DNA of 64,000 nucleotides from Planctomycetota bacterium. GTDB taxonomy: Bacteria > Planctomycetota > Phycisphaerae > Phycisphaerales > UBA1924. The translations under genes were made by a program, and so were the position numbers. Every line of letters begins with the position of its first letter. The first letter of the stretch is position 1. Shown here piece after piece: positions 1 to 64,000 of the stretch. Where the stretch lies: assembly GCA_039819165.1 (NCBI GenBank), contig JBCBSM010000001.1, forward strand, positions 1,240,001-1,304,000. The letters run 5' to 3'. The notes beneath the pieces were generated by a model. It had not been told where the DNA came from. It ran no database searches and was given only the letters and a program-made list of their open reading frames with translations.

Positions 1-577
1 GCGTGGGCGCGATGGCGGCCTCGAGGAAGTCCTGGCGGAGCCGCGCCATCGCCGGCGACGCCAGGCTCGGCTGCGGCAGGTCGAACGTGACCGACTTGCG
101 GGCCACGCCGAACGGAAAGGTCGTCGACACCCGCACGCGGGCCATCTCGAACGGGCCCCGCCGGTGCACGAGCGCCAGCGTCTCTGTCCGCGCCGTCCGC
201 CGCGGCGGGATGCGGCTCAGGCTGGCGACCGGCGCCCCGGCCAGCGGCCAGGAATCGCCGCCGTTCTTCGGCGGCAACTCCTCGATGAGCAGCGCGTACG
301 CGGGGACGAACCGGTTGTGGTTGTGGATGCGGTACCGCAACGCGAAGGGCTGGCCCGCAACGACCTCGCCGACGTCGTCGCGCTCGATGGTCACGCCCAT
401 CAGCGACGTGCCGCTGACAAAGCCCGAGGCCATGAGGCCGCCGATGCCCAGCCCCAGTGCCCAGAAGAGCAGGTTGTTCTGGCTGTTGATGGCGCCGACG
501 GCGACGAAGGCGGTCACCAGCACGTAGGCCACGCCCGGCAGGTGGACGTGGTAGCGGCGTGTCGGTCGCGGCGTCAG
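1..577 (-). CDS. DUF58 family membrane protein, N-terminal part (runs off left edge)
   Basis: About 192 residues are visible. A short basic N-terminus is followed by a hydrophobic hairpin containing NSQNNLLFWALGLG (residues about 16-45), then the beta-rich segment that opens DUF58 proteins (VTIERDDVGEVVAGQPF). The DUF58 core itself lies outside the window. No ATG or GTG precedes the membrane segment. The CTG at 577 overlaps the stop of the upstream lipoprotein gene (CTGA), so I take CTG as the start; GTG at 532 would remove the basic lead. DUF58 proteins usually sit beside a MoxR ATPase and are thought to act in envelope assembly, but here the only moxR-like gene is 47 kb away. Family call is good; function is unknown. 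Confidence 0.75.
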   Translation of the reverse strand, partial: MTPRPTRRYHVHLPGVAYVLVTAFVAVGAINSQNNLLFWALGLGIGGLMASGFVSGTSLMGVTIERDDVGEVVAGQPFALRYRIHNHNRFVPAYALLIEELPPKNGGDSWPLAGAPVASLSRIPPRRTARTETLALVHRRGPFEMARVRVSTTFPFGVARKSVTFDLPQPSLASPAMARLRQDFLEAAIAPT

Positions 578-1080
578 CGCTCGCCCCCGCCATCCGCACC
601 CCCGCCGCCCGCACCGTCATCGGCCGGATCGCCCTCGGGCGCATCCCCCGAGGCCGGGCCGGCACCGGGCAGCGGCGTCATCGAGATGAGCAGCATCTTC
701 TCGAAGGTCTGCAGCGAGGTCGTCCGGCTGACGCGGGTATAGCCGTCCGCCGTCGCGACCACGCGGACGGCGCCGCGGGCCATCCGCTCGCCGGGCGTGT
801 CGACCGAGAAGCGGCCGAACTCGTCGGTCTCGGTATCGGCGATGAGCTGCCCGCTGCTGGCGAGCGTGACGCGGACCTTGGCGCCGGGGATGCCCGACGT
901 GTCGGTCTTGGGCTCGTCGCGGTTGAGGGCCGCGACGAAGGGCGTGGGTCCGGGGATCACGAGCCCATCGAGCTTCGGCGTGTTGCAGCCGGCCGCGAGC
1001 AGCGGCGCGGCGATGCAGACGAACAGCGCGGGCAGCGGGCGGAGCATCCGTGCGATCGGCGAACGAGGAGACGGCATCAT
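574..1080 (-). CDS. small lipoprotein with carboxypeptidase-regulatory-like (Ig-fold) domain
   Basis: 168 residues. The N-terminus is a lipoprotein signal with lipobox LLAAGC near residue 32, so the mature protein should be lipid-anchored facing the periplasm. Residues about 60-140 read as a beta sandwich of the carboxypeptidase regulatory-like type (GAKVRVTLASSGQLIADTET, then FGRFSVDTPG), usually an adhesion or accessory module rather than an enzyme. The tail is low-complexity Gly/Ala/Asp. Its ATG overlaps the scpB stop by 4 nt and its stop overlaps the DUF58 start, so the three genes are translationally coupled. Exact role unknown. Confidence 0.75.
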   Translation of the reverse strand: MMPSPRSPIARMLRPLPALFVCIAAPLLAAGCNTPKLDGLVIPGPTPFVAALNRDEPKTDTSGIPGAKVRVTLASSGQLIADTETDEFGRFSVDTPGERMARGAVRVVATADGYTRVSRTTSLQTFEKMLLISMTPLPGAGPASGDAPEGDPADDGAGGGGADGGGER

Positions 1081-1730
1081 GCGTCCTCCGGGGTGGCGTG
1101 GCTAGGCGAGAGGCCAGCCGACGGGCCGGCCGACCCGCCGGCCGACTTGGTGGGCAGTTCCTTCAGCGACGCCAGCCCGAACAGATCGAGGAACTGGCGG
1201 GTCGTGCCGTACAGCATCGGTCGGCCGAGCTCCTCGGCCCGTCCCTTGATGGCGATCAGCTTGCGATCGAGCAGCGAACGGAGCACCTCGCCGCAGGCCA
1301 CGCCGCGGATGGCCTCGATCTGGGCCCTCGTGATGGGCTGGCGGTACGCGATGATCGACAGCGTCTCGATGGAGGGCCGGCTGAGCCGCTGGGGCTGGCG
1401 TGCACGATCGAAGGCCGCCACCACCCGGGCGTGCCCGGCGGCGACCATCAGCCGGTAGCCGCCGGCGAGCTTCTCGACGCGGGCCGCGCGGCCCTGGACG
1501 TCGAGCTCGGCGTTGAGCGCCGCGACCAATTCATCCAACGCCTCGGCGGGCGGGCGACCGGCGGCAAAGGCCTCGGCCCCCTCGTCGATGGAGAGCGCGT
1601 CCCAGGCATCCTGCGCGGTCACGGCGCGTCCCGCGGCGAGCAGCACGGCCTCGAGGTTCGCGGCGAGCGCCGACGCGGCGGGGGAAACCGCCGCGGCATT
1701 GGCGGCGTCGTGCTCGCTGGTGGCCGGCAT
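1077..1730 (-). CDS. scpB: segregation and condensation protein B (ScpB)
   Basis: 217 residues, the normal length for ScpB, a winged-helix dimer that bridges ScpA and SMC in bacterial condensin. Two winged-helix halves are visible, with the diagnostic second-half string RPSIETLSIIAYRQPITRAQ near residue 115, then GEVLRSLLDRKLI and a GRPMLYGTT wing. N- and C-termini are Ala/Ser-rich and disordered-looking. scpA, normally the upstream neighbour, is not in the window. The gene is transcribed away from the transporter at 1806 from a 75-nt divergent spacer and is coupled to two envelope genes downstream. No clear Shine-Dalgarno precedes the ATG. Confidence 0.9.
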   Translation of the reverse strand: MPATSEHDAANAAAVSPAASALAANLEAVLLAAGRAVTAQDAWDALSIDEGAEAFAAGRPPAEALDELVAALNAELDVQGRAARVEKLAGGYRLMVAAGHARVVAAFDRARQPQRLSRPSIETLSIIAYRQPITRAQIEAIRGVACGEVLRSLLDRKLIAIKGRAEELGRPMLYGTTRQFLDLFGLASLKELPTKSAGGSAGPSAGLSPSHATPEDA

Positions 1731-1805
1731 CGCCGATGCTAGGCCCCGCCCCCGGGTACACCGCCCCGTCGGCCGCCGCCGCGAGCCGACCGGCTATCGT
1801 GGGCG

Positions 1806-2741
1806 ATGGACGAGGGCGCCGCCACGCTCCCATCGCGGCAGCACGCGTACGACGGCCTGCCCGCGCTGGACGAGGCCACGCTGCACCGCCGCCGCGAGGG
1901 CGTGTTCCTGGTGCTCGCGGGGCTGTTCCTCGGCACGCTGGCCATGCTCAACATCCTGGGCATCACCCGCTTCATCGTGTTCGCGTCGTGGTCCGAGGGC
2001 TCGGGGCTGTCGTGGGGCCGGTGGGGCGAGATCAGCTTCGCCGTCGCCGTCGGCGTGCTGCCCTACCCCATCACGTTCCTGTGCACCGATTTCATCAGCG
2101 AGCTCTACGGCCGCCGCCGCGCCAACCTGGTCGTGTGGGTCGGATTGCTGCTGAACCTCTGGGTGCTGCTCGTGCTGTGGGTCGGCGGCGCGCTGCCGAT
2201 GCAGCCCGACGTCGTGAGCTACGGCACCGACGCGCTCGGCCGCGAGGTGCTAGCGCCGCCGCTGCCCGAGCCGGTGTACGACGAGACCGGGGCCTTCGTC
2301 CGCTTCGACGAGGACTGGACGTTCTACCGCGTGCGGATGCTGACCTTCGGCGCGGTCGCCGCATCGATGATCGCCTACCTTGCGGCGCAGCTGGTGGACG
2401 TCCACGTCTTCCACTTCTGGAAGAAGCTCACCAATGGCCGGCACCTGTGGCTGCGGAACAACGGCAGCACGCTGGTCAGCCAGCTGGTGGACACGACGGC
2501 GGTCATCCTGATCACCCATTTCTACGCCAAGGCCCTGCCGGTGGACGCCGCGGCACCCATCGGCCGGCAGCTGCTGCTGTTCATCGCGACCGGCTACGTG
2601 TTCAAGCTGGCGATGGCGCTGCTCGACACGCTGCCCTTCTACGTGGGTTCCCGGATGCTGGCCCGATATCTCCGCCTGCCGCCGCCGCACGCCCTGGCGA
2701 GGCACTCACCCGCCGCGGCGGTCGAGGCCGGGGTCGGATGA
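1806..2741 (+). CDS. queuosine precursor transporter (YhhQ/VUT family)
   Basis: 311 residues with about six hydrophobic helices. The family signature PYPITFLCTDFISELYGRRR occurs near residue 85; family members import preQ0/preQ1 for queuosine synthesis. Later helices contain the conserved polar stretch around QLVDTTAVILITHF near residue 225. An insertion of about 50 polar residues (roughly 130-180, MQPDVVSYGTD to DEDWTFYRV) separates helices 3 and 4 and is longer than in Escherichia coli YhhQ. Divergent from scpB. No queuosine biosynthesis genes are nearby, so the substrate is inferred from family alone. Confidence 0.85.
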   Translation: MDEGAATLPSRQHAYDGLPALDEATLHRRREGVFLVLAGLFLGTLAMLNILGITRFIVFASWSEGSGLSWGRWGEISFAVAVGVLPYPITFLCTDFISELYGRRRANLVVWVGLLLNLWVLLVLWVGGALPMQPDVVSYGTDALGREVLAPPLPEPVYDETGAFVRFDEDWTFYRVRMLTFGAVAASMIAYLAAQLVDVHVFHFWKKLTNGRHLWLRNNGSTLVSQLVDTTAVILITHFYAKALPVDAAAPIGRQLLLFIATGYVFKLAMALLDTLPFYVGSRMLARYLRLPPPHALARHSPAAAVEAGVG

Positions 2742-2811
2742 GCCGATGCTCTCGATGGTCCTTATCGGAGGGTCTACGGTCCCCTCCGCAGGACCACGGA
2801 GGAGCCGGATC

Positions 2812-5469
2812 ATGCCGAAGATGCGTTGGATCGTGCCGCTGCTCGTCGCCACCCTCGCGGTGCCCGTGCTGGCCCAGGATCGTGCGACCCAGGATCGGGC
2901 GGCTAGGAGCGGTCGGCTCGCCCCGCTGACCGCCGCGGACGTCTCGCACCTGCCCAGCGAGCCGTACGACTACTTCGGCGGCCTGCGCTTCGACCGCGGT
3001 GTGCCCACGCCCGAGAGCGTGATCGGCCATCGCATCGGCGAGCGCTTCACCCGGCACCACCAGCGGATCGACTACTGCCGGGCGCTGGCCGACGCCTCGC
3101 CCCGCGTGCGATTCCACCAGTACGGCGTGAGCCACCAGCGGCGGCCGCTGGTCTACCTGACGATCTCCAGCCCGGCCAACCTGGAGCGGCTGGACGACAT
3201 CCTCGCCGCCAACCGCGAGTTGGCCGAGCCCGAGTTGCTGTCGCGCACACGGCGGGACGAGATCATCGCGAACAACCCGGCCATCGTCTGGTACAGCTTC
3301 GGCGTGCACGGCAACGAGGCGAGCTGCGGCGAGGCCTCGATCCAGTTCGCCTACACGCTAGCGGCGGCGACCAACCCCGAGATCGACGACATCCTCGACA
3401 AGACCATCATCGTCGTCGATCCGCAGCTCAACCCCGATGGCCAGATGCGGTACGCCAACTGGTACCAGAACGCCCGGGGCGTCGACCCCGATGCGACTCG
3501 CTTCGCCCACGAGCACAACGAGCCCTGGCCCGGCGGCCGCACCAACCACTACCTCTTCGACCTCAACCGCGACTGGGTCTGGGGCGTGCACCCCGAGAGC
3601 AGCTCCCGCGTGCGGGCCTACCGCGAGTACCTGCCGCACCTGCACCTGGACTACCACGAGCAGGGCTACACGAGCCCCTACTTCTTCGGCGAGGGCGACA
3701 CCCCCTACAACCTCAACATCCCCCAGGACACCAAGGACTGGGTGGCGCTCTACGGCCGCGAGAACGCCCGGGCCTTCGACCGCGAGGGCCTGGTGTACGC
3801 GACGCGGGAGCGCTTCGATTACCTGTATACCGGCTACGGCAAGGTGCTGCCGGTGTACCACGGCGCGGTTGGGTTGCTGCTGGAGAAGGCCGGCCACGGC
3901 CGCGCGGGCCTCGCCATCGAGGTCAGCGATCAGTACACGCTCACGCTCAGCGAGCGGGTGCGGCACCACTTCATCACCGCGATGAACTACGCCGAGGTCA
4001 CCGCGGCCAATCGCCAGGGCCAGCTCGAGCGCTTCGCAAAGTTCTGGCGGGACAGCGTCGACGCGGTGCGGCCCGGCCCGATGGCCTTCGTCATCTCGAA
4101 CGCCAACGATCCCGCGCTGCTCGAGAAGGTCTGGGACTTCTGCGACCTGCACGGCATCCGGATCGATCGGCTTACCCAGACCGTCACCACGGACGCATTC
4201 GAGACCTACGACCGCGGCGAGACCGTCGACGACCTGACGCTGCCCGCCGGCTCCTGGGTGATCGACGCCCGCCAGCCCATGGGCAACCTCGTGCGCGCGA
4301 TGTTCGAGCGCGAGACCGAGATCGAGGACCCCGATACCTACGACATCACCGCGTGGAGCCTGCCGATTAGCTTCGGCGTCGACGCCTGGCACAGCATGCG
4401 GGCCTTCGAGGGACCGACCGAGCGACTCGCCGACTGGTCGCCGCCGGAGGCCCGCATCACGGGCGAGGGCGGCGTCGCGCTGGTCATCGACGCCGGCCAG
4501 CACCACTTCCCAGCCGCCGTTGGCCGGGCCGTTGCGCACGAGCTGTTCTGCCGTGTGCTAGGCGATGCCGTCGAGGTCGACGGGAAGCGCTTCGCCGCCG
4601 GCAGCCTGCTCATCCACCTCATCCGCAATCCCGACCGCGACGTCGACGCCTTCATCGACGAGGTGCTCGCGCTCGGCGTCAACATCCACCGCGCCAGCGA
4701 GGGCTTCACCGCCGCCGGCCCGCACCTGGGCAACAACGCCAACCCCATCATGCGGTTGCCGAAGGTGCTGCTGGTGACGGGCGAGGGCACCAGCAGCAAC
4801 AGCTTCGGCCAGCACTGGCATCTACTGGATATCGAGCAGCCCTTCCCGCACACGCGTGTGACGCGGAGCCAGCTGGCGTCCATCGACCTAGATGACTACA
4901 CCGTGATCGTCATGCCCTCCATGAGCGCGCCGAGCGAGCGGGCGGCCGAGCGCATCGCCGCGTGGGTGCGCGGCGGCGGCGTGGTGGTCGCCAGCGACGG
5001 GGCGGCCCGCTGGGCGATCCAGAACCTCGCCAACGCCCAGAACGAGGACGACGAGGACGACGACGAGCCCGATCCCAACACGAAGACCTGGGCCGAGCGC
5101 GAGCAGGACTCGATCGACAATCGCGTCGCCGGCGCAATGGCGCTCACCACCGTGGACACCAGCCACCCGATGGCCGCCGGCGTGCGGCCCTGGATGGGCG
5201 TGCTCGTCCGCGGGCTGACCGAGCTTCCGATCCGCGAGACCGCCTATGTCGTCGCCCGCTACGACGACGCGCAGCCGATCATCTCGGGCCCGGTCAGCGA
5301 GGCCAACCAGGACCGCATGAAATCGCTGCCCTTCGTGGTGCACCACCGCGTGGGCGGCGGCGCGGTGATCTGCTTCGCCGAGGACGTCACCATCCGCGGC
5401 TTCCACCACGCCGGCATGCGTCTGCTGATGAACGCGATCGTGTACGGACCGACGCTAGGGCGGCTCTAG
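2812..5469 (+). CDS. secreted M14-family zinc carboxypeptidase-like protein
   Basis: 885 residues from the ATG at 2812, chosen because GGAGGAG lies 8 nt upstream and a signal peptide follows directly (RWIVPLLVATLAVPVLAQD). An in-frame ATG at 2746 would put 22 non-signal residues first. The peptidase domain occupies about residues 50-400, with the HxxE zinc pair at H166/E169 (GVHGNEASCG) and a likely third ligand H282 (LDYHEQG). The C-terminal half (about 450-885) is of unknown fold and carries a very acidic run near residue 745 (NEDDEDDDEPD). Family members of this architecture occur in Bacteroidetes and Planctomycetes. Likely periplasmic or secreted; substrate unknown. Confidence 0.85.
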   Translation: MPKMRWIVPLLVATLAVPVLAQDRATQDRAARSGRLAPLTAADVSHLPSEPYDYFGGLRFDRGVPTPESVIGHRIGERFTRHHQRIDYCRALADASPRVRFHQYGVSHQRRPLVYLTISSPANLERLDDILAANRELAEPELLSRTRRDEIIANNPAIVWYSFGVHGNEASCGEASIQFAYTLAAATNPEIDDILDKTIIVVDPQLNPDGQMRYANWYQNARGVDPDATRFAHEHNEPWPGGRTNHYLFDLNRDWVWGVHPESSSRVRAYREYLPHLHLDYHEQGYTSPYFFGEGDTPYNLNIPQDTKDWVALYGRENARAFDREGLVYATRERFDYLYTGYGKVLPVYHGAVGLLLEKAGHGRAGLAIEVSDQYTLTLSERVRHHFITAMNYAEVTAANRQGQLERFAKFWRDSVDAVRPGPMAFVISNANDPALLEKVWDFCDLHGIRIDRLTQTVTTDAFETYDRGETVDDLTLPAGSWVIDARQPMGNLVRAMFERETEIEDPDTYDITAWSLPISFGVDAWHSMRAFEGPTERLADWSPPEARITGEGGVALVIDAGQHHFPAAVGRAVAHELFCRVLGDAVEVDGKRFAAGSLLIHLIRNPDRDVDAFIDEVLALGVNIHRASEGFTAAGPHLGNNANPIMRLPKVLLVTGEGTSSNSFGQHWHLLDIEQPFPHTRVTRSQLASIDLDDYTVIVMPSMSAPSERAAERIAAWVRGGGVVVASDGAARWAIQNLANAQNEDDEDDDEPDPNTKTWAEREQDSIDNRVAGAMALTTVDTSHPMAAGVRPWMGVLVRGLTELPIRETAYVVARYDDAQPIISGPVSEANQDRMKSLPFVVHHRVGGGAVICFAEDVTIRGFHHAGMRLLMNAIVYGPTLGRL

Positions 5470-5479
5470 GACGCGGCGG

Positions 5480-6667
5480 CTACTCGTCGGGCGTCGCCGG
5501 CTTCATCGCGAAGACGCGGAAGTCCGTCGGCGACGTCGGCAGGGGCGACAGCAGCACGTAGGGCCGATCGACGCTTGCGGTCCGGCGGGGGATGTAGTCC
5601 TCGGCCAGCACCCGGCTCGCGCGGCCGGCGTTCTGGCCCGTGGGCGTCCACAGCACCAGGCCGTCGGGCGTGGCGCAGAGCGCACGACCGCCGCCCGCAC
5701 CCACCGCCGCCACGCCGTTGGGCGCCAGCGACACCAACGTCCGCCGCGCCGCATTAACCGCAACAACGCGCTTCGTCGCGGGGTGAAAGACCATCGGACC
5801 GAGTGCCTCGCCCGCCGACGCGCCCGAGGCCGACGCGGCGACGATCTGCTCGGCGCCCGCGAGCGAGCCCCTGCCCGAGAGATCGAATCGCCGAACGATC
5901 CGCCCGAGCGAGCGGTCGCTGGACGCGGACAGGTCGATCAGCACGATCTGGATCGAGTCCGGCCGCACGGCGAGGCACGTCGCGTGCCGGCCGTCGGGCG
6001 CCATGAGCGGGTACACGAGATCGGCGCCGGGCAGCCGCAGGGCGCGCTTGGTGCCGTCGCGGTCGCGACGGACGAGCTCGAACCGGCCGTCGCCAACCGG
6101 ACGCTCGCCGTAGAGCACCGAGCCGGCGGGGCCGAGCACGGCGTGCGCGTGGACGGCGGGTCCGCGCTCGATCCAGGTGATGCCGCCGCCGGTCCAGCTC
6201 GCCCGGCCGATCCAGCGGGAGCCGTCCGGCCGCGGCGATTCGACGAGGAAGCCCAGCGTGTCCGCATCGCGTCCCAGCAGGATGGGCGCGTTGGCGTCGA
6301 AGACCTCCTGCTGCACGCCGTCGGGGCCGAGCTCGATGATGGCGACCGAGGATGATGCGTCGCCATCGGCGCCGGGAGCCCCGATGCGGAGCGATCGCGG
6401 AGCCGCCGGCGGCAGCTGCGTGGCGGCAGAGCGTCCATCGGGCGAGATCAGCGGCAGCGTCACGCCGTCGTAGGGAATGGTGCCCAGGCCGCTGAGCGCC
6501 ACGACGATCCGCGAGACGTCGGTGCCGCCCAGCACGGGCCGCGCAATGGGCCGATCAAAGATCGGATTGCGCGAGCCCCCCGGGGCGTCCGCCCGCTCGG
6601 TCACGCAGCCCGCCAGCGCCATCACCGCCGCAGCGCCGGCGAGCACCGCTGGTGCGCGCACGCTCAC
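5480..6667 (-). CDS. lipoprotein with propeller-like repeats, last gene of the T2SS operon
   Basis: 395 residues. Starts with GTG overlapping the gspD stop (GTGA). N-terminal lipoprotein signal with lipobox ALAGC near residue 20. The body contains repeated short motifs typical of TolB/WD40-like beta-propellers (LISPDGRSAA, LMAPDGRHATCLAV, CATPDGLVLWTP) but I cannot name a family. Its place directly after the secretin gene suggests an accessory role in secretin assembly or in the outer membrane; classical GspS pilotins are much smaller and helical, so this would not be a classical pilotin. The gene converges with the M14 peptidase gene, with only 10 nt between stops. Confidence 0.7.
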   Translation of the reverse strand: MSVRAPAVLAGAAAVMALAGCVTERADAPGGSRNPIFDRPIARPVLGGTDVSRIVVALSGLGTIPYDGVTLPLISPDGRSAATQLPPAAPRSLRIGAPGADGDASSSVAIIELGPDGVQQEVFDANAPILLGRDADTLGFLVESPRPDGSRWIGRASWTGGGITWIERGPAVHAHAVLGPAGSVLYGERPVGDGRFELVRRDRDGTKRALRLPGADLVYPLMAPDGRHATCLAVRPDSIQIVLIDLSASSDRSLGRIVRRFDLSGRGSLAGAEQIVAASASGASAGEALGPMVFHPATKRVVAVNAARRTLVSLAPNGVAAVGAGGGRALCATPDGLVLWTPTGQNAGRASRVLAEDYIPRRTASVDRPYVLLSPLPTSPTDFRVFAMKPATPDE

Positions 6668-9162
6668 GGTTCCTGGCCGTCGTCGGCGGGCGGGCCGAAG
6701 CGCTCGGGCTCCTCGATGTCCACGACGCCGTCGAGGCCCAGCGTCTCGCTGAGGCTGTCGAGCCGATCGATGTAGGGCTCGTTGAGCAGCTCGGCCTCCT
6801 CGGCGTTCTCGACCACCAGCGGCGTGATGAACACGAGCTGCTCGGTGGTGTTGGTGACGGTCTCGCTCGAGCGGAAGAGCCAGCCCAGGAGCGGGATGTC
6901 GCCCAGCACCGGGATCTTGCGCCGCAGCACGCTGTCCTCGTTGCGGAGGATGCCCGAGATCACCAGCGTCTGTCCGCTCTGGATGATGAGCTGCGTCGTG
7001 GTCTCGCGGCGATCCACGACGACCTGGCCCGACGCGGCGTCCTGCCCGGGCGCGATCGTGCTCAGCTCGACGTTGACCAGCAGGTCCACGTCGCGGTTGG
7101 GCGTCAGCCGCGGCCGCACCCGCAGCTGGATGCCCACCGCGCGATACTCGAAGCCCTGCGTCAGCGAGCCGACGTCGGTGGTCTGCGCCTCGGTGATAAA
7201 GGGGATGTCCTGGCCGTCGAAGAACTCGGCCTCTTGATTGTCGCTCGTGAAGATCGTCGGGCGGCTGAGGATGTTGACGTCGGTCTTCTCGCCGAGCGCC
7301 TGGAGCACCGCATTGAGGTCCACGCCCACGTTGATCACCGACGTATCGAAGGCGGCGCCGAAGAGATCGCCCTCGCTGGCCTCGGTGGTCGAGGTGAAGG
7401 AGATGGCGTTGTCGATCCGGCTGAGCGGGATCGACTCGCTCGACCACCGCAGCCCCACGACCTCCGCATCGTCGCGGCTGACCTCGGCGATGACCGCCTG
7501 GATGAGCACCTGGCGGCCCGGACGATCGAGCTGCTCGATCATCTCGACCACGGCGTGGCGGTACTCGGGCGGCGAGAGGATCATCAGCGCGTTCTGCCGC
7601 CAGACCGGCACGATGCGGAGCCGTCCGATCAGGTTGGACGAGCCGGCGTTGTCGGTCTGCTCCTGGGAGGTCTGCCACCAGAACGTGATCTCGCCCGGAT
7701 CTTCTTCCGGCACGTCGCCGTCCTCGTCGGCGTCGCCCGAGAATGGGCTGACGCCCACGCCGCCGGTGTCGGACAGCCCCGTCTCCGAGCGGGGGATGGA
7801 CGCGAGCGTGCCGTCGAGGGCGAGCAGCGCGTTGAGCTGCTCGGCCAACTCCTCGGCCGACACGTGCTTGAGCGGCACGACGACGGGTAGGCCCACGGTC
7901 TTGGGGCGATCCAGCTCGCGGATGATGTCGTCGATGACGGCGAGGTTGTCGGGGCTCTTGGCGACGACGACGAGCTGGCCCGCCGACGGGATCGCCTCGA
8001 AGGCGAACTGCCCCGCCAGCCGACCAACGCCCTGCGATTCTCCGGTGCTGGCCCCCGCCTGGCCGCCCCGGCCGCCCTGGCCGCCGGTCGCCGGCGCCGC
8101 GGCGGCCTCGGCCTCGCCGAAGAGTCCCTCGAGCAGGTCGCGCACCGCGATGGGATCGCTGTTCTCGAGCGTGTAGATGCGGGGGACGACCGCCTCGTCG
8201 GGCAGGGGCAGGTCCCACTCCTGCTCGATCAGGCCGCGGATCTGGTCCAGCACGCCCTGCTCGGCGGCCACGGTCACCGCATTCTGCTGGGTGTTCGACG
8301 TCACGCGCAGGTCCGCCGTCGTGGAACCCGAGGAGCCCTCCTCGTCGCCGCCGCCGCGGCGGAAGCCGCCGAAGAAGCGGTTCTGCTGATTGTTCTGGTT
8401 GGTGGAGGTGCCGCCCTCCTCGCTGAACAGCTCGGTGATGTTGGCGGCGATCTGCTCGGCGTCGGCGTACCGCAGGCGGAACGTCTGGGTGACAAGCGCC
8501 CGCGAGCCCGGGCGGTCCATGCCGTCGATGAGCGCCTCGATGCGCCGGAGCAGCCCGATGTTTCCCAGCACCGCGATGTGGTTGGAGCTCTCATCGACGG
8601 TGATCTTGGCGTACTCGGGGAGCGTCTCGCCGATGGCCTCGCCTAGATCGACGGCGACCGAGTTCTCGATGCGGAAGACCTTCTCGGCCATGGCGCCCAG
8701 GTCCCGGCGGCCCTCGACCCGTTCGTCCGGGCCGATGACCGGCACGTCCTGGCGGACGACCTCGTTGATATCCCGCAGGATGATGATGTCATCGGTTTCG
8801 ACAACGGCCACGCCGTCCTGCTGCAGCGCGAGGATGACCAGATCGAGCGCCTGCATCCGCGGGATCGGACGGTCGCTCATGACCGTCACGCGCGCCGGCA
8901 GCCGAGCCTCGGGCACGATCACGACCTTGCCGGTCGCCTCGACGATGAACGGAATCAGATCGTCGATCGATGCGTCCTGGAACGTCAGCGTCGCCGGCGG
9001 GCCCTCGAGCACGCGGCGGCCGTTGGCCTCGGGCTGCTGCGGGACAGCGGGCTGGGCCTCGTCCTGCGCGCGCACGAGCGACGCGGCGAGGCCCGCGTGC
9101 GCCACGAGGCTCGCGACCAGGACGGCCAGGGGCGTACGGGGCGTGATCCGGGATCGCGGCAT
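6664..9162 (-). CDS. gspD: type II secretion outer-membrane secretin GspD
   Basis: 832 residues from the ATG at 9162 (AAGGAAG about 7 nt upstream, then signal peptide with LAVLVASLVAHAG). N0 domain at about residues 50-130 (LTFQDASIDDLIPFIVEA), then N1 (TQTFRLRYADAEQIAANI), N2 (VPRIYTLENSDPIAVRDLL) and N3 (PVVVPLKHVSAEELAEQL). The secretin barrel domain spans about 545-800 with QVLIQAVIAEVS, a VGIQLRVRPRL core and the C-terminal IPVLGDIPLLGWLFRS. A Gln/Asn- and Gly-rich insert lies in the N1-N2 region (plus-strand 8300-8420). Forms the outer-membrane channel. Preceded by the GspC-like gene with a 20-nt gap and followed by a lipoprotein gene with 4-nt overlap. Confidence 0.95.
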   Translation of the reverse strand: MPRSRITPRTPLAVLVASLVAHAGLAASLVRAQDEAQPAVPQQPEANGRRVLEGPPATLTFQDASIDDLIPFIVEATGKVVIVPEARLPARVTVMSDRPIPRMQALDLVILALQQDGVAVVETDDIIILRDINEVVRQDVPVIGPDERVEGRRDLGAMAEKVFRIENSVAVDLGEAIGETLPEYAKITVDESSNHIAVLGNIGLLRRIEALIDGMDRPGSRALVTQTFRLRYADAEQIAANITELFSEEGGTSTNQNNQQNRFFGGFRRGGGDEEGSSGSTTADLRVTSNTQQNAVTVAAEQGVLDQIRGLIEQEWDLPLPDEAVVPRIYTLENSDPIAVRDLLEGLFGEAEAAAAPATGGQGGRGGQAGASTGESQGVGRLAGQFAFEAIPSAGQLVVVAKSPDNLAVIDDIIRELDRPKTVGLPVVVPLKHVSAEELAEQLNALLALDGTLASIPRSETGLSDTGGVGVSPFSGDADEDGDVPEEDPGEITFWWQTSQEQTDNAGSSNLIGRLRIVPVWRQNALMILSPPEYRHAVVEMIEQLDRPGRQVLIQAVIAEVSRDDAEVVGLRWSSESIPLSRIDNAISFTSTTEASEGDLFGAAFDTSVINVGVDLNAVLQALGEKTDVNILSRPTIFTSDNQEAEFFDGQDIPFITEAQTTDVGSLTQGFEYRAVGIQLRVRPRLTPNRDVDLLVNVELSTIAPGQDAASGQVVVDRRETTTQLIIQSGQTLVISGILRNEDSVLRRKIPVLGDIPLLGWLFRSSETVTNTTEQLVFITPLVVENAEEAELLNEPYIDRLDSLSETLGLDGVVDIEEPERFGPPADDGQEP

Positions 9163-9182
9163 GGGGCTTCCTTGGAACGTCT

Positions 9183-9713
9183 TCACGGCGAGCGGCCCTC
9201 GTCTGTTGGCAGCACCACCGCATCGCGGGAGAGCAGCGGGATGTCGAACTCCACGTCCTTCCACACGACCCGCAGCGACCATGGCGCGGCCGACGCGAGC
9301 ACCCGCAGGTCTCCGTCTGCCTCGCCGCCGACGACCAACTGGCGGTCGTCGTCGAACCACACCGAGCCGTTCACCACCGCGACGACCTTGGGCCCGCCGT
9401 AGGCGCTCGGCGGCGGTGGAGGCGCCGGCGGGGCCGCCGGCGGAGGCGGCGGGGCGGGGGGCGCGGGCGGAGGCGCCGGCGGCGGTGGAGGCGGCGGGGC
9501 CGAGGGCACGAAGAAAGCCGACCGCCCGTCGAAGGCCGACCGATAGCCCGCGGTCACGTCGCCGCTCGCCATGCGGCCGGCGGCCGAAGCCCCATCTTCC
9601 GGCACGTCGACCAACACGGACCGGACGGCGGCGGCGGCGCTCCACGCGAGCGCCACGCCCGCGGCCGCGCCGCACAGGCCCACGAGCATCCACGTGCGCG
9701 GCGTCGCCCTCAT
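9183..9713 (-). CDS. GspC/PilP-like inner-membrane protein with proline-rich linker
   Basis: 176 residues: one N-terminal transmembrane helix (WMLVGLCGAAAGVALAW), a polar stretch, a roughly 33-residue linker of almost only Pro and Ala (about 75-108), then a small beta domain (KVVAVVNGSVWF, WKDVEFDIPLLS). This order matches GspC or PilP, which span the periplasm and dock onto the N0 domain of the secretin. Position just before gspD supports this. Sequence similarity to either family is weak by eye, so the name rests on architecture and context. ATG at 9713 overlaps the upstream gspM-like stop by 4 nt. Confidence 0.6.
   Translation of the reverse strand: MRATPRTWMLVGLCGAAAGVALAWSAAAAVRSVLVDVPEDGASAAGRMASGDVTAGYRSAFDGRSAFFVPSAPPPPPPPAPPPAPPAPPPPPAAPPAPPPPPSAYGGPKVVAVVNGSVWFDDDRQLVVGGEADGDLRVLASAAPWSLRVVWKDVEFDIPLLSRDAVVLPTDEGRSP
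9411..9500 (-). repeat. low-complexity proline/alanine-coding repeat
   Basis: GC-only stretch of (GGCGGN)-type units that encodes the Pro/Ala linker of the GspC-like protein. Length could vary between strains by slippage. Confidence 0.8.
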
Positions 9714-10363
9714 GGCCGGCTCCGGCTGCGTGCGCCGCCGCGTTGCTCGCCCTCGGCGAGCGCCCAGGCGACGACCGTCATCGTCGCGTTCACCGAGCGA
9801 GTGCCATCGCCGGCGTTGCGGACCACCAGCCGAGTCAGCCCCGCGATGGCCGGATCGCCCTCGAGCGTGCCCACCGCGTGCGCCAGTTGCTCGGGCGAGG
9901 ACACGAATTGCACCGTGCTCTCGAGCTGCACAAGCGATCCCCGGTCGCCGTAGGCCCGCGTCGCCGGCCCGTCGGGCAGGACCCGCGTCGAGGTGTCGGT
10001 GCGAGCGTCCCGCACGCCGGCGTCGCGCAACGCCGCATCGACCGCACGGTTGAGCGCGATGGCCCGTTCGCTCCGCGGCTCGGGCGCGTGGATCGGGCCG
10101 TGCAGCCGCGAACCGAACGCGATGGTGCGTGCATCGGCCTCGGCCCGCTCGCCCATCTCGGCGACGGCTCGGATCCTGGCCTCGGCCTGCTGGGCGTCTC
10201 GAGAAGCCCCTACGACCGCATCGACGATCGGTTCCGCGACGGCGAAGTAGGCCGCGAAGCCACCGACCGCCCACAGCGACCATCGCATCGCGCGGGGCAG
10301 CCGCCGGTAGGCCGCCACGAGCCCCCCCGCCGGTGCCGTCGATGGATCCGACACGCCGGTCAT
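9710..10363 (-). CDS. gspM: T2SS inner-membrane protein GspM-like
   Basis: 217 residues from ATG 10363, which overlaps the gspL stop (ATGA). One transmembrane helix near residues 25-45 (RWSLWAVGGFAAYFAVAEPI), a coiled-coil-like segment, and a periplasmic ferredoxin-like alpha/beta region. Size, single N-terminal helix and place after gspL fit GspM, which partners GspL in the inner-membrane platform. GspM sequences are poorly conserved, so the call depends on gene order. Confidence 0.65.
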   Translation of the reverse strand: MTGVSDPSTAPAGGLVAAYRRLPRAMRWSLWAVGGFAAYFAVAEPIVDAVVGASRDAQQAEARIRAVAEMGERAEADARTIAFGSRLHGPIHAPEPRSERAIALNRAVDAALRDAGVRDARTDTSTRVLPDGPATRAYGDRGSLVQLESTVQFVSSPEQLAHAVGTLEGDPAIAGLTRLVVRNAGDGTRSVNATMTVVAWALAEGEQRGGARSRSRP

Positions 10364-12219
10364 CCGCCGCTCCCCATCGATCGGAACCGCTCGCGGAGGG
10401 TGCTGGCCTCCTGAGCCAGCCGGGCGCGGGTCTCCTCGTCGTTGGATTCGTCGCGCGACGCCCGCAGCCGCTTCTGCCACTCCCGCATCAGCTCGCCGCG
10501 GTCCATCGAGTCCAGCTGGACGTCGGTCAGCGGCGTGGGCACGCCATCGACCGATGGCGGGCTCTCGCCCGACGGACGTCGATCGGTGTTCGCGGCGCGG
10601 GCGACCTCGGCCCCGCCGGCGCTATCAGCCGCGCGGTCCGCATCCGAGTCGCCCGCGGGCGGGCGGGCCGGCCGCCGGGTGGCGGCGGAGGACGAGGCGG
10701 TGCGACGCGGGCCGGCGTCGGCGTCGCGGGTGCGCAGCGGCGCAGTGTCGTTGCGTCCGCGCTCGCCGTAGAGCACGACGGCCAGCGGCGTGGCGGCATA
10801 GTCCGTCCCCAGCGTGGCCCGTGCCGATGCGTCGCGGATCGCGCAGCTCAGCTGGAAGGTCACGGTGCCGTCGGTGGTCTCCCGGCGATCGATGGTCACG
10901 CCCGAGAGCGTGCCGAGCGCGTTGAGTGCCGCCTCGTACTCGGTGACCAGCCCCTCGGGCGGACCATCGAGCGGCGGCGCATCGGGCGCCACGAACACGT
11001 AGCCCTCGATCTCGATGCCCGACCGCGCGTCCGCGCGGACGCTCTCGAGCACCACGTGCACCGGCGCCGCCGCGGTGACCTCGGCGAGCATCTTGGACAT
11101 CGGCAGCACCGTCGCATCGAGCTGGCGGTAGAGCGCCGCCTGGCGGGCGGTCTCCTCGTGGGCCTCTCGCGCGGCCTCGGCGCGATCGAGCCGGGCCGAC
11201 AGCACGCCCTGCCGCGCCATCGCGCCCATCAGCGGCGCGAGCAGCACGATCGCGATGCACGCGGCGCAGATGGCGGCCACCCGCCTGGGTGACGACAGCA
11301 GTTCGTCCGCACGCTCGGCCAGCGTCGGTCGGGCCTCGGGCGGCGAGCACCGCATGCCGACGAGTGCCCGCGTGTGCGGGTCCGCCTCCAGCGCCAGCAG
11401 GCCCGCAACCGCCGGCAGCAGCATGGCCGACCGGTGATCCGCGGAGGACCATCCCGCCAGGCGTACGCCGATGATCGCGTCGAGGTCGTCGCTGGCGGCG
11501 ATCCTGCGATCGTCGCGCTGCGCGGCCAGCCGCTCGGCGACGGCGGACCCGGCCGAGGCGGGGATGCCCGCCGCCGCGCACGCCTCGTCCAGCCTTCGGG
11601 CCGCCGACGCGATGGGGTCGCCCGTCGCGGCGTCCTCGTGCAGCGTGCGGATGACCAGGCCCTCGGGCCCGCTGGCGGCGACGGCGAGCACGCCCGAGGC
11701 CGCGTCCTGCGCGGCCACGCATCCGCCGGCCAGCGTCGCGGCGTAGCCGAGCGCCGCGCCCGCCGAGACGAACCGGCATCCCGGATGCCGCGGGTCGTCG
11801 TCGTGGGGCATCCACGCGGTGAGCACGGCGGTGCGGCCCGACCCGCCCCCGGCGTCCGCCGGCAGCGCGCCGCAGGCCCGCCGCCACGCGGGCACCCGCT
11901 CGGGCAGCTCGCCCTCGGCGAGCACCGCGAGCGCCCCGCCCAGGGCATCGCTGGCCATGGGCTCGAGCGGCCGCGTCCGCACGAGCCCGCCGCTCCACGG
12001 CGCAACGGCGACGAGCCGGCCGCTCTCGATCTCCGCGGGCGGATCGTCGGCGAATTGCGACGACACCAGCCGCGGACGGCCGCCGCTCGCGTCGATCTCG
12101 ACGATGGCATACCGATCGCCCACGCGGTCGAACGCCACGACCCGCTCGAGGGCACGCCCCTTCGCGGCGCGGCCCCGCCTGGGACCCGGGGCATCTGGTC
12201 TGGCGTTTCGTTCGGCCAA
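10360..12219 (-). CDS. gspL: T2SS platform protein GspL/PilN-like
   Basis: 619 residues. The cytoplasmic part (about 25-300) reads as an actin-like PilM/GspL fold (VVAFDRVGDRYAIVEID), a transmembrane helix lies at about 311-333 (ICAACIAIVLLAPLMGAM), followed by a coiled coil and a PilN-type ferredoxin-like periplasmic domain (about 370-480), then an Arg/Ala/Pro-rich tail. GspL couples the ATPase GspE to the platform. It is longer than the 400-residue GspL of proteobacteria, mainly in the C-terminal tail. Starts 9 nt after the gspK stop. Confidence 0.7.
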   Translation of the reverse strand: MAERNARPDAPGPRRGRAAKGRALERVVAFDRVGDRYAIVEIDASGGRPRLVSSQFADDPPAEIESGRLVAVAPWSGGLVRTRPLEPMASDALGGALAVLAEGELPERVPAWRRACGALPADAGGGSGRTAVLTAWMPHDDDPRHPGCRFVSAGAALGYAATLAGGCVAAQDAASGVLAVAASGPEGLVIRTLHEDAATGDPIASAARRLDEACAAAGIPASAGSAVAERLAAQRDDRRIAASDDLDAIIGVRLAGWSSADHRSAMLLPAVAGLLALEADPHTRALVGMRCSPPEARPTLAERADELLSSPRRVAAICAACIAIVLLAPLMGAMARQGVLSARLDRAEAAREAHEETARQAALYRQLDATVLPMSKMLAEVTAAAPVHVVLESVRADARSGIEIEGYVFVAPDAPPLDGPPEGLVTEYEAALNALGTLSGVTIDRRETTDGTVTFQLSCAIRDASARATLGTDYAATPLAVVLYGERGRNDTAPLRTRDADAGPRRTASSSAATRRPARPPAGDSDADRAADSAGGAEVARAANTDRRPSGESPPSVDGVPTPLTDVQLDSMDRGELMREWQKRLRASRDESNDEETRARLAQEASTLRERFRSMGSGG

Positions 12220-12228
12220 CGCGGCTCC

Positions 12229-13563
12229 TTATCGAACGATCAGATCCTGGATCGTGACCGGCAGCCGCGAGCGATCCACCACGGCGATGACCTCGACCTC
12301 CACGCCCGAGGCCCGGTCCCGGCCCACGCTCCGCACCACGAAGGTCGAGCTGCGGAAGCAGAACTGGGACAGCAGCTGCTGCACCCGGCCCCGCGTGAGA
12401 TCGGGGATCTCGAGCAGGTCGGCCGCCGTCCGGAATCCCAGCGGTCGCCCGTTGCGCTCGGCGATGAGCGCATCGGCGATCGAGGTCGTCACCCCCGGCG
12501 CATAGCCCAGCACGTCTTCGTGCACGGTGTTGATGTTGATCCGCCCCGGCAGCCTTGGGCCCGCGGCGTCGAGCCACTCGCCGTCGATGGCCGCCTCCTC
12601 GAGCAGCAGCCCGAGCTGCTCGTCGGTCAGGTCGGGCACGTCGGCGTTGATGATCTGGTTGCCGATGCCCCGCAGCGACGATAGATCGGTCGTGACAAGC
12701 GCCTCGAGCGAGGACGTCGGCAGGGCGGCATACTCGCCCAGCACCTCGGCCTGCTCGCCGGACATCCCCGTCCGCGCGACGAGGTCGCCCGTCCCCAGGC
12801 CCAGACCCAGGCGGACCTTGGGCTCGCCGCTCAGCCCGAGCGTGGTCTCGCTGGGCAGCACCGTGATGATGCCCGACCAGCCGGCGTCCAGCTCGCCGTC
12901 GGCGTCGTCGGGCGGCCAGGTGTCACCGCCGTCGTTCTCGTTGGGGTCGAGCACGCCGTTGAGGTTCCAGTCCTCCTCGCGCACGTCCGTGGGAAGGATG
13001 CCCGAGATCAGCTCCAGCTCCTCGATCGTCTGCGGCACGCCGTTGCGGGGCTCGTAGGGGTACGGCTGCGAGAGGTACACGCCCAGCTCGGCGCCCAGTG
13101 GCGAGGTGTCGTCGTCCTCGTCGGCCCAGTCGATGATCCGCGAGATCAGGTCCTCGGTCATCGATGGCAGCCAGAACAGGTCCTCGGCGGTCATGCGGGA
13201 CACGTGGATGCGCCCGTGCGCGTCGGACGGGCCGGCGAGGCGATCCTCGCGGTCCCAGGTCTCGATGTCGAACGAGGCCCGGTCGCCAACGTCCATCGCG
13301 GCGTCCTGCGCGAGCCGCTCGTAGACGTGGAACGCATCCGAGGGGTGCGGATCGCGGGCGTCGTCGGCCAGGATCGCGATCGCCTGCTCGACGCCGGAGA
13401 TCGCCGCCCAGCGGGCGTGCACCTCGGCCACGCTGTCGCGGGCGCCGAAGGCCTGCCCCAGCCCGGCGGACTGCACGCCCATGACGAGCACGGCCGCCAG
13501 GCCGATGACCCACAGCACCACGACCGTGGCGAAGGAGCGCCGCGTCTGGCCGCCGGCATTCAC
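12229..13563 (-). CDS. gspK: T2SS minor pseudopilin GspK
   Basis: 444 residues from a GTG at 13563 overlapping the gspJ stop (GTGA). N-terminal prepilin-type helix RRSFATVVVLWVIGLAAVLV lacks Glu at +5, as is usual for GspK, and has Ser at the predicted -1 position. The large periplasmic domain is GspK-like: an Asp-rich calcium-type region (IIDWADEDDDTSP), an acidic insert (DPNENDGGDTWPPDDADGE), RININT near residue 355 and helix-hairpin-helix-like repeats near 375-420. GspK caps the pseudopilus with GspI and GspJ. Confidence 0.85.
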   Translation of the reverse strand: MNAGGQTRRSFATVVVLWVIGLAAVLVMGVQSAGLGQAFGARDSVAEVHARWAAISGVEQAIAILADDARDPHPSDAFHVYERLAQDAAMDVGDRASFDIETWDREDRLAGPSDAHGRIHVSRMTAEDLFWLPSMTEDLISRIIDWADEDDDTSPLGAELGVYLSQPYPYEPRNGVPQTIEELELISGILPTDVREEDWNLNGVLDPNENDGGDTWPPDDADGELDAGWSGIITVLPSETTLGLSGEPKVRLGLGLGTGDLVARTGMSGEQAEVLGEYAALPTSSLEALVTTDLSSLRGIGNQIINADVPDLTDEQLGLLLEEAAIDGEWLDAAGPRLPGRININTVHEDVLGYAPGVTTSIADALIAERNGRPLGFRTAADLLEIPDLTRGRVQQLLSQFCFRSSTFVVRSVGRDRASGVEVEVIAVVDRSRLPVTIQDLIVR

Positions 13564-14243
13564 GGGGCACCCCCGCCGAGCGTCTCGGCCAGCGTCGCCT
13601 GCGCGTGCACCCGGGGCAGCGAGGCCACCCGCCGCGCCGTCGCGGTCGCCCGCCCGTCGGCCGACCGCGCGACCACCTCGATGACCACCATGTGGGGCAG
13701 GCCCAGCGCATCGGAGTCCCACTCGGCGTAGTAGCCCTCGGCGTCGGCGGCGAGGATGGACAGCGACGCGATGCCCGCCGCGACCTCGGTCGCCACGCCG
13801 CCGGCGTCCTGGAACTCGTCGAAGGCCATGTCCCGCCGCCGCCACAGCGCCGGGCCGTCGGCACCGTCGACCACTCGGTAGCCGATCTCGAACTCGCCGC
13901 CATCGCTTCGCAGCGACAGTTGATCGACCGGCCGCACGGGCTCGAGGCCGCGCGCGAGCACGGCGATGGAGTCCCGCGCGTCGCCGCGGCCGCCGTCGCG
14001 GATCAGCAGCCGCGTCTGCGCGAGATCGAATCGCCGCAGCGTCTGCAGCACGGACCGCTGGACCATCTGCGCGGCACGGTCGGCGTTGGTCCACGCGTCG
14101 GCGCGCGCACGCGATGCCGCACGGGAGCGGCCGAGCTGGTCCAGCGTCGACACGAGCAGCCCCGCGATGAGCGCAAGCACGGCCGCCGCGGCGAGCGTCT
14201 CGACCAGCGTGAACGCGGCACGGCGTGTGCGTCTGCGGGGCAT
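13560..14243 (-). CDS. gspJ: T2SS minor pseudopilin GspJ
   Basis: 227 residues. ATG at 14243 shares a base with the gspI stop (TGATG). Prepilin leader MPRRRTRRAA followed by FTLVETLAAAAVLALIAG, so cleavage would leave Phe at +1 and Glu at +5; the -1 residue is Ala rather than Gly. The domain after residue 40 (VLQTLRRFDLAQTRLLI onward) has the size and beta-rich look of GspJ. Third of four minor pseudopilin genes in standard H-I-J-K order. Confidence 0.85.
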   Translation of the reverse strand: MPRRRTRRAAFTLVETLAAAAVLALIAGLLVSTLDQLGRSRAASRARADAWTNADRAAQMVQRSVLQTLRRFDLAQTRLLIRDGGRGDARDSIAVLARGLEPVRPVDQLSLRSDGGEFEIGYRVVDGADGPALWRRRDMAFDEFQDAGGVATEVAAGIASLSILAADAEGYYAEWDSDALGLPHMVVIEVVARSADGRATATARRVASLPRVHAQATLAETLGGGAP

Positions 14244-14680
14244 CAGCGGTCGATGGGCTCCGGAGGCTGGCGGTTGGGGTCGGGATCGTCGCCCAGGCGA
14301 GGGGCGATCAGGGCCCGCAGCTCGAAAGAACGCGGCCGGCCACCGCTGGATTGCCACGAGACCCGCACCAGAACCTCGTCGGCGTCGCCGGCGCTGCCCT
14401 CGTCGACGTCCACGCGGTAGCCGTAGCGGGCGAAGGGCGGCGACGCCGTGCCGCGGGCGGCGATCACCGTCCGATAGTCCTCCGTGCCGTACGCGTGCAC
14501 GATCGACATGATCTCGTCGGCGACCATGGCCGCCTGGCGGAGCTCGCCGGCCTGCCGCTGCACCGAGATGGCCCGCACCGACACCGACAGGATCGCCGCC
14601 AGCGTGATGCCGAGCAGCACCGTCCCGACGATGACGTCGACCAGCAGGAAGCCGCGCCCCGAGCGCCGGCGGGCTACCAC
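14243..14680 (-). CDS. gspI: T2SS minor pseudopilin GspI
   Basis: 145 residues from GTG 14680, which lies inside the end of gspH (7-nt overlap). Leader VVARRRSGRG then FLLVDVIVGTVLLGITLAAI; Gly at -1 but Asp, not Glu, at +5, which is uncommon. The soluble domain (RRSFELRALIAP near the end in the form RPRSFELRAL) is short, as for GspI. Position between gspH and gspJ supports the call. Confidence 0.8.
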   Translation of the reverse strand: MVARRRSGRGFLLVDVIVGTVLLGITLAAILSVSVRAISVQRQAGELRQAAMVADEIMSIVHAYGTEDYRTVIAARGTASPPFARYGYRVDVDEGSAGDADEVLVRVSWQSSGGRPRSFELRALIAPRLGDDPDPNRQPPEPIDR

Positions 14681-15219
14681 GGCGCACTCTCCAGGCCCGA
14701 GGCGTCGAGATCGATGCGGCCGGGCGGCCGAAGGTCCCCACCCTCTGCGACGACGGCCCGCAGCGCGCCGGGGAATAGCGTCACGAAGACCTCGTCGCCG
14801 CCGCGGCTGAGGCCGAGATCGAGCCCCACGCCCCCGCCTACGGACGACAGCTCGACGACGTAGGGCTCGCCGCGCACGGCCACGCCGTTGGCGAACACCC
14901 GCGAGACCCGCCCGCCGTCGAGCGTCACCGGCGGCAGCAGCGGATCGCTCCGCCACGCCCACGCCTCCCGGCCCCGGCGGTCCCGCTCGAGCACCCGCCG
15001 CTCGACGCGGACCGCATTGGCGTCGGCCCGCACCCGCAGCGGCTGGGATGACACCGCCTGGCGGCCCGCGGCCCTCGACAGCAGGTCGGCCACGTCCGCC
15101 GCCTCGGCATGGAGCGTGCGACTTCCGAGGCTCAGGGTGCGCGGCACGGCGACGGCCATCACGATCCCCACGACCAGCAGCGTGATCAGCAGCTCGAACA
15201 GCGTGAAGGCGCGGTGCAT
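14674..15219 (-). CDS. gspH: T2SS minor pseudopilin GspH
   Basis: 181 residues from ATG 15219, which places a very short leader (MHRA) before FTLFELLITLLVVGIVMAVA, with Glu at +5 and Ala at -1. An upstream in-frame ATG at 15261 would give a 14-residue longer leader but lies inside gspG. Soluble domain contains GspH/FimT-like strands (LLSRAAGRQAVSSQPLRVRA). The gene sits 10 nt after the gspG stop. Confidence 0.85.
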   Translation of the reverse strand: MHRAFTLFELLITLLVVGIVMAVAVPRTLSLGSRTLHAEAADVADLLSRAAGRQAVSSQPLRVRADANAVRVERRVLERDRRGREAWAWRSDPLLPPVTLDGGRVSRVFANGVAVRGEPYVVELSSVGGGVGLDLGLSRGGDEVFVTLFPGALRAVVAEGGDLRPPGRIDLDASGLESAPW

Positions 15220-15229
15220 CGGCGGTCCA

Positions 15230-15688
15230 TCACGGCGCGGCGACGTCGGCGTCCTCGCCATCGCCGCCCGGTTCGCCGTCCTTGCCGTAGCTCACCACGT
15301 CGTAGTCGAAGTTCTTCTCGCCCGGCGCACGGAGGACGTACGGATTGCCCCACGGATCGATCAGGTCGTCGACGCTGTTGAGGTAGGGCCCCTGCCACTT
15401 GTCGGCGCCGGCCGAGGGCGGCTCGATCAGGAAGTCGAGCGAATCGCCATCAGGCAGGCCCTCCATGTCGATGCGGTAGAGCTCGACGGCCTGCGCGATG
15501 TTGTTGGCGCTCGACTTGGCCGCGCCCTGGCGGCCCTGCCCGATGCGGCCGAACAGCCGGGGCACCACCACCGCCGCGATGATGCCCAGGATCGTGATGA
15601 TCACGATCACCTCGATGATGGTGAAGCCGCGGCGGCGGCGTCCGCTGCGTTGTGCGCGTATCGGCATGGCGGGCGTTCCTCGTGTCAT
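15230..15688 (-). CDS. gspG: T2SS major pseudopilin GspG
   Basis: 152 residues from ATG 15688 (ATGA overlap with gspF; GGAG 9 nt upstream). A second ATG at 15667 also has AGGA 9 nt upstream and would give 145 residues. Processing site RRRRG|FTIIEVIVIITILG with Gly -1 and Glu +5 is canonical. The C-terminal GspG calcium loop is present (SYGKDGEPGGDGEDAD), a feature that separates GspG from type IV pilins. GspG polymerises into the pseudopilus. Prepilin peptidase is not in the window. Confidence 0.95.
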   Translation of the reverse strand: MTRGTPAMPIRAQRSGRRRRGFTIIEVIVIITILGIIAAVVVPRLFGRIGQGRQGAAKSSANNIAQAVELYRIDMEGLPDGDSLDFLIEPPSAGADKWQGPYLNSVDDLIDPWGNPYVLRAPGEKNFDYDVVSYGKDGEPGGDGEDADVAAP

Positions 15689-16935
15689 CCCAGGGCGCTC
15701 CCGGCGGCGTCCTGGAGTTCGAGCATGGGCAACAGGATGGCCAGTACGATGAAGCCGACCACCGAGGCCATCGCGATCACCAGCACCGGGGGCAGCACCG
15801 TCGTCACCAGCTTGAGGGTGACCTCGGTGCGCTCCTCCATGGCGCGGGCGGCGTGGCCCAGCAATTCCTCGAGCCGGCCCGACCGCTCGCCCATCGCGAC
15901 GATCTGGACCAGCATGGGCGGAAAGTACCCGCTCCGCTCCATCGGGGTTGCCAGCGTCTTGCCGTGCGTCACCTGGTCGATCACGTCGTCGATCACGCCC
16001 TCGAGCGCCCGGTTGCCCAGCGTGCCCTTGGTGATCTTCAGGGCCTGCAGCAGGTTGATGCCCGAGCCGGTCAGCGTGCCGAGCGTGCGGGTGAAGCGCG
16101 ACACCGCGACGTCCCGCGCCAGCGTGCCGATGAGCGGCAGGGCCAGCAGCGCCCGGTCGGTCTGCAGCCGGCCCTCGGGCGAGCGGCGCACCAGCACGAA
16201 GCCCACCACGGCAACCGCCAGCAGCCCGAGCACGAGCCACCACCAGCCCAGGATCAGGTCCGCGAAGGCCTGCACGACCTGCGTGGGCCAGGGCAGCGTG
16301 TCGATGGCGCCCGCAGCCTCGGCCAGGATCTTGGGCGCAATCACGGTCGCCACCAGGATGATCGACGCAACGCACAGCACCACGAGCAGCGCCGGATAGA
16401 TCGTCGCACCCATCACGGCGCGGCGCAGCCGCAGGTCGCGCTCCAGCAGGTCCGCCAAGTGCGTGAGCACCTCGCTCAGCCGGCCCGAGGCCTCGCCCGC
16501 GCGGACCATGCTGACCGCCAGATCACTCGCCACGCCGGGCTCGGTGGCCATGGCGTCGCCCAATCCGCGGCCGTGCTCGACCTGGTCGATGATGCGGTCC
16601 ATCAGCGCCCGCTGGCCGCCCGAGCGCCGCTGCCGCGCGATCAGCCGCAGCGCCTGCACGAGCGGCAGGCCCGCATCGAGGCCGGTCGCCAGCTCGCGGA
16701 CCATCGAGGCCCGCTGCGCACCGCTGAATCGGCCGCCGAGCGAGAAGCTCGCGGCCTGGCCCGGCGACGCCATCGCCTCGGCGCTCGAACCGGGCGCGCT
16801 CGTGCCTTCGAGCGACTCGACGGCCAGCGGCGTCAGGCCCCGGCGGCTGATCTCCCGGATCGCCGCCGCCCGCGAGGGCGCATCGACGACCGAGGCATCG
16901 CCCCCGCCGGCGGTCTGCACGCGGAAGCTGGGCAT
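15685..16935 (-). CDS. gspF: T2SS inner-membrane platform protein GspF
   Basis: 416 residues. ATG 16935 shares a base with the gspE stop (TGATG). Two T2SSF domains: about residues 80-200 (RELATGLDAGLPLVQALRLI, MVRAGEASGRLSEVL) and 285-405 (SRFTRTLGTLTGSGINLLQA, VAMGERSGRLEELL), each followed by hydrophobic helices; three transmembrane segments in all. The short N-terminal domain (SFRVQTAGGG) is typical. GspF is the polytopic core of the inner-membrane platform. Confidence 0.95.
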   Translation of the reverse strand: MPSFRVQTAGGGDASVVDAPSRAAAIREISRRGLTPLAVESLEGTSAPGSSAEAMASPGQAASFSLGGRFSGAQRASMVRELATGLDAGLPLVQALRLIARQRRSGGQRALMDRIIDQVEHGRGLGDAMATEPGVASDLAVSMVRAGEASGRLSEVLTHLADLLERDLRLRRAVMGATIYPALLVVLCVASIILVATVIAPKILAEAAGAIDTLPWPTQVVQAFADLILGWWWLVLGLLAVAVVGFVLVRRSPEGRLQTDRALLALPLIGTLARDVAVSRFTRTLGTLTGSGINLLQALKITKGTLGNRALEGVIDDVIDQVTHGKTLATPMERSGYFPPMLVQIVAMGERSGRLEELLGHAARAMEERTEVTLKLVTTVLPPVLVIAMASVVGFIVLAILLPMLELQDAAGSALG

Positions 16936-18614
16936 CAGCGGGCCCCATCCGCGGCCGGACCATCGCCGGCGGACTCCGAGACGGCGTCCTGCGTGGCGCG
17001 GAGCACCTCGCCGACGGTGGTCAGGCCCCGCGCCGCCTTGCGGAGGCCGTCCTGCCGCATCGTGATGTGGTCGGCCGATGCGGTCCGGAGCAACTGCTGG
17101 GCGTTCATCCGCTCGGTGATGGCCGCCCGCATCGCCCGCGTGACGGTGAGCACCTCGTAGAAGCCGATGCGGCCCTGGAACAGGTCGGGGCCGGCGTCGT
17201 GCGAATCGATCGGCTGGCCCGTTGCATCCGCGAAGAGCGCCCGCTCGTCGGGCGTCAGCCGCTGCCACTCGCTCTCGAGCGGCTCGTGGGGAAGCGCGTA
17301 CTTGGGCGCCAGGCGCCGGCCGAGCCGCTGGGCGATCGCCGCCTCCAGCACGCTGGCGAGCAGGAAGGGCTCGATGCCCATGTCCAGCATCCGCCCCACC
17401 GCGCTCGCGGCATCGTTGGTGTGCAGCGTCGAGAGGATCAGGTGGCCGGTCATCGCCGCCCGCACCGAGATCTCGGCGGTCTCGCCGTCGCGGATCTCGC
17501 CGACCATGATCACGTCGGGGTCCTGCCGCAGGATCGACCGCAGTCCCGACGCGAAGCTCAGCCCACGCTTGGGATTCACCGGGATCTGGTTGACGCCCTC
17601 CAGCTCGTACTCGACGGGATCCTCGATCGTGATGATCTTCTTGCGGGGGTCGTACAGCTTGCTGAGCGCGGCATAGAGCGTCGTGGTCTTGCCCGAACCA
17701 GTCGGCCCGGTGACCAGCACCATGCCGTGCGGGATGGCGATCAGCCGATCGACCTCGCCGCGGTCCTCCTCGCGCATGCCGAGCGTCTCGAGGTCGAGAC
17801 GCAGGCTCTGCTTGTCGAGCACGCGCATGACGATCGACTCGCCGTAGATCGTCGGCGCCGTCGACACGCGGATGTCGATCTTGCGGCCGTCGAACCGCAG
17901 CGTGATGTGGCCGTCCTGCGGCGCGTACCGCTCGGCGATGTTCATGCCGGCCATGATCTTCACGCGGCTCGTGATAGCCGGCTGCAAACGCTTGGGCGGC
18001 GAGTCCTGCTCGACGAGTACCCCGTCGATGCGGTACTTGACCTTGAGGTCCCGCTCGAAGGGCTCGACGTGCACGTCGCTGGCCCGCAGCCGGATGGCCT
18101 CGAGGATGACCAGATTGACCAGGTTGATCAGCGACGGCTGCTCGGCCATCCGGTGCAGGTCTTCGGCCTCGATGGACTCGAGGTTGGCCAGCATCTCGTC
18201 GTCGTCGCCCGCCTGCCCGAGGTTGGCCGCCATCGCGGCGGCGGTCGTGCCGTACTCCCGCTGCACGAGTGCGCGGAAGGCCGGCTCGGCGATCGCCACG
18301 GGCGCGACGGGCCTGCCGGCGAGCATCGAGGCCTCGTCGGCCGACGCCCAGTCGCTCGGGTCGAGCATTGCCAGCACGAGGCGGCCCTGCCGCTCGCCCA
18401 CCGGTGCCGCGTGCAGCCGCGCGACGTCGTCGCCCGATAGCAACCGCGCAATCGACGGCTCGACCGATGGTGGCTCGGTGAGCATCGCGGGCGGATCCGG
18501 GGGCGCACCGGCCGCGCCGTTCGCGACGGGCGATCCACTCGCGCCCGACGCGGCGTCACCGCGCGCCGGCGGCTGGCCGTTGGCCGGCGCCGCGGCGCGC
18601 GTCTCCCCTGCCAC
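16935..18614 (-). CDS. gspE: T2SS assembly ATPase GspE
   Basis: 559 residues from GTG 18614 (GGAG 9 nt upstream). An in-frame TTG at 18638 overlaps the preceding stop (TTGA) but has its purine run directly against it; it would add 8 residues. The N1E-like region covers about 30-150, the ATPase core about 180-500: Walker A GPTGSGKTT near residue 305, Asp box, Walker B DPDVIMVGEIRDGETAEIS, and a His box LSTLHTNDAASA. The four-Cys zinc motif usual in proteobacterial GspE is absent. Drives pseudopilus assembly. Confidence 0.95.
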   Translation of the reverse strand: MAGETRAAAPANGQPPARGDAASGASGSPVANGAAGAPPDPPAMLTEPPSVEPSIARLLSGDDVARLHAAPVGERQGRLVLAMLDPSDWASADEASMLAGRPVAPVAIAEPAFRALVQREYGTTAAAMAANLGQAGDDDEMLANLESIEAEDLHRMAEQPSLINLVNLVILEAIRLRASDVHVEPFERDLKVKYRIDGVLVEQDSPPKRLQPAITSRVKIMAGMNIAERYAPQDGHITLRFDGRKIDIRVSTAPTIYGESIVMRVLDKQSLRLDLETLGMREEDRGEVDRLIAIPHGMVLVTGPTGSGKTTTLYAALSKLYDPRKKIITIEDPVEYELEGVNQIPVNPKRGLSFASGLRSILRQDPDVIMVGEIRDGETAEISVRAAMTGHLILSTLHTNDAASAVGRMLDMGIEPFLLASVLEAAIAQRLGRRLAPKYALPHEPLESEWQRLTPDERALFADATGQPIDSHDAGPDLFQGRIGFYEVLTVTRAMRAAITERMNAQQLLRTASADHITMRQDGLRKAARGLTTVGEVLRATQDAVSESAGDGPAADGAR

Positions 18615-18634
18615 CGCCGATGGCTCCAACTGGG

Positions 18635-19894
18635 TCAACCTCCCCCGCCGAACTGGCGGATCACCGCGTCGGCGTCGAAACCCGACGAGGCGGACTTGGG
18701 CAGCCGCTCGGCCTGCTCGGGCGTGAGCAGGTCGCGGAGTCGCTGCTCGAATCGCTCGTCGATGGACTTGCGGTCGGCCGCGGCCTCGGTCGTCTTCGTG
18801 TCGTCGCCGCCCCAGCCGAACCAGGTGTCCTCGCCGGACTGCTGCTCGTCGATGGCCTCGGACCACCGCTGGTTGACGGGCGCCGCCTCGCGGGCGTATG
18901 CCTGCCGCAGGGCCTCGAGGCCCTCCCGCTGGGCGGTGTCTAGGTCGTCGAACTTCCCCGCGGCGTCCATCAATCGCTCCGCGCTGCTCTCGCGGTAGAC
19001 CTGCGGCCAGGTCCGCCGCTTGACCTCCAGGTCCCAGATCGGCTGCTGTTCGGGCGGCAGCGCCAGCTTGACCTGCCGGGCAAAACGCTCGTTGATGCCC
19101 TTGGCTTGCAGGCCAAGCTCCCGCATCGTGGCCATCTGCTCCTGCCAGGTCTCCATCATGGCCCCGCCCCACAGGTCCTCGTCGGGGTCGGCCATCTTCT
19201 CGAGTTGGGTGCGGCTGGTGCCGAGCATAAGGTCGATGAACCGCTTGTTGACGCCGTCGATCTCGGTCTCGTAGCTCTGCAGCGCCGCGGAAACGGCCTC
19301 GTTGTCATCGACCTCGGACTGCTTGCGGATCGCGTACAGGTCGATGCCCGCGCCGCTGATGGTGCCCATCTGGGAGGCCACCTCCCGCCGCCGCGCCCGC
19401 TCGACGCGGACGAATGCCTCTTCCTGCGCAGGCTCGAAGGCCAGCATCTTCAGGTCGGCCATGAAGTCGCTCTCGAGCGTGTCGGCCCGGTCCATGAACG
19501 CGAGCATGATCTTGCCGATCGCGGGCATGGACGCCTCCCAGTCCCGCGTTTCTTGCATCTCGTCCTGGATCTGCCGCATCGCCTCGCTGATGGTGTCGAC
19601 CATCTGCTTGTACTCGTCGAGATAGCCCTCGTGGAGCATCATCATGGTGCTCCGCTGGTCGCCGTCGAAGCGCATCAACTCGCCGTAGCCGCTGGCGGCA
19701 TCCCGCGAGATGGCGTAGTCCATGAACTCGCTGGCGTCGCCGCCCATGCCCATGCCGAACTGGGCTCGGGCCGGGCTCGCCGCGGCCAAGACCAGCCCGA
19801 CCGCCAGGGCGGCCAGCCCCAGCATGAAACCACACGACGACCGCCGGCACGCGAGGCCACGATCGCGCCACGTCTTCTGCAATTGAATTCTCAT
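18635..19894 (-). CDS. secreted LTxxQ-type helical protein A, first gene of the T2SS operon
   Basis: 419 residues from ATG 19894 (GGGGGA just upstream). Signal peptide about 1-45 (LAALAVGLVLAAASPARAQ). The mature part is almost wholly helical and charged. Two blocks align by eye with the next two genes: FVRVERARRR...IDLYAI (about 165-195) and TWPQVYRESSAERLMDAA followed by LDTAQREGLEAL (about 300-345). The end has LTPEQAERLP, an LTxxQ motif as in the periplasmic Spy/CpxP proteins. Its stop lies 20 nt before the gspE GTG, so it is co-transcribed with the T2SS genes. Periplasmic location likely; function unknown. Confidence 0.75.
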   Translation of the reverse strand: MRIQLQKTWRDRGLACRRSSCGFMLGLAALAVGLVLAAASPARAQFGMGMGGDASEFMDYAISRDAASGYGELMRFDGDQRSTMMMLHEGYLDEYKQMVDTISEAMRQIQDEMQETRDWEASMPAIGKIMLAFMDRADTLESDFMADLKMLAFEPAQEEAFVRVERARRREVASQMGTISGAGIDLYAIRKQSEVDDNEAVSAALQSYETEIDGVNKRFIDLMLGTSRTQLEKMADPDEDLWGGAMMETWQEQMATMRELGLQAKGINERFARQVKLALPPEQQPIWDLEVKRRTWPQVYRESSAERLMDAAGKFDDLDTAQREGLEALRQAYAREAAPVNQRWSEAIDEQQSGEDTWFGWGGDDTKTTEAAADRKSIDERFEQRLRDLLTPEQAERLPKSASSGFDADAVIRQFGGGG

Positions 19895-20016
19895 ATATCC
19901 CCCGATGCCGCGGCCGGCGAATGCTGGGCCGCACGGGTGCGTATTCCGCTCCGGCGGCATCCCGTTGCACGTCCGCGATCGGGCGTGCGTTCGGTAACCC
20001 GTCCCAGTCTAACAGC

Positions 20017-21231
20017 TTACCCGCCGATCCGGACGCCCCTCGACCCCGAAATCTGCGGCACGAATACCCCCGGAGCGGGCTCGTTGTCGGCAGCCGGCAG
20101 CCCCTCGAGCTGCGCGGCGGACAGGATCGCCGCGAGCCGATCCTCGATCCGCCGATCGAGGCCGGCCAGCGAATCCCCCGCGCGACTCCGGGCGGTCTCC
20201 TCCTCGCCTTCGCCCACGAAGTGGATCTGAACGCCGGGCGGCATGGTGCTCTCCGCCTCCTCCTCCCGCTCGCCGGCGACCCAGGTGGCCCGGATGGCGT
20301 CGGCCTCGTGCACGTGCCGATCGCGGAGCGCGACCAGGTCGGACCGCTGGGCGTCGTCGAGGTCCTCGATCGCCAGGGCGGCCTCCAGCCGGCGCTCCGC
20401 GGAGGTCGGCCGGTACACCCGCGGGAAGCCGCGCTCCAGCCAGGCGGTCCGCAGCGCGGCGGCGGGCTCGTCGCCCAGCACGCCCGCCAGGGCCCGCAGC
20501 GTGGACTCGCCCGACGCCTCGATGCGGGCATCGATCGCCCGGAGCTGCGCGAAGGGATCGTCGGCCCCGTCGTCGACGGCCAGCATGATCAGCATGTCGC
20601 CCTCGGGCTCCTCGATGGCCTCCGCGCGGCGGGCTCGCTCCTGCAAGGCGGCATCGACCCGCAACTCCCATTGGCGGAGGATCTCGGCCGCGTCGGAGTC
20701 GCCCGCAGCATCAGGGTGCACCTCGTGCAGCAGGTCCTCGATGTCCACGCGGGCGAGCGCACGCGACGCCTCGCCCAGCGACTTGTCCCGCCGGTAGCGG
20801 CGCTCGACGCGGGGCCAGCGTTCGTCCTGCTCGGGCGTGAGCATCGCCCGCAGATCGCCCAGGAGCATGGACTCGAGTTCGTTGATGGCGCTCGCCCGCG
20901 CGTCGCTCACCTCGGCCATGCGTCCCAGCAGGTGTTCGATCTGGCCCTCGTCCATGTCCTCGCGGACGCGCTCGATGGCCGCACGGAAGGCGTCGTCGGC
21001 CGCGACGCGGCCCGAGCGGAAATCCTCGAAGAGCGTGCGGGCGATGTCGCGCTGGGTCTCGTCCAGCTCGAGGTAGCCCGCGTATCGCTCGACGGACTCC
21101 AGCGAGAGCCGCGAGGGGCCCGCGCCCCCCATGCTTACGCCGCGGGTCATGACCACCGAGCGTTCCTGGGCCAAAGCCAGGGGTGGGAGCAGCGTGCAGG
21201 CGAGTGCGACGATGGCGGCGGCGCGCAGCAT
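20017..21231 (-). CDS. secreted LTxxQ-type helical protein B (paralogue)
   Basis: 404 residues, signal peptide AAAIVALACTLLPPLALAQE, then a helical charged protein. It carries the block LTPEQDERWPRVERRYRR (about 120-137) with a following VDIEDLL, and the block GFPRVYRPTSAERRLEAAL followed by LDDAQRSDLVAL (about 275-310). These match the flanking paralogues in order and spacing. The C-terminal part has an LSAAQLEGLP variant of LTxxQ. CGGAGA lies 8 nt before the ATG. Separated by 122 nt from protein A and by 110 nt from protein C, so it may have its own promoter. Function unknown. Confidence 0.75.
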   Translation of the reverse strand: MLRAAAIVALACTLLPPLALAQERSVVMTRGVSMGGAGPSRLSLESVERYAGYLELDETQRDIARTLFEDFRSGRVAADDAFRAAIERVREDMDEGQIEHLLGRMAEVSDARASAINELESMLLGDLRAMLTPEQDERWPRVERRYRRDKSLGEASRALARVDIEDLLHEVHPDAAGDSDAAEILRQWELRVDAALQERARRAEAIEEPEGDMLIMLAVDDGADDPFAQLRAIDARIEASGESTLRALAGVLGDEPAAALRTAWLERGFPRVYRPTSAERRLEAALAIEDLDDAQRSDLVALRDRHVHEADAIRATWVAGEREEEAESTMPPGVQIHFVGEGEEETARSRAGDSLAGLDRRIEDRLAAILSAAQLEGLPAADNEPAPGVFVPQISGSRGVRIGG

Positions 21232-21341
21232 GGTCGGTCTCCGGGATGGCCGCCCGCGGATGGCGACAATCCCGAAGATGCGCCCGGTCCGAGCGGTCGT
21301 CCCGGCGGGCGCGAAAAACCCTCTTTGCTGCAAATCGGGCC

Positions 21342-22553
21342 TCAGAATCGCCTGCGGGCGTCGCCCCCGCGGCCCCGCCGTCCGCGATCGCCCCGGCCGC
21401 CGCGCTCCCGGGCCTCGGGCCCCGCGGCCTCCTCCACGGCGGCGATCTGGGTCTCGTCGAGGATGGAGCGGAGCTGCTCGATGGCCCGCTCGCCGATGTC
21501 GCGGCGCTCGACGAATAGCTCGCGAGTGGCGTCGTCCCCGCCGCGATCGCCGCCGCGGGCGCGGCCGATGAAATCGCGGAGGGTCATGCTCTCCTCGGCG
21601 GACTGGATGGCCCGGGCGAGCCGGCCGTTGACCTCCGACATACGCCGGGTGGTCACGTCGGCGACGGCCTGGACCTGCTCGCGCTGATCGGGCGTGAGCC
21701 CCTCGAGGGCTGCGGCCGCCTCGATTGCGCGGGACGCCCGCGTGGGGCGGTACACCGTCGGGAAGCTGGCGCGCTCCACGGCGGCGGTGAAGGCATCGGC
21801 CTGCTCGGGGGCCAGGAAGCCCTCGATCCGCCGGGCGAAGGACCGGTGCGTGTCGCGGACACGCTCGCTGTCGCCGCGGGCGTCCTCCACGAAGCTCTGC
21901 AGCTCGTCGAAGCGCCGCTCGCGGAACAGCTCGGCGCCCTGCTCGTAGGCCGCGTTGCGCTGCACGAGCGCGCGATCGAGGGCCAGCTCGTATTCGGCCA
22001 GCACCGCGTCGACGTCGCTCGCGGCCCCCTCGGACAGGTCCATATCGCGAACGATGGCGAACAGGTCCACCCGCTCGCCCGACATCAGCCCGCGGGGCAG
22101 CGTCGTCGCGCGGCGATGGGCCCGCTCGACGCGGGGCCAGGCGGCCTCCTGTTCGGGCGTGAGCACGGCCTGCATGTCGGCCATGAACTGCTCCTCTGAG
22201 ACGCGGACGCGCTCGGTCGTCGACTCGCGGAGCTCGCGAACGCCCTCCCAGGCCGATCGGTCGCGGGTCTCCTCGAATTCGTCGCGGGCCCGCTGCATCG
22301 CCTCGCGCATGCCGTCGACGGCCGACTGCACGCCATCGATGTACTCCTCGTGGAGCACGCCCAGGATCTCGCGCTGGTCGGCGTCGAGTCCCAGCAGGTC
22401 GCCGTACTGGGCGAGCCGCTCGCGGGTAACCTGCGGGCCCTGGTCGCCGCCGCCGAAGAACTGGGCGTGAGCGGTCCCGGGCGCCAAGAGCAGCACGGCG
22501 ATTGCGATGCCGGCCGGACCGATCAGGGTGCGAATCGCGGAGCGCCTCAGCAT
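21342..22553 (-). CDS. secreted LTxxQ-type helical protein C (paralogue)
   Basis: 403 residues, signal peptide IGPAGIAIAVLLLAPGTAHAQ. AAGGGGGA precedes the ATG. Contains LTPEQEAAWPRVERAHRR (about 128-145) followed by VDLFAI, then SFPTVYRPTRASRAIEAAA and LTPDQREQVQAV (about 265-305), giving the clearest LTxxQ motifs of the three. The last 25 residues are Gly/Arg/Asp-rich (GGRGDRGRRGRGGD), probably disordered and able to bind acidic surfaces or nucleic acid. Divergent from panD over 138 nt. Function unknown. Confidence 0.75.
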   Translation of the reverse strand: MLRRSAIRTLIGPAGIAIAVLLLAPGTAHAQFFGGGDQGPQVTRERLAQYGDLLGLDADQREILGVLHEEYIDGVQSAVDGMREAMQRARDEFEETRDRSAWEGVRELRESTTERVRVSEEQFMADMQAVLTPEQEAAWPRVERAHRRATTLPRGLMSGERVDLFAIVRDMDLSEGAASDVDAVLAEYELALDRALVQRNAAYEQGAELFRERRFDELQSFVEDARGDSERVRDTHRSFARRIEGFLAPEQADAFTAAVERASFPTVYRPTRASRAIEAAAALEGLTPDQREQVQAVADVTTRRMSEVNGRLARAIQSAEESMTLRDFIGRARGGDRGGDDATRELFVERRDIGERAIEQLRSILDETQIAAVEEAAGPEARERGGRGDRGRRGRGGDARRRF

Positions 22554-22691
22554 GGGTCAGTCCCCCTTGGGGTGTCGTGGCATGGACTCCACCCGCGGCC
22601 CCGGCCGCCGGTCGCCTGCAGCGGGTCAACGCTGGGCCCAGCACACTATTGCCGACCCAGGGCCGCGGCGTCACTACGCTTGCGGCTTCCC

Positions 22692-23060
22692 ATGCTCCGC
22701 AAGGTCCTGCACAGCAAGATCCACCTGGCGACCGTGACAGCGGCGCGGCCGGACTACGTGGGCTCGCTGACCATCGATCGCCGGCTCTTGCGGGCCGTCG
22801 GGATGCGGGCCAGCGACGCCATCGAGGTGGCCAACACCGCCAACGGCGAGCGATTCGAGACCTACGTCTTCCTGGGCGGGCCCGGGCAGATCGAGGTCAA
22901 CGGGGCGGCGGCGGCCCTGGTGACGCCCGGCGACCGCCTCATCATCATGCACTACGCGCTCATGGACGACGGCGAATACCGCCGGCACCGCCCGCGGGTG
23001 GCCGTCGCCGGCGAGGGCAACACCGTGGACCGCCTGCTCCGCTACGAGCCCGGGCCCTAG
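22692..23060 (+). CDS. panD: aspartate 1-decarboxylase PanD
   Basis: 122 residues, the usual PanD size. Makes beta-alanine from aspartate for pantothenate and coenzyme A. The self-processing Gly24-Ser25 pair is in place (DYVGSLTID), where Ser25 becomes the pyruvoyl group, together with Lys9 (HSKIH) and the conserved NGAAA and PGDRLIIM segments. No Shine-Dalgarno is evident before the ATG. No other pantothenate genes are nearby. The 3' end overlaps the convergent glycosyltransferase gene by 4 nt. Confidence 0.95.
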   Translation: MLRKVLHSKIHLATVTAARPDYVGSLTIDRRLLRAVGMRASDAIEVANTANGERFETYVFLGGPGQIEVNGAAAALVTPGDRLIIMHYALMDDGEYRRHRPRVAVAGEGNTVDRLLRYEPGP

Positions 23061-24238
23061 CCCGCCGCCGACGAGGCAGCACTGGCGACGGCGGGCCGCA
23101 GCAGCCCCTCGTGGCTGGCCCAGAAGCGATCGAAGCTGGCGGCGATCGAGAACTGCTGCGACCACGGCGTCGCAGCCGCACCCATCGCCCGTCGGCGGTC
23201 GTGGTCGATGCACAGCCGCGCGATCGCCTCGATCCAGGCCCCGGGATCGCCCGCGGGCAGCACCAGGCCCGTGCGGCCGTCGTCGACCACCTCCTTCGGA
23301 CCGCCCTCATCCCCCACGACCACCGGGATGCCGGCGGACTGGCTCTCGAGCACGACCTGGCCCAGCGTGTCGGTGCGGGAGGGGAACACGAACAGGTCGG
23401 CCGACGCGTAGAGCGTCGCAAGCTCCCGGCCTCGCTTCTCGCCCAGGAACACCGCGCCGTGGGGCGCAAGCTCGTCCTCCATCTCGCCGGCGTACGGGCC
23501 GAGGCCCACGACCACGAGGCGGGCATCGACGCCGCCCCGCTCGGCGCGCTCCCGGATCGCGGGCCACGCATCGACGAGCATCGGCAGGTTCTTCTCCTTG
23601 CTGATGCGGCCGACGTAGAGCACGCGAACCGAGCCGGGCGGCAGGCCGTGCGCGTCCCAGGTGCTCGGGTCGCGGAGCGAGGCATCGAAGTCCTCCAGCG
23701 CAATGCCGGGCGCGAGCTTCTCCATGACGCGGCATTCGAGGCCCAGGGCCTCGAGCGAACGCATGTACTCCTCGCTCCGAGAGAGGATCAGCCCGAAGGG
23801 CCTGTAGAACCACGCCATGAACCGAGCCGCGAGCCCGCGAGCGGCGCGGCCGCCGGCGAGCGTCTCGACGTAGGCGGGAAAGTCGGTGTGGTAGACCCCC
23901 GCGAGCGGCAGCCCGCGCCGCAGCGCGTAGCGGCGGCCCAGCAGCCCGACGGGGCCGGGCGTCGAGACGTGGACCACGTCGGGGGCGAACTCGTCGGCCC
24001 GAGCCAGCATGGCCCGCTTCGGCGGGCGGACCAGGTCGAGCTGCGGGTAGCGGGGCATCCGCATGGCCCACGCCGGCGGCGGATTGAAGAAGCACGCCTC
24101 CGGCGGCACCTCGAAGCGCGTCGAGGTCGCAACGAGCATGTCGCGCCCGGAGCGGAGCGACTCGTGGCCGATGTTCTGGATGAAGCGGCTGACGCCGTTG
24201 GTATCGCCCAGCGTGTCGGTGAAGAGCATCAGACGCAT
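23057..24238 (-). CDS. GT4-family glycosyltransferase
   Basis: 393 residues, GT-B fold. GGAGGT lies 4 nt before the ATG. The N-terminal Rossmann half starts MRLMLFTDTLGDTNGVSRFI; the C-terminal nucleotide-sugar half has VLYVGRISKEKNLPMLVDAW (about 205-225) and the acidic motif region FPSRTDTLGQVVLESQSAG near residue 290, followed by GDEGGPKEVV. It resembles alpha-mannosyl or sulfoquinovosyl transferases that act on lipid acceptors at the cytoplasmic membrane face. Acceptor and sugar cannot be told from sequence. Divergent from mgtE with a 122-nt spacer. Confidence 0.85.
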   Translation of the reverse strand: MRLMLFTDTLGDTNGVSRFIQNIGHESLRSGRDMLVATSTRFEVPPEACFFNPPPAWAMRMPRYPQLDLVRPPKRAMLARADEFAPDVVHVSTPGPVGLLGRRYALRRGLPLAGVYHTDFPAYVETLAGGRAARGLAARFMAWFYRPFGLILSRSEEYMRSLEALGLECRVMEKLAPGIALEDFDASLRDPSTWDAHGLPPGSVRVLYVGRISKEKNLPMLVDAWPAIRERAERGGVDARLVVVGLGPYAGEMEDELAPHGAVFLGEKRGRELATLYASADLFVFPSRTDTLGQVVLESQSAGIPVVVGDEGGPKEVVDDGRTGLVLPAGDPGAWIEAIARLCIDHDRRRAMGAAATPWSQQFSIAASFDRFWASHEGLLRPAVASAASSAAG

Positions 24239-24360
24239 CGGGACCTCCGGTGGGCGAGCGGTGGGCGGGGCAGCATCCTTTGCCTCCTCTCGTCGGCGGG
24301 CTATGACATTCCACCAGGACGCACCGCCGCGGAATGACTACGCCCGAGACCGGAGCCACC

Positions 24361-25755
24361 ATGCCGACCATCGAATCCGACTCCCAGGCCCCGCCGCCCG
24401 TCGCCGACGACGCGGCCGCCCGGGCGCTCTCCGACGCGATCGACCGCGTCGATGTTGAGGCGATCCAGGAGGCCGTCGACAGGCTGCCGGCCGAGGATCG
24501 GCCCCGGATCCTGGATCAACTCGGCAAGGAGCGGCTCGATCGGCTCGTGACCTGCATCGAGCCGGGCGACGCGGCCCACCTGCTCGAGACGCTGCCCGAC
24601 GCGGCCATCGCCGCCACGCTCGAGCGGATCGACCCGGGGGCCGCCGCCCAGTTGCTCGAGCGGCTGCCCAGCGCCGAGCGGGCCGACCTGGTCCAGGAAC
24701 TCTCCGAGGACCAGGCCGAGAGCGTGCTGGACGCCCTGCCCGAGGCCATCGCCAACGAGGCTCGGGCGCTGTCGGGGTACGACCCCGAGACCGCCGGCGG
24801 CCTGCTGGTAACCGAGGTGCTGTCCTACGCCGACGACCGCAGCGTGGGCGATGTCGTCGAGGACATGCGGGCCAACGCCGAGCGGTACCGCGCGTACGAC
24901 GTGCAGTACGCCTTCGTCACCGACGCGGCGGGCCGCCTCCGCGGCGTGCTGCGGCTCCGCGACCTGCTGCTCGCACCCTGGAGCCGCCGCATCGCCGAGA
25001 TCATGATCCCCGACCCCATCCGCGTGTCGGTCGACGAGACGCTGGACGACCTGGAATCGCTCTTCGACGACCACGGCTTCTTCGGCGTGCCCGCCGTCGA
25101 CACCGACGACCGGCTGGTGGGCGTGGTGCAGCGCAGCCGCGTCGAGGAGGCGCTGGCCGAGAGGAGCGAGAGCGACTACCGCAAGAGCCAGGGCATCATC
25201 GGCGGCGAGGAACTCCGCAGCATGCCGACGCTGCTGCGGGCCCGGCGTCGCTTTGCCTGGCTGAGCATCAATATCGTGCTCAACAGCTTCGCGGCGGCGG
25301 TGATCGCGCTCAACGAGGCCACCCTCGAGGCCGTCATCGCGCTGGCGGTCTTCATGCCCATCATCAGCGACATGAGCGGCTGCTCGGGCAACCAGGCCGT
25401 CGCGGTGAGCATGCGGGAGCTGACGCTGGGCCTCATCAAGCCCCGCGACGCCCTCCGCGTGTGGCGCAAGGAGCTCTCGGTCGGCGTCATCAACGGCCTG
25501 GGACTGGGGCTGCTGCTGATGATCGGCGGGAGCATCTACGCCGGCAACATCTGGTTCGGCGCGGTCGTGGGCTCGGCGTTGACGCTCAACACGCTCATCG
25601 CGCTGAGCGTCGGCGGGCTGGTGCCCATCCTGCTCAAGGCCATCAAGAAGGACCCCGCCCTGGCCTCGGGGCCCATCCTCACCACCGTGACCGACATGTG
25701 CGGCTTCCTGCTGGTGCTCACGCTGGCGAGCCTGATGATGGACAAGCTGCTCTAG
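24361..25755 (+). CDS. mgtE: magnesium transporter MgtE
   Basis: 464 residues from ATG 24361 (GGAG 6 nt upstream); an in-frame ATG at 24334 would add 9. Order: superhelical MgtE_N domain (about 15-130, with repeated AAQLLERLP-like helices), paired CBS domains (about 130-260; MIPDPIRVSVDETLDDLE), connecting helix, five transmembrane helices (about 285-464). The pore motif ISDMSGCSGNQAVAVSMREL and the conserved Asp in TTVTDMCGF are present. The N and CBS domains gate the channel according to cytosolic Mg2+. Single gene between divergent and convergent neighbours. Confidence 0.95.
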   Translation: MPTIESDSQAPPPVADDAAARALSDAIDRVDVEAIQEAVDRLPAEDRPRILDQLGKERLDRLVTCIEPGDAAHLLETLPDAAIAATLERIDPGAAAQLLERLPSAERADLVQELSEDQAESVLDALPEAIANEARALSGYDPETAGGLLVTEVLSYADDRSVGDVVEDMRANAERYRAYDVQYAFVTDAAGRLRGVLRLRDLLLAPWSRRIAEIMIPDPIRVSVDETLDDLESLFDDHGFFGVPAVDTDDRLVGVVQRSRVEEALAERSESDYRKSQGIIGGEELRSMPTLLRARRRFAWLSINIVLNSFAAAVIALNEATLEAVIALAVFMPIISDMSGCSGNQAVAVSMRELTLGLIKPRDALRVWRKELSVGVINGLGLGLLLMIGGSIYAGNIWFGAVVGSALTLNTLIALSVGGLVPILLKAIKKDPALASGPILTTVTDMCGFLLVLTLASLMMDKLL

Positions 25756-25774
25756 CGGCCCACGCGCGGCGTGG

Positions 25775-28462
25775 TCACCCCGTCGACTGCATCGCCGCGG
25801 CGATGCCGTTGATCGCCGCCTGGAGCGGCCGGCGGAGCGCATCCTGCTGCCCGTTGCCGGCGCTCTTCCAGCGGCGGAGCAGCTCGATCTGGATGAGATT
25901 GAGCACGTCCGTCCACGGGTTGCGGTCGTCGATCGAGGCGCCGACCACGCGGGCGTGCGCCATGAGATCGTCGCGGCCCAGGAGGTCCAGCACCGCCCGC
26001 GTGCTGCGATCGTGCTCGGCCTGCACGCGCTCGAAAATGTCCTCCCCGCCCTCGGCCTGTTGGGCGTAGCGGTCGAAGATCGCCATGCGGGCGCGGGCGA
26101 GCTCCTGGGCGGCGTTCTCGAGCACCGTCGCGAGGAAGGGCCGCCGGCCGAGCAGATCGCGGATGCGGCCGCGCTCGTCCTGGCCCGCGGACTCGAAGGC
26201 GGCGCCCAGCCCGTACCACCCGGGCGCGAGCGCCCGCATCTGGATCCACGAGAAGCCCCACGGAATGGCGCGGATCCGCTGGAACGTGAGGGCCTTGCCG
26301 CTGGCCCGCGACACGGGCCTGGACGCGATGGGCAGGTCGCCGATGTGCTCGACCGGGCTCGCCGCCACGAACCACGGCCAGAACGCCTCGTCGTCGATGA
26401 GGCTCCGATAGGCCTCCCGTGATTGCATTGCGAGGCGGACGAGCAGCGCCTCGGTCTCGCGGGGCGCGTCTCCGCCGCTCGGCTGCGCCTCGTCGCTCGC
26501 CTCGGCCAGCAGGGCGGCGTGCACGATCTGCTCGAGGTGCCGCCGCGCCATGCCGGGCATCGTGTAGCGGAAGGTGATGACCTCGCCCTGCTCGGTAAAT
26601 CGCAGCCGTCCGCTGCGGGCCGAGGGGGGCGCCGCGAGCATCGCGCGCCCGGCGCGTCCGCCGCCGCGGCCGATGGTGCCGCCCCGCCCGTGGAAGTACC
26701 GAAGCCCCACGCCGTGCTCCGCGAACACCTCGGCGATCTTGCGCTGCGCAACGTGCAACGCCACGTTGGCCATCAGGAAGCCGCCGTCCTTGTTGGAATC
26801 CGAGTAGCCCAGCATGACCTCCTGCTCGGGCGGGCCGCCCGCGGCGAGGGCGTCGAGATGCCGGCGGTACGCAGCGTTGCCGAGCAGCTCACCCATGAGC
26901 ACCGGCGCGCGTTCGAGGTCGTCGACGGTCTCGAACAACGGCACGGGCTGGATCTCGGTCAGGCCCGCCTCTTTCATGAGCAGCAGCAGGCCCAGAACGT
27001 CGCTGACGCGGGAGGTCATCGAGATGATCCAGCAGCGCACGGCGTGGGGATCACGCTCGACCTCGTCCCGCACGACGGCCATGGTCGCCAGCAGCTCCCC
27101 GGACGCGTCCGACAGCGCGACGTCCCTGGGCAGCAGCGGACGAGCGGTGGACAGCTCCCGCTCGAGCAGCTCGAGACGAGCGGCCTCGTCGAGGCTCGCG
27201 TAGCCATCGGCGACTCCCGCGAGAGCCAGGATCTCGGCCAGCGCGGCCTCGTGCACGCCCGCGTGCTGGCGGACGTCGAGCGTGGCCAGGTGCAGGCCGA
27301 AGACGCGGGCCCGCACGATGGCATCGGCGAGCGGGCCCGCGTTGGCCGCATCGCCCAAGCCGGCATGCCGCATCGCGTCGCGGAGCCCCGAGAGGTCGGC
27401 GAGCAGGTCCTCGCCCCGGTAGCCGTCGTCGCGACGTACGCGCTCGCGGATCTGCAGCACCCGGCCCCGCAGCGGCTCGTGCGTCCGCTGCGCGGGGTCG
27501 TCGTCCGTGGGATTCCACCGTGCATCGGCCTCGAGCGCACGCCGCAGGTCATCGCCGAAATCCACGCGGCGGGACGAGGCCGACAGCGCGGAATGCAGGC
27601 CGTCCAGCTCGGCATCCCACCGCTCGCGCGCCGCGGCACGGAGCTGGGCGATCGCGTCCCGCGTAACCCCGGCCGTGACGCTCGGGTTGCCGTCGCGGTC
27701 CCCTCCGATCCACGTGCGGTAGCGGAGCATGGCGGGCAGCTCGGATGCAGCCGCGCCGCCGCCCAGCACGCGATCGGCCGACCACGATGCGTCGCGGAAC
27801 AGCTCGGGCACGGTGCTCCAGATGGTGTGCGCCAGGAAGTAGATGCCGTTGCGGACCTCATCGGCTACACCGAGCCGCTGCGATCGCACGTTGTCGGTGA
27901 CCAGCAGCGTGGCGATGGCGGCGTCGAGGGCGGCGCGGTCGCGATCCAGTTCCAGCGGCGAGGCGTCCGGGCGGTCCAGCTCGATGGTGAGGCGAGCGAT
28001 CTCGGTCTGCGTATCCAGGATGGTCCGCCGCCGAGCCTCGGTCGGGTGCGCCGTCAGCGTGGGCTGGATGTCCAGCCGACCGAAGAGCCCCGCCACTCCC
28101 GTGGCGTCCAGCCCGCGATCGCGCAACGCCGCGATCGCGGACTCGATCGATTCGGGCCTGGGGCTCGCGGGGTTTGCTGCTCGGGCTCGCTCGCGGTTGA
28201 CGCGGATGATGTTGAGCTGCTCGGCCTTATTGAGCAGGTGGAAGCGAGCCGTGACGACGCGGAGGATCGCGGCGAGCTCGTCCAGGGGCATGGACTCGAT
28301 GGTGCGGGACACACCGTCCCACGCCGGATCGCCCACCCGGCCGCCGGCCTCGCGGCAGGCGTCGGCGAGCCCGCCGGCCCGCTCGAGCGCCGGGCCGAGC
28401 CCGGTGGCGTCGGCGGCGCGGCGGAGTGCGGCCTCGAGCGTCTCGCGGTCGGTCGTGGTCAT
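25775..28462 (-). CDS. ppc: phosphoenolpyruvate carboxylase
   Basis: 895 residues, normal for bacterial PEPC, which makes oxaloacetate from PEP and bicarbonate. Catalytic His139 in LTAHPTEA, substrate-site YRTWIGGDRDGNPSVT near residue 245, GYSDSNKDGG near 550, and the FHGRGGTIGRGGG loop with His591. The C-terminus ends in AAMQSTG, close to the canonical NTG end that binds allosteric effectors. Start ATG 28462 chosen from alignment to the family; an upstream in-frame ATG at 28549 adds an Arg/Pro/Ala-rich lead. No Shine-Dalgarno seen. Anaplerotic partner of the glycolytic genes in this window. Confidence 0.95.
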   Translation of the reverse strand: MTTTDRETLEAALRRAADATGLGPALERAGGLADACREAGGRVGDPAWDGVSRTIESMPLDELAAILRVVTARFHLLNKAEQLNIIRVNRERARAANPASPRPESIESAIAALRDRGLDATGVAGLFGRLDIQPTLTAHPTEARRRTILDTQTEIARLTIELDRPDASPLELDRDRAALDAAIATLLVTDNVRSQRLGVADEVRNGIYFLAHTIWSTVPELFRDASWSADRVLGGGAAASELPAMLRYRTWIGGDRDGNPSVTAGVTRDAIAQLRAAARERWDAELDGLHSALSASSRRVDFGDDLRRALEADARWNPTDDDPAQRTHEPLRGRVLQIRERVRRDDGYRGEDLLADLSGLRDAMRHAGLGDAANAGPLADAIVRARVFGLHLATLDVRQHAGVHEAALAEILALAGVADGYASLDEAARLELLERELSTARPLLPRDVALSDASGELLATMAVVRDEVERDPHAVRCWIISMTSRVSDVLGLLLLMKEAGLTEIQPVPLFETVDDLERAPVLMGELLGNAAYRRHLDALAAGGPPEQEVMLGYSDSNKDGGFLMANVALHVAQRKIAEVFAEHGVGLRYFHGRGGTIGRGGGRAGRAMLAAPPSARSGRLRFTEQGEVITFRYTMPGMARRHLEQIVHAALLAEASDEAQPSGGDAPRETEALLVRLAMQSREAYRSLIDDEAFWPWFVAASPVEHIGDLPIASRPVSRASGKALTFQRIRAIPWGFSWIQMRALAPGWYGLGAAFESAGQDERGRIRDLLGRRPFLATVLENAAQELARARMAIFDRYAQQAEGGEDIFERVQAEHDRSTRAVLDLLGRDDLMAHARVVGASIDDRNPWTDVLNLIQIELLRRWKSAGNGQQDALRRPLQAAINGIAAAMQSTG

Positions 28463-28582
28463 GCGACATCGTTGACGCGCCGTCGGCGGGGCACGCCGCG
28501 GGCTGGATGGCCCGGTGGAACGCGCGACTCCTGCGACCCAAGAATGCACCGATCGCGAGGGCGATCAGCCGGAGGCCAACCC

Positions 28583-29392
28583 ATGACGCGGATCGGGATG
28601 CTGTGCGTTGCGGCGTTCGCGGCGGCGACCGCGGCGCAGGATCGGCCCATCGACGTGCTCCGCGGGCCGGATGTCGACGCGCCGCCGACCATCGTGCAGC
28701 GGGGCATGGACGGCGGGCTCGAGCGCGTTGAGGGCCGCCCGGAGATCGCCGCGGCGCTGGCGCTGGACCTCGACGAGGCGAGCCGCGCCCGCGTACGCGA
28801 GGTCGTGGCCGAGCGGTCCGCGCGCATGGTCACGCTGCTCGTCGACGAGCTCGACGCGGTGCGGGCCATCACCGATCTGATCGCCGCCGGCGAGAGCGAC
28901 GCCGCCCGGCTGGAGCTCGCGGCGATATGGGACCGCTTCGAGGCCGGTCGCCCGCATACGCCGCTGCTCGACGAGCTGCGGGCCGTCCTGCCCGGGAACC
29001 GCGGCGTACAGCTCGAGCGCGTCGTCAGCGAATACTGGCAGGTGCTCCTGGCCGAGCGGCTGGGGCCCGAGCGCGCCGGCGATGCCGAACTCCGCGAGCG
29101 CGTCCGCGGGCAGATGGCCTTCGAGCTCTTCCAGCGTGAGATACGCGAGGCCTACGACGCCTCGCTGCGCCGCTACCGCGAGCTGCTCGAGGGCATCTAC
29201 GAGGCCGTCGAGCCGACCGCCGAGCAGCGGGCCGAGATCCGCGGCATCGTGCTGGACCACATCGAGCGTACGCGGCTGCGGGCCACGCCTGCCGAACGCC
29301 GCGGGACCATGCTCGAGATCTACCGCGCCCTCGACGGCGACCAGCGCGAGCGGCTCTACGGCATGCTGCTGCGGCAGATCGTGCCGGACTAG
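28583..29392 (+). CDS. secreted helical protein of unknown function
   Basis: 269 residues. GGAGG lies 7 nt before the ATG. Short signal peptide (IGMLCVAAFAAATAAQD) and a helical mature part rich in Arg, Glu and Leu. Near the C-terminus PTAEQRAEIRGIVLDHI and LDGDQRERLYGML are LTxxQ-like helices, similar in style to the three paralogues at 18635-22553, but the WPRVER and VYRPTSAER blocks of those proteins are missing, so I do not place it in the same family. Divergent from ppc over 120 nt. Confidence 0.65.
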   Translation: MTRIGMLCVAAFAAATAAQDRPIDVLRGPDVDAPPTIVQRGMDGGLERVEGRPEIAAALALDLDEASRARVREVVAERSARMVTLLVDELDAVRAITDLIAAGESDAARLELAAIWDRFEAGRPHTPLLDELRAVLPGNRGVQLERVVSEYWQVLLAERLGPERAGDAELRERVRGQMAFELFQREIREAYDASLRRYRELLEGIYEAVEPTAEQRAEIRGIVLDHIERTRLRATPAERRGTMLEIYRALDGDQRERLYGMLLRQIVPD

Positions 29393-29429
29393 CCTCGGCG
29401 GCGCTGCCGCGCCGGAGGCCGCCCCGCAC

Positions 29430-30485
29430 ATGGACCACGCCATCCTCGATCGACCCGCCCTGGTGACCGGCGCGACGGGCTACGTCGCCGGCTGGATCGT
29501 GCGGCGCCTGCTCGAGCGCGGCGCGACCGTGCACGCCGCGGTCCGAGACCCCGCAAACGCGGACAAGCGGGCCCACCTGGACGCCATGGCACGCGAACTG
29601 CCCGGCTCCATCCGCTACTTCGCCGCCGACCTGCTCGAGCCGGGCAGCTACGCCGACGCGATGGCGGGCTGCGGCGTCGTGTTCCATGCCGCGTCGCCGT
29701 TCTTCCTGGGCGTCGACGATCCCAAGCGGGACCTCGTCGATCCCGCGGTCGAGGGCACCCGCAGCGTGCTCGCCCAGGCCGATGCCACGCCGACCGTCGA
29801 TCGGATCGTGCTGACGAGCAGCTGCGCCGCGATCTACGGCGACAACATCGACCTGCGGGACGCCGCCGGCGGCGTGTTCACCGAGGACGACTGGAACACG
29901 ACCTCGTCGCTCGACCACCAGCCGTACTCGTACTCCAAGACGCTGGCCGAGCGAGAGGCCTGGCGGATCGCCGGCGAGCAGGACCGCTGGCGGCTGGTCG
30001 CGATCAACCCGTCCTTCGTGCTCGGGCCGGCCACGAATCCGCACGCGGGAGCCGAGTCGATCGCCTTCCTGACGCACATGGGCGACGGCACGCTGCGGAT
30101 CGGCGTGCCCGACATGGGCATGGGCGTAGTCGACGTGCGGGACGTGGCCGACGCGCACCTGGCCGCCGCGACGAGGCCCGATGCCCGCGGCCGGCACATC
30201 GTCAGCGGGCACGACTCGGGACTGCGGCAGATCGCCGACATCCTCCGCGCGCACTTCGGCAGCGACCATCCGATCCCATCGCGGTCGCTGCCGCGCTGGC
30301 TGGTGTGGCTCGTGGGCCCCGTAGCCGATGGACGCCTGACCCGCCGCGCGATCGCCCGGAACGTGGGCTACCCATGGCGGGGCGAAAACGCTAAGAGCCG
30401 GCGGGAACTAGGCATCGAGTATCGTCCGCTCGAGGACACGCTCACCGAGATGTTCGAGCAGCTCGTCGACGCGGGCGTGCTGTAA
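29430..30485 (+). CDS. NAD(P)-dependent reductase, dihydroflavonol-4-reductase-like extended SDR
   Basis: 351 residues. Rossmann motif VTGATGYVAGWIVRRLLERG at about residues 11-30, the R of HAAVRDP that favours NADP, the catalytic Tyr-x-x-x-Lys as YSYSK near residue 170 and Ser in LTSSCAAIYG near 130. Matches the dihydroflavonol/cinnamyl-type reductases, whose bacterial members reduce diverse aldehydes or ketones; substrate unknown. Starts 37 nt after the previous gene, so it may be co-transcribed with it. Stop lies 6 nt from the convergent acs stop. Confidence 0.85.
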   Translation: MDHAILDRPALVTGATGYVAGWIVRRLLERGATVHAAVRDPANADKRAHLDAMARELPGSIRYFAADLLEPGSYADAMAGCGVVFHAASPFFLGVDDPKRDLVDPAVEGTRSVLAQADATPTVDRIVLTSSCAAIYGDNIDLRDAAGGVFTEDDWNTTSSLDHQPYSYSKTLAEREAWRIAGEQDRWRLVAINPSFVLGPATNPHAGAESIAFLTHMGDGTLRIGVPDMGMGVVDVRDVADAHLAAATRPDARGRHIVSGHDSGLRQIADILRAHFGSDHPIPSRSLPRWLVWLVGPVADGRLTRRAIARNVGYPWRGENAKSRRELGIEYRPLEDTLTEMFEQLVDAGVL

Positions 30486-30491
30486 CCAGCT

Positions 30492-32519
30492 TCAACTCTC
30501 GGACGATTCGCGGAGCCTCGCCAGCACGCCGTAGTCCTCGAGCGTCGAGGTGTCCTGGCTGATCTGCTCGACGCCGGCGGCGATGTCCCGCAGCAGCCGC
30601 CGCATGATCTTGCCGCTGCGGGTCTTGGGCAGCGCCTCGGCGAAGCGGATCTGGTCGGGCCTGGCGATCGGGCCGATGACCTCGGCCACGTGCGCGCGAA
30701 GGGCAGCCTGCAGCTCGTCGCCGGGCTTGCAGCCGCCGCCCAGCGTCACGAACGCGGCGATGCCGGTGCCCTTGATCTCGTGGGGTACGCCGACGACCGC
30801 CGCCTCGACGACCGCGTCGTGCGCCACCAGCGCGCTCTCGACCTCCATGGTGCCCAGGCGGTGCCCGCTCACGTTGATGACATCGTCGATGCGGCCCATG
30901 ATCCAGAAGTAGCCGTCCTCGTCCCGCCGGGCGCCGTCGCCCGCGGTGTAGTAGGGCACGCCATCGCGAACGACCGTCGAGAAGTAGGTCTCAAGGAAAC
31001 GGTCACGGTCGCCGAAGACGCCGCGGAGCATGCCGGGCCAGGGCCTGCGGATGACCATGAGCCCGCCGGCGTTCGCGCGGCACTCGCCGCCATCGGGCTG
31101 CACCACCGCCGCGTCGATGCCGAAGGCTGGCAGCGTGCACGAGCCGGGCTTGGTGGGCGTGACGCCGGGCAGCGGCGTGATCACGTGCCCGCCCGTCTCG
31201 GTCTGCCAGTACGTATCCACGATGACGCACTGCCCCCGGCCGATCCGCGTGTGGTACCACATCCACGCCTCGGGATTGATGGGCTCGCCCACGGTGCCGA
31301 GGATCTTGAGAGAGGACAGGTCGTGCTTCGCGGGGTGCTCGTCGCCCCACTTCATGAATGCGCGGATGGCCGTCGGCGCCGTGTAGAACTGCGTGACCTT
31401 GTGGCGATCGACCATCGCCCAGAAGCGATCCTCGGCCGGGTAGTTGGGCCCGCCCTCGTACATCAGCGTGGGCACGCGGTTGGGCAGGATGCCGTAGACG
31501 ATGTAGCTGTGGCCCGTGATCCAGCCGCAGTCGGCGGTGCACCAGAACACCTGGCCGGCCCCGGGCACGAGGTTGAAGGTCAGCCTGGCGGTGTGCGCCG
31601 CGTAGAGCAGGTAGCCCGCGGTCGAATGCACGATGCCCTTGGGCTTGCCCGTCGAGCCGCTGGTGTACAGCAAGAACAGCATGTCCTCGGCGTCCATGGG
31701 CTCGCAGGGGCAGTCGTCGGAGGCCGCCGAGACCAGTTCCGCCCAGTCGTGGTCGCGGCCGTCCTGCATCGCTACGTCGTTGCCGCACCGGCGGAGCACG
31801 ACGACCGAGCGGTCGGCCTCCGGCAGCATCGCCATCGCCTGGTCCACGTTGTCCTTGAGCGGCACCACGCTGCCCCGCCGCCAGGCGCCGTCGCAGGTGA
31901 CGACGACCTTCGAATTCGCGTCGGCCACGCGATCCGCGATGGCCTGGCTGCTGAATCCGCCGAAGATCACCGAGTGCGGGCAGCCGATGCGGGCGCACGC
32001 GAGCATGGCGATCGCCAGCTCGGGCACCATGCCCATGTAGATCGTGACCACGTCACCCTTGGTCGCGCCCAGCTTCTTGAGCGCGTTTGCGAAGCGCGCG
32101 GTCTCGCGCTGCAGATCGCGATACGTCAGCCGGCGGACCTCGGGCCGGCCGTCGCCCGCAATCGGCTCACCCTCCCAGAGGATGGCCACCTCGTCGCCGT
32201 GGCCGTCGTCGACGAATCGATCCACGCAGTTGTCGCAGGCGTTCAGCCGGCCGCCGGCGAACCACGTCGGCTCGGGGAAATGCCCCTCGAGCACCGCCGG
32301 GAACGGCCGCATCCACCGCAGCCGCTCGGCCACGCCGCCCCAGTAGCCGTCCGGGTCGCGGATCGAGCGATCGTGCTCGGTGCGGTAGGCCTCGAGGCCC
32401 TCGACGTGCCAGTGCGGCATGCCGATCGCATCGGCCGCCGGCGGCTGGAACACCCGCGTCTCCTGAAGGGCGCTCTCGATGTCCTGGCTTGCGTCGGGCG
32501 TGCTGTCGCGTGTAGCCAT
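30492..32519 (-). CDS. acsA: acetyl-CoA synthetase
   Basis: 675 residues. Activates acetate to acetyl-CoA through acetyl-AMP. Adenylation motifs: LYTSGSTGKPKGIVH near residue 290, DTYWQTETGGH near 440, YYTAGDGARRDEDGYFWIMG near 535, and the acetylation-site lysine in PKTRSGKIMRR (K637). N-terminal ACAS_N region WFAGGRLNACDNCVDRF is typical. ATG 32519 chosen because the sequence before it (in-frame from 32627) does not look coding; there is no clear Shine-Dalgarno. About 25 residues longer than the E. coli enzyme, at the N-terminus. Confidence 0.95.
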   Translation of the reverse strand: MATRDSTPDASQDIESALQETRVFQPPAADAIGMPHWHVEGLEAYRTEHDRSIRDPDGYWGGVAERLRWMRPFPAVLEGHFPEPTWFAGGRLNACDNCVDRFVDDGHGDEVAILWEGEPIAGDGRPEVRRLTYRDLQRETARFANALKKLGATKGDVVTIYMGMVPELAIAMLACARIGCPHSVIFGGFSSQAIADRVADANSKVVVTCDGAWRRGSVVPLKDNVDQAMAMLPEADRSVVVLRRCGNDVAMQDGRDHDWAELVSAASDDCPCEPMDAEDMLFLLYTSGSTGKPKGIVHSTAGYLLYAAHTARLTFNLVPGAGQVFWCTADCGWITGHSYIVYGILPNRVPTLMYEGGPNYPAEDRFWAMVDRHKVTQFYTAPTAIRAFMKWGDEHPAKHDLSSLKILGTVGEPINPEAWMWYHTRIGRGQCVIVDTYWQTETGGHVITPLPGVTPTKPGSCTLPAFGIDAAVVQPDGGECRANAGGLMVIRRPWPGMLRGVFGDRDRFLETYFSTVVRDGVPYYTAGDGARRDEDGYFWIMGRIDDVINVSGHRLGTMEVESALVAHDAVVEAAVVGVPHEIKGTGIAAFVTLGGGCKPGDELQAALRAHVAEVIGPIARPDQIRFAEALPKTRSGKIMRRLLRDIAAGVEQISQDTSTLEDYGVLARLRESSES

Positions 32520-32639
32520 GGGCCAGCATATGGCGTCGCGGAATGGCACGGAGACGCGGAGGTGCTGCTGGCACACGTCCGCCTCGTGCCCGAATCCACC
32601 AGTGCCTGCTCGCCCCCGCGTACACACGGGGCGGCGTCA

Positions 32640-33401
32640 CTAGGAGTCGGCCCCCGGGAGAAGGTCCGGGTTACTCGCAAAGAGGATGCCGAAGACGATC
32701 AGCTGGGCGACGACGGAAGCCCAGTAGTTCAGCTTCCGAATCCCGCGGTGGCTTCCGATGGTGCAGTAGTACAACACGAACGCCAGCACGCAGAACTGTC
32801 CGGCGATCGGCACCCAGAACAGCACGCCGAGAATGCCCCAGAACCCGTCGCCGTCGCGGAACGCCGCCCCGACCATGTAGACATATGCAATGAGGCCCCA
32901 GAGGACGGTGATGAGGGCGGCGATTATCGCTCCCTCTCGCGATGTCAACGCCAACCCCGGGAGCAAGACGAGCATCCCCACGACGAACGCCACAAAGACC
33001 GTCCCGCTCGACATCCGGGGCGCGCTGCGCACCTTCTTCGCCTTCTCCTTGATCACCTTCGTGCTGATCGATCGGCCGGTGGCCGAATCGAACCCGCAGT
33101 GCATGCACACGACGGCGTTGGCCGCCCGCGACGTGCCGCACTTGGGGCAGGGATTCGGATCGGCGGGCGTGATGTCGCCGAGGAACTGGTCCATGCCCAA
33201 GCCGCCGTCATCACCGGCGGCCGGGGCGTCGTCCTGGGCGATTGCGATCTCGGCCGCAGGCGCCGCGGGCCTGGCCGCCTTCCGGGGGCGCTTCCGGGCC
33301 TGCACGCAGGCCTGGCACGCGTACTGGCCCTTGGAGTTCTTCATGCGCGGACGGCCGGCGCAGTCGGCCCCGCAGACGACGCAGATCTTCGCCTCTGTCA
33401 C
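32640..33401 (-). CDS. zinc-ribbon membrane protein of unknown function
   Basis: 253 residues from GTG 33401 (GGGAG about 9 nt upstream). Two zinc ribbons: CVVCGADC...CQAC (about 6-30) and CPKCGTS...CMHCGFD (about 78-102). Then three or four hydrophobic helices (VFVAFVVGMLVLLPGLAL, AALITVLWGLIAYVYMVG, GILGVLFWVPIAGQFCVLAF, and VAQLIVFGILFA). The ribbons would lie in the cytoplasm and the C-terminal half in the membrane. Such proteins are common in Planctomycetes with no assigned role. Alternative upstream ATG codons are possible. Divergent from gap over 190 nt. Confidence 0.7.
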   Translation of the reverse strand: MTEAKICVVCGADCAGRPRMKNSKGQYACQACVQARKRPRKAARPAAPAAEIAIAQDDAPAAGDDGGLGMDQFLGDITPADPNPCPKCGTSRAANAVVCMHCGFDSATGRSISTKVIKEKAKKVRSAPRMSSGTVFVAFVVGMLVLLPGLALTSREGAIIAALITVLWGLIAYVYMVGAAFRDGDGFWGILGVLFWVPIAGQFCVLAFVLYYCTIGSHRGIRKLNYWASVVAQLIVFGILFASNPDLLPGADS

Positions 33402-33591
33402 GACTCCGGCTCCCCCTGATTGCAGCGTGGGCATCCCGATGGGCGGCCTGACCATAGCGAACCGGGCCCGTCCGGCCTCCCATGGGCCCCACTGCGAACC
33501 CCCCACCTATCATGCCGCTCGTTGCTGATTCGCACCGGCCGCAGGCGGCACCGAGCCCCGGCGCCACCTTCTTTCGTGAGGGGTTCACGCT

Positions 33592-34626
33592 ATGGCCATC
33601 CGCCTTGGCATCAATGGGTTTGGACGCATCGGGCGGCTGGTATACCGCATCGCCAGCGAGCACCCGGGCGTCACCGTCGCCGCCATCAACGACCTGGTGC
33701 CGCCGGAGAACCTGGCCTACCTGCTGCAGCACGACACCATGCACGGCCGCTTCCGCCACAAGGGCGAGCCCGTGGACGTGCGGCACGAGGGCACGACCAT
33801 CACCGCCGCCGGCGCCGCGGGCACGACGACCACGCACGTCTTCGAGGAGCGCGACCCCGCGGCCATCCAGTGGGGCGACCACGGCGTGGACGTCGTCATC
33901 GAGTCCACGGGCCTATTCACCACGGGTGGGGACGCCGCCAAGCACCTGCGGGGCGGCGCCAAGCGGGTGCTCATCAGCGCGCCCACCAAGACGCCCGACG
34001 AGGTACCCACGCTCTGCTACAAGGTGAACCACGAGCGGTACGACCCGACGCAGCACACCGTCGTCAGCAACGCCAGCTGCACGACCAACTGCCTGGCGCC
34101 CATCGCCAAGGTCATCGACGATGCCTTCGGCCTCGAAGAAGGCCTGATGGCGACCATCCACGCCGTCACCGCCACCCAGCCCACGCAGGACGGCCCCTCC
34201 AAGAAGGACCTCCGCGGCGGCCGCAACGGCTACATGAACATCATCCCCGCGAGCACCGGCGCCGCCAAGGCCGTCGGCCTGTGCCTGCCGCAGCTCAAGG
34301 GCAAGCTCACGGGCCTGGCCTACCGGGTCCCCACCGCCGACGTGAGCTGCGTGGACCTGACCTTCCGCCCCGCCAAAGCCACGAGCCTCGCGGAGATCAA
34401 CGCCGCCATGAAGGCCGCCGCCGAGGGCCCGATGGAAGGCGTGCTGGCCTACACCGAGGCCCCGGTCGTCTCGAGCGACTTCATCGGCGACCACCACAGC
34501 AGCATCTACGACGCCACGGCGGGCATCGAGCTGAGCGACCGCTTCTTCAAGGTGCTCAGCTGGTACGACAACGAGGCCGGCTACGCGGCACGCTGCGTGG
34601 ACATGGTGGAGTTCATGGCGGGGTGA
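33592..34626 (+). CDS. gap: type I glyceraldehyde-3-phosphate dehydrogenase
   Basis: 344 residues. Glycolysis/gluconeogenesis enzyme. NAD-binding [14 protein letters not shown] at residues 6-19, catalytic Cys163 in [24 protein letters not shown] following (family norm is HSYTNDQ, so this segment differs), catalytic-domain [15 protein letters not shown], and the C-terminal [25 protein letters not shown] lies about 9 nt before the ATG. Pgk, the next enzyme, is encoded 18 kb away rather than beside it. Confidence 0.95.
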
Positions 34627-35178
34627 GGGCCGCTGAGCCCGTTGTGCGGCGGGCACTGTGTTGCAGCTCGCGTTGTGCGGCGGGCCGCCTCGGTAGACCG
34701 AGACGCTGGCGGATTTTGGGGGTTGTGCTTGTCGCCGCCGGGGGCGTCGAGGGCATCGACTCCAATGCGCGAGAGCTCCCCGAAGTATGTTGTCTTGTGG
34801 CGCTCGCTTGACGGGCTAACGCCCGGGACGCGAGTATCGCCGCGCCAACAAGGCGTGTCGATCTGCGGACAGATCGCCGCGGCTCGCTCTCGTTCGGCCA
34901 ACCCGCTGCGATCGCTTGCGCATCAACGAGTCCGCAACGTCGCTCCCGCGTTGAATGCACGCGAGTGGATCCGCCGGGACGTCAATCTACAAAGCACGCG
35001 GGACGCACGAACCGCACCGCCCGTCCCGGAACGCACGCCGGCGGTCACAACAGGGTGATCGGATCTCATGTCCGGCCGGCCCCTCGGGGCGTCCGTTCAC
35101 GCGGGCACGCCCGCCCATCCACATCGCGATTGCAGCGAAGGGCATGCTCTGTTATCCTGCTCGCGAGAGGAGTCGACA
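34627..35178. other. 552-nt intergenic stretch without a supported gene
   Basis: The longest gap in the window. Open frames on both strands (for example minus 34613-34960) have no recognisable motif, no ribosome-binding site and Arg/Ser-rich composition typical of non-coding high-GC DNA. It holds a 13-nt direct repeat just after gap, a weak CTCGG-TAGA-CCGAG hairpin at 34689-34702 without a T-run, and, at the right end, AGAGGAG 6 nt before the ATG of the FG-GAP gene. The promoter for that gene should lie here but I cannot assign -35/-10 boxes. Confidence 0.6.
34641..34684. repeat. 13-nt direct repeat downstream of gap
   Basis: GTTGTGCGGCGGG occurs at 34641-34653 and again at 34672-34684, 18 nt apart. 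It begins 15 nt after the GAPDH stop codon. No flanking mobile-element features. Confidence 0.6.
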
Positions 35179-36663
35179 ATGCCGAAGACTTGCCCCGCCG
35201 TGGCCGCGCTGGCCCTCACCCTGCCGCTCGCCGTACCCACCGGGGCCGCGCTGGCCCAGGACTGCGACCCCAGCGACATCTTCGCGCCACCAGTGTCCTA
35301 CGACGCGGACAACGACCCCCGGAACATCGCGATCGGCGATCTGGACGGCGACGGTGTCAACGACGTGGTCGCGTCGAACCGGGCCAGCGACAACGTCAGC
35401 GTGCTGATCAACAACGGGGACGGCACCTTCGCGCCGCCGGTGTCCATTGGCGTGGGCGACGAGCCCATCGTCGTTGCGATCGGCGACCTGGACGGCGACG
35501 GTGCCAACGACGTGGTCACCGCGAATCGGACCAGCGAGAACCTCAGCGTGCTGCTCAACAACGGGGATGGCACGTTCGCGCCCGATGTGCTCTACGCCAT
35601 GCCCGGCTCGACCGAAGCCGTGGCGATCGGCGACCTCGATGGCGATGGCGACAACGACCTGGCCGCGTCGAATGTCGTGCTGCTGAACAACGGCGACGGA
35701 ACCTTCGCGCCCCCGGTGGTGTTCGGCACCGGCTTTGGTGTTGCGCGGATCGCGATCGGCGACCTGGACGGCGACGGCGACCTCGACCTGGCCGCGGTGA
35801 ACAACGCCGTCACCGTCCTGCTCAACAACGGGGATGGCACGTTCGGACCCGATGTGAGCTACGCCGCGGGCTCCAATCCCGAATCCGTGGTCATCGGCGA
35901 CCTGGACGGTGATGGCGACAACGACCTAGTCACGGGAAACCTGTTCAGCGGCGACGTGAGCGTGCTGCTGAACAACGGGGATGGCACCTTCGCGGCGCAA
36001 GTGCGATACGAAGTCGGCATTTTCCCCCGGGACGTGGCCATCGGCGACCTGGATAGCGACGGCGATATCGACCTCGCCGCGGCAAACTTCTCGGGGATGT
36101 CTGACCCCGAGGGCGACGGCATCAGCGTGCTGCTGAACAACGGCGATGGCACGTTTGGGAGCGAGGTGGTCTATCCCGCCGATCGCGACCCCGCGGCCGT
36201 GGTGATCGGCGACCTGGACGGCGACGGCGACAACGATCTGGTCGTCGGGAACAGCTTCAGCGATAACGTGAGCGTGCTGCTGGCCACGTGCTTCACGTCG
36301 CCCTCCTTCCCAACGCAGCCGACGCCCGTTGTGCTGCTGCCCGCCGGCGGGGGCGTGGCCGAGTTCAGCGTCGTCGCGAGCGGCACCCCGCCGCTCAGCT
36401 ACCAGTGGCGGCGCGACGGCGTGGACCTCGTCGACGGCGGCGGCGTCTCGGGCGCAAACACGCCCACGCTCACCATCGACGCCACCGTCGAGGACGTCGC
36501 GAGCTACGACGTAGTCGTCACCAACCCCTTCCGCAGCGCCGCGAGCGAGGCGGCGGTGATCGCGGTGCGTGTGCCCTGCCAGGCCGACTTCGACGGCGAT
36601 GGAAGCCTGACGCTGTTCGATTTCCTGGGGTTCAGCAACGCCTTCGACGCCGGCTGCCCGTAG
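35179..36663 (+). CDS. secreted FG-GAP/VCBS seven-bladed propeller protein with Ig-like domain and dockerin-like tail
   Basis: 494 residues. AGAGGAG 6 nt before the ATG; signal peptide AALALTLPLAVPTGAALAQ. Residues 35-370 are seven repeats of about 48 residues, each with a calcium-type IGDLDGDGxND loop and a VSVLLNNGDGTF strand, which should close a seven-bladed propeller as in integrin alpha chains. Residues about 376-465 form an I-set-like Ig domain (PPLSYQWRRDGVDL). Residues 467-494 are a single dockerin-like EF-hand unit, ADFDGDGSLTLFDFLGF, flanked by Cys467 and the penultimate Cys, ending GCP. Likely exported and attached or displayed at the cell surface. Confidence 0.85.
   Translation: MPKTCPAVAALALTLPLAVPTGAALAQDCDPSDIFAPPVSYDADNDPRNIAIGDLDGDGVNDVVASNRASDNVSVLINNGDGTFAPPVSIGVGDEPIVVAIGDLDGDGANDVVTANRTSENLSVLLNNGDGTFAPDVLYAMPGSTEAVAIGDLDGDGDNDLAASNVVLLNNGDGTFAPPVVFGTGFGVARIAIGDLDGDGDLDLAAVNNAVTVLLNNGDGTFGPDVSYAAGSNPESVVIGDLDGDGDNDLVTGNLFSGDVSVLLNNGDGTFAAQVRYEVGIFPRDVAIGDLDSDGDIDLAAANFSGMSDPEGDGISVLLNNGDGTFGSEVVYPADRDPAAVVIGDLDGDGDNDLVVGNSFSDNVSVLLATCFTSPSFPTQPTPVVLLPAGGGVAEFSVVASGTPPLSYQWRRDGVDLVDGGGVSGANTPTLTIDATVEDVASYDVVVTNPFRSAASEAAVIAVRVPCQADFDGDGSLTLFDFLGFSNAFDAGCP
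35281..36288 (+). repeat. seven FG-GAP repeats (about 144 nt each)
   Basis: DNA-level and protein-level tandem repeat within the propeller gene. The most constant part is the stretch encoding IGDLDGDGDNDL. Unit 3 is shortened by about six residues after the calcium loop; unit 6 is lengthened by an SDPEGDG insert. The last unit loses the LNNGDGTF strand, replaced by the link to the Ig domain. Confidence 0.85.
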
Positions 36664-36670
36664 CGCGCAC

Positions 36671-37576
36671 CTACTCCGGCGACCGGTCCCGCAACACCAG
36701 CCTGACGTAGCTCAGCTGGAATCCCAGCCGCGCCGCGTTCCGCTCCGTCGGGATGCCCGGCTTGCTCTCGATGATCGCGACCTCGCAGCCCCGCTCGCGG
36801 CCGATCCGTAGCCGCTCGGCAATCAGAGCCTGCTGGACGCCCCGCCGCCGCGCGTCCTCGAGCACGGTCGTGCCCCAGAGCGCGACGACGCCCGCGGGCC
36901 GCTGGCCGGGGGTGGCTGCTGTTGAGGGATCGAGCGTCACCACCTCCATGCCCGACGCGCCGACGAGCCCGCCGTCCAGCGTGGCGGCGAGCGGCGTGGA
37001 ACGCGGGTGCGTGAAGCTGTCGGTGGCGGACGTGATCATCGCCTCGGACGGCATCGCCCCGGGCTCGCTGCCGGGTGCCGGGAAGCCCGACAGCATCACG
37101 ATTGCCAGCGCCCGCATCGCGGCGGCATCGGCCTTGTCGGCGATCTCGATCGAGATGCCTCCGAGACCGCTCGCCAGACGCCCGGGCGGCGACCAGTTCT
37201 CCAGCGGGCACGCCATCACGTGCTCGACCTCGGCGAGCACCAGCCCCGCCTCCGCGGCGCGGGCCAGCGTGTCCTCGTGGCTGTACGCCGTCAGCTCCAG
37301 GCACGGCGGCGTCCCGCGCTCCCGGTAGAACGCAACGATCTCCCGCAAGTCGTCCTTGGTGAGCGGCTCGTCCAGATCGCACGCCACCGCCTTGCACATC
37401 CAGGGCACGCCCCGCGTGTGCAGCAGCACGCCGGTCTTGAGCGGGCGGACCTCTTCGGCCATGTCGCCGATGGCCTTCGCCTGGCGGAGTTCGTCCAGCC
37501 GCATGCAGCGGACCGGGTCCACGGCGAACGGTGGCGCGTTGGCCCCCGCGGCATCGCTCGGGCTAGCCTGCGGCAT
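36671..37576 (-). CDS. GNAT-family N-acetyltransferase
   Basis: 301 residues from ATG 37576; an in-frame ATG at 37609 would add 11. The C-terminal GNAT domain (about 140-300) has the acetyl-CoA loop as EDARRRGVQQALIAERL near residue 245, preceded by the strand VVALWGTTVL and followed by AIIESKPGIPTERNAARLGF, the usual last helix and strand. The N-terminal 130 residues read as a second degenerate GNAT-like half (DDLREIVAFYRERGTPPCLE). Substrate unknown. Its 3' end is 7 nt from the convergent FG-GAP gene; its 5' end abuts the divergent hydrolase gene. Confidence 0.75.
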   Translation of the reverse strand: MPQASPSDAAGANAPPFAVDPVRCMRLDELRQAKAIGDMAEEVRPLKTGVLLHTRGVPWMCKAVACDLDEPLTKDDLREIVAFYRERGTPPCLELTAYSHEDTLARAAEAGLVLAEVEHVMACPLENWSPPGRLASGLGGISIEIADKADAAAMRALAIVMLSGFPAPGSEPGAMPSEAMITSATDSFTHPRSTPLAATLDGGLVGASGMEVVTLDPSTAATPGQRPAGVVALWGTTVLEDARRRGVQQALIAERLRIGRERGCEVAIIESKPGIPTERNAARLGFQLSYVRLVLRDRSPE

Positions 37577-37607
37577 GCCCCAGCATACGCCCGGCGAGAT
37601 CCCGCAC

Positions 37608-38582
37608 ATGACCTACCGCTGCACGCTGCTGCGGGCCGGCCGGCTGCTGCTGGACGCCGGCGGCATGTTCGGCATCATCCCCCGGGTGCTGTGGGAGAAG
37701 AACGTGCCCGTCGACGATCGCCACCGCGTCGAGCTGCAGCACAACTGCCTCTGGCTGGTGGGCACCGCGGACGATCCTGCCCTGGGCCGCCCGAGGCAGA
37801 TCGTCGTCGAGGCCGGCACGGGCGACAAGCTCGACCACAAGATGAGCGAGATCTTCGGGCTCGACGGCCGCACCGTGGAGACGGCGCTCACCGAGGCTGG
37901 TGGCGATCCCGACCAGATCGACGACGTCGTCGTCAGCCACCTGCACTTCGATCACGCCGGCGGCCTGACCCGCCGCGTCCGCCCGGGCGAGGAGCCCCAC
38001 TGGTCCGCCGAGGACGGCCGGATCGTCTCGGGCGACGCCCTCCGCGTGCGGCGGACCTTCCCCAACGCCAAGATCCACGTGCAGGCCCGCGAGTGGCGGA
38101 CGGCGATCGATAACGACGCCGTGATGACCCGCACCTACTACCGCGATCACCTGCTTCCCATCGAGGGCCAGGTCGTCCGCCACGACTCGCCGAGGCCATT
38201 CGAGCCGGGCCGCGTCCCCCACAAGGACGAGCGGCCCGCGCTGCCCTGGGAGCGTCGCACGACCCGGATCGCCCCCGGTCTGCGCGTCTTCCTGGTGCCC
38301 GGGCACACGTGGGGACAGCAGGCGGTCGCCTTCGAGGACGACGCCGGCCGCACCATCGTGTTCGCCAGCGACCTGGTGCCCACAGCCTGGCACGTCGGCA
38401 AGGCGTACAGCCTCGCCTACGACGTCGAGCCCTACACCAGCATGGTGACCAAGGGCTGGTTCCTCCGCGAGGCCGTCGAGCGCGGGTGGACGCTGCTGCT
38501 CGACCACGAGCCGGGCGACCCCTGGAAGACCGCCGCTGAGGATGGCAGGGGCTGGTTCCGCCTCGATCCGGCGGGCGGCTGA
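37608..38582 (+). CDS. metallo-beta-lactamase-fold hydrolase
   Basis: 324 residues from ATG 37608; ATG 37575 is in frame and would add 11. The zinc motif HxHxDH is SHLHFDHAGG near residue 112, the second His is in PGHTWGQQAV near 230, and the bridging Asp is in FASDLVPTAWH near 255; LLLDHEPGDP gives the last ligand. The layout resembles the lactonase/quorum-quenching and N-acyl hydrolase branch (AttM/AhlD-like) more than RNase Z. Substrate unknown. Divergent from the GNAT gene with at most 31 nt between starts. Confidence 0.85.
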   Translation: MTYRCTLLRAGRLLLDAGGMFGIIPRVLWEKNVPVDDRHRVELQHNCLWLVGTADDPALGRPRQIVVEAGTGDKLDHKMSEIFGLDGRTVETALTEAGGDPDQIDDVVVSHLHFDHAGGLTRRVRPGEEPHWSAEDGRIVSGDALRVRRTFPNAKIHVQAREWRTAIDNDAVMTRTYYRDHLLPIEGQVVRHDSPRPFEPGRVPHKDERPALPWERRTTRIAPGLRVFLVPGHTWGQQAVAFEDDAGRTIVFASDLVPTAWHVGKAYSLAYDVEPYTSMVTKGWFLREAVERGWTLLLDHEPGDPWKTAAEDGRGWFRLDPAGG

Positions 38583-38610
38583 CTTCCCGCCCCCGCTGCT
38601 ACCATCGAAC

Positions 38611-39279
38611 ATGCCCCGCACGGCGGACAGCCCAGCAGTCGCGACGCAGGACGCGCCCCACGCGCCGGCGAGTCCTCCGCAGGCCCCCGATGCGCCGCCG
38701 AGGCCCGAGCCGTCCCGGACGCGTGAGGCCCGCGGCGGCCGCACCCGCAAGAAGAAGCGGTCGCTGTGGGTCCGCTTCGAGGCCTTCGTCAGCCGCCTGA
38801 GCGCCCGCAACAACTTCTGGCGGCGGGTGTGCTCGCTGATCTGGCTGCCCTACGCCTTCCACAGCGGCATCCGCATGAAGATGGTCGATTCGACGACCTT
38901 CCAGGCGGTGCTGCCCTTCCGCCGCTTCAACCGCAACTGGTACAACGCCATGGCCGGCGCCGCGCTGCTGGGCAACGCCGAGATCGCCGGCGGCTCGTAC
39001 ATCTTCGGCGTCTGCGGCGCCGACTACACCGTCGTCTGCAAGCACCTGGAGTACAAGTTCCTCCGCCCGTGCCTCGGGCCGGCGGTCTACCGCATCGAGC
39101 CCGAGGAGGACATCGAGGCCCTGGTCGCCGGCGGCAAGGAATTCAACATCACCATCAAGATGAACGTGGTGCAGCAGATCCGCCGCCCCACCGACAAGGA
39201 GAAGCGCGTCGGCGTCGCGTCGGCGACCTTCCACGTCACCCCCAAGGCCCACCAGCGCACCAAGGGACGCCTCAAGTAG
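38611..39279 (+). CDS. DUF4442-like hotdog-fold protein
   Basis: 222 residues. An N-terminal 55-residue Pro/Ala-rich, then Arg/Lys-rich extension (RTRKKKRS) precedes a hotdog-type domain: GIRMKMVDSTTFQAVLPF, then RNWYNAMAGAALLGNAEIAG near residue 115, similar to DUF4442 and PaaI-like thioesterases. Catalytic residues are not evident. The C-terminal strand ATFHVTPKAHQR ends in basic residues. Starts 28 nt after the hydrolase gene and 13 nt before the next gene, so likely in one operon. Function unknown. Confidence 0.6.
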   Translation: MPRTADSPAVATQDAPHAPASPPQAPDAPPRPEPSRTREARGGRTRKKKRSLWVRFEAFVSRLSARNNFWRRVCSLIWLPYAFHSGIRMKMVDSTTFQAVLPFRRFNRNWYNAMAGAALLGNAEIAGGSYIFGVCGADYTVVCKHLEYKFLRPCLGPAVYRIEPEEDIEALVAGGKEFNITIKMNVVQQIRRPTDKEKRVGVASATFHVTPKAHQRTKGRLK

Positions 39280-39292
39280 CGAAGCCGCACGG

Positions 39293-40471
39293 ATGCCCAA
39301 CGCCACGCCGAACGCACGGACGCGATCGTCGCCGCTCGGCCGATGGATCGGCCCGCTCGGCTGGGGCTTCTATCTCGCCGTCTCGTGGACCTGGGTCATC
39401 GGCATGGTGCTGCCGGCCTTCATGCTGCTGGACTACGGCTGGTGGGCGCTGCTCGTCTTCTTCGTGCCCAACGCCGCCGGCGCAGCCGCCATGGGCTTCG
39501 TGCTGCGGGACACCCGCGCCGCCGATCGGCTCCGCGAGCGGCACTCGGCCATGGTCCGCGTGTTCTCGATCGTCACGATCGCCTTCCACCTCTTCGTGCT
39601 GCTCACCCTGCTGACGCCCCGGACCTCGCTCCAATGGTCGATCCTGGCGGCGGTGCCCCTGGGCACGGCAGCCTGCGTCATCGCACGAACGGGACGGGTC
39701 CTGACGACGCTCGCGGCGCTCGTCTGGCTCGCGAGCGTCGCGCTCCTGGCCGGCTTCGTGATCGAGGGCGGCGAGCCGTCCTGGAGCCAGCCGGCGTTCG
39801 ACTTCTTCGGCGAGGACCTGCTCTTCGTCGCCCCGGCGTGCGCGCTGGGCTTCGCATGCTGCCCCTACCTCGACGCCACCTTCCTGCGCGCCCGCAGCGA
39901 GACAACCGTCGCAGGCGGCCGCGTCGCGTTCGCCTTCGGATTCTTCGGGCCGTTCGCGGCGATGATCGCCGGCACCGTGCTCTACGCGAGCGGGCTGGTG
40001 ACCGGTGCGCTGGCCGCGGGCACCTACGTGCTTGCCCACCTCGCGGTGCAGTCGGCCTTTACGATGGGCGTGCACACCCGCGAGGCCGCGGTGCACGCCA
40101 GCGGGCTCATCGTCGCCATGCTGCTAGCCGGCGCCGCCTTCGTGGCGATGTCCCTGCTGCCCGAGTCGCCGACGTGGGCCGCCGGCATGTCGCCCGGGCG
40201 GATCCTCTACTACGTCTTCCTTTCGGCCTACGGGCTGCTATTCCCCGCCTATGTGCTGCTATCGATGCTGCCGACCGCGCTGCGGCTGCCCCCGCTGCCC
40301 GCGAAGGCCTGGCTCGTGATCGTCCCCGCGCTCGCGGGGGCGGCCGCCGCCTTCGCCGCGGGCTTCATCGCCAAGGAAGAGCAGTGGCTGCCGCTGGGCA
40401 TCGGGGTGCTGCTGGCGGCCGCCTTCGCCACCTACGCCCTCCGCAGACGCGCTGGGGCAGCCCGTGGCTGA
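39293..40471 (+). CDS. polytopic membrane protein of unknown function
   Basis: 392 residues with ten or eleven hydrophobic helices spread over its whole length (for example WVIGMVLPAFMLLDYGWWAL, FSIVTIAFHLFVLLTLL, FGPFAAMIAGTVLYASGLV, ILYYVFLSAYGLLFPAYVLL). I recognise no transporter signature. The 3' end overlaps the GTG of the YhaO-like gene by 8 nt, so it belongs to the same transcript as the DNA-repair-like pair. Confidence 0.65.
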   Translation: MPNATPNARTRSSPLGRWIGPLGWGFYLAVSWTWVIGMVLPAFMLLDYGWWALLVFFVPNAAGAAAMGFVLRDTRAADRLRERHSAMVRVFSIVTIAFHLFVLLTLLTPRTSLQWSILAAVPLGTAACVIARTGRVLTTLAALVWLASVALLAGFVIEGGEPSWSQPAFDFFGEDLLFVAPACALGFACCPYLDATFLRARSETTVAGGRVAFAFGFFGPFAAMIAGTVLYASGLVTGALAAGTYVLAHLAVQSAFTMGVHTREAAVHASGLIVAMLLAGAAFVAMSLLPESPTWAAGMSPGRILYYVFLSAYGLLFPAYVLLSMLPTALRLPPLPAKAWLVIVPALAGAAAAFAAGFIAKEEQWLPLGIGVLLAAAFATYALRRRAGAARG

Positions 40472-41693
40472 GGCGACGCTGCTGGCCGTCGGCGACCTGC
40501 ACCTGGGCAAGCCCATCGCGAGCCTGCCCGAGGCCCTCCGAGATCGGTCCCGCCGGCTCGGGCCCTTCGGCGCGCTCGAGAGCATCGTCCGCCTCGCGAG
40601 AGAGGAGCGCGTCGACGCAGTGCTGCTCGCCGGCGACGTGGTCGACGACGACACCGCCTACTTCGAGGTGCTCGGGCCGCTGTCCGCCGCCGCGGACACG
40701 CTCGCGGGCATCCCCATGATTGCCGTCGCGGGCAACCACGACGCGCACGTGCTCCCCCGGCTCGCGGACGCCATCCCGGGATTGCACCTGCTCGGCCGCA
40801 ACGGCGCGTGGGAGCGCCGGGAGGTCGGCCGGGGCGTCGAGATTCTCGGCTGGAGCTTTCCCGACACGCACGTCAATCACTCGCCGATGGCCGGCGTCCC
40901 ACCCCGGGGCAACGTCCTGCGCATCGGCCTGCTGCACGCCGACGTTGGCGGCCACGCCAGCCGCTACGCGCCGGTGCCGCCGGCCGAGCTCGACGCCGCA
41001 CCCGCCGACGCGTGGCTGCTGGGCCACATCCACCAGCCCGATCTCGACGGGCTCGCCCGCGCACGGCCCGTCGGCTACCTGGGCGGCGCCTGCGGCCTGG
41101 ATCCCAGCGAACACGGCCCGCTCGGCGCGTGGACTCTCCGATGCGGCGCGCGCGTCGCCGCGGAGCACGCCCCCATCGCGCCGCTCGCGTGGTTGCACCG
41201 CTCGCTCGATTGCACCGAGCTCGACCCCGACGATCTGTCTCGTGCCATCCACCAGGACGCCGCCGACGCCGTCGCCGTGGTGCCGAACGCCGAAGCCGTC
41301 GGCCTGCGCATCACGCTCGTTGGACGCAGTGCCTGGTGGCGGGCGTTCGCGGACGCGGCGGGTGCGCAGTCCCTGGGCGAGCCCTGGCGCGCGGGCTCCG
41401 CGGAGGTGTTCCTCGATCGCGTCCGCTGCCGCGTGCGGCCCGCCGTCGACGTCGAGGCGCTCGCGGGCGAGCCGTCCGTGGCCGGCGGCCTCGCGTCGCT
41501 GCTCGGCGACATCCGGAGCGGCGCCGCAGCCGACCTCGAGCGGTCCGCCGCCGATGCGCTCGCGGCCCTCCACCAACGCATCGCCCCCGACGCGCCGAGG
41601 CCCGAAGCCCGCGCTGCGCTCGAGGCCGCCGCCGAGGATCTCCTCGCAGAACTCGTTGGCCAGCACGATGGACCTCACGGCCATGCGGATTGA
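40464..41693 (+). CDS. SbcD/YhaO-like metallophosphoesterase
   Basis: 409 residues from GTG 40464. Calcineurin-like metal motifs of the Mre11/SbcD group: GDLHLG (near 11), LAGDVVDDD (near 55), GNHDAH (near 88), LLHAD (near 155) and GHIHQP (near 190). The C-terminal 200 residues form the capping region, poorly conserved. Followed by, and overlapping by 11 nt, an SMC-like ATPase gene, as in SbcCD and Bacillus YhaO-YhaN. Expected to act as a nuclease subunit on DNA ends; activity is inferred from the motifs. Confidence 0.85.
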   Translation: MAEATLLAVGDLHLGKPIASLPEALRDRSRRLGPFGALESIVRLAREERVDAVLLAGDVVDDDTAYFEVLGPLSAAADTLAGIPMIAVAGNHDAHVLPRLADAIPGLHLLGRNGAWERREVGRGVEILGWSFPDTHVNHSPMAGVPPRGNVLRIGLLHADVGGHASRYAPVPPAELDAAPADAWLLGHIHQPDLDGLARARPVGYLGGACGLDPSEHGPLGAWTLRCGARVAAEHAPIAPLAWLHRSLDCTELDPDDLSRAIHQDAADAVAVVPNAEAVGLRITLVGRSAWWRAFADAAGAQSLGEPWRAGSAEVFLDRVRCRVRPAVDVEALAGEPSVAGGLASLLGDIRSGAAADLERSAADALAALHQRIAPDAPRPEARAALEAAAEDLLAELVGQHDGPHGHAD

Positions 41694-44600
41694 GCGCGTC
41701 GACATCGACGCGAGCCCCGGCATCGATCGGCCGTTCTCCGTCGAGGGCCTCAGCCCCGCACTCACGGTCGTGCTGGGCCGCAACGGGGCGGGCAAGTCCA
41801 CGCTCGCGCGCGCCATCCGGCTGCTGATGTGGCCCGAGCGGCACGCAGCCGTCGCGGCGCGTCTGGTGCTCGCGCAGGACGATACCACGTTCACCTCCTC
41901 GATCTCGCCCGTCGCCGCCGGCTGGCGGCCCGCCACCCCGCGGATGCCAAGGGCCAACGTCGGCCGCAGCATCGCCATCGGCATCGATGCGCTGTGGACC
42001 GACGGCGACACCGACGCCTCCATCCGCGCCGCGATGGCCCGCGAGCTGCGCGGCGGCTACGACCTCGCGCCGCTGCGAAACGCAGCGGCCGAGCGGCCGA
42101 AGATCGGCCGCGCCGAGATCGCCGGCCACCGGCGGGCCGCGCAGCACCTCCGCGATGCGCAGCGCGAGGCCCGCGAGCTGATGCACCAGCAGGACCAGCT
42201 TGCAACGCTCCGCCGCGATGCCAACGCCGCCCGCAGCAAGGCCGACCGCCGGTCGGCCATCGAGCAGGCGCAGCAGCGGCTCGGCCTGCAGCGACGCCTG
42301 GAGGCCGTCGAGGCGCAGCTCGCCGCACTGCCCGCGGGGGCCCTCCGCGTCCGCGGCGACGAGGTTCGCCGGCTCGACGAGCGACGCCAGCGGATCGACG
42401 CGAATCGCCGGGCCGCCGCGGACGCCGACGGGCGCGCCACGGCCGCTCGCGAGCGGCTCGAATCCCTCGGCGTGCCCGAGGGCGGCGTGCCGGACGGCCC
42501 CATCGCCCTGCTGGGGGAGCACCACAAGGACGCCGTCGCCCTCGAGCAGCAGATCGCCGAGACCCGCCGCCGCATCGCAGAGCGTGAGCCGAATGCAGCT
42601 GCGCATGCGTCACCGATGTCGAGCGAACGCCTCGACCAGATCGACGATGCGCTCGTGCGCGTCGACCATGCGCGCCACCGCGTCGCAGCGATCGCCGGGG
42701 CCGAATCGCCGCGCACGCAGCGGGTACGACCCGGCGCGTGGCCGGCCGCGAGCGCAGCGTGCCTCGCCCTCGCGACACTGCTCGTGCTCGCGGTGCTCGC
42801 AGGAAATGCGATCGCCATGGCCGCCGCCATAGCCGGCCTTGCCGCCATGGCCTGGCTAGCCGCGAACCTCCGCCCCCGCACGGAGCCCGAGACCGGTGCA
42901 TCGCTCGAGCAGGCCCGCGGCGAACTTGCCGATGCAGAGGCGGAACTGCGGGGACTGGCCGGCGATGATCGCGAGCTTGCATCGACGCTCGCGCTCGTCG
43001 TGGCGGCACGCCGCGCGGCGGAGGCCGACCGGGCACACCAAGAACTACTCGCTGCTCGAGCCGCCGACGAGTACCAGTCTGAGCAACTCGGTGGCTTGCT
43101 CCAGCGGGCGACCGCAGCGCTCGCGAGCACGCTCGACGCTGCGCCGAACTCCGCCGCCGACATCGCCGCCTCTGTGGCGCAGCTACGGGAGCGGCAGCGC
43201 CGCTGGACACGCGAGACCGAGATAATCGCCGAGGCGGAGCATGCCGCCGAAGCCGCGCGCGACGCCGCCGCGCGCGACGAGGAGGCGCTCGCGGCCGAGC
43301 TCGACGAACTGGGCCTGACGCCCGACACCCTGCCGCAGCTGCACGAGTGGCTCCGCGAGCGCGATCGGGCCCGCACGCTCGACGGCGAGCGCACGGAACT
43401 GGCAACGCGGATCGACGCCGCCGATCGCGCCCTGCGTGAATACCCAGCGTTGCTCGAGGCCGACGACGCGGCGCTCGCCGCCGAGCTACGGGCCGCGGAG
43501 GGTGCCGCAGGCGAAGCCGACGAACTCCGGGGCCGCATCGGCGGCATCGAGGAGCGCATCCGCCTCGCGGGGTCGAGCGAGCGGCTCCGCGACGCGCACC
43601 TGGCCGTCGACCACGCCGACACCGCGCTCGAGCGGCTCCTGGAGGAAGAGTCCGGCCGCGCCGCGCGGAGGCTGCTGCTCGACGCCGCGCTCTCGGCGCT
43701 CGGCCGCGACGATCTGCCCCCCATCGTCGAGCACGCCGATGGACTGCTGCGCCGATGCACCCGCGGGGCGTACGGCCTGCGGGCCGGAGGCGACGGCGAG
43801 CCCGCGGTAGTCGACGTCCGCACCGGGCACGCCGTCGCGGACACCGCACTGTCCAGCGGCACGCGGGCGCAGGTGCTGCTCGCCCTCCGCGTCGCGCACG
43901 CCATCAACGCCGAGCGAGACGCCGGGTGCCGCCCGCTGCCCCTGGTGCTCGACGAGCCGCTCGCGACCACCGACGACGAGCGCTTCCACGCCGTCGCCGC
44001 GCTGCTGGCGGATCTCGCCGGCGCGGGCCGCCAGATCCTCTACCTGACCTGCGAGCCCGCCCACGCCCGGCGTCTGCTGGCCGTCGCCGCCGAGCGGGAA
44101 CTCGACGCCGCGCAGCTCGACCTCGACGCGGTGCGCACGGACGAGGCCGCACGAGCGCTCCAGCCCGCGATGCTCGCCGAACCCAAGGCCGCCCCGTCGC
44201 CCGCGGACCTGCCGGCCGAGGAATACGCCCGGCTCGCCGGCGTCGCGCCGCTCGATCCCTGGGCGCCCGACGCCGCGATCGACCTCTTCTATGTGCTGCG
44301 CGACGACCTGCACGCCTACGCCGAACTCGCACGCCGCGGCATCCGCACGGCGGGGGCGCTCGCCGATGCGGCGGTCCGGGGCGAGGCGGGCGGGCACGCC
44401 GGCGCCGCGATCGCCGCACGAACGGCCCGGCGGGCCATGTGCGCCTGGCGCCGGGGTCGCGCCCGGCCGCTGACCGTGGCCGACATCGCCGCCGCCCCGG
44501 CGATCTCCGAGACGTACGCCCAGGACCTGGCCGACCTGGCCGCCGAACTCGGAGGCTCCGCGGACGCCCTGCTCACCGAGCTGCGGTCGAAGCGGGACGA

Positions 44601-44832
44601 ACGCACCAAGGGCTTCCGCAAGGCCAAGATCGCCGACCTCGAGGCCTACTTCCGCGCCGAGGGCCTGCTGCCCCTCGGGGAACCACTCGATCGCGATGCC
44701 GTCCTCCGCGAGGCGCTGCCCCCCGAGCACGCCGATAACGCCCGCCTGGCGGCCAGGATCGGCCATCTCATCGATGTTCTGTTTTCATTCGGACACGCCA
44801 AGCCCGAAGCGCTCCGGCCGCAGCCGGCGTAA
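41683..44832 (+). CDS. YhaN/SbcC-like SMC-type ATPase with central membrane hairpin and C-terminal extension
   Basis: 1049 residues from ATG 41683, chosen because MRIERVDI matches the family start; ATG 41668 adds five. Walker A GRNGAGKST at 32-40, long Arg/Ala/Glu-rich coiled coils (about 140-345 and 400-690), ABC signature near 723 (LSSGTRAQVLLALR) and Walker B LPLVLDEPLATTDDE with Asp757. In place of a zinc hook, residues about 350-395 are two hydrophobic helices (CLALATLLVLAVLAG, AAAIAGLAAMAWLAA), as in YhaN. About 255 residues follow the ATPase head (from about 795), helical, with a basic stretch RSKRDERTKGFRKAK. Partner of the upstream phosphoesterase. Confidence 0.85.
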   Translation: MRIERVDIDASPGIDRPFSVEGLSPALTVVLGRNGAGKSTLARAIRLLMWPERHAAVAARLVLAQDDTTFTSSISPVAAGWRPATPRMPRANVGRSIAIGIDALWTDGDTDASIRAAMARELRGGYDLAPLRNAAAERPKIGRAEIAGHRRAAQHLRDAQREARELMHQQDQLATLRRDANAARSKADRRSAIEQAQQRLGLQRRLEAVEAQLAALPAGALRVRGDEVRRLDERRQRIDANRRAAADADGRATAARERLESLGVPEGGVPDGPIALLGEHHKDAVALEQQIAETRRRIAEREPNAAAHASPMSSERLDQIDDALVRVDHARHRVAAIAGAESPRTQRVRPGAWPAASAACLALATLLVLAVLAGNAIAMAAAIAGLAAMAWLAANLRPRTEPETGASLEQARGELADAEAELRGLAGDDRELASTLALVVAARRAAEADRAHQELLAARAADEYQSEQLGGLLQRATAALASTLDAAPNSAADIAASVAQLRERQRRWTRETEIIAEAEHAAEAARDAAARDEEALAAELDELGLTPDTLPQLHEWLRERDRARTLDGERTELATRIDAADRALREYPALLEADDAALAAELRAAEGAAGEADELRGRIGGIEERIRLAGSSERLRDAHLAVDHADTALERLLEEESGRAARRLLLDAALSALGRDDLPPIVEHADGLLRRCTRGAYGLRAGGDGEPAVVDVRTGHAVADTALSSGTRAQVLLALRVAHAINAERDAGCRPLPLVLDEPLATTDDERFHAVAALLADLAGAGRQILYLTCEPAHARRLLAVAAERELDAAQLDLDAVRTDEAARALQPAMLAEPKAAPSPADLPAEEYARLAGVAPLDPWAPDAAIDLFYVLRDDLHAYAELARRGIRTAGALADAAVRGEAGGHAGAAIAARTARRAMCAWRRGRARPLTVADIAAAPAISETYAQDLADLAAELGGSADALLTELRSKRDERTKGFRKAKIADLEAYFRAEGLLPLGEPLDRDAVLREALPPEHADNARLAARIGHLIDVLFSFGHAKPEALRPQPA

Positions 44833-45030
44833 GCCCTTCGGTTGCCCGGCCCGCTGCTTCAGCTGGCAAACGATGCATCCGGTGGTATCTATGGCTCGGA
44901 AGGGGAAGCCTCGGGCCCGGAGCACGGTTGTGCATTCCGCAGAGATCCACCCGCTCCGCCCTGCGTCGGCCGGGCCGATGCGGACGAATACAAGACCTAA
45001 AGCCCGAAAACCTCGGGGAGATGCACGGAA

Positions 45031-47862
45031 ATGAATAGGACCCACCACACGCCCCGCCGCATCGCCAGTGCCTGCGGCCTCGCGCTCGCCTGCGCTCCCG
45101 CGGCGCTCGCGGCGAGCGACGACCTCGTCGCCGTCCAGTCCCAGGACGCCATCTCGACCCTGACGCTTGATGGCGCCCCCTTCCGCAGCACGCCGGCCGA
45201 CGTGGTCGATCTGCGCGCCGTAGCGGTGCCCGGGAGCGATGCCGTCCTCGTATCGTGGACCGAGCGGACCGCCTCGGGCACCGTCGGCTATTCGGCGGTT
45301 GCGCGCGACGGACGCAGCGTCGACCGCGTCTCGGTAGACGGCGACACCATCCGCCTGCGGTACGCCGAGTTCGACCCCGGTCGAGCGGTGCCCGCCGTGC
45401 CCGCGATGCTCGCAGCGGACGAGCAGCACGATGCATACATCGTGCAGTACATCGGCCAGCCCGTCGCCGCCGCGGATGCCGCGCTCGAAGATGCCGGCGC
45501 CATCGTCGTCCGCCACCTCGCCGACCACGCCCGCATCGTCCGCATGGACGACGCGGCGCGGGACCGGGTGGCCGACCTCGACATCGTCCGCTGGGTCGGC
45601 CCGTTCCACCCGGCGTACAAGCTCGATGAGCCCATCCTCCAGCAGTTCGTGCTGGGCGGCGGCGTCTCGAGCTTCGTTGATCCGCCCGTTCGCTATTCCA
45701 TCGAGCTATTCGAGGACGGCCCCGAGGCCATGCTGGCTGCGACCCAGGCCGTCGCGCAGGCCGGCGGCGCGGTCGACCTGGAGGTGCCCGAGACCGGCCG
45801 CCTCGAGGCCTCGCTCACCCAGGACCAGCTGCTCTCGATCGTCCGCCTGGGCAACGTGCACTTCGTCGACCACTGGGCGGCGCCCGAGACGGACATGAAC
45901 ATCGCCCGCTCCATCGGCGGCGCGGCCTACCTCGATTCGGTCGCCGGCTACACGGGCGCGGGCGTCAGCGGCGAGGTGATGGACAGCGGCATCCTCCGCA
46001 CCCACCAGGAATTCCAGGACCCGCCACCCGTGCTACACACCGGCACCGGCGTCGATAGCCACGGCACCGCCACCTACAGCATCGTGTTCGCCGATGGCGT
46101 GTCGCCCGCCGCCAAGGGCATGCTCCCCGATGGCCGCGGCATCTTCGCCAGCTACTTCGGCCTGGGCAACCGCTACGTGCACACGCGCGAGCTGGTCATC
46201 CCCACGGGCACGTTCCGCGCCGTCTTCCAGAGCAACAGCTGGGGCAGCGGCCTGACCACCTCCTACTCGACGACGACATCGGAGATGGACCGCATCATCT
46301 TCGACAACGACATCCTGATCACCCAATCGCAGTCCAACCAGGGCAGCCGCCAGTCGAGGCCCCAGGCCTGGGCCAAGAACATCGTGTCCGTCGGCGGCGT
46401 CGTCCACCGCAACACGCTGTCCAAGTCCGACGACTGCTGGTGCAGCGGCGCCAGCATCGGCCCTGCCTCCGACGGCCGCATCAAGCCCGACCTGACACAT
46501 TTCTACGAGTTCACCCGCGCCGCCACGAGCGCGAGCACGGGGGCCTACACCGAGTTCGGCGGCACCAGCGGCGCCACGCCCATCGTCGCCGGCCACTTCG
46601 GCCTGTTCTTCCAGATGTGGGCCGATGGCATCTTCGGCAACCCCGTCTCGGGTGGCGACGTCTTCGACGAGCGGGCCCGATTCAGCACCGCCAAGGCGAT
46701 GATGATCAACACCGCCGACCCCTACGCCTTCAGCAGCCCGAGCTCGGACAAGAGCCGCGTGAAGCAGGGCTGGGGCATGCCCGACCTCCGCGAGATGTAC
46801 GACGGCCGCGAGTCCTTCTTCGTCGTCGACGAGACCGACATCCTCGAGGAACTCGACACGGCCACCTACCCGCTCGTCGTTCCCGCGGGCGAGGACCAGC
46901 TCCGCGTGACCCTGACCTGGTCGGACCCCAACGGCACGACCTCGTCGACCGTCCACCGCATCAACAACCTCGACCTGCGGGTCACCGCGCCCGACGGCAG
47001 CGTCTATTGGGGCAACGTCGGCCTCGATACCGGCATCTGGAGCGATCCGGGCGGCTCGGCCAACAACGTGGACACGGTCGAGAACGTCTTCGTGCAGTCG
47101 CCCGAGGCCGGCACCTGGACCGTCGAGGTCATCGCCGCCGAGATCAACCGCGACGGCCACCGCGAGACGCCCATTCGCGACGTCGACTTCGCGCTCGTCG
47201 CCCAGGGCGTCGACGGCCTCGCCGCCGCCTTCGAGCTGCCCTTCGAGGACCAGGTGCCCGACGCCGACGTCGATCGCGAGAAGTGGATCGAGCTGAGCGG
47301 CAGCATCATCGCCACTACCCTGGGCTTCAACCCGCCCAGCGAGCCCTACAGCATCCTGATCGCCAACGAGCCGCTGCTGGCCTCCAACCGCATCAACGTG
47401 CCGCTGGACCTCAGCCCCAACGTTGACGTGAGCTTCTGGAGCGAGCACCGCGGCGTCGAGGCCGGTGAGACCCTCGTCGCCGAGTACTTCAGCACCTTCT
47501 TCGACGAGTGGCGTGAGCTGACCACCGTCGTCTCCGACGGCAGCGACCAGACCGAGTTCGTGCAGCACACCATCGATCTGCCGCTGGACGGCTACGGCGA
47601 GACCTTCCGCCTGCGATTCCGCGCCCCGGGCAGCGACGCCACAGACCAGTGGTACATCGACGACGTATTCGTCGGCGAGCCCGACTCCACCGGCTGCCGA
47701 GCCGACTTCGACGGCGACGGCGCGCTGACCATCTTCGACTTCCTGGCCTTCCAGAACGCCTTCGACTCGGGCGATCTCGCCGCCGACTTCGACGGCGACG
47801 GCGCGCTGACCATCTTCGACTTCCTGGCCTTCCAGAACGAGTTCGACGCGGGCTGCCCGTAG
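45031..47862 (+). CDS. secreted subtilisin-like (S8) protease with doubled dockerin-like tail
   Basis: 943 residues. Signal peptide (ASACGLALACAPAALAA), propeptide-like region to about 290, catalytic domain about 300-590: Asp318 (VMDSGIL), His344 (GVDSHGTATYS), oxyanion Asn in SNSWGSG, and Ser513 (GGTSGATP). Then a P-domain-like beta sandwich (about 600-730; VTLTWSDPNG), a second beta domain (about 735-885) and two tandem dockerin-like units ending DAGCP. Length upstream without a gene is 198 nt. The 3' end is followed by a strong terminator. Exported protease; the tail suggests cell-surface or complex attachment. Confidence 0.9.
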   Translation: MNRTHHTPRRIASACGLALACAPAALAASDDLVAVQSQDAISTLTLDGAPFRSTPADVVDLRAVAVPGSDAVLVSWTERTASGTVGYSAVARDGRSVDRVSVDGDTIRLRYAEFDPGRAVPAVPAMLAADEQHDAYIVQYIGQPVAAADAALEDAGAIVVRHLADHARIVRMDDAARDRVADLDIVRWVGPFHPAYKLDEPILQQFVLGGGVSSFVDPPVRYSIELFEDGPEAMLAATQAVAQAGGAVDLEVPETGRLEASLTQDQLLSIVRLGNVHFVDHWAAPETDMNIARSIGGAAYLDSVAGYTGAGVSGEVMDSGILRTHQEFQDPPPVLHTGTGVDSHGTATYSIVFADGVSPAAKGMLPDGRGIFASYFGLGNRYVHTRELVIPTGTFRAVFQSNSWGSGLTTSYSTTTSEMDRIIFDNDILITQSQSNQGSRQSRPQAWAKNIVSVGGVVHRNTLSKSDDCWCSGASIGPASDGRIKPDLTHFYEFTRAATSASTGAYTEFGGTSGATPIVAGHFGLFFQMWADGIFGNPVSGGDVFDERARFSTAKAMMINTADPYAFSSPSSDKSRVKQGWGMPDLREMYDGRESFFVVDETDILEELDTATYPLVVPAGEDQLRVTLTWSDPNGTTSSTVHRINNLDLRVTAPDGSVYWGNVGLDTGIWSDPGGSANNVDTVENVFVQSPEAGTWTVEVIAAEINRDGHRETPIRDVDFALVAQGVDGLAAAFELPFEDQVPDADVDREKWIELSGSIIATTLGFNPPSEPYSILIANEPLLASNRINVPLDLSPNVDVSFWSEHRGVEAGETLVAEYFSTFFDEWRELTTVVSDGSDQTEFVQHTIDLPLDGYGETFRLRFRAPGSDATDQWYIDDVFVGEPDSTGCRADFDGDGALTIFDFLAFQNAFDSGDLAADFDGDGALTIFDFLAFQNEFDAGCP
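47701..47852 (+). repeat. tandem dockerin-coding repeat, period 81 nt
   Basis: Copies at 47701-47771 and 47782-47852. The first 59 nt of each (GCCGACTTCGACGGCGACGG onward) are identical; later bases differ at only a few positions. The near identity at silent sites suggests a recent duplication or conversion. Confidence 0.9.
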
Positions 47863-47897
47863 AACACTCGCCAGCAGCAGCAACGCTAATGCGACAC

Positions 47898-47930
47898 GCG
47901 GGGCGGCCCCAGGGGCCGCCCCGCTTTTTT
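47898..47930 (+). terminator. rho-independent terminator after the S8 protease gene
   Basis: Perfect 13-bp G+C stem GCGGGGCGGCCCC / GGGGCCGCCCCGC separated by a single A, followed by six T. It lies 36 nt after the protease stop and 20 nt before the stop of the convergent moxR gene. The T-run is on the plus strand only, so it serves the protease gene. Confidence 0.9.
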
Positions 47931-47950
47931 GCAGGTGATCGGCGCTGCGA

Positions 47951-48880
47951 TCAGGTCGGGGCTTCGACGGTCTGCAGCAGCTGCTCGAGGATGGCCTCGG
48001 CCTCGCCGCCGTCGGCCTGCTCCATCGCGCCCCGCACGATGATCCGGTGCGCGCACACGTACGGCACGTTCTCGAGCACATCCTCGGGGATCACGTAGTC
48101 CCGGCCGGCGATCATCGCAGTCGCCCGCGCCACCTGCGTCAGCGCCAGCGAGCCGCGCGGCGACAGCCCCAGCCGCAGATCCGGCGACGCGCGCGTCGCC
48201 CGCGCGATCGCGATGACGTACTCCAGGATCCGATCGTCCACCGTGACCGCGTCCACGCGGGACTGCAGCTCCGAGAGCGTGTCGAGGTCCATGACGGGCT
48301 CGAGCGTCGGCAGCGCGTTGCGCGCCGGCCGGCTCTGCAGCACCCGCAGCTCCGTCGCGGGCTCGGGGTAACCCAGCCGCGAGCGCATCAGGAAGCGATC
48401 GAGCTGGTTCTCGGGCAGCAGGTACGTGCCCTCGAACTCGTAGGGGTTCTGCGTCGCGATCACCATGAACGGCCGGGGCAGCGCGTAGGACACGCCGTCG
48501 ACGCTCACGGTCGCCTCGCTCATCGCCTCGAGCAGCGCCGTCTGCGTCCGGGGCGTCGTCCGGTTGATCTCGTCGGCCAGCACGACATTGGCGAAGACCG
48601 GCCCCCGCTTGAACACGAACTCGCCCGTGTCCCGCTCGAAGATGCTCACGCCGATGATGTCGCTGGGCAGCAGGTCGGGGGTCATCTGCACGCGGGAGAA
48701 CTCGCCCTGCACGCTGCGCGCGATGGCGCTGGCCAGCACCGTCTTGCCCACGCCCGGCACGTCCTCGATGAGCAGGTGACCCCGGGCCAGCATCGTGCGG
48801 ATCACCCGATCCACCGCCGCCGGATTGCCCAGGAAGACCGAGGCGATGTTCTCGCGGAGGGCCGCGATCGGATCGGCCAT
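47951..48880 (-). CDS. MoxR-family AAA+ ATPase
   Basis: 309 residues. GGAGG 5 nt before the ATG. AAA+ motifs: Walker A EDVPGVGKT near residue 43, Walker B VVLADEINRTTPRTQTALLE near 105, sensor 1 FMVIATQNPYEFEG, arginine finger region LLPENQLDRFLMR, and the lid ASPDLRLGLSPRGSLAL. MoxR proteins act as chaperones, commonly with DUF58 and vWA proteins next door; here no such partner adjoins it. Divergent from the ATP synthase genes over 89 nt. Confidence 0.9.
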   Translation of the reverse strand: MADPIAALRENIASVFLGNPAAVDRVIRTMLARGHLLIEDVPGVGKTVLASAIARSVQGEFSRVQMTPDLLPSDIIGVSIFERDTGEFVFKRGPVFANVVLADEINRTTPRTQTALLEAMSEATVSVDGVSYALPRPFMVIATQNPYEFEGTYLLPENQLDRFLMRSRLGYPEPATELRVLQSRPARNALPTLEPVMDLDTLSELQSRVDAVTVDDRILEYVIAIARATRASPDLRLGLSPRGSLALTQVARATAMIAGRDYVIPEDVLENVPYVCAHRIIVRGAMEQADGGEAEAILEQLLQTVEAPT

Positions 48881-48969
48881 GCATACCTCCTCGCCGGCGG
48901 TCCCCCAGGGCCCCGCAGAGGCGGAGCGTACGCGAGGAGAAGGCTCCGAGAGACTCGCCGCAGGGCACC

Positions 48970-49503
48970 ATGCCCGCTACCCTTACGCCCCTCCGGCCGG
49001 CCGGTCGGGGGGAGGGCCCCGTTCGGGCGGAGGGACGCGTGCAGACGGCCGATTCCACCGAGTCCATCGCGCTCTACGGCGTCCGCGCGACGGCCGTGGG
49101 CGTCGCGATCTCGGTGGCCGCCGCGGCCGCAGCCGTGCTGATCTACGGATTGGCCAACGGGCTCACCGCGGACGCCAAGGCCCTGTACATGCCCCTGTCC
49201 GCGGCAAGCGTCCTCATGGCCCTCAGCTGGCTGTCCGCCGCGGGGGTCGCGGCCCTCACCGGTCCCTACCGACCCGCCCAGGCCGGCTTCTCGTGGCTCG
49301 TGCTCTCGGCCGCCCGCAACCTGCTGCTGCTCGTTGCGGCCGCCGCCGCCGCCCTGGCGATGCCGGACGCCGGCATGCCGCTGTGGATCGGCCTGGTCGC
49401 CGGCGGCGTCGCCGGCGTCGCGGCCGACTCCGTCCTGGCGGCCCGCGCGATCGCGACCCACCCGACACGCGCCACGAGCGCACTGCCCGGAGGACCGCGT
49501 TGA
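48970..49503 (+). CDS. AtpI-like membrane protein at the head of the ATP synthase genes
   Basis: 177 residues with four hydrophobic helices (VAISVAAAAAAVLIYGLA, AASVLMALSWLSAAGVAAL, NLLLLVAAAAAALAM, WIGLVAGGVAGVAADSV). The stop overlaps the atpB start (TGATG). Place and four-helix topology fit AtpI, a non-essential assembly factor for the c ring, but sequence similarity is weak by eye. The first 30 residues are polar and Arg/Gly-rich; a later start is possible. Confidence 0.6.
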   Translation: MPATLTPLRPAGRGEGPVRAEGRVQTADSTESIALYGVRATAVGVAISVAAAAAAVLIYGLANGLTADAKALYMPLSAASVLMALSWLSAAGVAALTGPYRPAQAGFSWLVLSAARNLLLLVAAAAAALAMPDAGMPLWIGLVAGGVAGVAADSVLAARAIATHPTRATSALPGGPR

Positions 49504-50483
49504 TGCCCCTGAGCGCCGAGTTCCTCGCGCCGATGCTCGCCGCCGCCGAGGCCGGCGGCGTGCCGAGCCCCGTCGACCACATCGTGGTCCACCCGTTCCT
49601 CAACGTCGGCGGCTGGTGGATCTGGTCGTCGGCAACCGCCAACCTGCTCATCTCGGGCGTGCTCATGCTGCTGCTAGGCATGTTCGTGGCCAAGCGCATC
49701 CGCACCGGGCCGAGCACGCAGGGCGAGCAGGCCTACCTCACCAAGGGCAAGTTCGCCTCCATGGTCGAGGTGCTCATCGTCGCGCTGCGGGACCAGTTCA
49801 TCCGCCCGGTGCTGGGCGAACGGGCCGACCGCTTCCTGCCCTTCCTGCTGTGCGTCTTCTTCTTCATCCTCATCAACAACCTGCTGGGCATGATCCCGCT
49901 GCTCGACATCAACATGCTCATCAACTTCTACGCGGTCGAGTCCGGCCTGGCCTCGGGACCGAAGTGGAAGGACCTGCACATCGCCCCCTTCGGCGGCACC
50001 GCGACGCAGAGCATCTGGGTCACCGGCGGGCTCGCCCTGGTCGCGGGCCTGGTCATCAACATCGCCGGCGTCATGCGGCTGGGCGTGGGCGAGTACGCCA
50101 AGCACCTCACCGCGGGCACCCCGGTCTACCTGTGGCCCATCATGGTTCCGGTCGAGATCATGGGCACGCTGATCAAGCCCATCGCGCTCGCCCTGCGTCT
50201 ATTCGCGGTCATGACGGCGGGCCACATCCTCCTGGCGGTCATGTTCGTCTTCGTCGAGCTGATCGCCCGCGCCACCAGCCTCGGGATCATCGTGGCCATC
50301 CCGTTGTGGATCCCGGTGCTGTTCATGGCCGTCTTCATCTTCGTGCTGGAGGTCTTCGTCAGCTTCCTCCAGGCCCTCATCTTTATGTTCCTCACCGCGG
50401 TCTTCATTAGCCTGCTGGACCACCACGGCGACCACGCCCACGAGCACGACACCCACGTACCTTCCGCGGCGCAGCCCGCGTAA
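49503..50483 (+). CDS. atpB: F-type ATP synthase subunit a
   Basis: 326 residues from ATG 49503 (GGAGG 9 nt upstream). Membrane stator of the F0 proton channel. The essential Arg is in the helix KPIALALRLFAVMTAGHILL near residue 235, preceded by VPVEIMGTLI. Upstream helices include FLLCVFFFILINNLLGMIPL. The C-terminus is a His/Asp-rich tail (HHGDHAHEHDTH) beyond the last helix, which may bind metal and is not usual for the family. Confidence 0.95.
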   Translation: MPLSAEFLAPMLAAAEAGGVPSPVDHIVVHPFLNVGGWWIWSSATANLLISGVLMLLLGMFVAKRIRTGPSTQGEQAYLTKGKFASMVEVLIVALRDQFIRPVLGERADRFLPFLLCVFFFILINNLLGMIPLLDINMLINFYAVESGLASGPKWKDLHIAPFGGTATQSIWVTGGLALVAGLVINIAGVMRLGVGEYAKHLTAGTPVYLWPIMVPVEIMGTLIKPIALALRLFAVMTAGHILLAVMFVFVELIARATSLGIIVAIPLWIPVLFMAVFIFVLEVFVSFLQALIFMFLTAVFISLLDHHGDHAHEHDTHVPSAAQPA

Positions 50484-50491
50484 ACCCCTGA

Positions 50492-50872
<381 letters not shown>

Positions 50873-50926
50873 CAGCGTTACCGCCGCGCACGCCGCACTC
50901 GGGCGGCGTGCGCCCAGGAGGCCGCC

Positions 50927-51559
50927 ATGCCCCGCCCAGGAACCATGTCGTTGGGAGCCATCCCGTGGGCGTCGGCCGCGGCCGTCGCCGTCCCCCTCGC
51001 GCTGCCGGCGATCGCGCTGGCGGCCGAGGACGGCGAGAAGGGCACCGTCATCCCCGGCATCAAGCAGGGCGTGCCGATGATGATCGCCGCCCTCCTAACC
51101 TTCGGCGTCGTCTTCTTCCTGCTCTCCAAGTACGCCTGGCCGGCGATTTCCAAGGGCCTCGAGGATCGCGACGCCAAGATCCTCGAGGGCCTGGAGGCCT
51201 CCAAGCGGGCCCTGGCCGAGGCCGAGGCCATGCGGGAGCGCTACGAGGGCCAGCTCTCCGAGGCCCGGGCCGAGGCCCAGCGCATCCTCGCCGAGACCAA
51301 GGCCCGCCAGCAGGAGTTCGCCGCCGACCTCAAGACCAAGGCCGACGCCGAGCTCAACAGGATGCGCGAGCGGGCCCAACGCGATATCGACGCCGCCCGC
51401 CGCGTCGCCGTCAACGAGCTCTACGCCGAGTTCGCCCGGCTGAGCACCATCATGGCCAGCCGCATCCTGGAGCGCGAGGTCAACGAGCAGGACCAGGCCC
51501 GCCTCGTCGAGCAGGTCCTCAGCGAGTTCGAGGCCGGTCGCCAGGCCGCCAACAACTAG
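50927..51559 (+). CDS. atpF: F-type ATP synthase subunit b
   Basis: 210 residues. AGGAGG 5 nt before the ATG. A signal-peptide-like N-terminus (ASAAAVAVPLALPAIALAA) precedes the true membrane helix at about 48-70 (PMMIAALLTFGVVFFLLSK). The rest is a long right-handed coiled coil (AEAEAMRERYEGQLSEARAE) forming the peripheral stalk. The extra N-terminal segment is shared in style with the c subunit in this operon. Confidence 0.95.
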   Translation: MPRPGTMSLGAIPWASAAAVAVPLALPAIALAAEDGEKGTVIPGIKQGVPMMIAALLTFGVVFFLLSKYAWPAISKGLEDRDAKILEGLEASKRALAEAEAMRERYEGQLSEARAEAQRILAETKARQQEFAADLKTKADAELNRMRERAQRDIDAARRVAVNELYAEFARLSTIMASRILEREVNEQDQARLVEQVLSEFEAGRQAANN

Positions 51560-51588
51560 CCGCGCTCGGCTGCCCCGGAGGCCCACGC

Positions 51589-52230
51589 ATGCCCCTGCTC
51601 GAGACACCACCCGACGCGCTGGCCGAGACCTACGCCACCAGCCTCTTCGAATTCTGCAAGGACAAGGGCGGCATCGACGCCGTCGAGGAGACCCTCGACG
51701 AGCTGCTCGGCGTGCTCAACACCGCGCGCGACGACGCCCAGTTCAGCGAGTTCCTCGCATCCCGCGTGCTGGCGACTAGCGCCCGCAAGGCCTCGCTCTC
51801 GTCCATCCTCGCAGGCCGCATCTCCGAACGCACGCTCCACTTCCTGCTGCTGCTCAACGACAAGGAGCGGCTCTCGCACCTGCCGGCAATCGCCGCCTCC
51901 TTCCAGGCCATGGCCCAGCAGGCCCTCGGCCGCCTCGACGTCGACGTCCACACCGCCTCGCCCATCAGCGAGGCCGACCTCGACGCCATCCGCGAGCGGC
52001 TCGCCAGCGCCCTGGGCAAGGACGTCGTTGCCCACCACCGGGCCGACCCCGGCATGATCGGCGGGCTCAAGCTCCGCTTCGGCGACCAGCTCGTCGACGG
52101 CTCCATCGCCGGCCGCCTCCGCCGCCTCCGAGACCAGCTCGCCGCCGACGGCGCCACCCGCGTCCGCACCCGCGTGGCCGAGATCATCGACGCCGACACC
52201 TCCGCCCTCGACGACGCCGCCGGGGACTGA
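51589..52230 (+). CDS. atpH: F-type ATP synthase subunit delta
   Basis: 213 residues from ATG 51589 (GGAG 8 nt upstream). Helical N-terminal domain (ETYATSLFEFCKDKGGIDAV) and conserved C-terminal part with DPGMIGGLKLRFGDQLVDGS near residue 158, which binds subunit b. Links F1 to the peripheral stalk. The next gene is pgk, 3 nt on; atpA, atpG, atpD and atpC are not here, so the operon is split. Confidence 0.9.
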   Translation: MPLLETPPDALAETYATSLFEFCKDKGGIDAVEETLDELLGVLNTARDDAQFSEFLASRVLATSARKASLSSILAGRISERTLHFLLLLNDKERLSHLPAIAASFQAMAQQALGRLDVDVHTASPISEADLDAIRERLASALGKDVVAHHRADPGMIGGLKLRFGDQLVDGSIAGRLRRLRDQLAADGATRVRTRVAEIIDADTSALDDAAGD

Positions 52231-52233
52231 CCC

Positions 52234-53436
52234 ATGGCCACCAGCACGATCGCGAGCATTGATCCCGCCGGCATGCGGGCCCTCGTCCGCGTGGACTTCA
52301 ACGTCCCCATCAAGGACGGCACGATCCGCGACGATCGCCGCATCCGCGCCGCCCTGCCCACCATCCAGAGCATCCTCGACCGCGGCGGGTCGGTCGTGCT
52401 CATGAGCCACCTGGGCCGCCCGAAGGGCGAGGGCCTCCAGCCCGATCTCTCCCTCGCCCCGGTCGCCGAGCGATTGGGAGAACTGCTAGACGCCCACGTC
52501 GAATTCCCGTCCGATGACTGCATCGACGACGAGGCCGCCGCCGCGGCGCAGACGCTCGAGCCCGGCGGCGTGCTGCTGCTCGAGAACCTCCGCTTCCACA
52601 CCGCCGAGAAGACCGGCGACGCCGCCTTCGCCGCCACGCTCGCTGGCTACGGCGACTTCTACGTCAACGACGCCTTCGGCACCTGCCACCGCGCCGACGC
52701 GTCGATGGTGGCCGTCCCCCGCGCGATGGAGGGCAAGCCCCGCGTCGCGGGCCTCCTGGTCGAGAAGGAACTGCGGTTCCTGCGGGCCGCACTCGACGAC
52801 CCACCCCGCGCCTTCATCGTCGTGCTCGGCGGCGCCAAGGTCTCCACCAAGATCGCCGCGATCGAGAACCTGCTGCCCAAGTGCGACGCGATGCTCATCG
52901 GCGGCGCGATGGCGTACACCTTCCTCCGAGCGCGCGGCGAGCCCGTAGGCAGCAGCCTCGTCGAGGACGAGCACGTCGAGACCGCCCGCCGCGCACTCCA
53001 GGCCGCCGAGGACCGGGGCGTGCCGCTCCAGCTGCCGTCGGACCACATCGTGTCGAAGGCCTTCGAGGCCGGGGCCGAGACCTGGACCACCAGCGAGATC
53101 CCCGATGGCGCGGTGGGGATCGATATCGGACCCCAGACCGCGGGCGCCTACGCCGCCGAGATCTCGACGGCCCGCACCGTGCTCTGGAACGGCCCGATGG
53201 GCGTCTTCGAGTGGCCCGGCGCCGACGGCGGCTCGCGGGCCGTCGCCGAGGCAATGGCATCGGCCACCAAGGCCGGCGCCACCACGATCGCCGGAGGCGG
53301 GGATTCGGCCGCCGCGCTCGATGCCTTCGGCCTGGTGACCGATATCACCCATGTGTCCACCGGCGGCGGAGCCTCGGTCGAGATGCTCGAGGGCAAGCGG
53401 TTCGAGGCCATCGAACTGCTCGACCAGGCGGGATAG
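52234..53436 (+). CDS. pgk: phosphoglycerate kinase
   Basis: 400 residues, full length. N-terminal 3-PG site RVDFNVPI and SHLGRPKGEG, hinge and ATP-side LGGAKVSTKIAAIENLLPK, DIGPQT, VLWNGPMGVFEWP and the GGGDS loop near residue 352. Starts 3 nt after atpH, so made from the same transcript as ATP synthase F0/stalk subunits: two ATP-producing systems linked. Makes ATP and 3-phosphoglycerate from 1,3-bisphosphoglycerate. Confidence 0.95.
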   Translation: MATSTIASIDPAGMRALVRVDFNVPIKDGTIRDDRRIRAALPTIQSILDRGGSVVLMSHLGRPKGEGLQPDLSLAPVAERLGELLDAHVEFPSDDCIDDEAAAAAQTLEPGGVLLLENLRFHTAEKTGDAAFAATLAGYGDFYVNDAFGTCHRADASMVAVPRAMEGKPRVAGLLVEKELRFLRAALDDPPRAFIVVLGGAKVSTKIAAIENLLPKCDAMLIGGAMAYTFLRARGEPVGSSLVEDEHVETARRALQAAEDRGVPLQLPSDHIVSKAFEAGAETWTTSEIPDGAVGIDIGPQTAGAYAAEISTARTVLWNGPMGVFEWPGADGGSRAVAEAMASATKAGATTIAGGGDSAAALDAFGLVTDITHVSTGGGASVEMLEGKRFEAIELLDQAG

Positions 53437-53441
53437 CCCGT

Positions 53442-53460
53442 GCGGGCGATTCGTGCCCGC
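53442..53460 (+). other. hairpin between pgk and sthA
   Basis: GCGGGC, 7-nt loop, GCCCGC; begins 6 nt after the pgk stop and ends 29 nt before the sthA ATG. No T-run follows, so it is not a standard terminator; it may stabilise or process the transcript. Confidence 0.4.
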
Positions 53461-53488
53461 GCCGAAGTAGGAATGCGGGAGGCACGCC

Positions 53489-54904
53489 ATGCCCAGCTAC
53501 GACCTGTGCGTCATCGGGAGCGGACCGGCCGGCCAGCGTGCGGCGATCCAGGCCGCCAAGCTCGGCAAGCGGGTCTGCGTCGTCGAACGCCGCCAGGAGG
53601 TCGGCGGCGTCGCCGTCAACACCGGCACCATCCCCTCCAAGGCGCTCCGCGAGGCCATCCTCGGCATGGCCGGCACGCAGTCCGTCGTGCCCCGCGAGAG
53701 CGACTTCCTCGCCGCCCGCAGCAAGACGTTCTCCGCCTTGCTCGAGACCGCCAACGTCGTTGTCCGCCACGAGGTCAAGAAGGTCGCGGGCCACTTCGCC
53801 TCCAACGGCATCGATGCCATCTATGGCACGGGCCACTTCCAGGACGCCAACACGATCCGCATCGACGGCCACTCCAACATCTCGGAGATCACCGCCGACA
53901 ACGTCCTCATCGCCGTCGGCGCCAGCCCGGCCCGGCCCGAGGGCATCCCGTTCGACGGCCAGAACGTCATCACCAGCGACCAGCTGCTCTGCCTGGACTA
54001 CCTCCCCGCCACGATGATGGTCGTGGGCGGCGGCGTCATCGGCACCGAGTACGCCAGCATGCTCACCGCCCTGGGCGTCCGAGTCACGCTCATCGAAGGC
54101 CGCGGCGAGCTGCTCGGCTTCGTCGATCGCGAGATCACCGAGGCGCTGCAGTTCCACCTCCGCAAGCGGGGCATGACGCTGCGGCTCAACGAGAAGGCCG
54201 TCGGCATCGAGGTCATCGATCCGCCCGACCTCGCCCGCAGCGGCAACAAGAAGATGGCCCAGGTCCAGCTCGAGAGCGGCAAGAAGATCGTCGCCGACTG
54301 CCTGCTGTACTGCATCGGCCGCCAGGGCGCCACCGACGGCCTGGACCTCGCCAACGCTGGCCTCGAGGCCGACCACCGCGGACGCCTGGCCGTCAACGAG
54401 CACTATCAGACCAGCGTGCCGCACATCTACGCGGCGGGCGACGTCGTGGGCTTCCCGGCCCTGGCAAGCACGTCGATGGAGCAAGGCCGCCACGCCGCCT
54501 GCCACATGTTCGGCGCCCCGCTGCCCCAAGCAAGCCACACGCTGCCCTACGGCGTCTACGCCATCCCCGAGATCTCGATGGTCGGCAAGACCGAACAGCA
54601 GCTCACCGAGGAGGGCGTGCCCTTCGAGTCGGGCGTCGCCCAGTACGACGAGATCGCCCGCGGCCAGCTGCTCGGCGACGAGCTGGGCATGCTCAAGCTG
54701 CTCATCCACCAGGAGACCGAGGAGATCCTCGGCGTCCACGCCATCGGCGCCGGCGCCACCGAGATCATCCACATCGGCCAGGCCGTCATGGCCCTCGGCG
54801 GCACGCTGGACTACTTCATACACACCGTCTTCAACTACCCCACCCTCGCCGAGTGCTACAAGACCGCCGCCCTCAACGGCCGCAACCGCCTGCGGAGCAC
54901 GTAG
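53489..54904 (+). CDS. sthA: Si-specific NAD(P)+ transhydrogenase (soluble, SthA-like)
   Basis: 471 residues. GGGAGG 6 nt before the ATG. FAD motif VIGSGPAGQRAAIQAAKLG (9-26), central NAD motif VGGGVIGTEYASMLTALGV, FAD-side AAGDVVGFPALASTSMEQG, and the C-terminal YPTLAECYKTAALNGRNRL that marks SthA. It interconverts NADH and NADPH in the cytosol. Both redox-disulfide positions of the related lipoamide dehydrogenases are replaced, by Ala42 and Thr47 (GGVAVNTGTIPSK). E. coli SthA keeps one Cys there, so this version is fully without them. Confidence 0.9.
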   Translation: MPSYDLCVIGSGPAGQRAAIQAAKLGKRVCVVERRQEVGGVAVNTGTIPSKALREAILGMAGTQSVVPRESDFLAARSKTFSALLETANVVVRHEVKKVAGHFASNGIDAIYGTGHFQDANTIRIDGHSNISEITADNVLIAVGASPARPEGIPFDGQNVITSDQLLCLDYLPATMMVVGGGVIGTEYASMLTALGVRVTLIEGRGELLGFVDREITEALQFHLRKRGMTLRLNEKAVGIEVIDPPDLARSGNKKMAQVQLESGKKIVADCLLYCIGRQGATDGLDLANAGLEADHRGRLAVNEHYQTSVPHIYAAGDVVGFPALASTSMEQGRHAACHMFGAPLPQASHTLPYGVYAIPEISMVGKTEQQLTEEGVPFESGVAQYDEIARGQLLGDELGMLKLLIHQETEEILGVHAIGAGATEIIHIGQAVMALGGTLDYFIHTVFNYPTLAECYKTAALNGRNRLRST

Positions 54905-54910
54905 CGGAAT

Positions 54911-54931
54911 CGGGCGGGCCTAGCCTGCCCG
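54911..54931 (+). promoter_or_regulatory. hairpin just upstream of the holB start
   Basis: CGGGC-G-GGC-CTA-GCC-T-GCCCG: eight G-C pairs plus one G-T pair around a 3-nt loop. It fills -24 to -4 relative to the GTG, where the ribosome-binding site should be. No T-run. Could end sthA transcripts or limit holB translation. Confidence 0.4.
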
Positions 54932-54934
54932 GTC

Positions 54935-56026
54935 GTGGCCAAGCGCACCCGAGCAACCCGTGCCCGCACCCCAGACCCGCTGCCCGAGAGCGGCGTCGCC
55001 GCGGGATCGCTCGATGACCTCATCGGCCAGGACGACGCCGTCGAACTCCTGCGGCGGATCCTGGACGCCGATCGCATCCCCCACGCCTGGCTCTTCGGCG
55101 GGCCCTCGGGCGTGGGCAAGCGAACGCTGGGGCTCGCCTTCGCCGCGGCGCTGCTCGAGCCCGAAGAGGTGGGCGAGGCAACCGAGGCGCGCGCGATGCT
55201 GGCGTCGGGCTCGCACCCCGACCTGACGCTGGTCACCAAGGAGCTGGCGGCCTTCAGCGAGGACGCCGACGTCCGCAAACGCAAGCAGCGAAACATCCCC
55301 ATCGAGCTGCTGCGGGAGTTCTTCGATCCCGCCGTCGCCCGCACCGCCACGCTGCCGGGACGGCGGGCGGCCAAGGTCTGCATCATCGACCAGGCGCACC
55401 TGCTTGGACGCGACGGCCAGAACCACCTGCTCAAGACGCTCGAGGAGCCGCCGCCGCGGACGGTGCTCATCCTCGTGGCCGACCGGCCGCACGACCTGCT
55501 GCCGACCATTCATAGCCGCTGCCAGCGGCTGGACCTCCGCCCGCTGCCACCCGAGGCGATGGAGCGCTGGCTGGATGCGCGCGGCGTGGGCGATGATGTG
55601 GAGCGTGGAACGCTGCTCCGGCTAGCCGACGGCTCGCCGGGCGACGCCGAGCTGATGCGCACCACCGGGGTGGTCGGCTGGCCCGGCGAACTCGAGCCGC
55701 TGCTGTCGCGGGCGAGCAACGGCGACGACGACGGCGCGCTAGCCGACGCATGCGTGTTGCTGGCGTCGGCGTGGTCCGAGGCGTGGGTCAAGCAGCGGCC
55801 CGCGGCGAGCAAGGATGCCGCCAACCGCATCGCCTGGGGCCTCGTGCTCCGCGTCGCGGCCGAGTGGTGCCGCGCACGGCTCCGTGCGGGCGACGCGGAC
55901 GCCGAATCGCTGGACGCCATCGCGGCCTGCGGCGGCTTGCTCGATCGAGACGTGCAGCCGAGATTCGCGTTCGAGGTGCTCGCCGAGCGGCTGGCCGTCG
56001 ACGCCTTGGCTACGCCCGGACGCTGA
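54935..56026 (+). CDS. holB: DNA polymerase III subunit delta'
   Basis: 363 residues from GTG 54935. Clamp-loader AAA+ protein. P-loop GPSGVGKRT at 56-64, then the box NHLLKTLEEPPPRTVLILVA near residue 170 and the sensor/SRC motif IHSRCQRLDLRPL near 190, all typical of delta'. The four-Cys zinc module after the P-loop in E. coli is not seen (VGEATEARAMLASG instead). No Shine-Dalgarno; the region is taken by a hairpin. The 3' end overlaps convergent fliS by 17 nt. Confidence 0.85.
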   Translation: MAKRTRATRARTPDPLPESGVAAGSLDDLIGQDDAVELLRRILDADRIPHAWLFGGPSGVGKRTLGLAFAAALLEPEEVGEATEARAMLASGSHPDLTLVTKELAAFSEDADVRKRKQRNIPIELLREFFDPAVARTATLPGRRAAKVCIIDQAHLLGRDGQNHLLKTLEEPPPRTVLILVADRPHDLLPTIHSRCQRLDLRPLPPEAMERWLDARGVGDDVERGTLLRLADGSPGDAELMRTTGVVGWPGELEPLLSRASNGDDDGALADACVLLASAWSEAWVKQRPAASKDAANRIAWGLVLRVAAEWCRARLRAGDADAESLDAIAACGGLLDRDVQPRFAFEVLAERLAVDALATPGR

Positions 56027-56465
56027 GCGAGCCGTCGGCCTGGCCGGCCTCGACGGCCGCGGGCGCTGCGCTCGAGGCCTTCTGGCGGTCGCTGCGGATC
56101 TGCTCCATCGCCAGCGCCCAGGTCTCCCGCTCGTATTCGAGCAGCTCGATGACGCGGCCGACGCGGGCGGGCTCCTTGTTGAGGCTCGCCTCGGTCAACT
56201 CCTGAAAGAGGAACAGGAACACGCCCGTGGTGCGGTCGCACAGCTCGGGATCGGCGTTGCGATCGACGGCGGTCGCCAGCTCGGCGCAGATCGCCCGAGC
56301 CTGGGTGATGCCCTCGTAGCTCTTCTCGTAGTCCTTGGCGGCCAGGCCCTCGCGGGCCTGCGTGGCGAAGCGGATGGCTCCGTCCAGCAGCATCAGCCGG
56401 AGCTCCTCGGGCGAGGCGCTCATGACCCGGGTGCGGAGATAGCTCTGGGCGGTGTCGTGTGCCAT
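56010..56465 (-). CDS. fliS: flagellar export chaperone FliS
   Basis: 151 residues. Four-helix bundle family that holds flagellin before export. Recognisable segments: SPEELRLMLLDGAIRFATQA near residue 18, AICAELATAVDR and the third-helix FLFLFQELTEASLNKEP. The C-terminal 25 residues are Ala-rich and dispensable-looking. GAAGGG lies 3 nt before the ATG. Follows fliD by 90 nt on the same strand, the usual pairing. Flagellin is not in the window. Confidence 0.9.
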   Translation of the reverse strand: MAHDTAQSYLRTRVMSASPEELRLMLLDGAIRFATQAREGLAAKDYEKSYEGITQARAICAELATAVDRNADPELCDRTTGVFLFLFQELTEASLNKEPARVGRVIELLEYERETWALAMEQIRSDRQKASSAAPAAVEAGQADGSLSVRA

Positions 56466-56555
56466 CGGCCCTTCTATCGGTCCCTGTCCGGCCCTGGTCC
56501 AGCGGGCCGGCCTGGGAGAATCCCCGGGCCGGCGGCGGGCCGATTCTGCCGGCGA

Positions 56556-59408
56556 TTACAAGACCAGCGACGACAGCGCAGCCTGCTGCGCCTGGAAGCC
56601 CGCGATGACGCTCTCGAGCGTGGCGAACTCCCGCTCGAGCCGCAGCTGCTTGTCGGCCAGCCGCAGGTCGAACTGCTCGATGCGATCCCGCTGCAGCTCG
56701 ATCTGCCGGTCGAGGGCCTCGTTCCGGGTGGTGAGCACGCCGTCGACGCTGTCGACGTAGGTCCGCGCGAGCTCTTCGACCTGGGCCAGGATGCCCAGCG
56801 ACGAGAAGGTCTCGCGGCCCGTGGGATCGGTGACGGTGATGCCCTCGCCGAATTCGATCTCGCGGCCCGTGGACTCGATCTCGCGGGCGATCAGCAGGTC
56901 CTCGACGGCGTCGGCATCCTGCTCGAGGGCGGCACGGAGCGCGTCCTTGTCGAGCTCCAGGCGGCCGCCGTCGCCGATGGTGATGCCCACGTCCGAAAGG
57001 TTGTCGAAGGGGCCCGAGACGTTGTCGGGGGCGCCGGTCACCGTCGCGATCATCGCGGCCTTGAGCCCCAGCAGCGTGCCGTCGCCCAGCAGCGGCCCGC
57101 GGACCTCGGTCTCGGGCTCGAATCGGCTCTGGAAGTCGATGCGATCGAGCGTCTCGTTGAAGGCCGAGACGAATTCGTCGATCCTGGTTTCCAGCTCGGT
57201 GCTGTCGTCCGAGACGTTGATCGTCACGGGCGAGTCGCTGGCGGCCTCGAGGTTGAGGGTGAGGCCCTCGATGACGTCTGTGACGGTGTTGGTCGAGCTG
57301 GTGATGAGCACGCCCTTGGCCGGGTCGGACGAGCCGAAGAACAGCTTGGCGTCCTCGCCGCGATCGAGCAGCTCGAGGCCCAGGTCGAAGCCGTTGGTAT
57401 CGATGACCGTACGGCCGGCGGCGCCGCTCTCGCGGGCGGTGAGCGCTAGCCGGAACGGGTTGGCGCCGATGCCCTCGTTGACGATGGAAGCCGATACGCC
57501 GACACCGGCCTCGTTGATCTTGCGGGCAACGTCGCGGAGGTCGTCGTCGGGCTCGAACTCGACGGTGACCTCGAAGCTGCCGTCGATGAAGTTGTCGGCG
57601 TCGGTGCCCGAGGCCTCACCCGCGATGTTGAGGGCCGAGGCGACGCTGCCCGAGCGATCCTCGACCCGCAGGACGGTGCCGTCCGTGCCGTTGTCGATGA
57701 GCACGATGCCGTCGCCGTTGTCGTTGATGCGGACCTCGAGGTCGTCGCCCTCGACGGCGGCGTCGATCTCGCGGATGAGGTCGGCCACGGTCCGGGTGTC
57801 GGAGTCGATGGTGACCTCGGACACGGCCCCGCTGGAATCGATGATCCGGAAGCTGCCCGTGCCGATGCCCCTACCGCCGTTGAGATCGCTGACGAGGGTG
57901 TTGAGGCCGATGTATTGCCGCTGGAGCCGCTCACCCGACACGCTGTCGGCGGCGACGCCCGAGACGCCGGTGCTGATGCCCAGGGCGACGGCGGTGTCGG
58001 TGGCGCCGGTGGACCCGGTGACGACCAGGTTGCCCGTGCCGCCGGTCAGGTCGGTCACCGTGATGCCGGTGCCCATCTCGTCGAGGCCGATGGCGATCTT
58101 CGAGGTATCGACGTTGTCTCGGATCTGCTGGAGCAGGCCGTTGACGTCGGTATCGAAGTCGGTGATGGTCATGTTGAAGATCGTGCCGTCGCGGGCGCGG
58201 ATCTGGAGCACGCCGTCGCCGAGGTCGGCGGCGCCGCCGGCGAGCGTTCGCGCGAGGGTCGAGTTCATGCCCGCGAGGACCTGTTCGCCCGAGACCGTGC
58301 CGGTGGTGGTGCCGGCGGCGAAGCCCAGGTCGGCCAGCGCGCTGCCGACGAGGCCCGTGCCCTCGGCCAGCTCTATGGAGCGTGTGCCGGTCGAATCGAA
58401 CAGCTCCAGGCCATTGCCGTCGGCGTTGATCTGGGCGGTGACGCCCGACCCATCGAGGGCGTCGTTGATGCGATCGAGAGCGTCGCCCACGGTGACGGCA
58501 CGGCCCTCGGTCAGCTCGAATTCGTCGTCGACCAGCTCGTAGAGATCACCGAGGCGGACCTGGTAGTCCACGCCATCGACGGAGATCGTGAAGTCCTCGG
58601 TGTCGCCGATGATCTCGTTGGCGAACACGCCGTTGCCGTCATTGAGCAGCGAGAGGGGCGTCGAGGTGCTCAGGCCGTAGACGTTCGAGCCGGTGGCTGT
58701 CGCGCCGCTGACCAAAAGCGTGCCGTCGAGGCCCAGGGACTCGACCACCTCGGCGGCGCCGACGTTCTCGATGGAGACGTCCGAGCCGTTGCCCGAGCCG
58801 GCGGTCAGCACGAAGGTGCCGCCCTGGACGCTGGCGGTGACGTCCACGTCGGTGGCGTTGATGGCGTCGAGGACCTCGCTGACGGTGGCGACGCGGGAGA
58901 GGTCGACCTCGGCCGTGGTGGTGCCGTCCGAGATCCGGATGATGCCGCGGGTGATGCCGTTGCCGCCGTTGAGGTCGGCCAGGGCGGTATCGCGGTCGAG
59001 CCGGGCCTCGGCGCCCTCGAAGGTAAAGGAGCCGGCGGAGATGGGCACGTCGTCCGCGGCCGAGAAGCCCCGGCTGAGCCGCTGCTCGGTGGAGACGAGG
59101 CGATCGACCAGGAAGGCGTAGGAGCCCGGGGCGGCGCCGGCCGACGCGGAGGCGGTCAGGATCGACTCGTCGGTGCTGCTGGCGCTCTTGGCGTCGAAGA
59201 TGGGCTGGGTGCGCAGGCCCGACACGATGGAGCGCAGGCCCTGCAGCCTCGAGTTGATGTCGAGGAAGGCCGACTGCTGCACCTGGATCTGGGTCAGCCG
59301 CTGCTGCGCCAGGATCTTGGGCCGGGATTCCACGGCGAGCAGCTGCTGGATGATCGAGGCGGTATCCAGGCCGCTGGCCAGACCGATGCCCGAGGTAATT
59401 CCGCTCAT
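56556..59408 (-). CDS. fliD: flagellar filament cap protein FliD, enlarged
   Basis: 950 residues from ATG 59408 (GGAGG 6 nt upstream). FliD_N at about 1-100 (GLASGLDTASIIQQLLAVES) and FliD_C at about 700-940 (VSAFNETLDRIDFQSRF, GPLLGDGTLLGLKAAM), ending in coiled coil. The middle holds flagellin hook-IN motifs: clear copies at about 146-215 (LNGGNGITRGIIRISDG) and 506-575 (LNGGRGIGTGSFRIIDSSG), and two degenerate ones near 253 and 386. E. coli FliD is 468 residues, so this cap has a large surface-exposed insertion. It caps the growing filament. Confidence 0.9.
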   Translation of the reverse strand: MSGITSGIGLASGLDTASIIQQLLAVESRPKILAQQRLTQIQVQQSAFLDINSRLQGLRSIVSGLRTQPIFDAKSASSTDESILTASASAGAAPGSYAFLVDRLVSTEQRLSRGFSAADDVPISAGSFTFEGAEARLDRDTALADLNGGNGITRGIIRISDGTTTAEVDLSRVATVSEVLDAINATDVDVTASVQGGTFVLTAGSGNGSDVSIENVGAAEVVESLGLDGTLLVSGATATGSNVYGLSTSTPLSLLNDGNGVFANEIIGDTEDFTISVDGVDYQVRLGDLYELVDDEFELTEGRAVTVGDALDRINDALDGSGVTAQINADGNGLELFDSTGTRSIELAEGTGLVGSALADLGFAAGTTTGTVSGEQVLAGMNSTLARTLAGGAADLGDGVLQIRARDGTIFNMTITDFDTDVNGLLQQIRDNVDTSKIAIGLDEMGTGITVTDLTGGTGNLVVTGSTGATDTAVALGISTGVSGVAADSVSGERLQRQYIGLNTLVSDLNGGRGIGTGSFRIIDSSGAVSEVTIDSDTRTVADLIREIDAAVEGDDLEVRINDNGDGIVLIDNGTDGTVLRVEDRSGSVASALNIAGEASGTDADNFIDGSFEVTVEFEPDDDLRDVARKINEAGVGVSASIVNEGIGANPFRLALTARESGAAGRTVIDTNGFDLGLELLDRGEDAKLFFGSSDPAKGVLITSSTNTVTDVIEGLTLNLEAASDSPVTINVSDDSTELETRIDEFVSAFNETLDRIDFQSRFEPETEVRGPLLGDGTLLGLKAAMIATVTGAPDNVSGPFDNLSDVGITIGDGGRLELDKDALRAALEQDADAVEDLLIAREIESTGREIEFGEGITVTDPTGRETFSSLGILAQVEELARTYVDSVDGVLTTRNEALDRQIELQRDRIEQFDLRLADKQLRLEREFATLESVIAGFQAQQAALSSLVL

Positions 59409-59547
59409 CGCAGACCTCCATGCCCGCGTGGCGAAGAGCCACAACTAGACTCATCGCCTATCGGCCGCGGACCGGAGGCGAATCGAGCCGGATGCTCAAT
59501 CGGCGGCGAACCCGGCCCAGCCGTGCGTCGTTCGTGCCGATAAGCCC

Positions 59548-60198
59548 ATGATGCCTCGCAAGATGCAGACCAAGCTGCCGCCCGCCGCACGGTGGACCGC
59601 GCTGCTCGCCGGCGGTGGGCTGGCGATCGCGTCGCTCGTGGCGACCGCCATGGCCGTCGTGGGCGCGGGCCAATTGGTGTGGCCCATGCTGCTCTTCCAG
59701 CCGGTGGCGGCCGGTGCGGGCGTCGCCGCCGTGCTTGCGGCCCTCGGACCGCAGCGGAGCGCGCCCCCGCTGGCGTTGGCCGTCGCGGCGGGATCGGCGG
59801 CGATCGCGGCCTTCCTGGGCTACACCGGCGGACGCAACACCCTCGATCCGGGCACGCTGGGGATCCTGCTCGGGGTGCAGGGTGCGACTTCGGGCGTTAT
59901 CGGACTATTAGCCGTCGCGCTCGTGCTCGGCCGCGACCGCCGCGCATGGCTCCGCGTGGGCCTCGGGCTTGCCCTGCTGGCGATCGGGGCCGCGTTTGCC
60001 GGCGTCGGCGTGCTGGAGCGGGCCAAGCCCGTCCGCGACGCCCTGGCCTCCACCGGGCCCATCCTGACCCCCGCGATCGGGCTGGTCGCGTTCGGGGTAT
60101 TCATGGCGGTCGTCGCGGCGGGCGTGCACCTGGTTATCCGGCCCTTCGAGGCGCGCCTGGATGCCGCCCGCGACGCGGCGGACGCCGATTCGGCCTAG
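59548..60198 (+). CDS. membrane protein of unknown function
   Basis: 216 residues with about six hydrophobic helices in three pairs (LLAGGGLAIASLVATAMAVV, PLALAVAAGSAAIAAFLGY, GATSGVIGLLAVALVLG, VGLGLALLAIGAAFAGVGVL, LTPAIGLVAFGVFMAVVAAG). No family signature recognised. ATG 59548 or 59551 could start it. Divergent from fliD over 139 nt; 53 nt before the DUF4230 gene, so the two may be co-transcribed. Confidence 0.6.
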   Translation: MMPRKMQTKLPPAARWTALLAGGGLAIASLVATAMAVVGAGQLVWPMLLFQPVAAGAGVAAVLAALGPQRSAPPLALAVAAGSAAIAAFLGYTGGRNTLDPGTLGILLGVQGATSGVIGLLAVALVLGRDRRAWLRVGLGLALLAIGAAFAGVGVLERAKPVRDALASTGPILTPAIGLVAFGVFMAVVAAGVHLVIRPFEARLDAARDAADADSA

Positions 60199-60251
60199 TT
60201 GGGCTCGCACGCGCCCCGAAACCCGGGCTCCCGAAGCCCGAAAGATGGAGC

Positions 60252-60944
60252 ATGGGCATCCTCGAAACGCTGGGTCTGGTGGCGGCGACCTTCCTCGCCG
60301 GCGGTGCGCTCGCCATCGTCGTGACGCTGGTGCTGCAGCACAAGTCGCGGCGGTCGTCCAAGCAGGAGCCGCTGCCGCTCGACCAGACGATCGTGCTGGC
60401 CGAGCGGATCCGCTCGGTGGGGCGGCTGGTGGGGCTGGAGGTCATGGTCAAGGAGATCGCGACGGCCTCGCGGGGCTTCCAGTGGATGCCCCCGCTGCTG
60501 CTGAGCCAGGCCAAGGTCGCGATGATCTTCCACTTCGAGAAGCAGTACTCGATCGACCTGACGAAGATCGACGACGGCGACGTCGAGGAGGTCGGCCCGG
60601 GCCGCTACCGCGTGGCGCTGCCCGACGTCGAGGGCACGCTGCGGCTGTCGGACGTGACGCCCTACGACATCCAGCACGGGCGGGTGCTCGGGCTGTTCGA
60701 CGTCATCCCGATGACGGCCGAGCGGCAGACCCACCTGATGACCGCCGCCCAGCGGGACGCCGCCCAGCTGTACGAGAACAAGGAGTCCCGCTACCTGGCC
60801 GAGGCCAAGCGGAGCATCGCGCAGCATCTGTCTTCGCTGCTCGAGCTCTTCGACGTCCGCGTCGAGGTGGTGTGGGCCAGCGAGGCGGGCGAGTCCGCGT
60901 CGATGATCGACGATCGTGACGAGGCCGCGGTCGCGGCTAGCTGA
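60252..60944 (+). CDS. DUF4230 family membrane-anchored protein
   Basis: 230 residues. One N-terminal transmembrane helix (LGLVAATFLAGGALAIVVTL), then the DUF4230 domain: QTIVLAERIRSVGRLVGLEV near residue 45 and KVAMIFHFEKQYSIDLTKI near 85, with a helical C-terminus (AERQTHLMTAAQRDAAQLYE). The domain would face the periplasm or cytosol depending on topology; function is unknown in all bacteria that carry it. 3' end overlaps the convergent deoC stop by 8 nt. Confidence 0.75.
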   Translation: MGILETLGLVAATFLAGGALAIVVTLVLQHKSRRSSKQEPLPLDQTIVLAERIRSVGRLVGLEVMVKEIATASRGFQWMPPLLLSQAKVAMIFHFEKQYSIDLTKIDDGDVEEVGPGRYRVALPDVEGTLRLSDVTPYDIQHGRVLGLFDVIPMTAERQTHLMTAAQRDAAQLYENKESRYLAEAKRSIAQHLSSLLELFDVRVEVVWASEAGESASMIDDRDEAAVAAS

Positions 60945-61755
60945 ACGCGGCGAGATCTCCGAGCAGCGCATCGAGCAGGCTGGACGCGCCGATGCGGAAG
61001 CGTGCGGGGTTGGGCTGATCCCAGCCATCGATGCCTCGCATGGCCTCCAAGGCTTGCGACCAGTAGGCACGTGCATCGGCGGTCGTGCGGATGCCGCCGG
61101 CCGGCTTGATGCCGATGTCTGCGCCGCCGGCCTTGCGAGCCGTGCGCATCTGCTCGAGCATGATTGCTGACGCCTCAAAGGTCGCGGCGGGCTGGATCTT
61201 GCCGGTGCTGGTCTTGATGAAGTCGCCGTCGCGGAGCAGCGGCAGCACGGCGTCGCACGCGGCGCGGATGGCCGCCTCGGTGCGCAGCTCGCCGGTCTCG
61301 AGGATGACCTTGAGCCGCGCCGGGCCGATGGCGTCCCGGATGGCGGCGACCTCGGCCTCGACCGACTCGGGACGGCCGGCGAGCAGCTCGCCGCGGCTGA
61401 TGACCATGTCGATCTCGTCGGCGCCGCGCTCGGCCGCCCAGGCCGCCTCCGCCACGCGGATGTGCAGCGGCGACTGGCCGCTCGGGAACGCCCCCGCCAC
61501 CGCGGCGAGCTTCACGGGCGCATCGCCCAGGGCATCGCGGGCAACGGGCACGAAGTTCGGATAGACGCAGACGGCCGCCACGTGGATGCTCGGTTCGCGC
61601 TCGATCGGTCGCACGGCCCGGGCGCACAGGGCCTCGACACGCTCGGGCGTATCGGTGCCCTCAAGCGTCGTCAGATCGAGCACGCCCACCAGCGTGCGCA
61701 GGAGCTCGGGCGTCGGCGGGCTGGCGGAGGCCGGCGAGGGCGCGTTGGTACTCAC
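60937..61755 (-). CDS. deoC: deoxyribose-phosphate aldolase
   Basis: 272 residues from GTG 61755; alignment to E. coli DeoC (ELLRTLVGVLDLTTLEGTDT) needs this start. Splits 2-deoxyribose 5-phosphate into glyceraldehyde 3-phosphate and acetaldehyde. Schiff-base Lys in DFIKTSTGK near residue 180, proton-relay Lys in GIKPAGGIRT near 220, and LKVILETGEL. The product acetaldehyde could feed acetate and Acs in this window, an inference. The start lies 95 nt inside the upstream hydrolase gene. Confidence 0.9.
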   Translation of the reverse strand: MSTNAPSPASASPPTPELLRTLVGVLDLTTLEGTDTPERVEALCARAVRPIEREPSIHVAAVCVYPNFVPVARDALGDAPVKLAAVAGAFPSGQSPLHIRVAEAAWAAERGADEIDMVISRGELLAGRPESVEAEVAAIRDAIGPARLKVILETGELRTEAAIRAACDAVLPLLRDGDFIKTSTGKIQPAATFEASAIMLEQMRTARKAGGADIGIKPAGGIRTTADARAYWSQALEAMRGIDGWDQPNPARFRIGASSLLDALLGDLAAFS

Positions 61756-62629
61756 GCTCCATGATCGCACTGCAGGCCGGCTCGGTCCACAGCGTGTTGT
61801 GCATGCCGCCCGCAATGGCCACGAAGCGTCCGTCCGGGGCCGCTTCGGCGATGGCCTGGCCGTCGTCGATGGGGCAGGTCTCGTCCTGGTCGCCGTGGAG
61901 CACGAGGAGCGGGCAGCGGAGCGTCGCGGCCAGCTCGGCGCGATCGAAGGGCTTGCCCCGCACGGGCGTGAGCCGCGGCCCGAGCCAGCGTCGAGATGCG
62001 AGCAGGCCGACGAGCGCAAGGGCGATCGGCAGGTTGGGCCACAGCGGCGCGCCCATCTGGCCCATGACGTTTCGTGCGGGCGTCGGCGGGATGCGGTAGG
62101 GCGATTCGGCGATCACCAGGGCGGCGTCGATCTCGGTGGCCGCCGCGATGCCGACGCCTCCGCCCATGGACGAGCCGGTGATCGCCAGGGGTCCGCCGGC
62201 GTCGACAGCGGAGACGAGATCGAGCAGCGCATCGACCTCGAGCACGCCCAGCGAGCACCAGCCCTCGCTCTCGCCGTGGCCGGGCAGGTCCCAGCACACG
62301 ACACGGGCGGCGTGGGGCACGATGGCGTGCAGCCGGCGGAGCGTCGAGACGCGGCCGGTGCCCCACCCGTGCGTCACGATGGCGGTGGGCCCGCTCGGAT
62401 CGCCACCCGGCAGATCCCAGGCCATGAGCGTGCGGCCGCGGCTGGTGAAGGACCACTCCTCGAACGCGAGCGGCTCGTCGAGCTCGGACGGATCGCCCGG
62501 CTTGCCGCGTGCCACGGCGGTGGCGTAGGTCATGCGGGGCGGCCTCGCGAGCGAACGGAGCGTGACGAGGGACAGCGCCGCGACGTAGAGCGCGCCGCCG
62601 GCGGCCAGGAGTATGAGCAGTCCGGCCAC
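61661..62629 (-). CDS. alpha/beta hydrolase with N-terminal membrane anchor
   Basis: 322 residues from GTG 62629, 5 nt after the rseP-like stop. One N-terminal hydrophobic helix (GLLILLAAGGALYVAALSLV), then an alpha/beta hydrolase: oxyanion HGWGTGR, nucleophile Ser in TGSSMGGGVG near residue 157, acid in LHGDQDETCP near 260, His in GGMHNTLW near 285. Ligand unknown. The last 30 residues (after REYQRALAGL) are Ala/Arg-rich and are encoded by the same DNA as the deoC N-terminus. Confidence 0.8.
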   Translation of the reverse strand: MAGLLILLAAGGALYVAALSLVTLRSLARPPRMTYATAVARGKPGDPSELDEPLAFEEWSFTSRGRTLMAWDLPGGDPSGPTAIVTHGWGTGRVSTLRRLHAIVPHAARVVCWDLPGHGESEGWCSLGVLEVDALLDLVSAVDAGGPLAITGSSMGGGVGIAAATEIDAALVIAESPYRIPPTPARNVMGQMGAPLWPNLPIALALVGLLASRRWLGPRLTPVRGKPFDRAELAATLRCPLLVLHGDQDETCPIDDGQAIAEAAPDGRFVAIAGGMHNTLWTEPACSAIMEREYQRALAGLRQPADARAPAHAGGRARSDDA

Positions 62630-62634
62630 GGGCG

Positions 62635-64000
62635 CTACAGCCCCGTGAAGACGTTGCGTATGTCGTTGAAGGTCACGACGAGGAAGCCCATGCCGATGAG
62701 CACCAGGCCCGCGAGGGTCGCGGCGCTCTGGATGGCCTCGGGCACGGGCCGCCCTCGGATCCACTCGGCCACGATGAAGAGGAACTGGCCGCCGTCGACG
62801 ATGGGCAGCGGCAGGAAGTTGACCACCGCGAGGTTGACGCTGATGAGCGCCATGAAGAACAGCAACCAGATCAGCCCGCGATCGGCCACGCGGGTGCCAA
62901 GGTGGGCGATGCCCACGGGCCCCTTGAGGTGCTCGACGCGGACGCTGCCCTGGAAGAGCCGCGCGAAGGTCACGTAGGTCATCAGCATGACCCGCTTGGT
63001 CTCGGCGAGCCCGACGACGACGGCGTCGACGGGGCCGTCGGCCTTGAGCGTGAACTCGGCGGGCTGGAAGATCGACAGCACGCCCGGCGGGGCGGACCAG
63101 CCCAGCTCGTGCAGCCGCCGCACGTCGCCGGCCGACAGCCGCAGCGTGCGGGTGTCCTGGATGCCCTGGCCGACGATGGGAACGCCAACCTCGAGCTCGA
63201 CCGCGGCACCCTCCCCGGCGGCGAGCGCGTCCCGCGTGGCGGTGCGCAGGGCGGCGCGGATGCCGGCGAAGTCGTCGACGGGCACGCCCGCGATGCTCCG
63301 AACGCGGAGGCCCGGGCGATCGATGGCCGCGGCGGCGGGCGGCGCTCCGTACTCGGAGCCGGTCCGCTGCTCGCGGATGGCCGCGGGCGGCAGGGCCAGC
63401 AGGGGCTCGCCGAGCAGTTCGTTGGGCGCGAAGCCGATCAGGCCCTTGCGGTTGACGCGGGCGACGAGGGCAATCTCCTCGGACTGGCCGCCCTCGCCGG
63501 TGCGGACGACGGTGATCTGGATCTCGCGGCCGGCGTGAGCGCGGATCTCGGTGATGCCCTCGGCGATGCTGGGGTATTCGGCGGACCCGAGGCGGACGAA
63601 CACATCACCCGGCCGCAGGCCCTGGTTCCAGGCCGCGCCGTTTTCTTCGGCGAAACCCACGGTCATGACGGGGGCGAGCCCGAGCACGTGGGTCTGCACC
63701 TGCTCGCCCTCGCCGCCGAGCCGCACGATCGACTCGTCGAGCACGACGCGGGGCTCCAAGTCGACAACGACCTCGGTATCTTCGCTCGCGAAGCCGATGG
63801 CGACGGGCCGGCCCTCGGAGTCGCGGAATGCGTCGGCGATGTCGGCGGCGTCCTCGGCGGACCTCTGCGGGCCGTCTCCGACGCGGATCCAGCCGGCCCG
63901 CATCTCGGGCTCGACGCCGGTGAGTCCGCGATCGTCCATGGACTCCCGGAAGCCGGCGTAGTCGCCGCCGTCACCGAAGACCGTCGTGGATTGTGCGGGC
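62635..64000 (-). CDS. rseP: RseP-like site-2 (M50) intramembrane protease, C-terminal part
   Basis: About 454 residues are visible and the gene continues past the right edge; the HExxH helix is not in the window. Two PDZ-like regions (GLRPGDVFVRLGSAEYPS; then PGLRVRSIAGVPVDDFAGIR) precede the C-terminal membrane part with LKGPVGIAHLG, the second active-site motif VNLAVVNFLPLPIVDGGQF and two closing helices. Site-2 proteases cut anti-sigma factors after a first cut in the periplasm. The visible part alone equals a complete E. coli RseP, so the whole protein is unusually large. Likely co-transcribed with the hydrolase and deoC. Confidence 0.85.
   Translation of the reverse strand, partial: PAQSTTVFGDGGDYAGFRESMDDRGLTGVEPEMRAGWIRVGDGPQRSAEDAADIADAFRDSEGRPVAIGFASEDTEVVVDLEPRVVLDESIVRLGGEGEQVQTHVLGLAPVMTVGFAEENGAAWNQGLRPGDVFVRLGSAEYPSIAEGITEIRAHAGREIQITVVRTGEGGQSEEIALVARVNRKGLIGFAPNELLGEPLLALPPAAIREQRTGSEYGAPPAAAAIDRPGLRVRSIAGVPVDDFAGIRAALRTATRDALAAGEGAAVELEVGVPIVGQGIQDTRTLRLSAGDVRRLHELGWSAPPGVLSIFQPAEFTLKADGPVDAVVVGLAETKRVMLMTYVTFARLFQGSVRVEHLKGPVGIAHLGTRVADRGLIWLLFFMALISVNLAVVNFLPLPIVDGGQFLFIVAEWIRGRPVPEAIQSAATLAGLVLIGMGFLVVTFNDIRNVFTGL

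Follow-up and report, generated by a model that had tools for sequence, protein, structure and literature searches.

An exported multi-module protein family linked to one GspE lineage in Phycisphaerales

Three tandem genes that end beside the T2SS ATPase gene gspE of a Phycisphaerales genome encode proteins, named A, B and C here, that each consist of three tandem homologous modules of ~110 residues. The window in which they lie is a stretch of 64,000 nucleotides (contig JBCBSM010000001.1, positions 1,240,001 to 1,304,000 of the forward strand, GenBank assembly GCA_039819165.1), and the genes of the T2SS follow the array on the same strand (Table 1). The link of this triple-module family to one T2SS is strong and, because such genes sit directly before one T2SS lineage in related bacteria, A, B and C probably act as helpers dedicated to this secretion machine. 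The fuller reading, in which they are exported, soluble triple Spy/CpxP/CnrX-type proteins dedicated to this T2SS with chaperoning or escort as their likeliest role, has in our view about an even chance of being correct.

Gene array and module architecture

A preliminary description of the window had listed three minus-strand open reading frames with mutually similar products, each starting with a signal peptide, and all of this was confirmed. In pairwise BLASTP comparisons, A and C match with E 3e-37, B and C with 9e-26 and A and B with 7e-18, values far outside chance that, at the sequence level, make the three proteins true paralogues. The N-termini are signal-peptide-like, ending in AHA before QF, ALA before QE or ARA before QF (cleavage site placed by eye), which supports export; together with the fold shared with periplasmic proteins, these export signals agree with the periplasmic location proposed earlier. 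The mature chains (~375 residues, three modules each) contain no Cys, and no nucleotide-binding part was seen in any of them. All three are acidic (pI 4.5-4.9), a pI < 7 is found in 65 of 66 family members, and the overall net charge is negative in every module of A and C. Protein A ends at position 18635, 20 nt before the GTG of gspE at 18614, as previously described, although this spacing holds for that start only. Alternative in-frame starts are TTG 18638 and ATG 18485, and a start upstream of 18485 is favoured because congeners align from residues 11-24 of GspE on. A promoter and terminator scan of positions 18400-22800 found none, which is uninformative on operon structure because about none was expected (0.2 and 0.8).

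Table 1. Features of the array, its modelled modules and the adjoining T2SS locus in the window
Feature	Position	Strand	Basis and remarks
Protein C gene, first of array, three modules	21342..22553	-	403 aa; ORF list + BLASTP; model pLDDT 88.1, pTM 0.83
C module 1, residues 43-155	22089..22427	-	Model helices; STV Z 9.9, Spy Z 8.3
C module 2, residues 156-270	21744..22088	-	Model helices; CnrX Z 11.4; no relative by sequence
C module 3, residues 271-378	21420..21743	-	Model helices; homologous to module 1
Protein B gene, second of array	20017..21231	-	404 aa; BLASTP; family profile E 1e-94
Protein A gene, last of array, adjoins gspE	18635..19894	-	419 aa; BLASTP; model pLDDT 86.4, pTM 0.81
A module 1, residues 64-174	19373..19705	-	Model helices; NccX Z 8.6
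A module 2, residues 175-300	18995..19372	-	Model helices; CnrX Z 9.6
A module 3, residues 301-400	18695..18994	-	Model helices; CnrX Z 9.3
gspE, T2SS ATPase, start uncertain	16935..18614	-	T2SSE 1.6e-125, MshEN 3.5e-10
gspF	15685..16935	-	T2SSF 7.4e-56
gspG, major pseudopilin	15230..15667	-	T2SSG 6.3e-28
Three pseudopilin-like genes, H/I/J positions	13560..15219	-	Named by position
First H/I/J-position gene	14674-15219	-	N_methyl match
Middle H/I/J-position gene	14243-14680	-	No Pfam match
Third H/I/J-position gene	13560-14243	-	N_methyl below cut-off
gspK	12229..13563	-	T2SSK_1st 6e-10
L, M, C-position genes	9183..12138 (10360-12138, 9710-10363, 9183-9713)	-	Position only; no Pfam match
gspD, secretin	6664..9162	-	Secretin 5.6e-44, GspD N0 8.9e-9

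The two-block architecture first proposed for these proteins gives way, in profile comparisons and in AlphaFold2 models of C and A, to three homologous modules. These match one another in register (hhalign 95-98%), against at most 3.2% in six reversed-profile and at most 8.4% in 60 column-shuffled comparisons, controls that rule out the chance likeness of helical proteins. The WPRVERxxRR block lies where the last helix of module 1 ends, and the FPxVYR block at the corresponding place in module 2. Both models contain three Spy/CpxP/CnrX-like helical units, and the four-helix Spy fold of the modules of A and C is a prediction of these models. Some relatives contain four or about six modules. The length of the proteins, formerly held against a Spy-like nature, loses its force as an argument because a single module of ~110 residues has the size of the Spy/CnrX domain.

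Linkage to one GspE lineage

Linkage and co-occurrence give strong support to the earlier suggestion that the proteins serve secretion. The triple-module family is present in 53/53 genomes found with this GspE lineage, and a neighbourhood survey located a same-strand copy upstream of gspE in 52 of them; in the remaining one, the contig ends inside gspE. The GspEs of this lineage form one clade in the tree. No family match was obtained in 50 genomes with other T2SS-type GspE, and none of 18 loci with such a GspE carries a copy of the family. Linked copies number from 1 to 7, C-type and B-type copies group by array position across genera, and the array order is largely kept. General synteny is an unlikely source of this link because the gene beyond the array, on its upstream side, changes between lineages. 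The preliminary description had named homologues without a tie to secretion genes as evidence against its reading, and this objection half applies: homologues away from gspE do exist (76 of 150 copies, among the matches listed, are not next to it), yet every testable genome with this T2SS has a linked copy. Two genomes, G026 and G031, contain the family without this GspE, both assemblies being incomplete. Unlinked copies acting as chaperones beside their clients were considered and set aside, as no neighbour recurs beyond close relatives. Sequence divergence within the family is fast, with a median end branch of 0.74.

Possible roles at the secretion machine

The Spy/CpxP/CnrX-like fold of the models makes a chaperone or regulator role plausible. 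We infer chaperone activity, client hand-over and a division of labour among A, B and C, which would proceed as ATP-independent chaperoning or escort inside the periplasm. The module surfaces would hold or shape cargo that is past the inner membrane until it has folded, before it passes to the pseudopilus and the secretin. A single chain of three fused modules would have more contact surface than a Spy dimer. Having diverged from one another, A, B and C may serve different clients or different steps. Weighed against chaperoning are the acidity of the chains, compared with the basic client face described for Spy (PMC8144458, PMC9122904), the many unlinked copies and the fact that no client-like neighbour recurs beyond close relatives. 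The fast divergence, the presence of the family in G026 and G031 without this GspE and the weakness of the structural matches noted below (Foldseek, TGA3) also count against this reading.

Several observations would also be expected if the proteins belonged to the structure of this T2SS or helped to assemble it, as a periplasmic scaffold that docks to the pseudopilus, to the proteins in the L/M/C positions or to the secretin, instead of being cargo chaperones. These include the near-constant gspE linkage within one GspE clade and the largely kept array order, and unusual T2SS parts are plausible here because the proteins filling the L, M and C positions have no Pfam match. However, soluble proteins with a variable number of linked copies and many unlinked ones are unlike a part of fixed stoichiometry, and their fold relatives are chaperones and sensors, which leaves a scaffold an unlikely reading. 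A shade less likely again is that A, B and C are themselves cargo that this T2SS exports, with genes at its locus and further multi-module paralogues at other sites of these genomes. Co-occurrence of the family, unlinked copies included, with one T2SS would be expected of cargo too, and fast divergence and chains enlarged to four and about six modules would suit it, but the fold relatives Spy and CnrX work inside the periplasm, a copy is kept on the gspE side in 52/53 genomes, and the two incomplete assemblies mentioned above retain copies without this GspE. It is improbable that the proteins are sensors or regulators of the CnrX/CpxP/ZraP type, signalling envelope or metal stress and adjusting the gsp operon: the best structural match is CnrX, a metal sensor, and CpxP and ZraP have signalling proteins as their targets, but the mature chains lack Cys, the genes next to the array in the window (panD, a glycosyltransferase and an MgtE-type transporter) include no kinase or sigma system, the gene on its upstream side is variable, and metal sensing was rejected for want of a conserved His or Cys column in 66 members.

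Dedicated periplasmic chaperoning remains the preferred reading. In its most specific form, which we put forward tentatively and with somewhat less than even confidence, concatenated Spy/CnrX-fold modules would form a novel class of periplasmic folding factor dedicated to the T2SS. Such chains, with three modules at the gsp locus and four or ~six elsewhere in the order Phycisphaerales, would have been gained a single time, together with one T2SS clade of that order, and would act by multi-site holding of cargo followed by hand-over to the secreton. For the steric foldases of T2SS cargo, the account given in PMC13381987 names two classes only, lipase and protease. If the chaperone reading is true, a multi-module Spy-like family bound to one T2SS clade would add another type of dedicated helper to these classes, and the question of which factor folds T2SS cargo in planctomycetes would become testable. 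Spy-type modules can also be concatenated in nature, as the three-, four- and about six-module chains show, and such chains would allow chaperone action at several sites to be measured.

Relation to Spy/CpxP, CnrX and steric foldases

The triple-module family is related to the LTXXQ kind (PF07813). An LTXXQ-type module contains two LTxxQ-like motifs. In protein C, LxxxQ motifs occur at five places (LDADQ 56, LTPEQ 131, LAPEQ 247, LTPDQ 286 and LDETQ 365), which form the pairs LDADQ + LTPEQ in module 1 and LTPDQ + LDETQ in module 3, LAPEQ being the sole LTxxQ-like motif of module 2. Against PF07813, C reaches 22.5 bits and B 15.2 bits, both below the curated cut-off of 24.3; A gives no match, and no LTXXQ match in their own genome exceeds the cut-off, a point in favour of the dedicated-chaperone reading. 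The cut-off is passed by three of ten relatives scanned singly (L107, 30.5; L116, 29.3; L115, 28.1), and 25/60 members have a Pfam LTXXQ match at E <=0.01. No NCBIfam model matched more than four of the 60 members, single ones matching the CpxP (1.4e-4) and Spy (0.01) models. With C module 2 as query, no Spy/CnrX relative appeared among 32 weak matches to PDB sequences, and neither Foldseek against the PDB nor a viral fold library gave a match at E <=0.001. Among the listed titles and abstract openings on LTXXQ, Spy/CpxP, T2SS and planctomycetes, none was about the triple-module family.

The closest folds to single modules are those of CnrX, NccX and the ZraP-like STV (Table 1), although in structure comparison of protein A, TGA3, which is unrelated, equals CnrX in score. 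CnrX-type metal sensors have conserved metal ligands, His and others. In the 66-member alignment, no column has His >30% or Cys >20%, a test that covers these two residues and leaves Glu/Met-only sites outside. The triple-module family differs from CnrX, NccX and STV in its three modules per chain and in having neither such columns nor, in the window neighbourhood, a sensor partner gene. Given the acidity of the chains and the absence of conserved His/Cys columns, caution is needed in copying the mechanism of Spy or CnrX. Lipase foldases act ahead of T2SS export, a precedent for the chaperone reading, and LipH/Lif steric foldases are likewise helical periplasmic helpers upstream of this export; according to the same source (PMC13381987), LipH has a membrane anchor and its gene accompanies that of its lipase, whereas the genes of A, B and C lie beside gspE, and no sequence relation is claimed. 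Spy and CpxP share with the triple-module family the LTxxQ motifs, a four-helix module (predicted in A and C), an export signal and the absence of any nucleotide-binding part seen. They differ from it in consisting of one domain of about 140-160 residues, compared with three (or four, or six) modules per chain, while the triple-module family is acidic instead of basic and tied to a T2SS locus.

The gene array and its T2SS locus

The three adjacent minus-strand genes that the preliminary description had reported as secreted LTxxQ paralogues were found at the coordinates it gave, and the paralogy of their products, proteins C, B and A, was borne out by BLASTP.

Genes of the tandem array ahead of the T2SS locus
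Feature	Positions in the window	Strand	Description
Protein C gene	21342-22553	-	ORF, paralogue of B and A
Protein B gene	20017-21231	-	ORF, paralogue of C and A
Protein A gene	18635-19894	-	ORF, paralogue of C and B, precedes the T2SS locus

The T2SS locus after A looks complete, with gspE, gspF, gspG, three pseudopilin-like genes, gspK, genes in the L, M and C positions, and the secretin gene gspD; a Pfam scan gave no match for the three genes in the L, M and C positions. The gspC-position protein (window 9183-9713) has a long proline-rich linker and likewise no Pfam match. Elsewhere, at window 56001-60000, GC skew switches from -0.08 to +0.07 where long genes move to the minus strand.

Searching the own genome with C returned four places, namely C, B, A and a fourth paralogue at 1994936-1996024 of contig C1, and an LTXXQ scan of the same genome found nothing above the Pfam cut-off. 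The fourth gene (L064:6778-8070, about 1994777-1996069 of C1) is unlinked to gsp genes; the same neighbourhood in three congeners (L065, L066, L067) holds two adjacent unlinked copies.

Linkage to one T2SS clade

Among 61 genomes (the own genome and 60 relatives), the family is present in 39 and GspE at E <= 2.8e-176 in 37. All 37 have a family match on the gspE strand, upstream of that gene and with its edge at 0.07-0.7 kb from the match to GspE. The two genomes with the family and without that GspE (G026, G031) are the least complete assemblies (82% and 81%), and their copies have other neighbours. Among 298 genomes of the class, the family occurs at E up to 1e-10 in 34 and GspE of at least 585 bits in 33, the same genomes apart from G290, which gave a single weak family match. 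The first set lacked sixteen of these 33: linkage is seen in 15, and the sixteenth, G282, has a contig that breaks off within gspE. With both sets joined, the neighbourhood survey thus finds a linked copy in 52 of the 53 genomes with this GspE, the remaining one being the broken contig of G282. The association with secretion genes that the preliminary description had proposed therefore holds for genomes with this GspE and not for every homologue, since 76 of the 150 copies listed are unlinked.

In fifty further genomes, with GspE of 437-524 bits, the family was not matched at E up to 1e-10. Of these loci 18 were inspected; gspF- and gspG-like genes come after gspE, and the stretches hold no family gene even at E 10. 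In the GspE tree, a branch (SH-aLRT 99.2) separates 27 linked rows, chosen from 45 linked loci inspected, from 18 unlinked and two PilB-like rows. Fisher tests of the association gave 1e-14 and 4e-43, figures that ignore relatedness among genomes. Of 294 genomes in the phylum, the family is matched in 6, which all belong to the order of the window and had been seen before. In G290, outside the order, the match is a distant 318-aa relative (L151:7761-9768; profile E 1.4e-13), with a weaker one adjoining and no gspE nearby.

A scan of genome contigs yielded 34 loci, nearly all from MAGs labelled Phycisphaerae, Phycisphaerales, Phycisphaeraceae or Planctomycetota, the labels from which the order takes its name; several are contigs of the genome set (e.g., L104 is G001:C177), so that counts of loci and genomes overlap. 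Four are named differently (Leptolyngbya L108, Limnohabitans L127, Kuenenia L128, Vicinamibacteraceae L137), probably through binning or naming errors. A family gene directly precedes gspE in 24 of the 34; in six (L115, L129, L130, L132, L134, L135) the stretch contains family genes and none of its called genes is a gspE of this kind; L125 runs into a contig end; and L127, L128 and L133 show no family gene among the called genes. In L103, L136 and L137 the family stop and the called gspE start overlap by 4 nt. In L102 (8049-9198; genome G051) the linked gene is split over two overlapping frames, possibly by a frameshift or assembly error.

A single gspE is preceded by as many as seven linked copies in tandem (L109:3300-12557). 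The gene beyond the array varies by lineage, being panD in the window and, judged by its N terminus, in congeners, and other genes, by eye, elsewhere. A family tree of 66 members (20 adjoining gspE, 22 further upstream, 24 unlinked), built by a quick method and with many weak forks, groups 13 C-type rows with support 87 (12 of them at position 2 or beyond), 9 B-type rows with support 96 (8 of them linked) and, with support 99, the A copies of the window's genus with the unlinked copies of that genus. These sequence groupings indicate an old array in the window's family, whose order has largely been kept. Unlinked copies in the 20 stretches first examined share neighbours only among close relatives. 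In three such relatives (L078:3748-5544, L079:9238-11118, L080:9903-11441) the family gene comes after a gene of the same orientation whose large product resembles, by eye, a secreted repeat protein, and the two may be a client pair.

Module architecture and relation to known folds

Alignment of 66 members shows three regions of ~115 residues with one common pattern: a short helix running into LxLDxxQ, two long helices in succession, and LTPEQ before a closing short helix. Module profiles match in register at 96.9% (1-2), 97.9% (1-3) and 95.1% (2-3), far above controls (at most 3.2% in six reversed-profile and 8.4% in 60 column-shuffled comparisons); when 26 members were aligned for each module separately, the figures were 97.3% (1-3) and 94.5% (1-2). 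B fits the family profile at E 1e-94. AlphaFold2 models of C (pLDDT 88.1, pTM 0.83; ten-residue means of 91-98 along the body, dropping to 72 at 331-340) and A (86.4, 0.81) share a predicted fold, as had been anticipated, with three helical units in place of the two modules then expected. In family f2, unlinked relatives include chains of four modules (507-616 aa) and of about six (814-955 aa), with poor scores for the weaker modules; an export-type segment is seen by eye at the start of 12 of these 14. The exported relatives of 814-955 aa (L166, L168, L169, L170, L175, L177) each give about two matches to the family profile. AxA occurs at residues 15-48 in 36 of 66 called N termini and AxAQ in 24, counts that are lower bounds because called starts are often too short.

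In model-based structure comparison, C module 2 matches CnrX (Z 11.4, rmsd 2.3, 107 aligned), C module 1 STV (9.9, 3.9, 105) and Spy (8.3, 3.6, 89), A modules 2 and 3 CnrX (9.6, 9.3) and A module 1 NccX (8.6), Z-scores that helical bundles reach without kinship; for A, the plant protein TGA3 (9.5) scores level with CnrX. With Foldseek nothing reached E 0.001 (best E 0.46, at probability 1.00 and target TM 0.76). Sequence lends kinship to the LTXXQ kind a support independent of models: Pfam LTXXQ is matched by 25 of 60 members and Metal_resist by 6 (E up to 0.01), and 3 of 10 scanned singly pass the LTXXQ cut-off (L107 in module 1; L115 and L116 in module 3). Against PDB sequences, STV is the top match for module 3 (0.048) and, for module 1 (0.0021), ranks after two designed TPR proteins (1.3e-4, 3.2e-4); no Spy/CnrX-type relative was matched by module 2, whose assignment thus rests on internal homology and models. 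A, B and C are not plain members of the Spy family, from which they depart in length and in falling below the Pfam cut-off; they are a variant of the Spy/CpxP/CnrX kind with several modules per chain, strictly linked to one T2SS clade. Literature searches brought up no account of such a variant in the titles and abstract openings they listed.

Proposed role

Export signals, together with a predicted fold backed by profiles, place A, B and C putatively in the periplasm, and from the gspE linkage it follows that they would be dedicated to one T2SS. The most likely role, at about even odds, is that of a dedicated periplasmic chaperone or escort of T2SS cargo: the three proteins would hold clients in the periplasm and then hand them over. 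A part of the machine itself is unlikely, cargo slightly less probable still, and a sensor the least probable of these roles. LipH, described as required before T2SS export (PMC13381987), offers a precedent for a periplasmic helper at this stage, and Spy, whose clients are reported to fold while bound (PMC8144458), one for the folding of bound clients. A basic Gly/Arg-rich tail is present in C and absent from A, and such a polar tail occurs in 16 of 66 members. In Spy the client face is described as basic, and an acidic disordered N terminus as used for release (PMC9122904), whereas A, B and C are acidic proteins and all modules of A and C carry a net negative charge; if they are chaperones, their electrostatics therefore differ from those of Spy.
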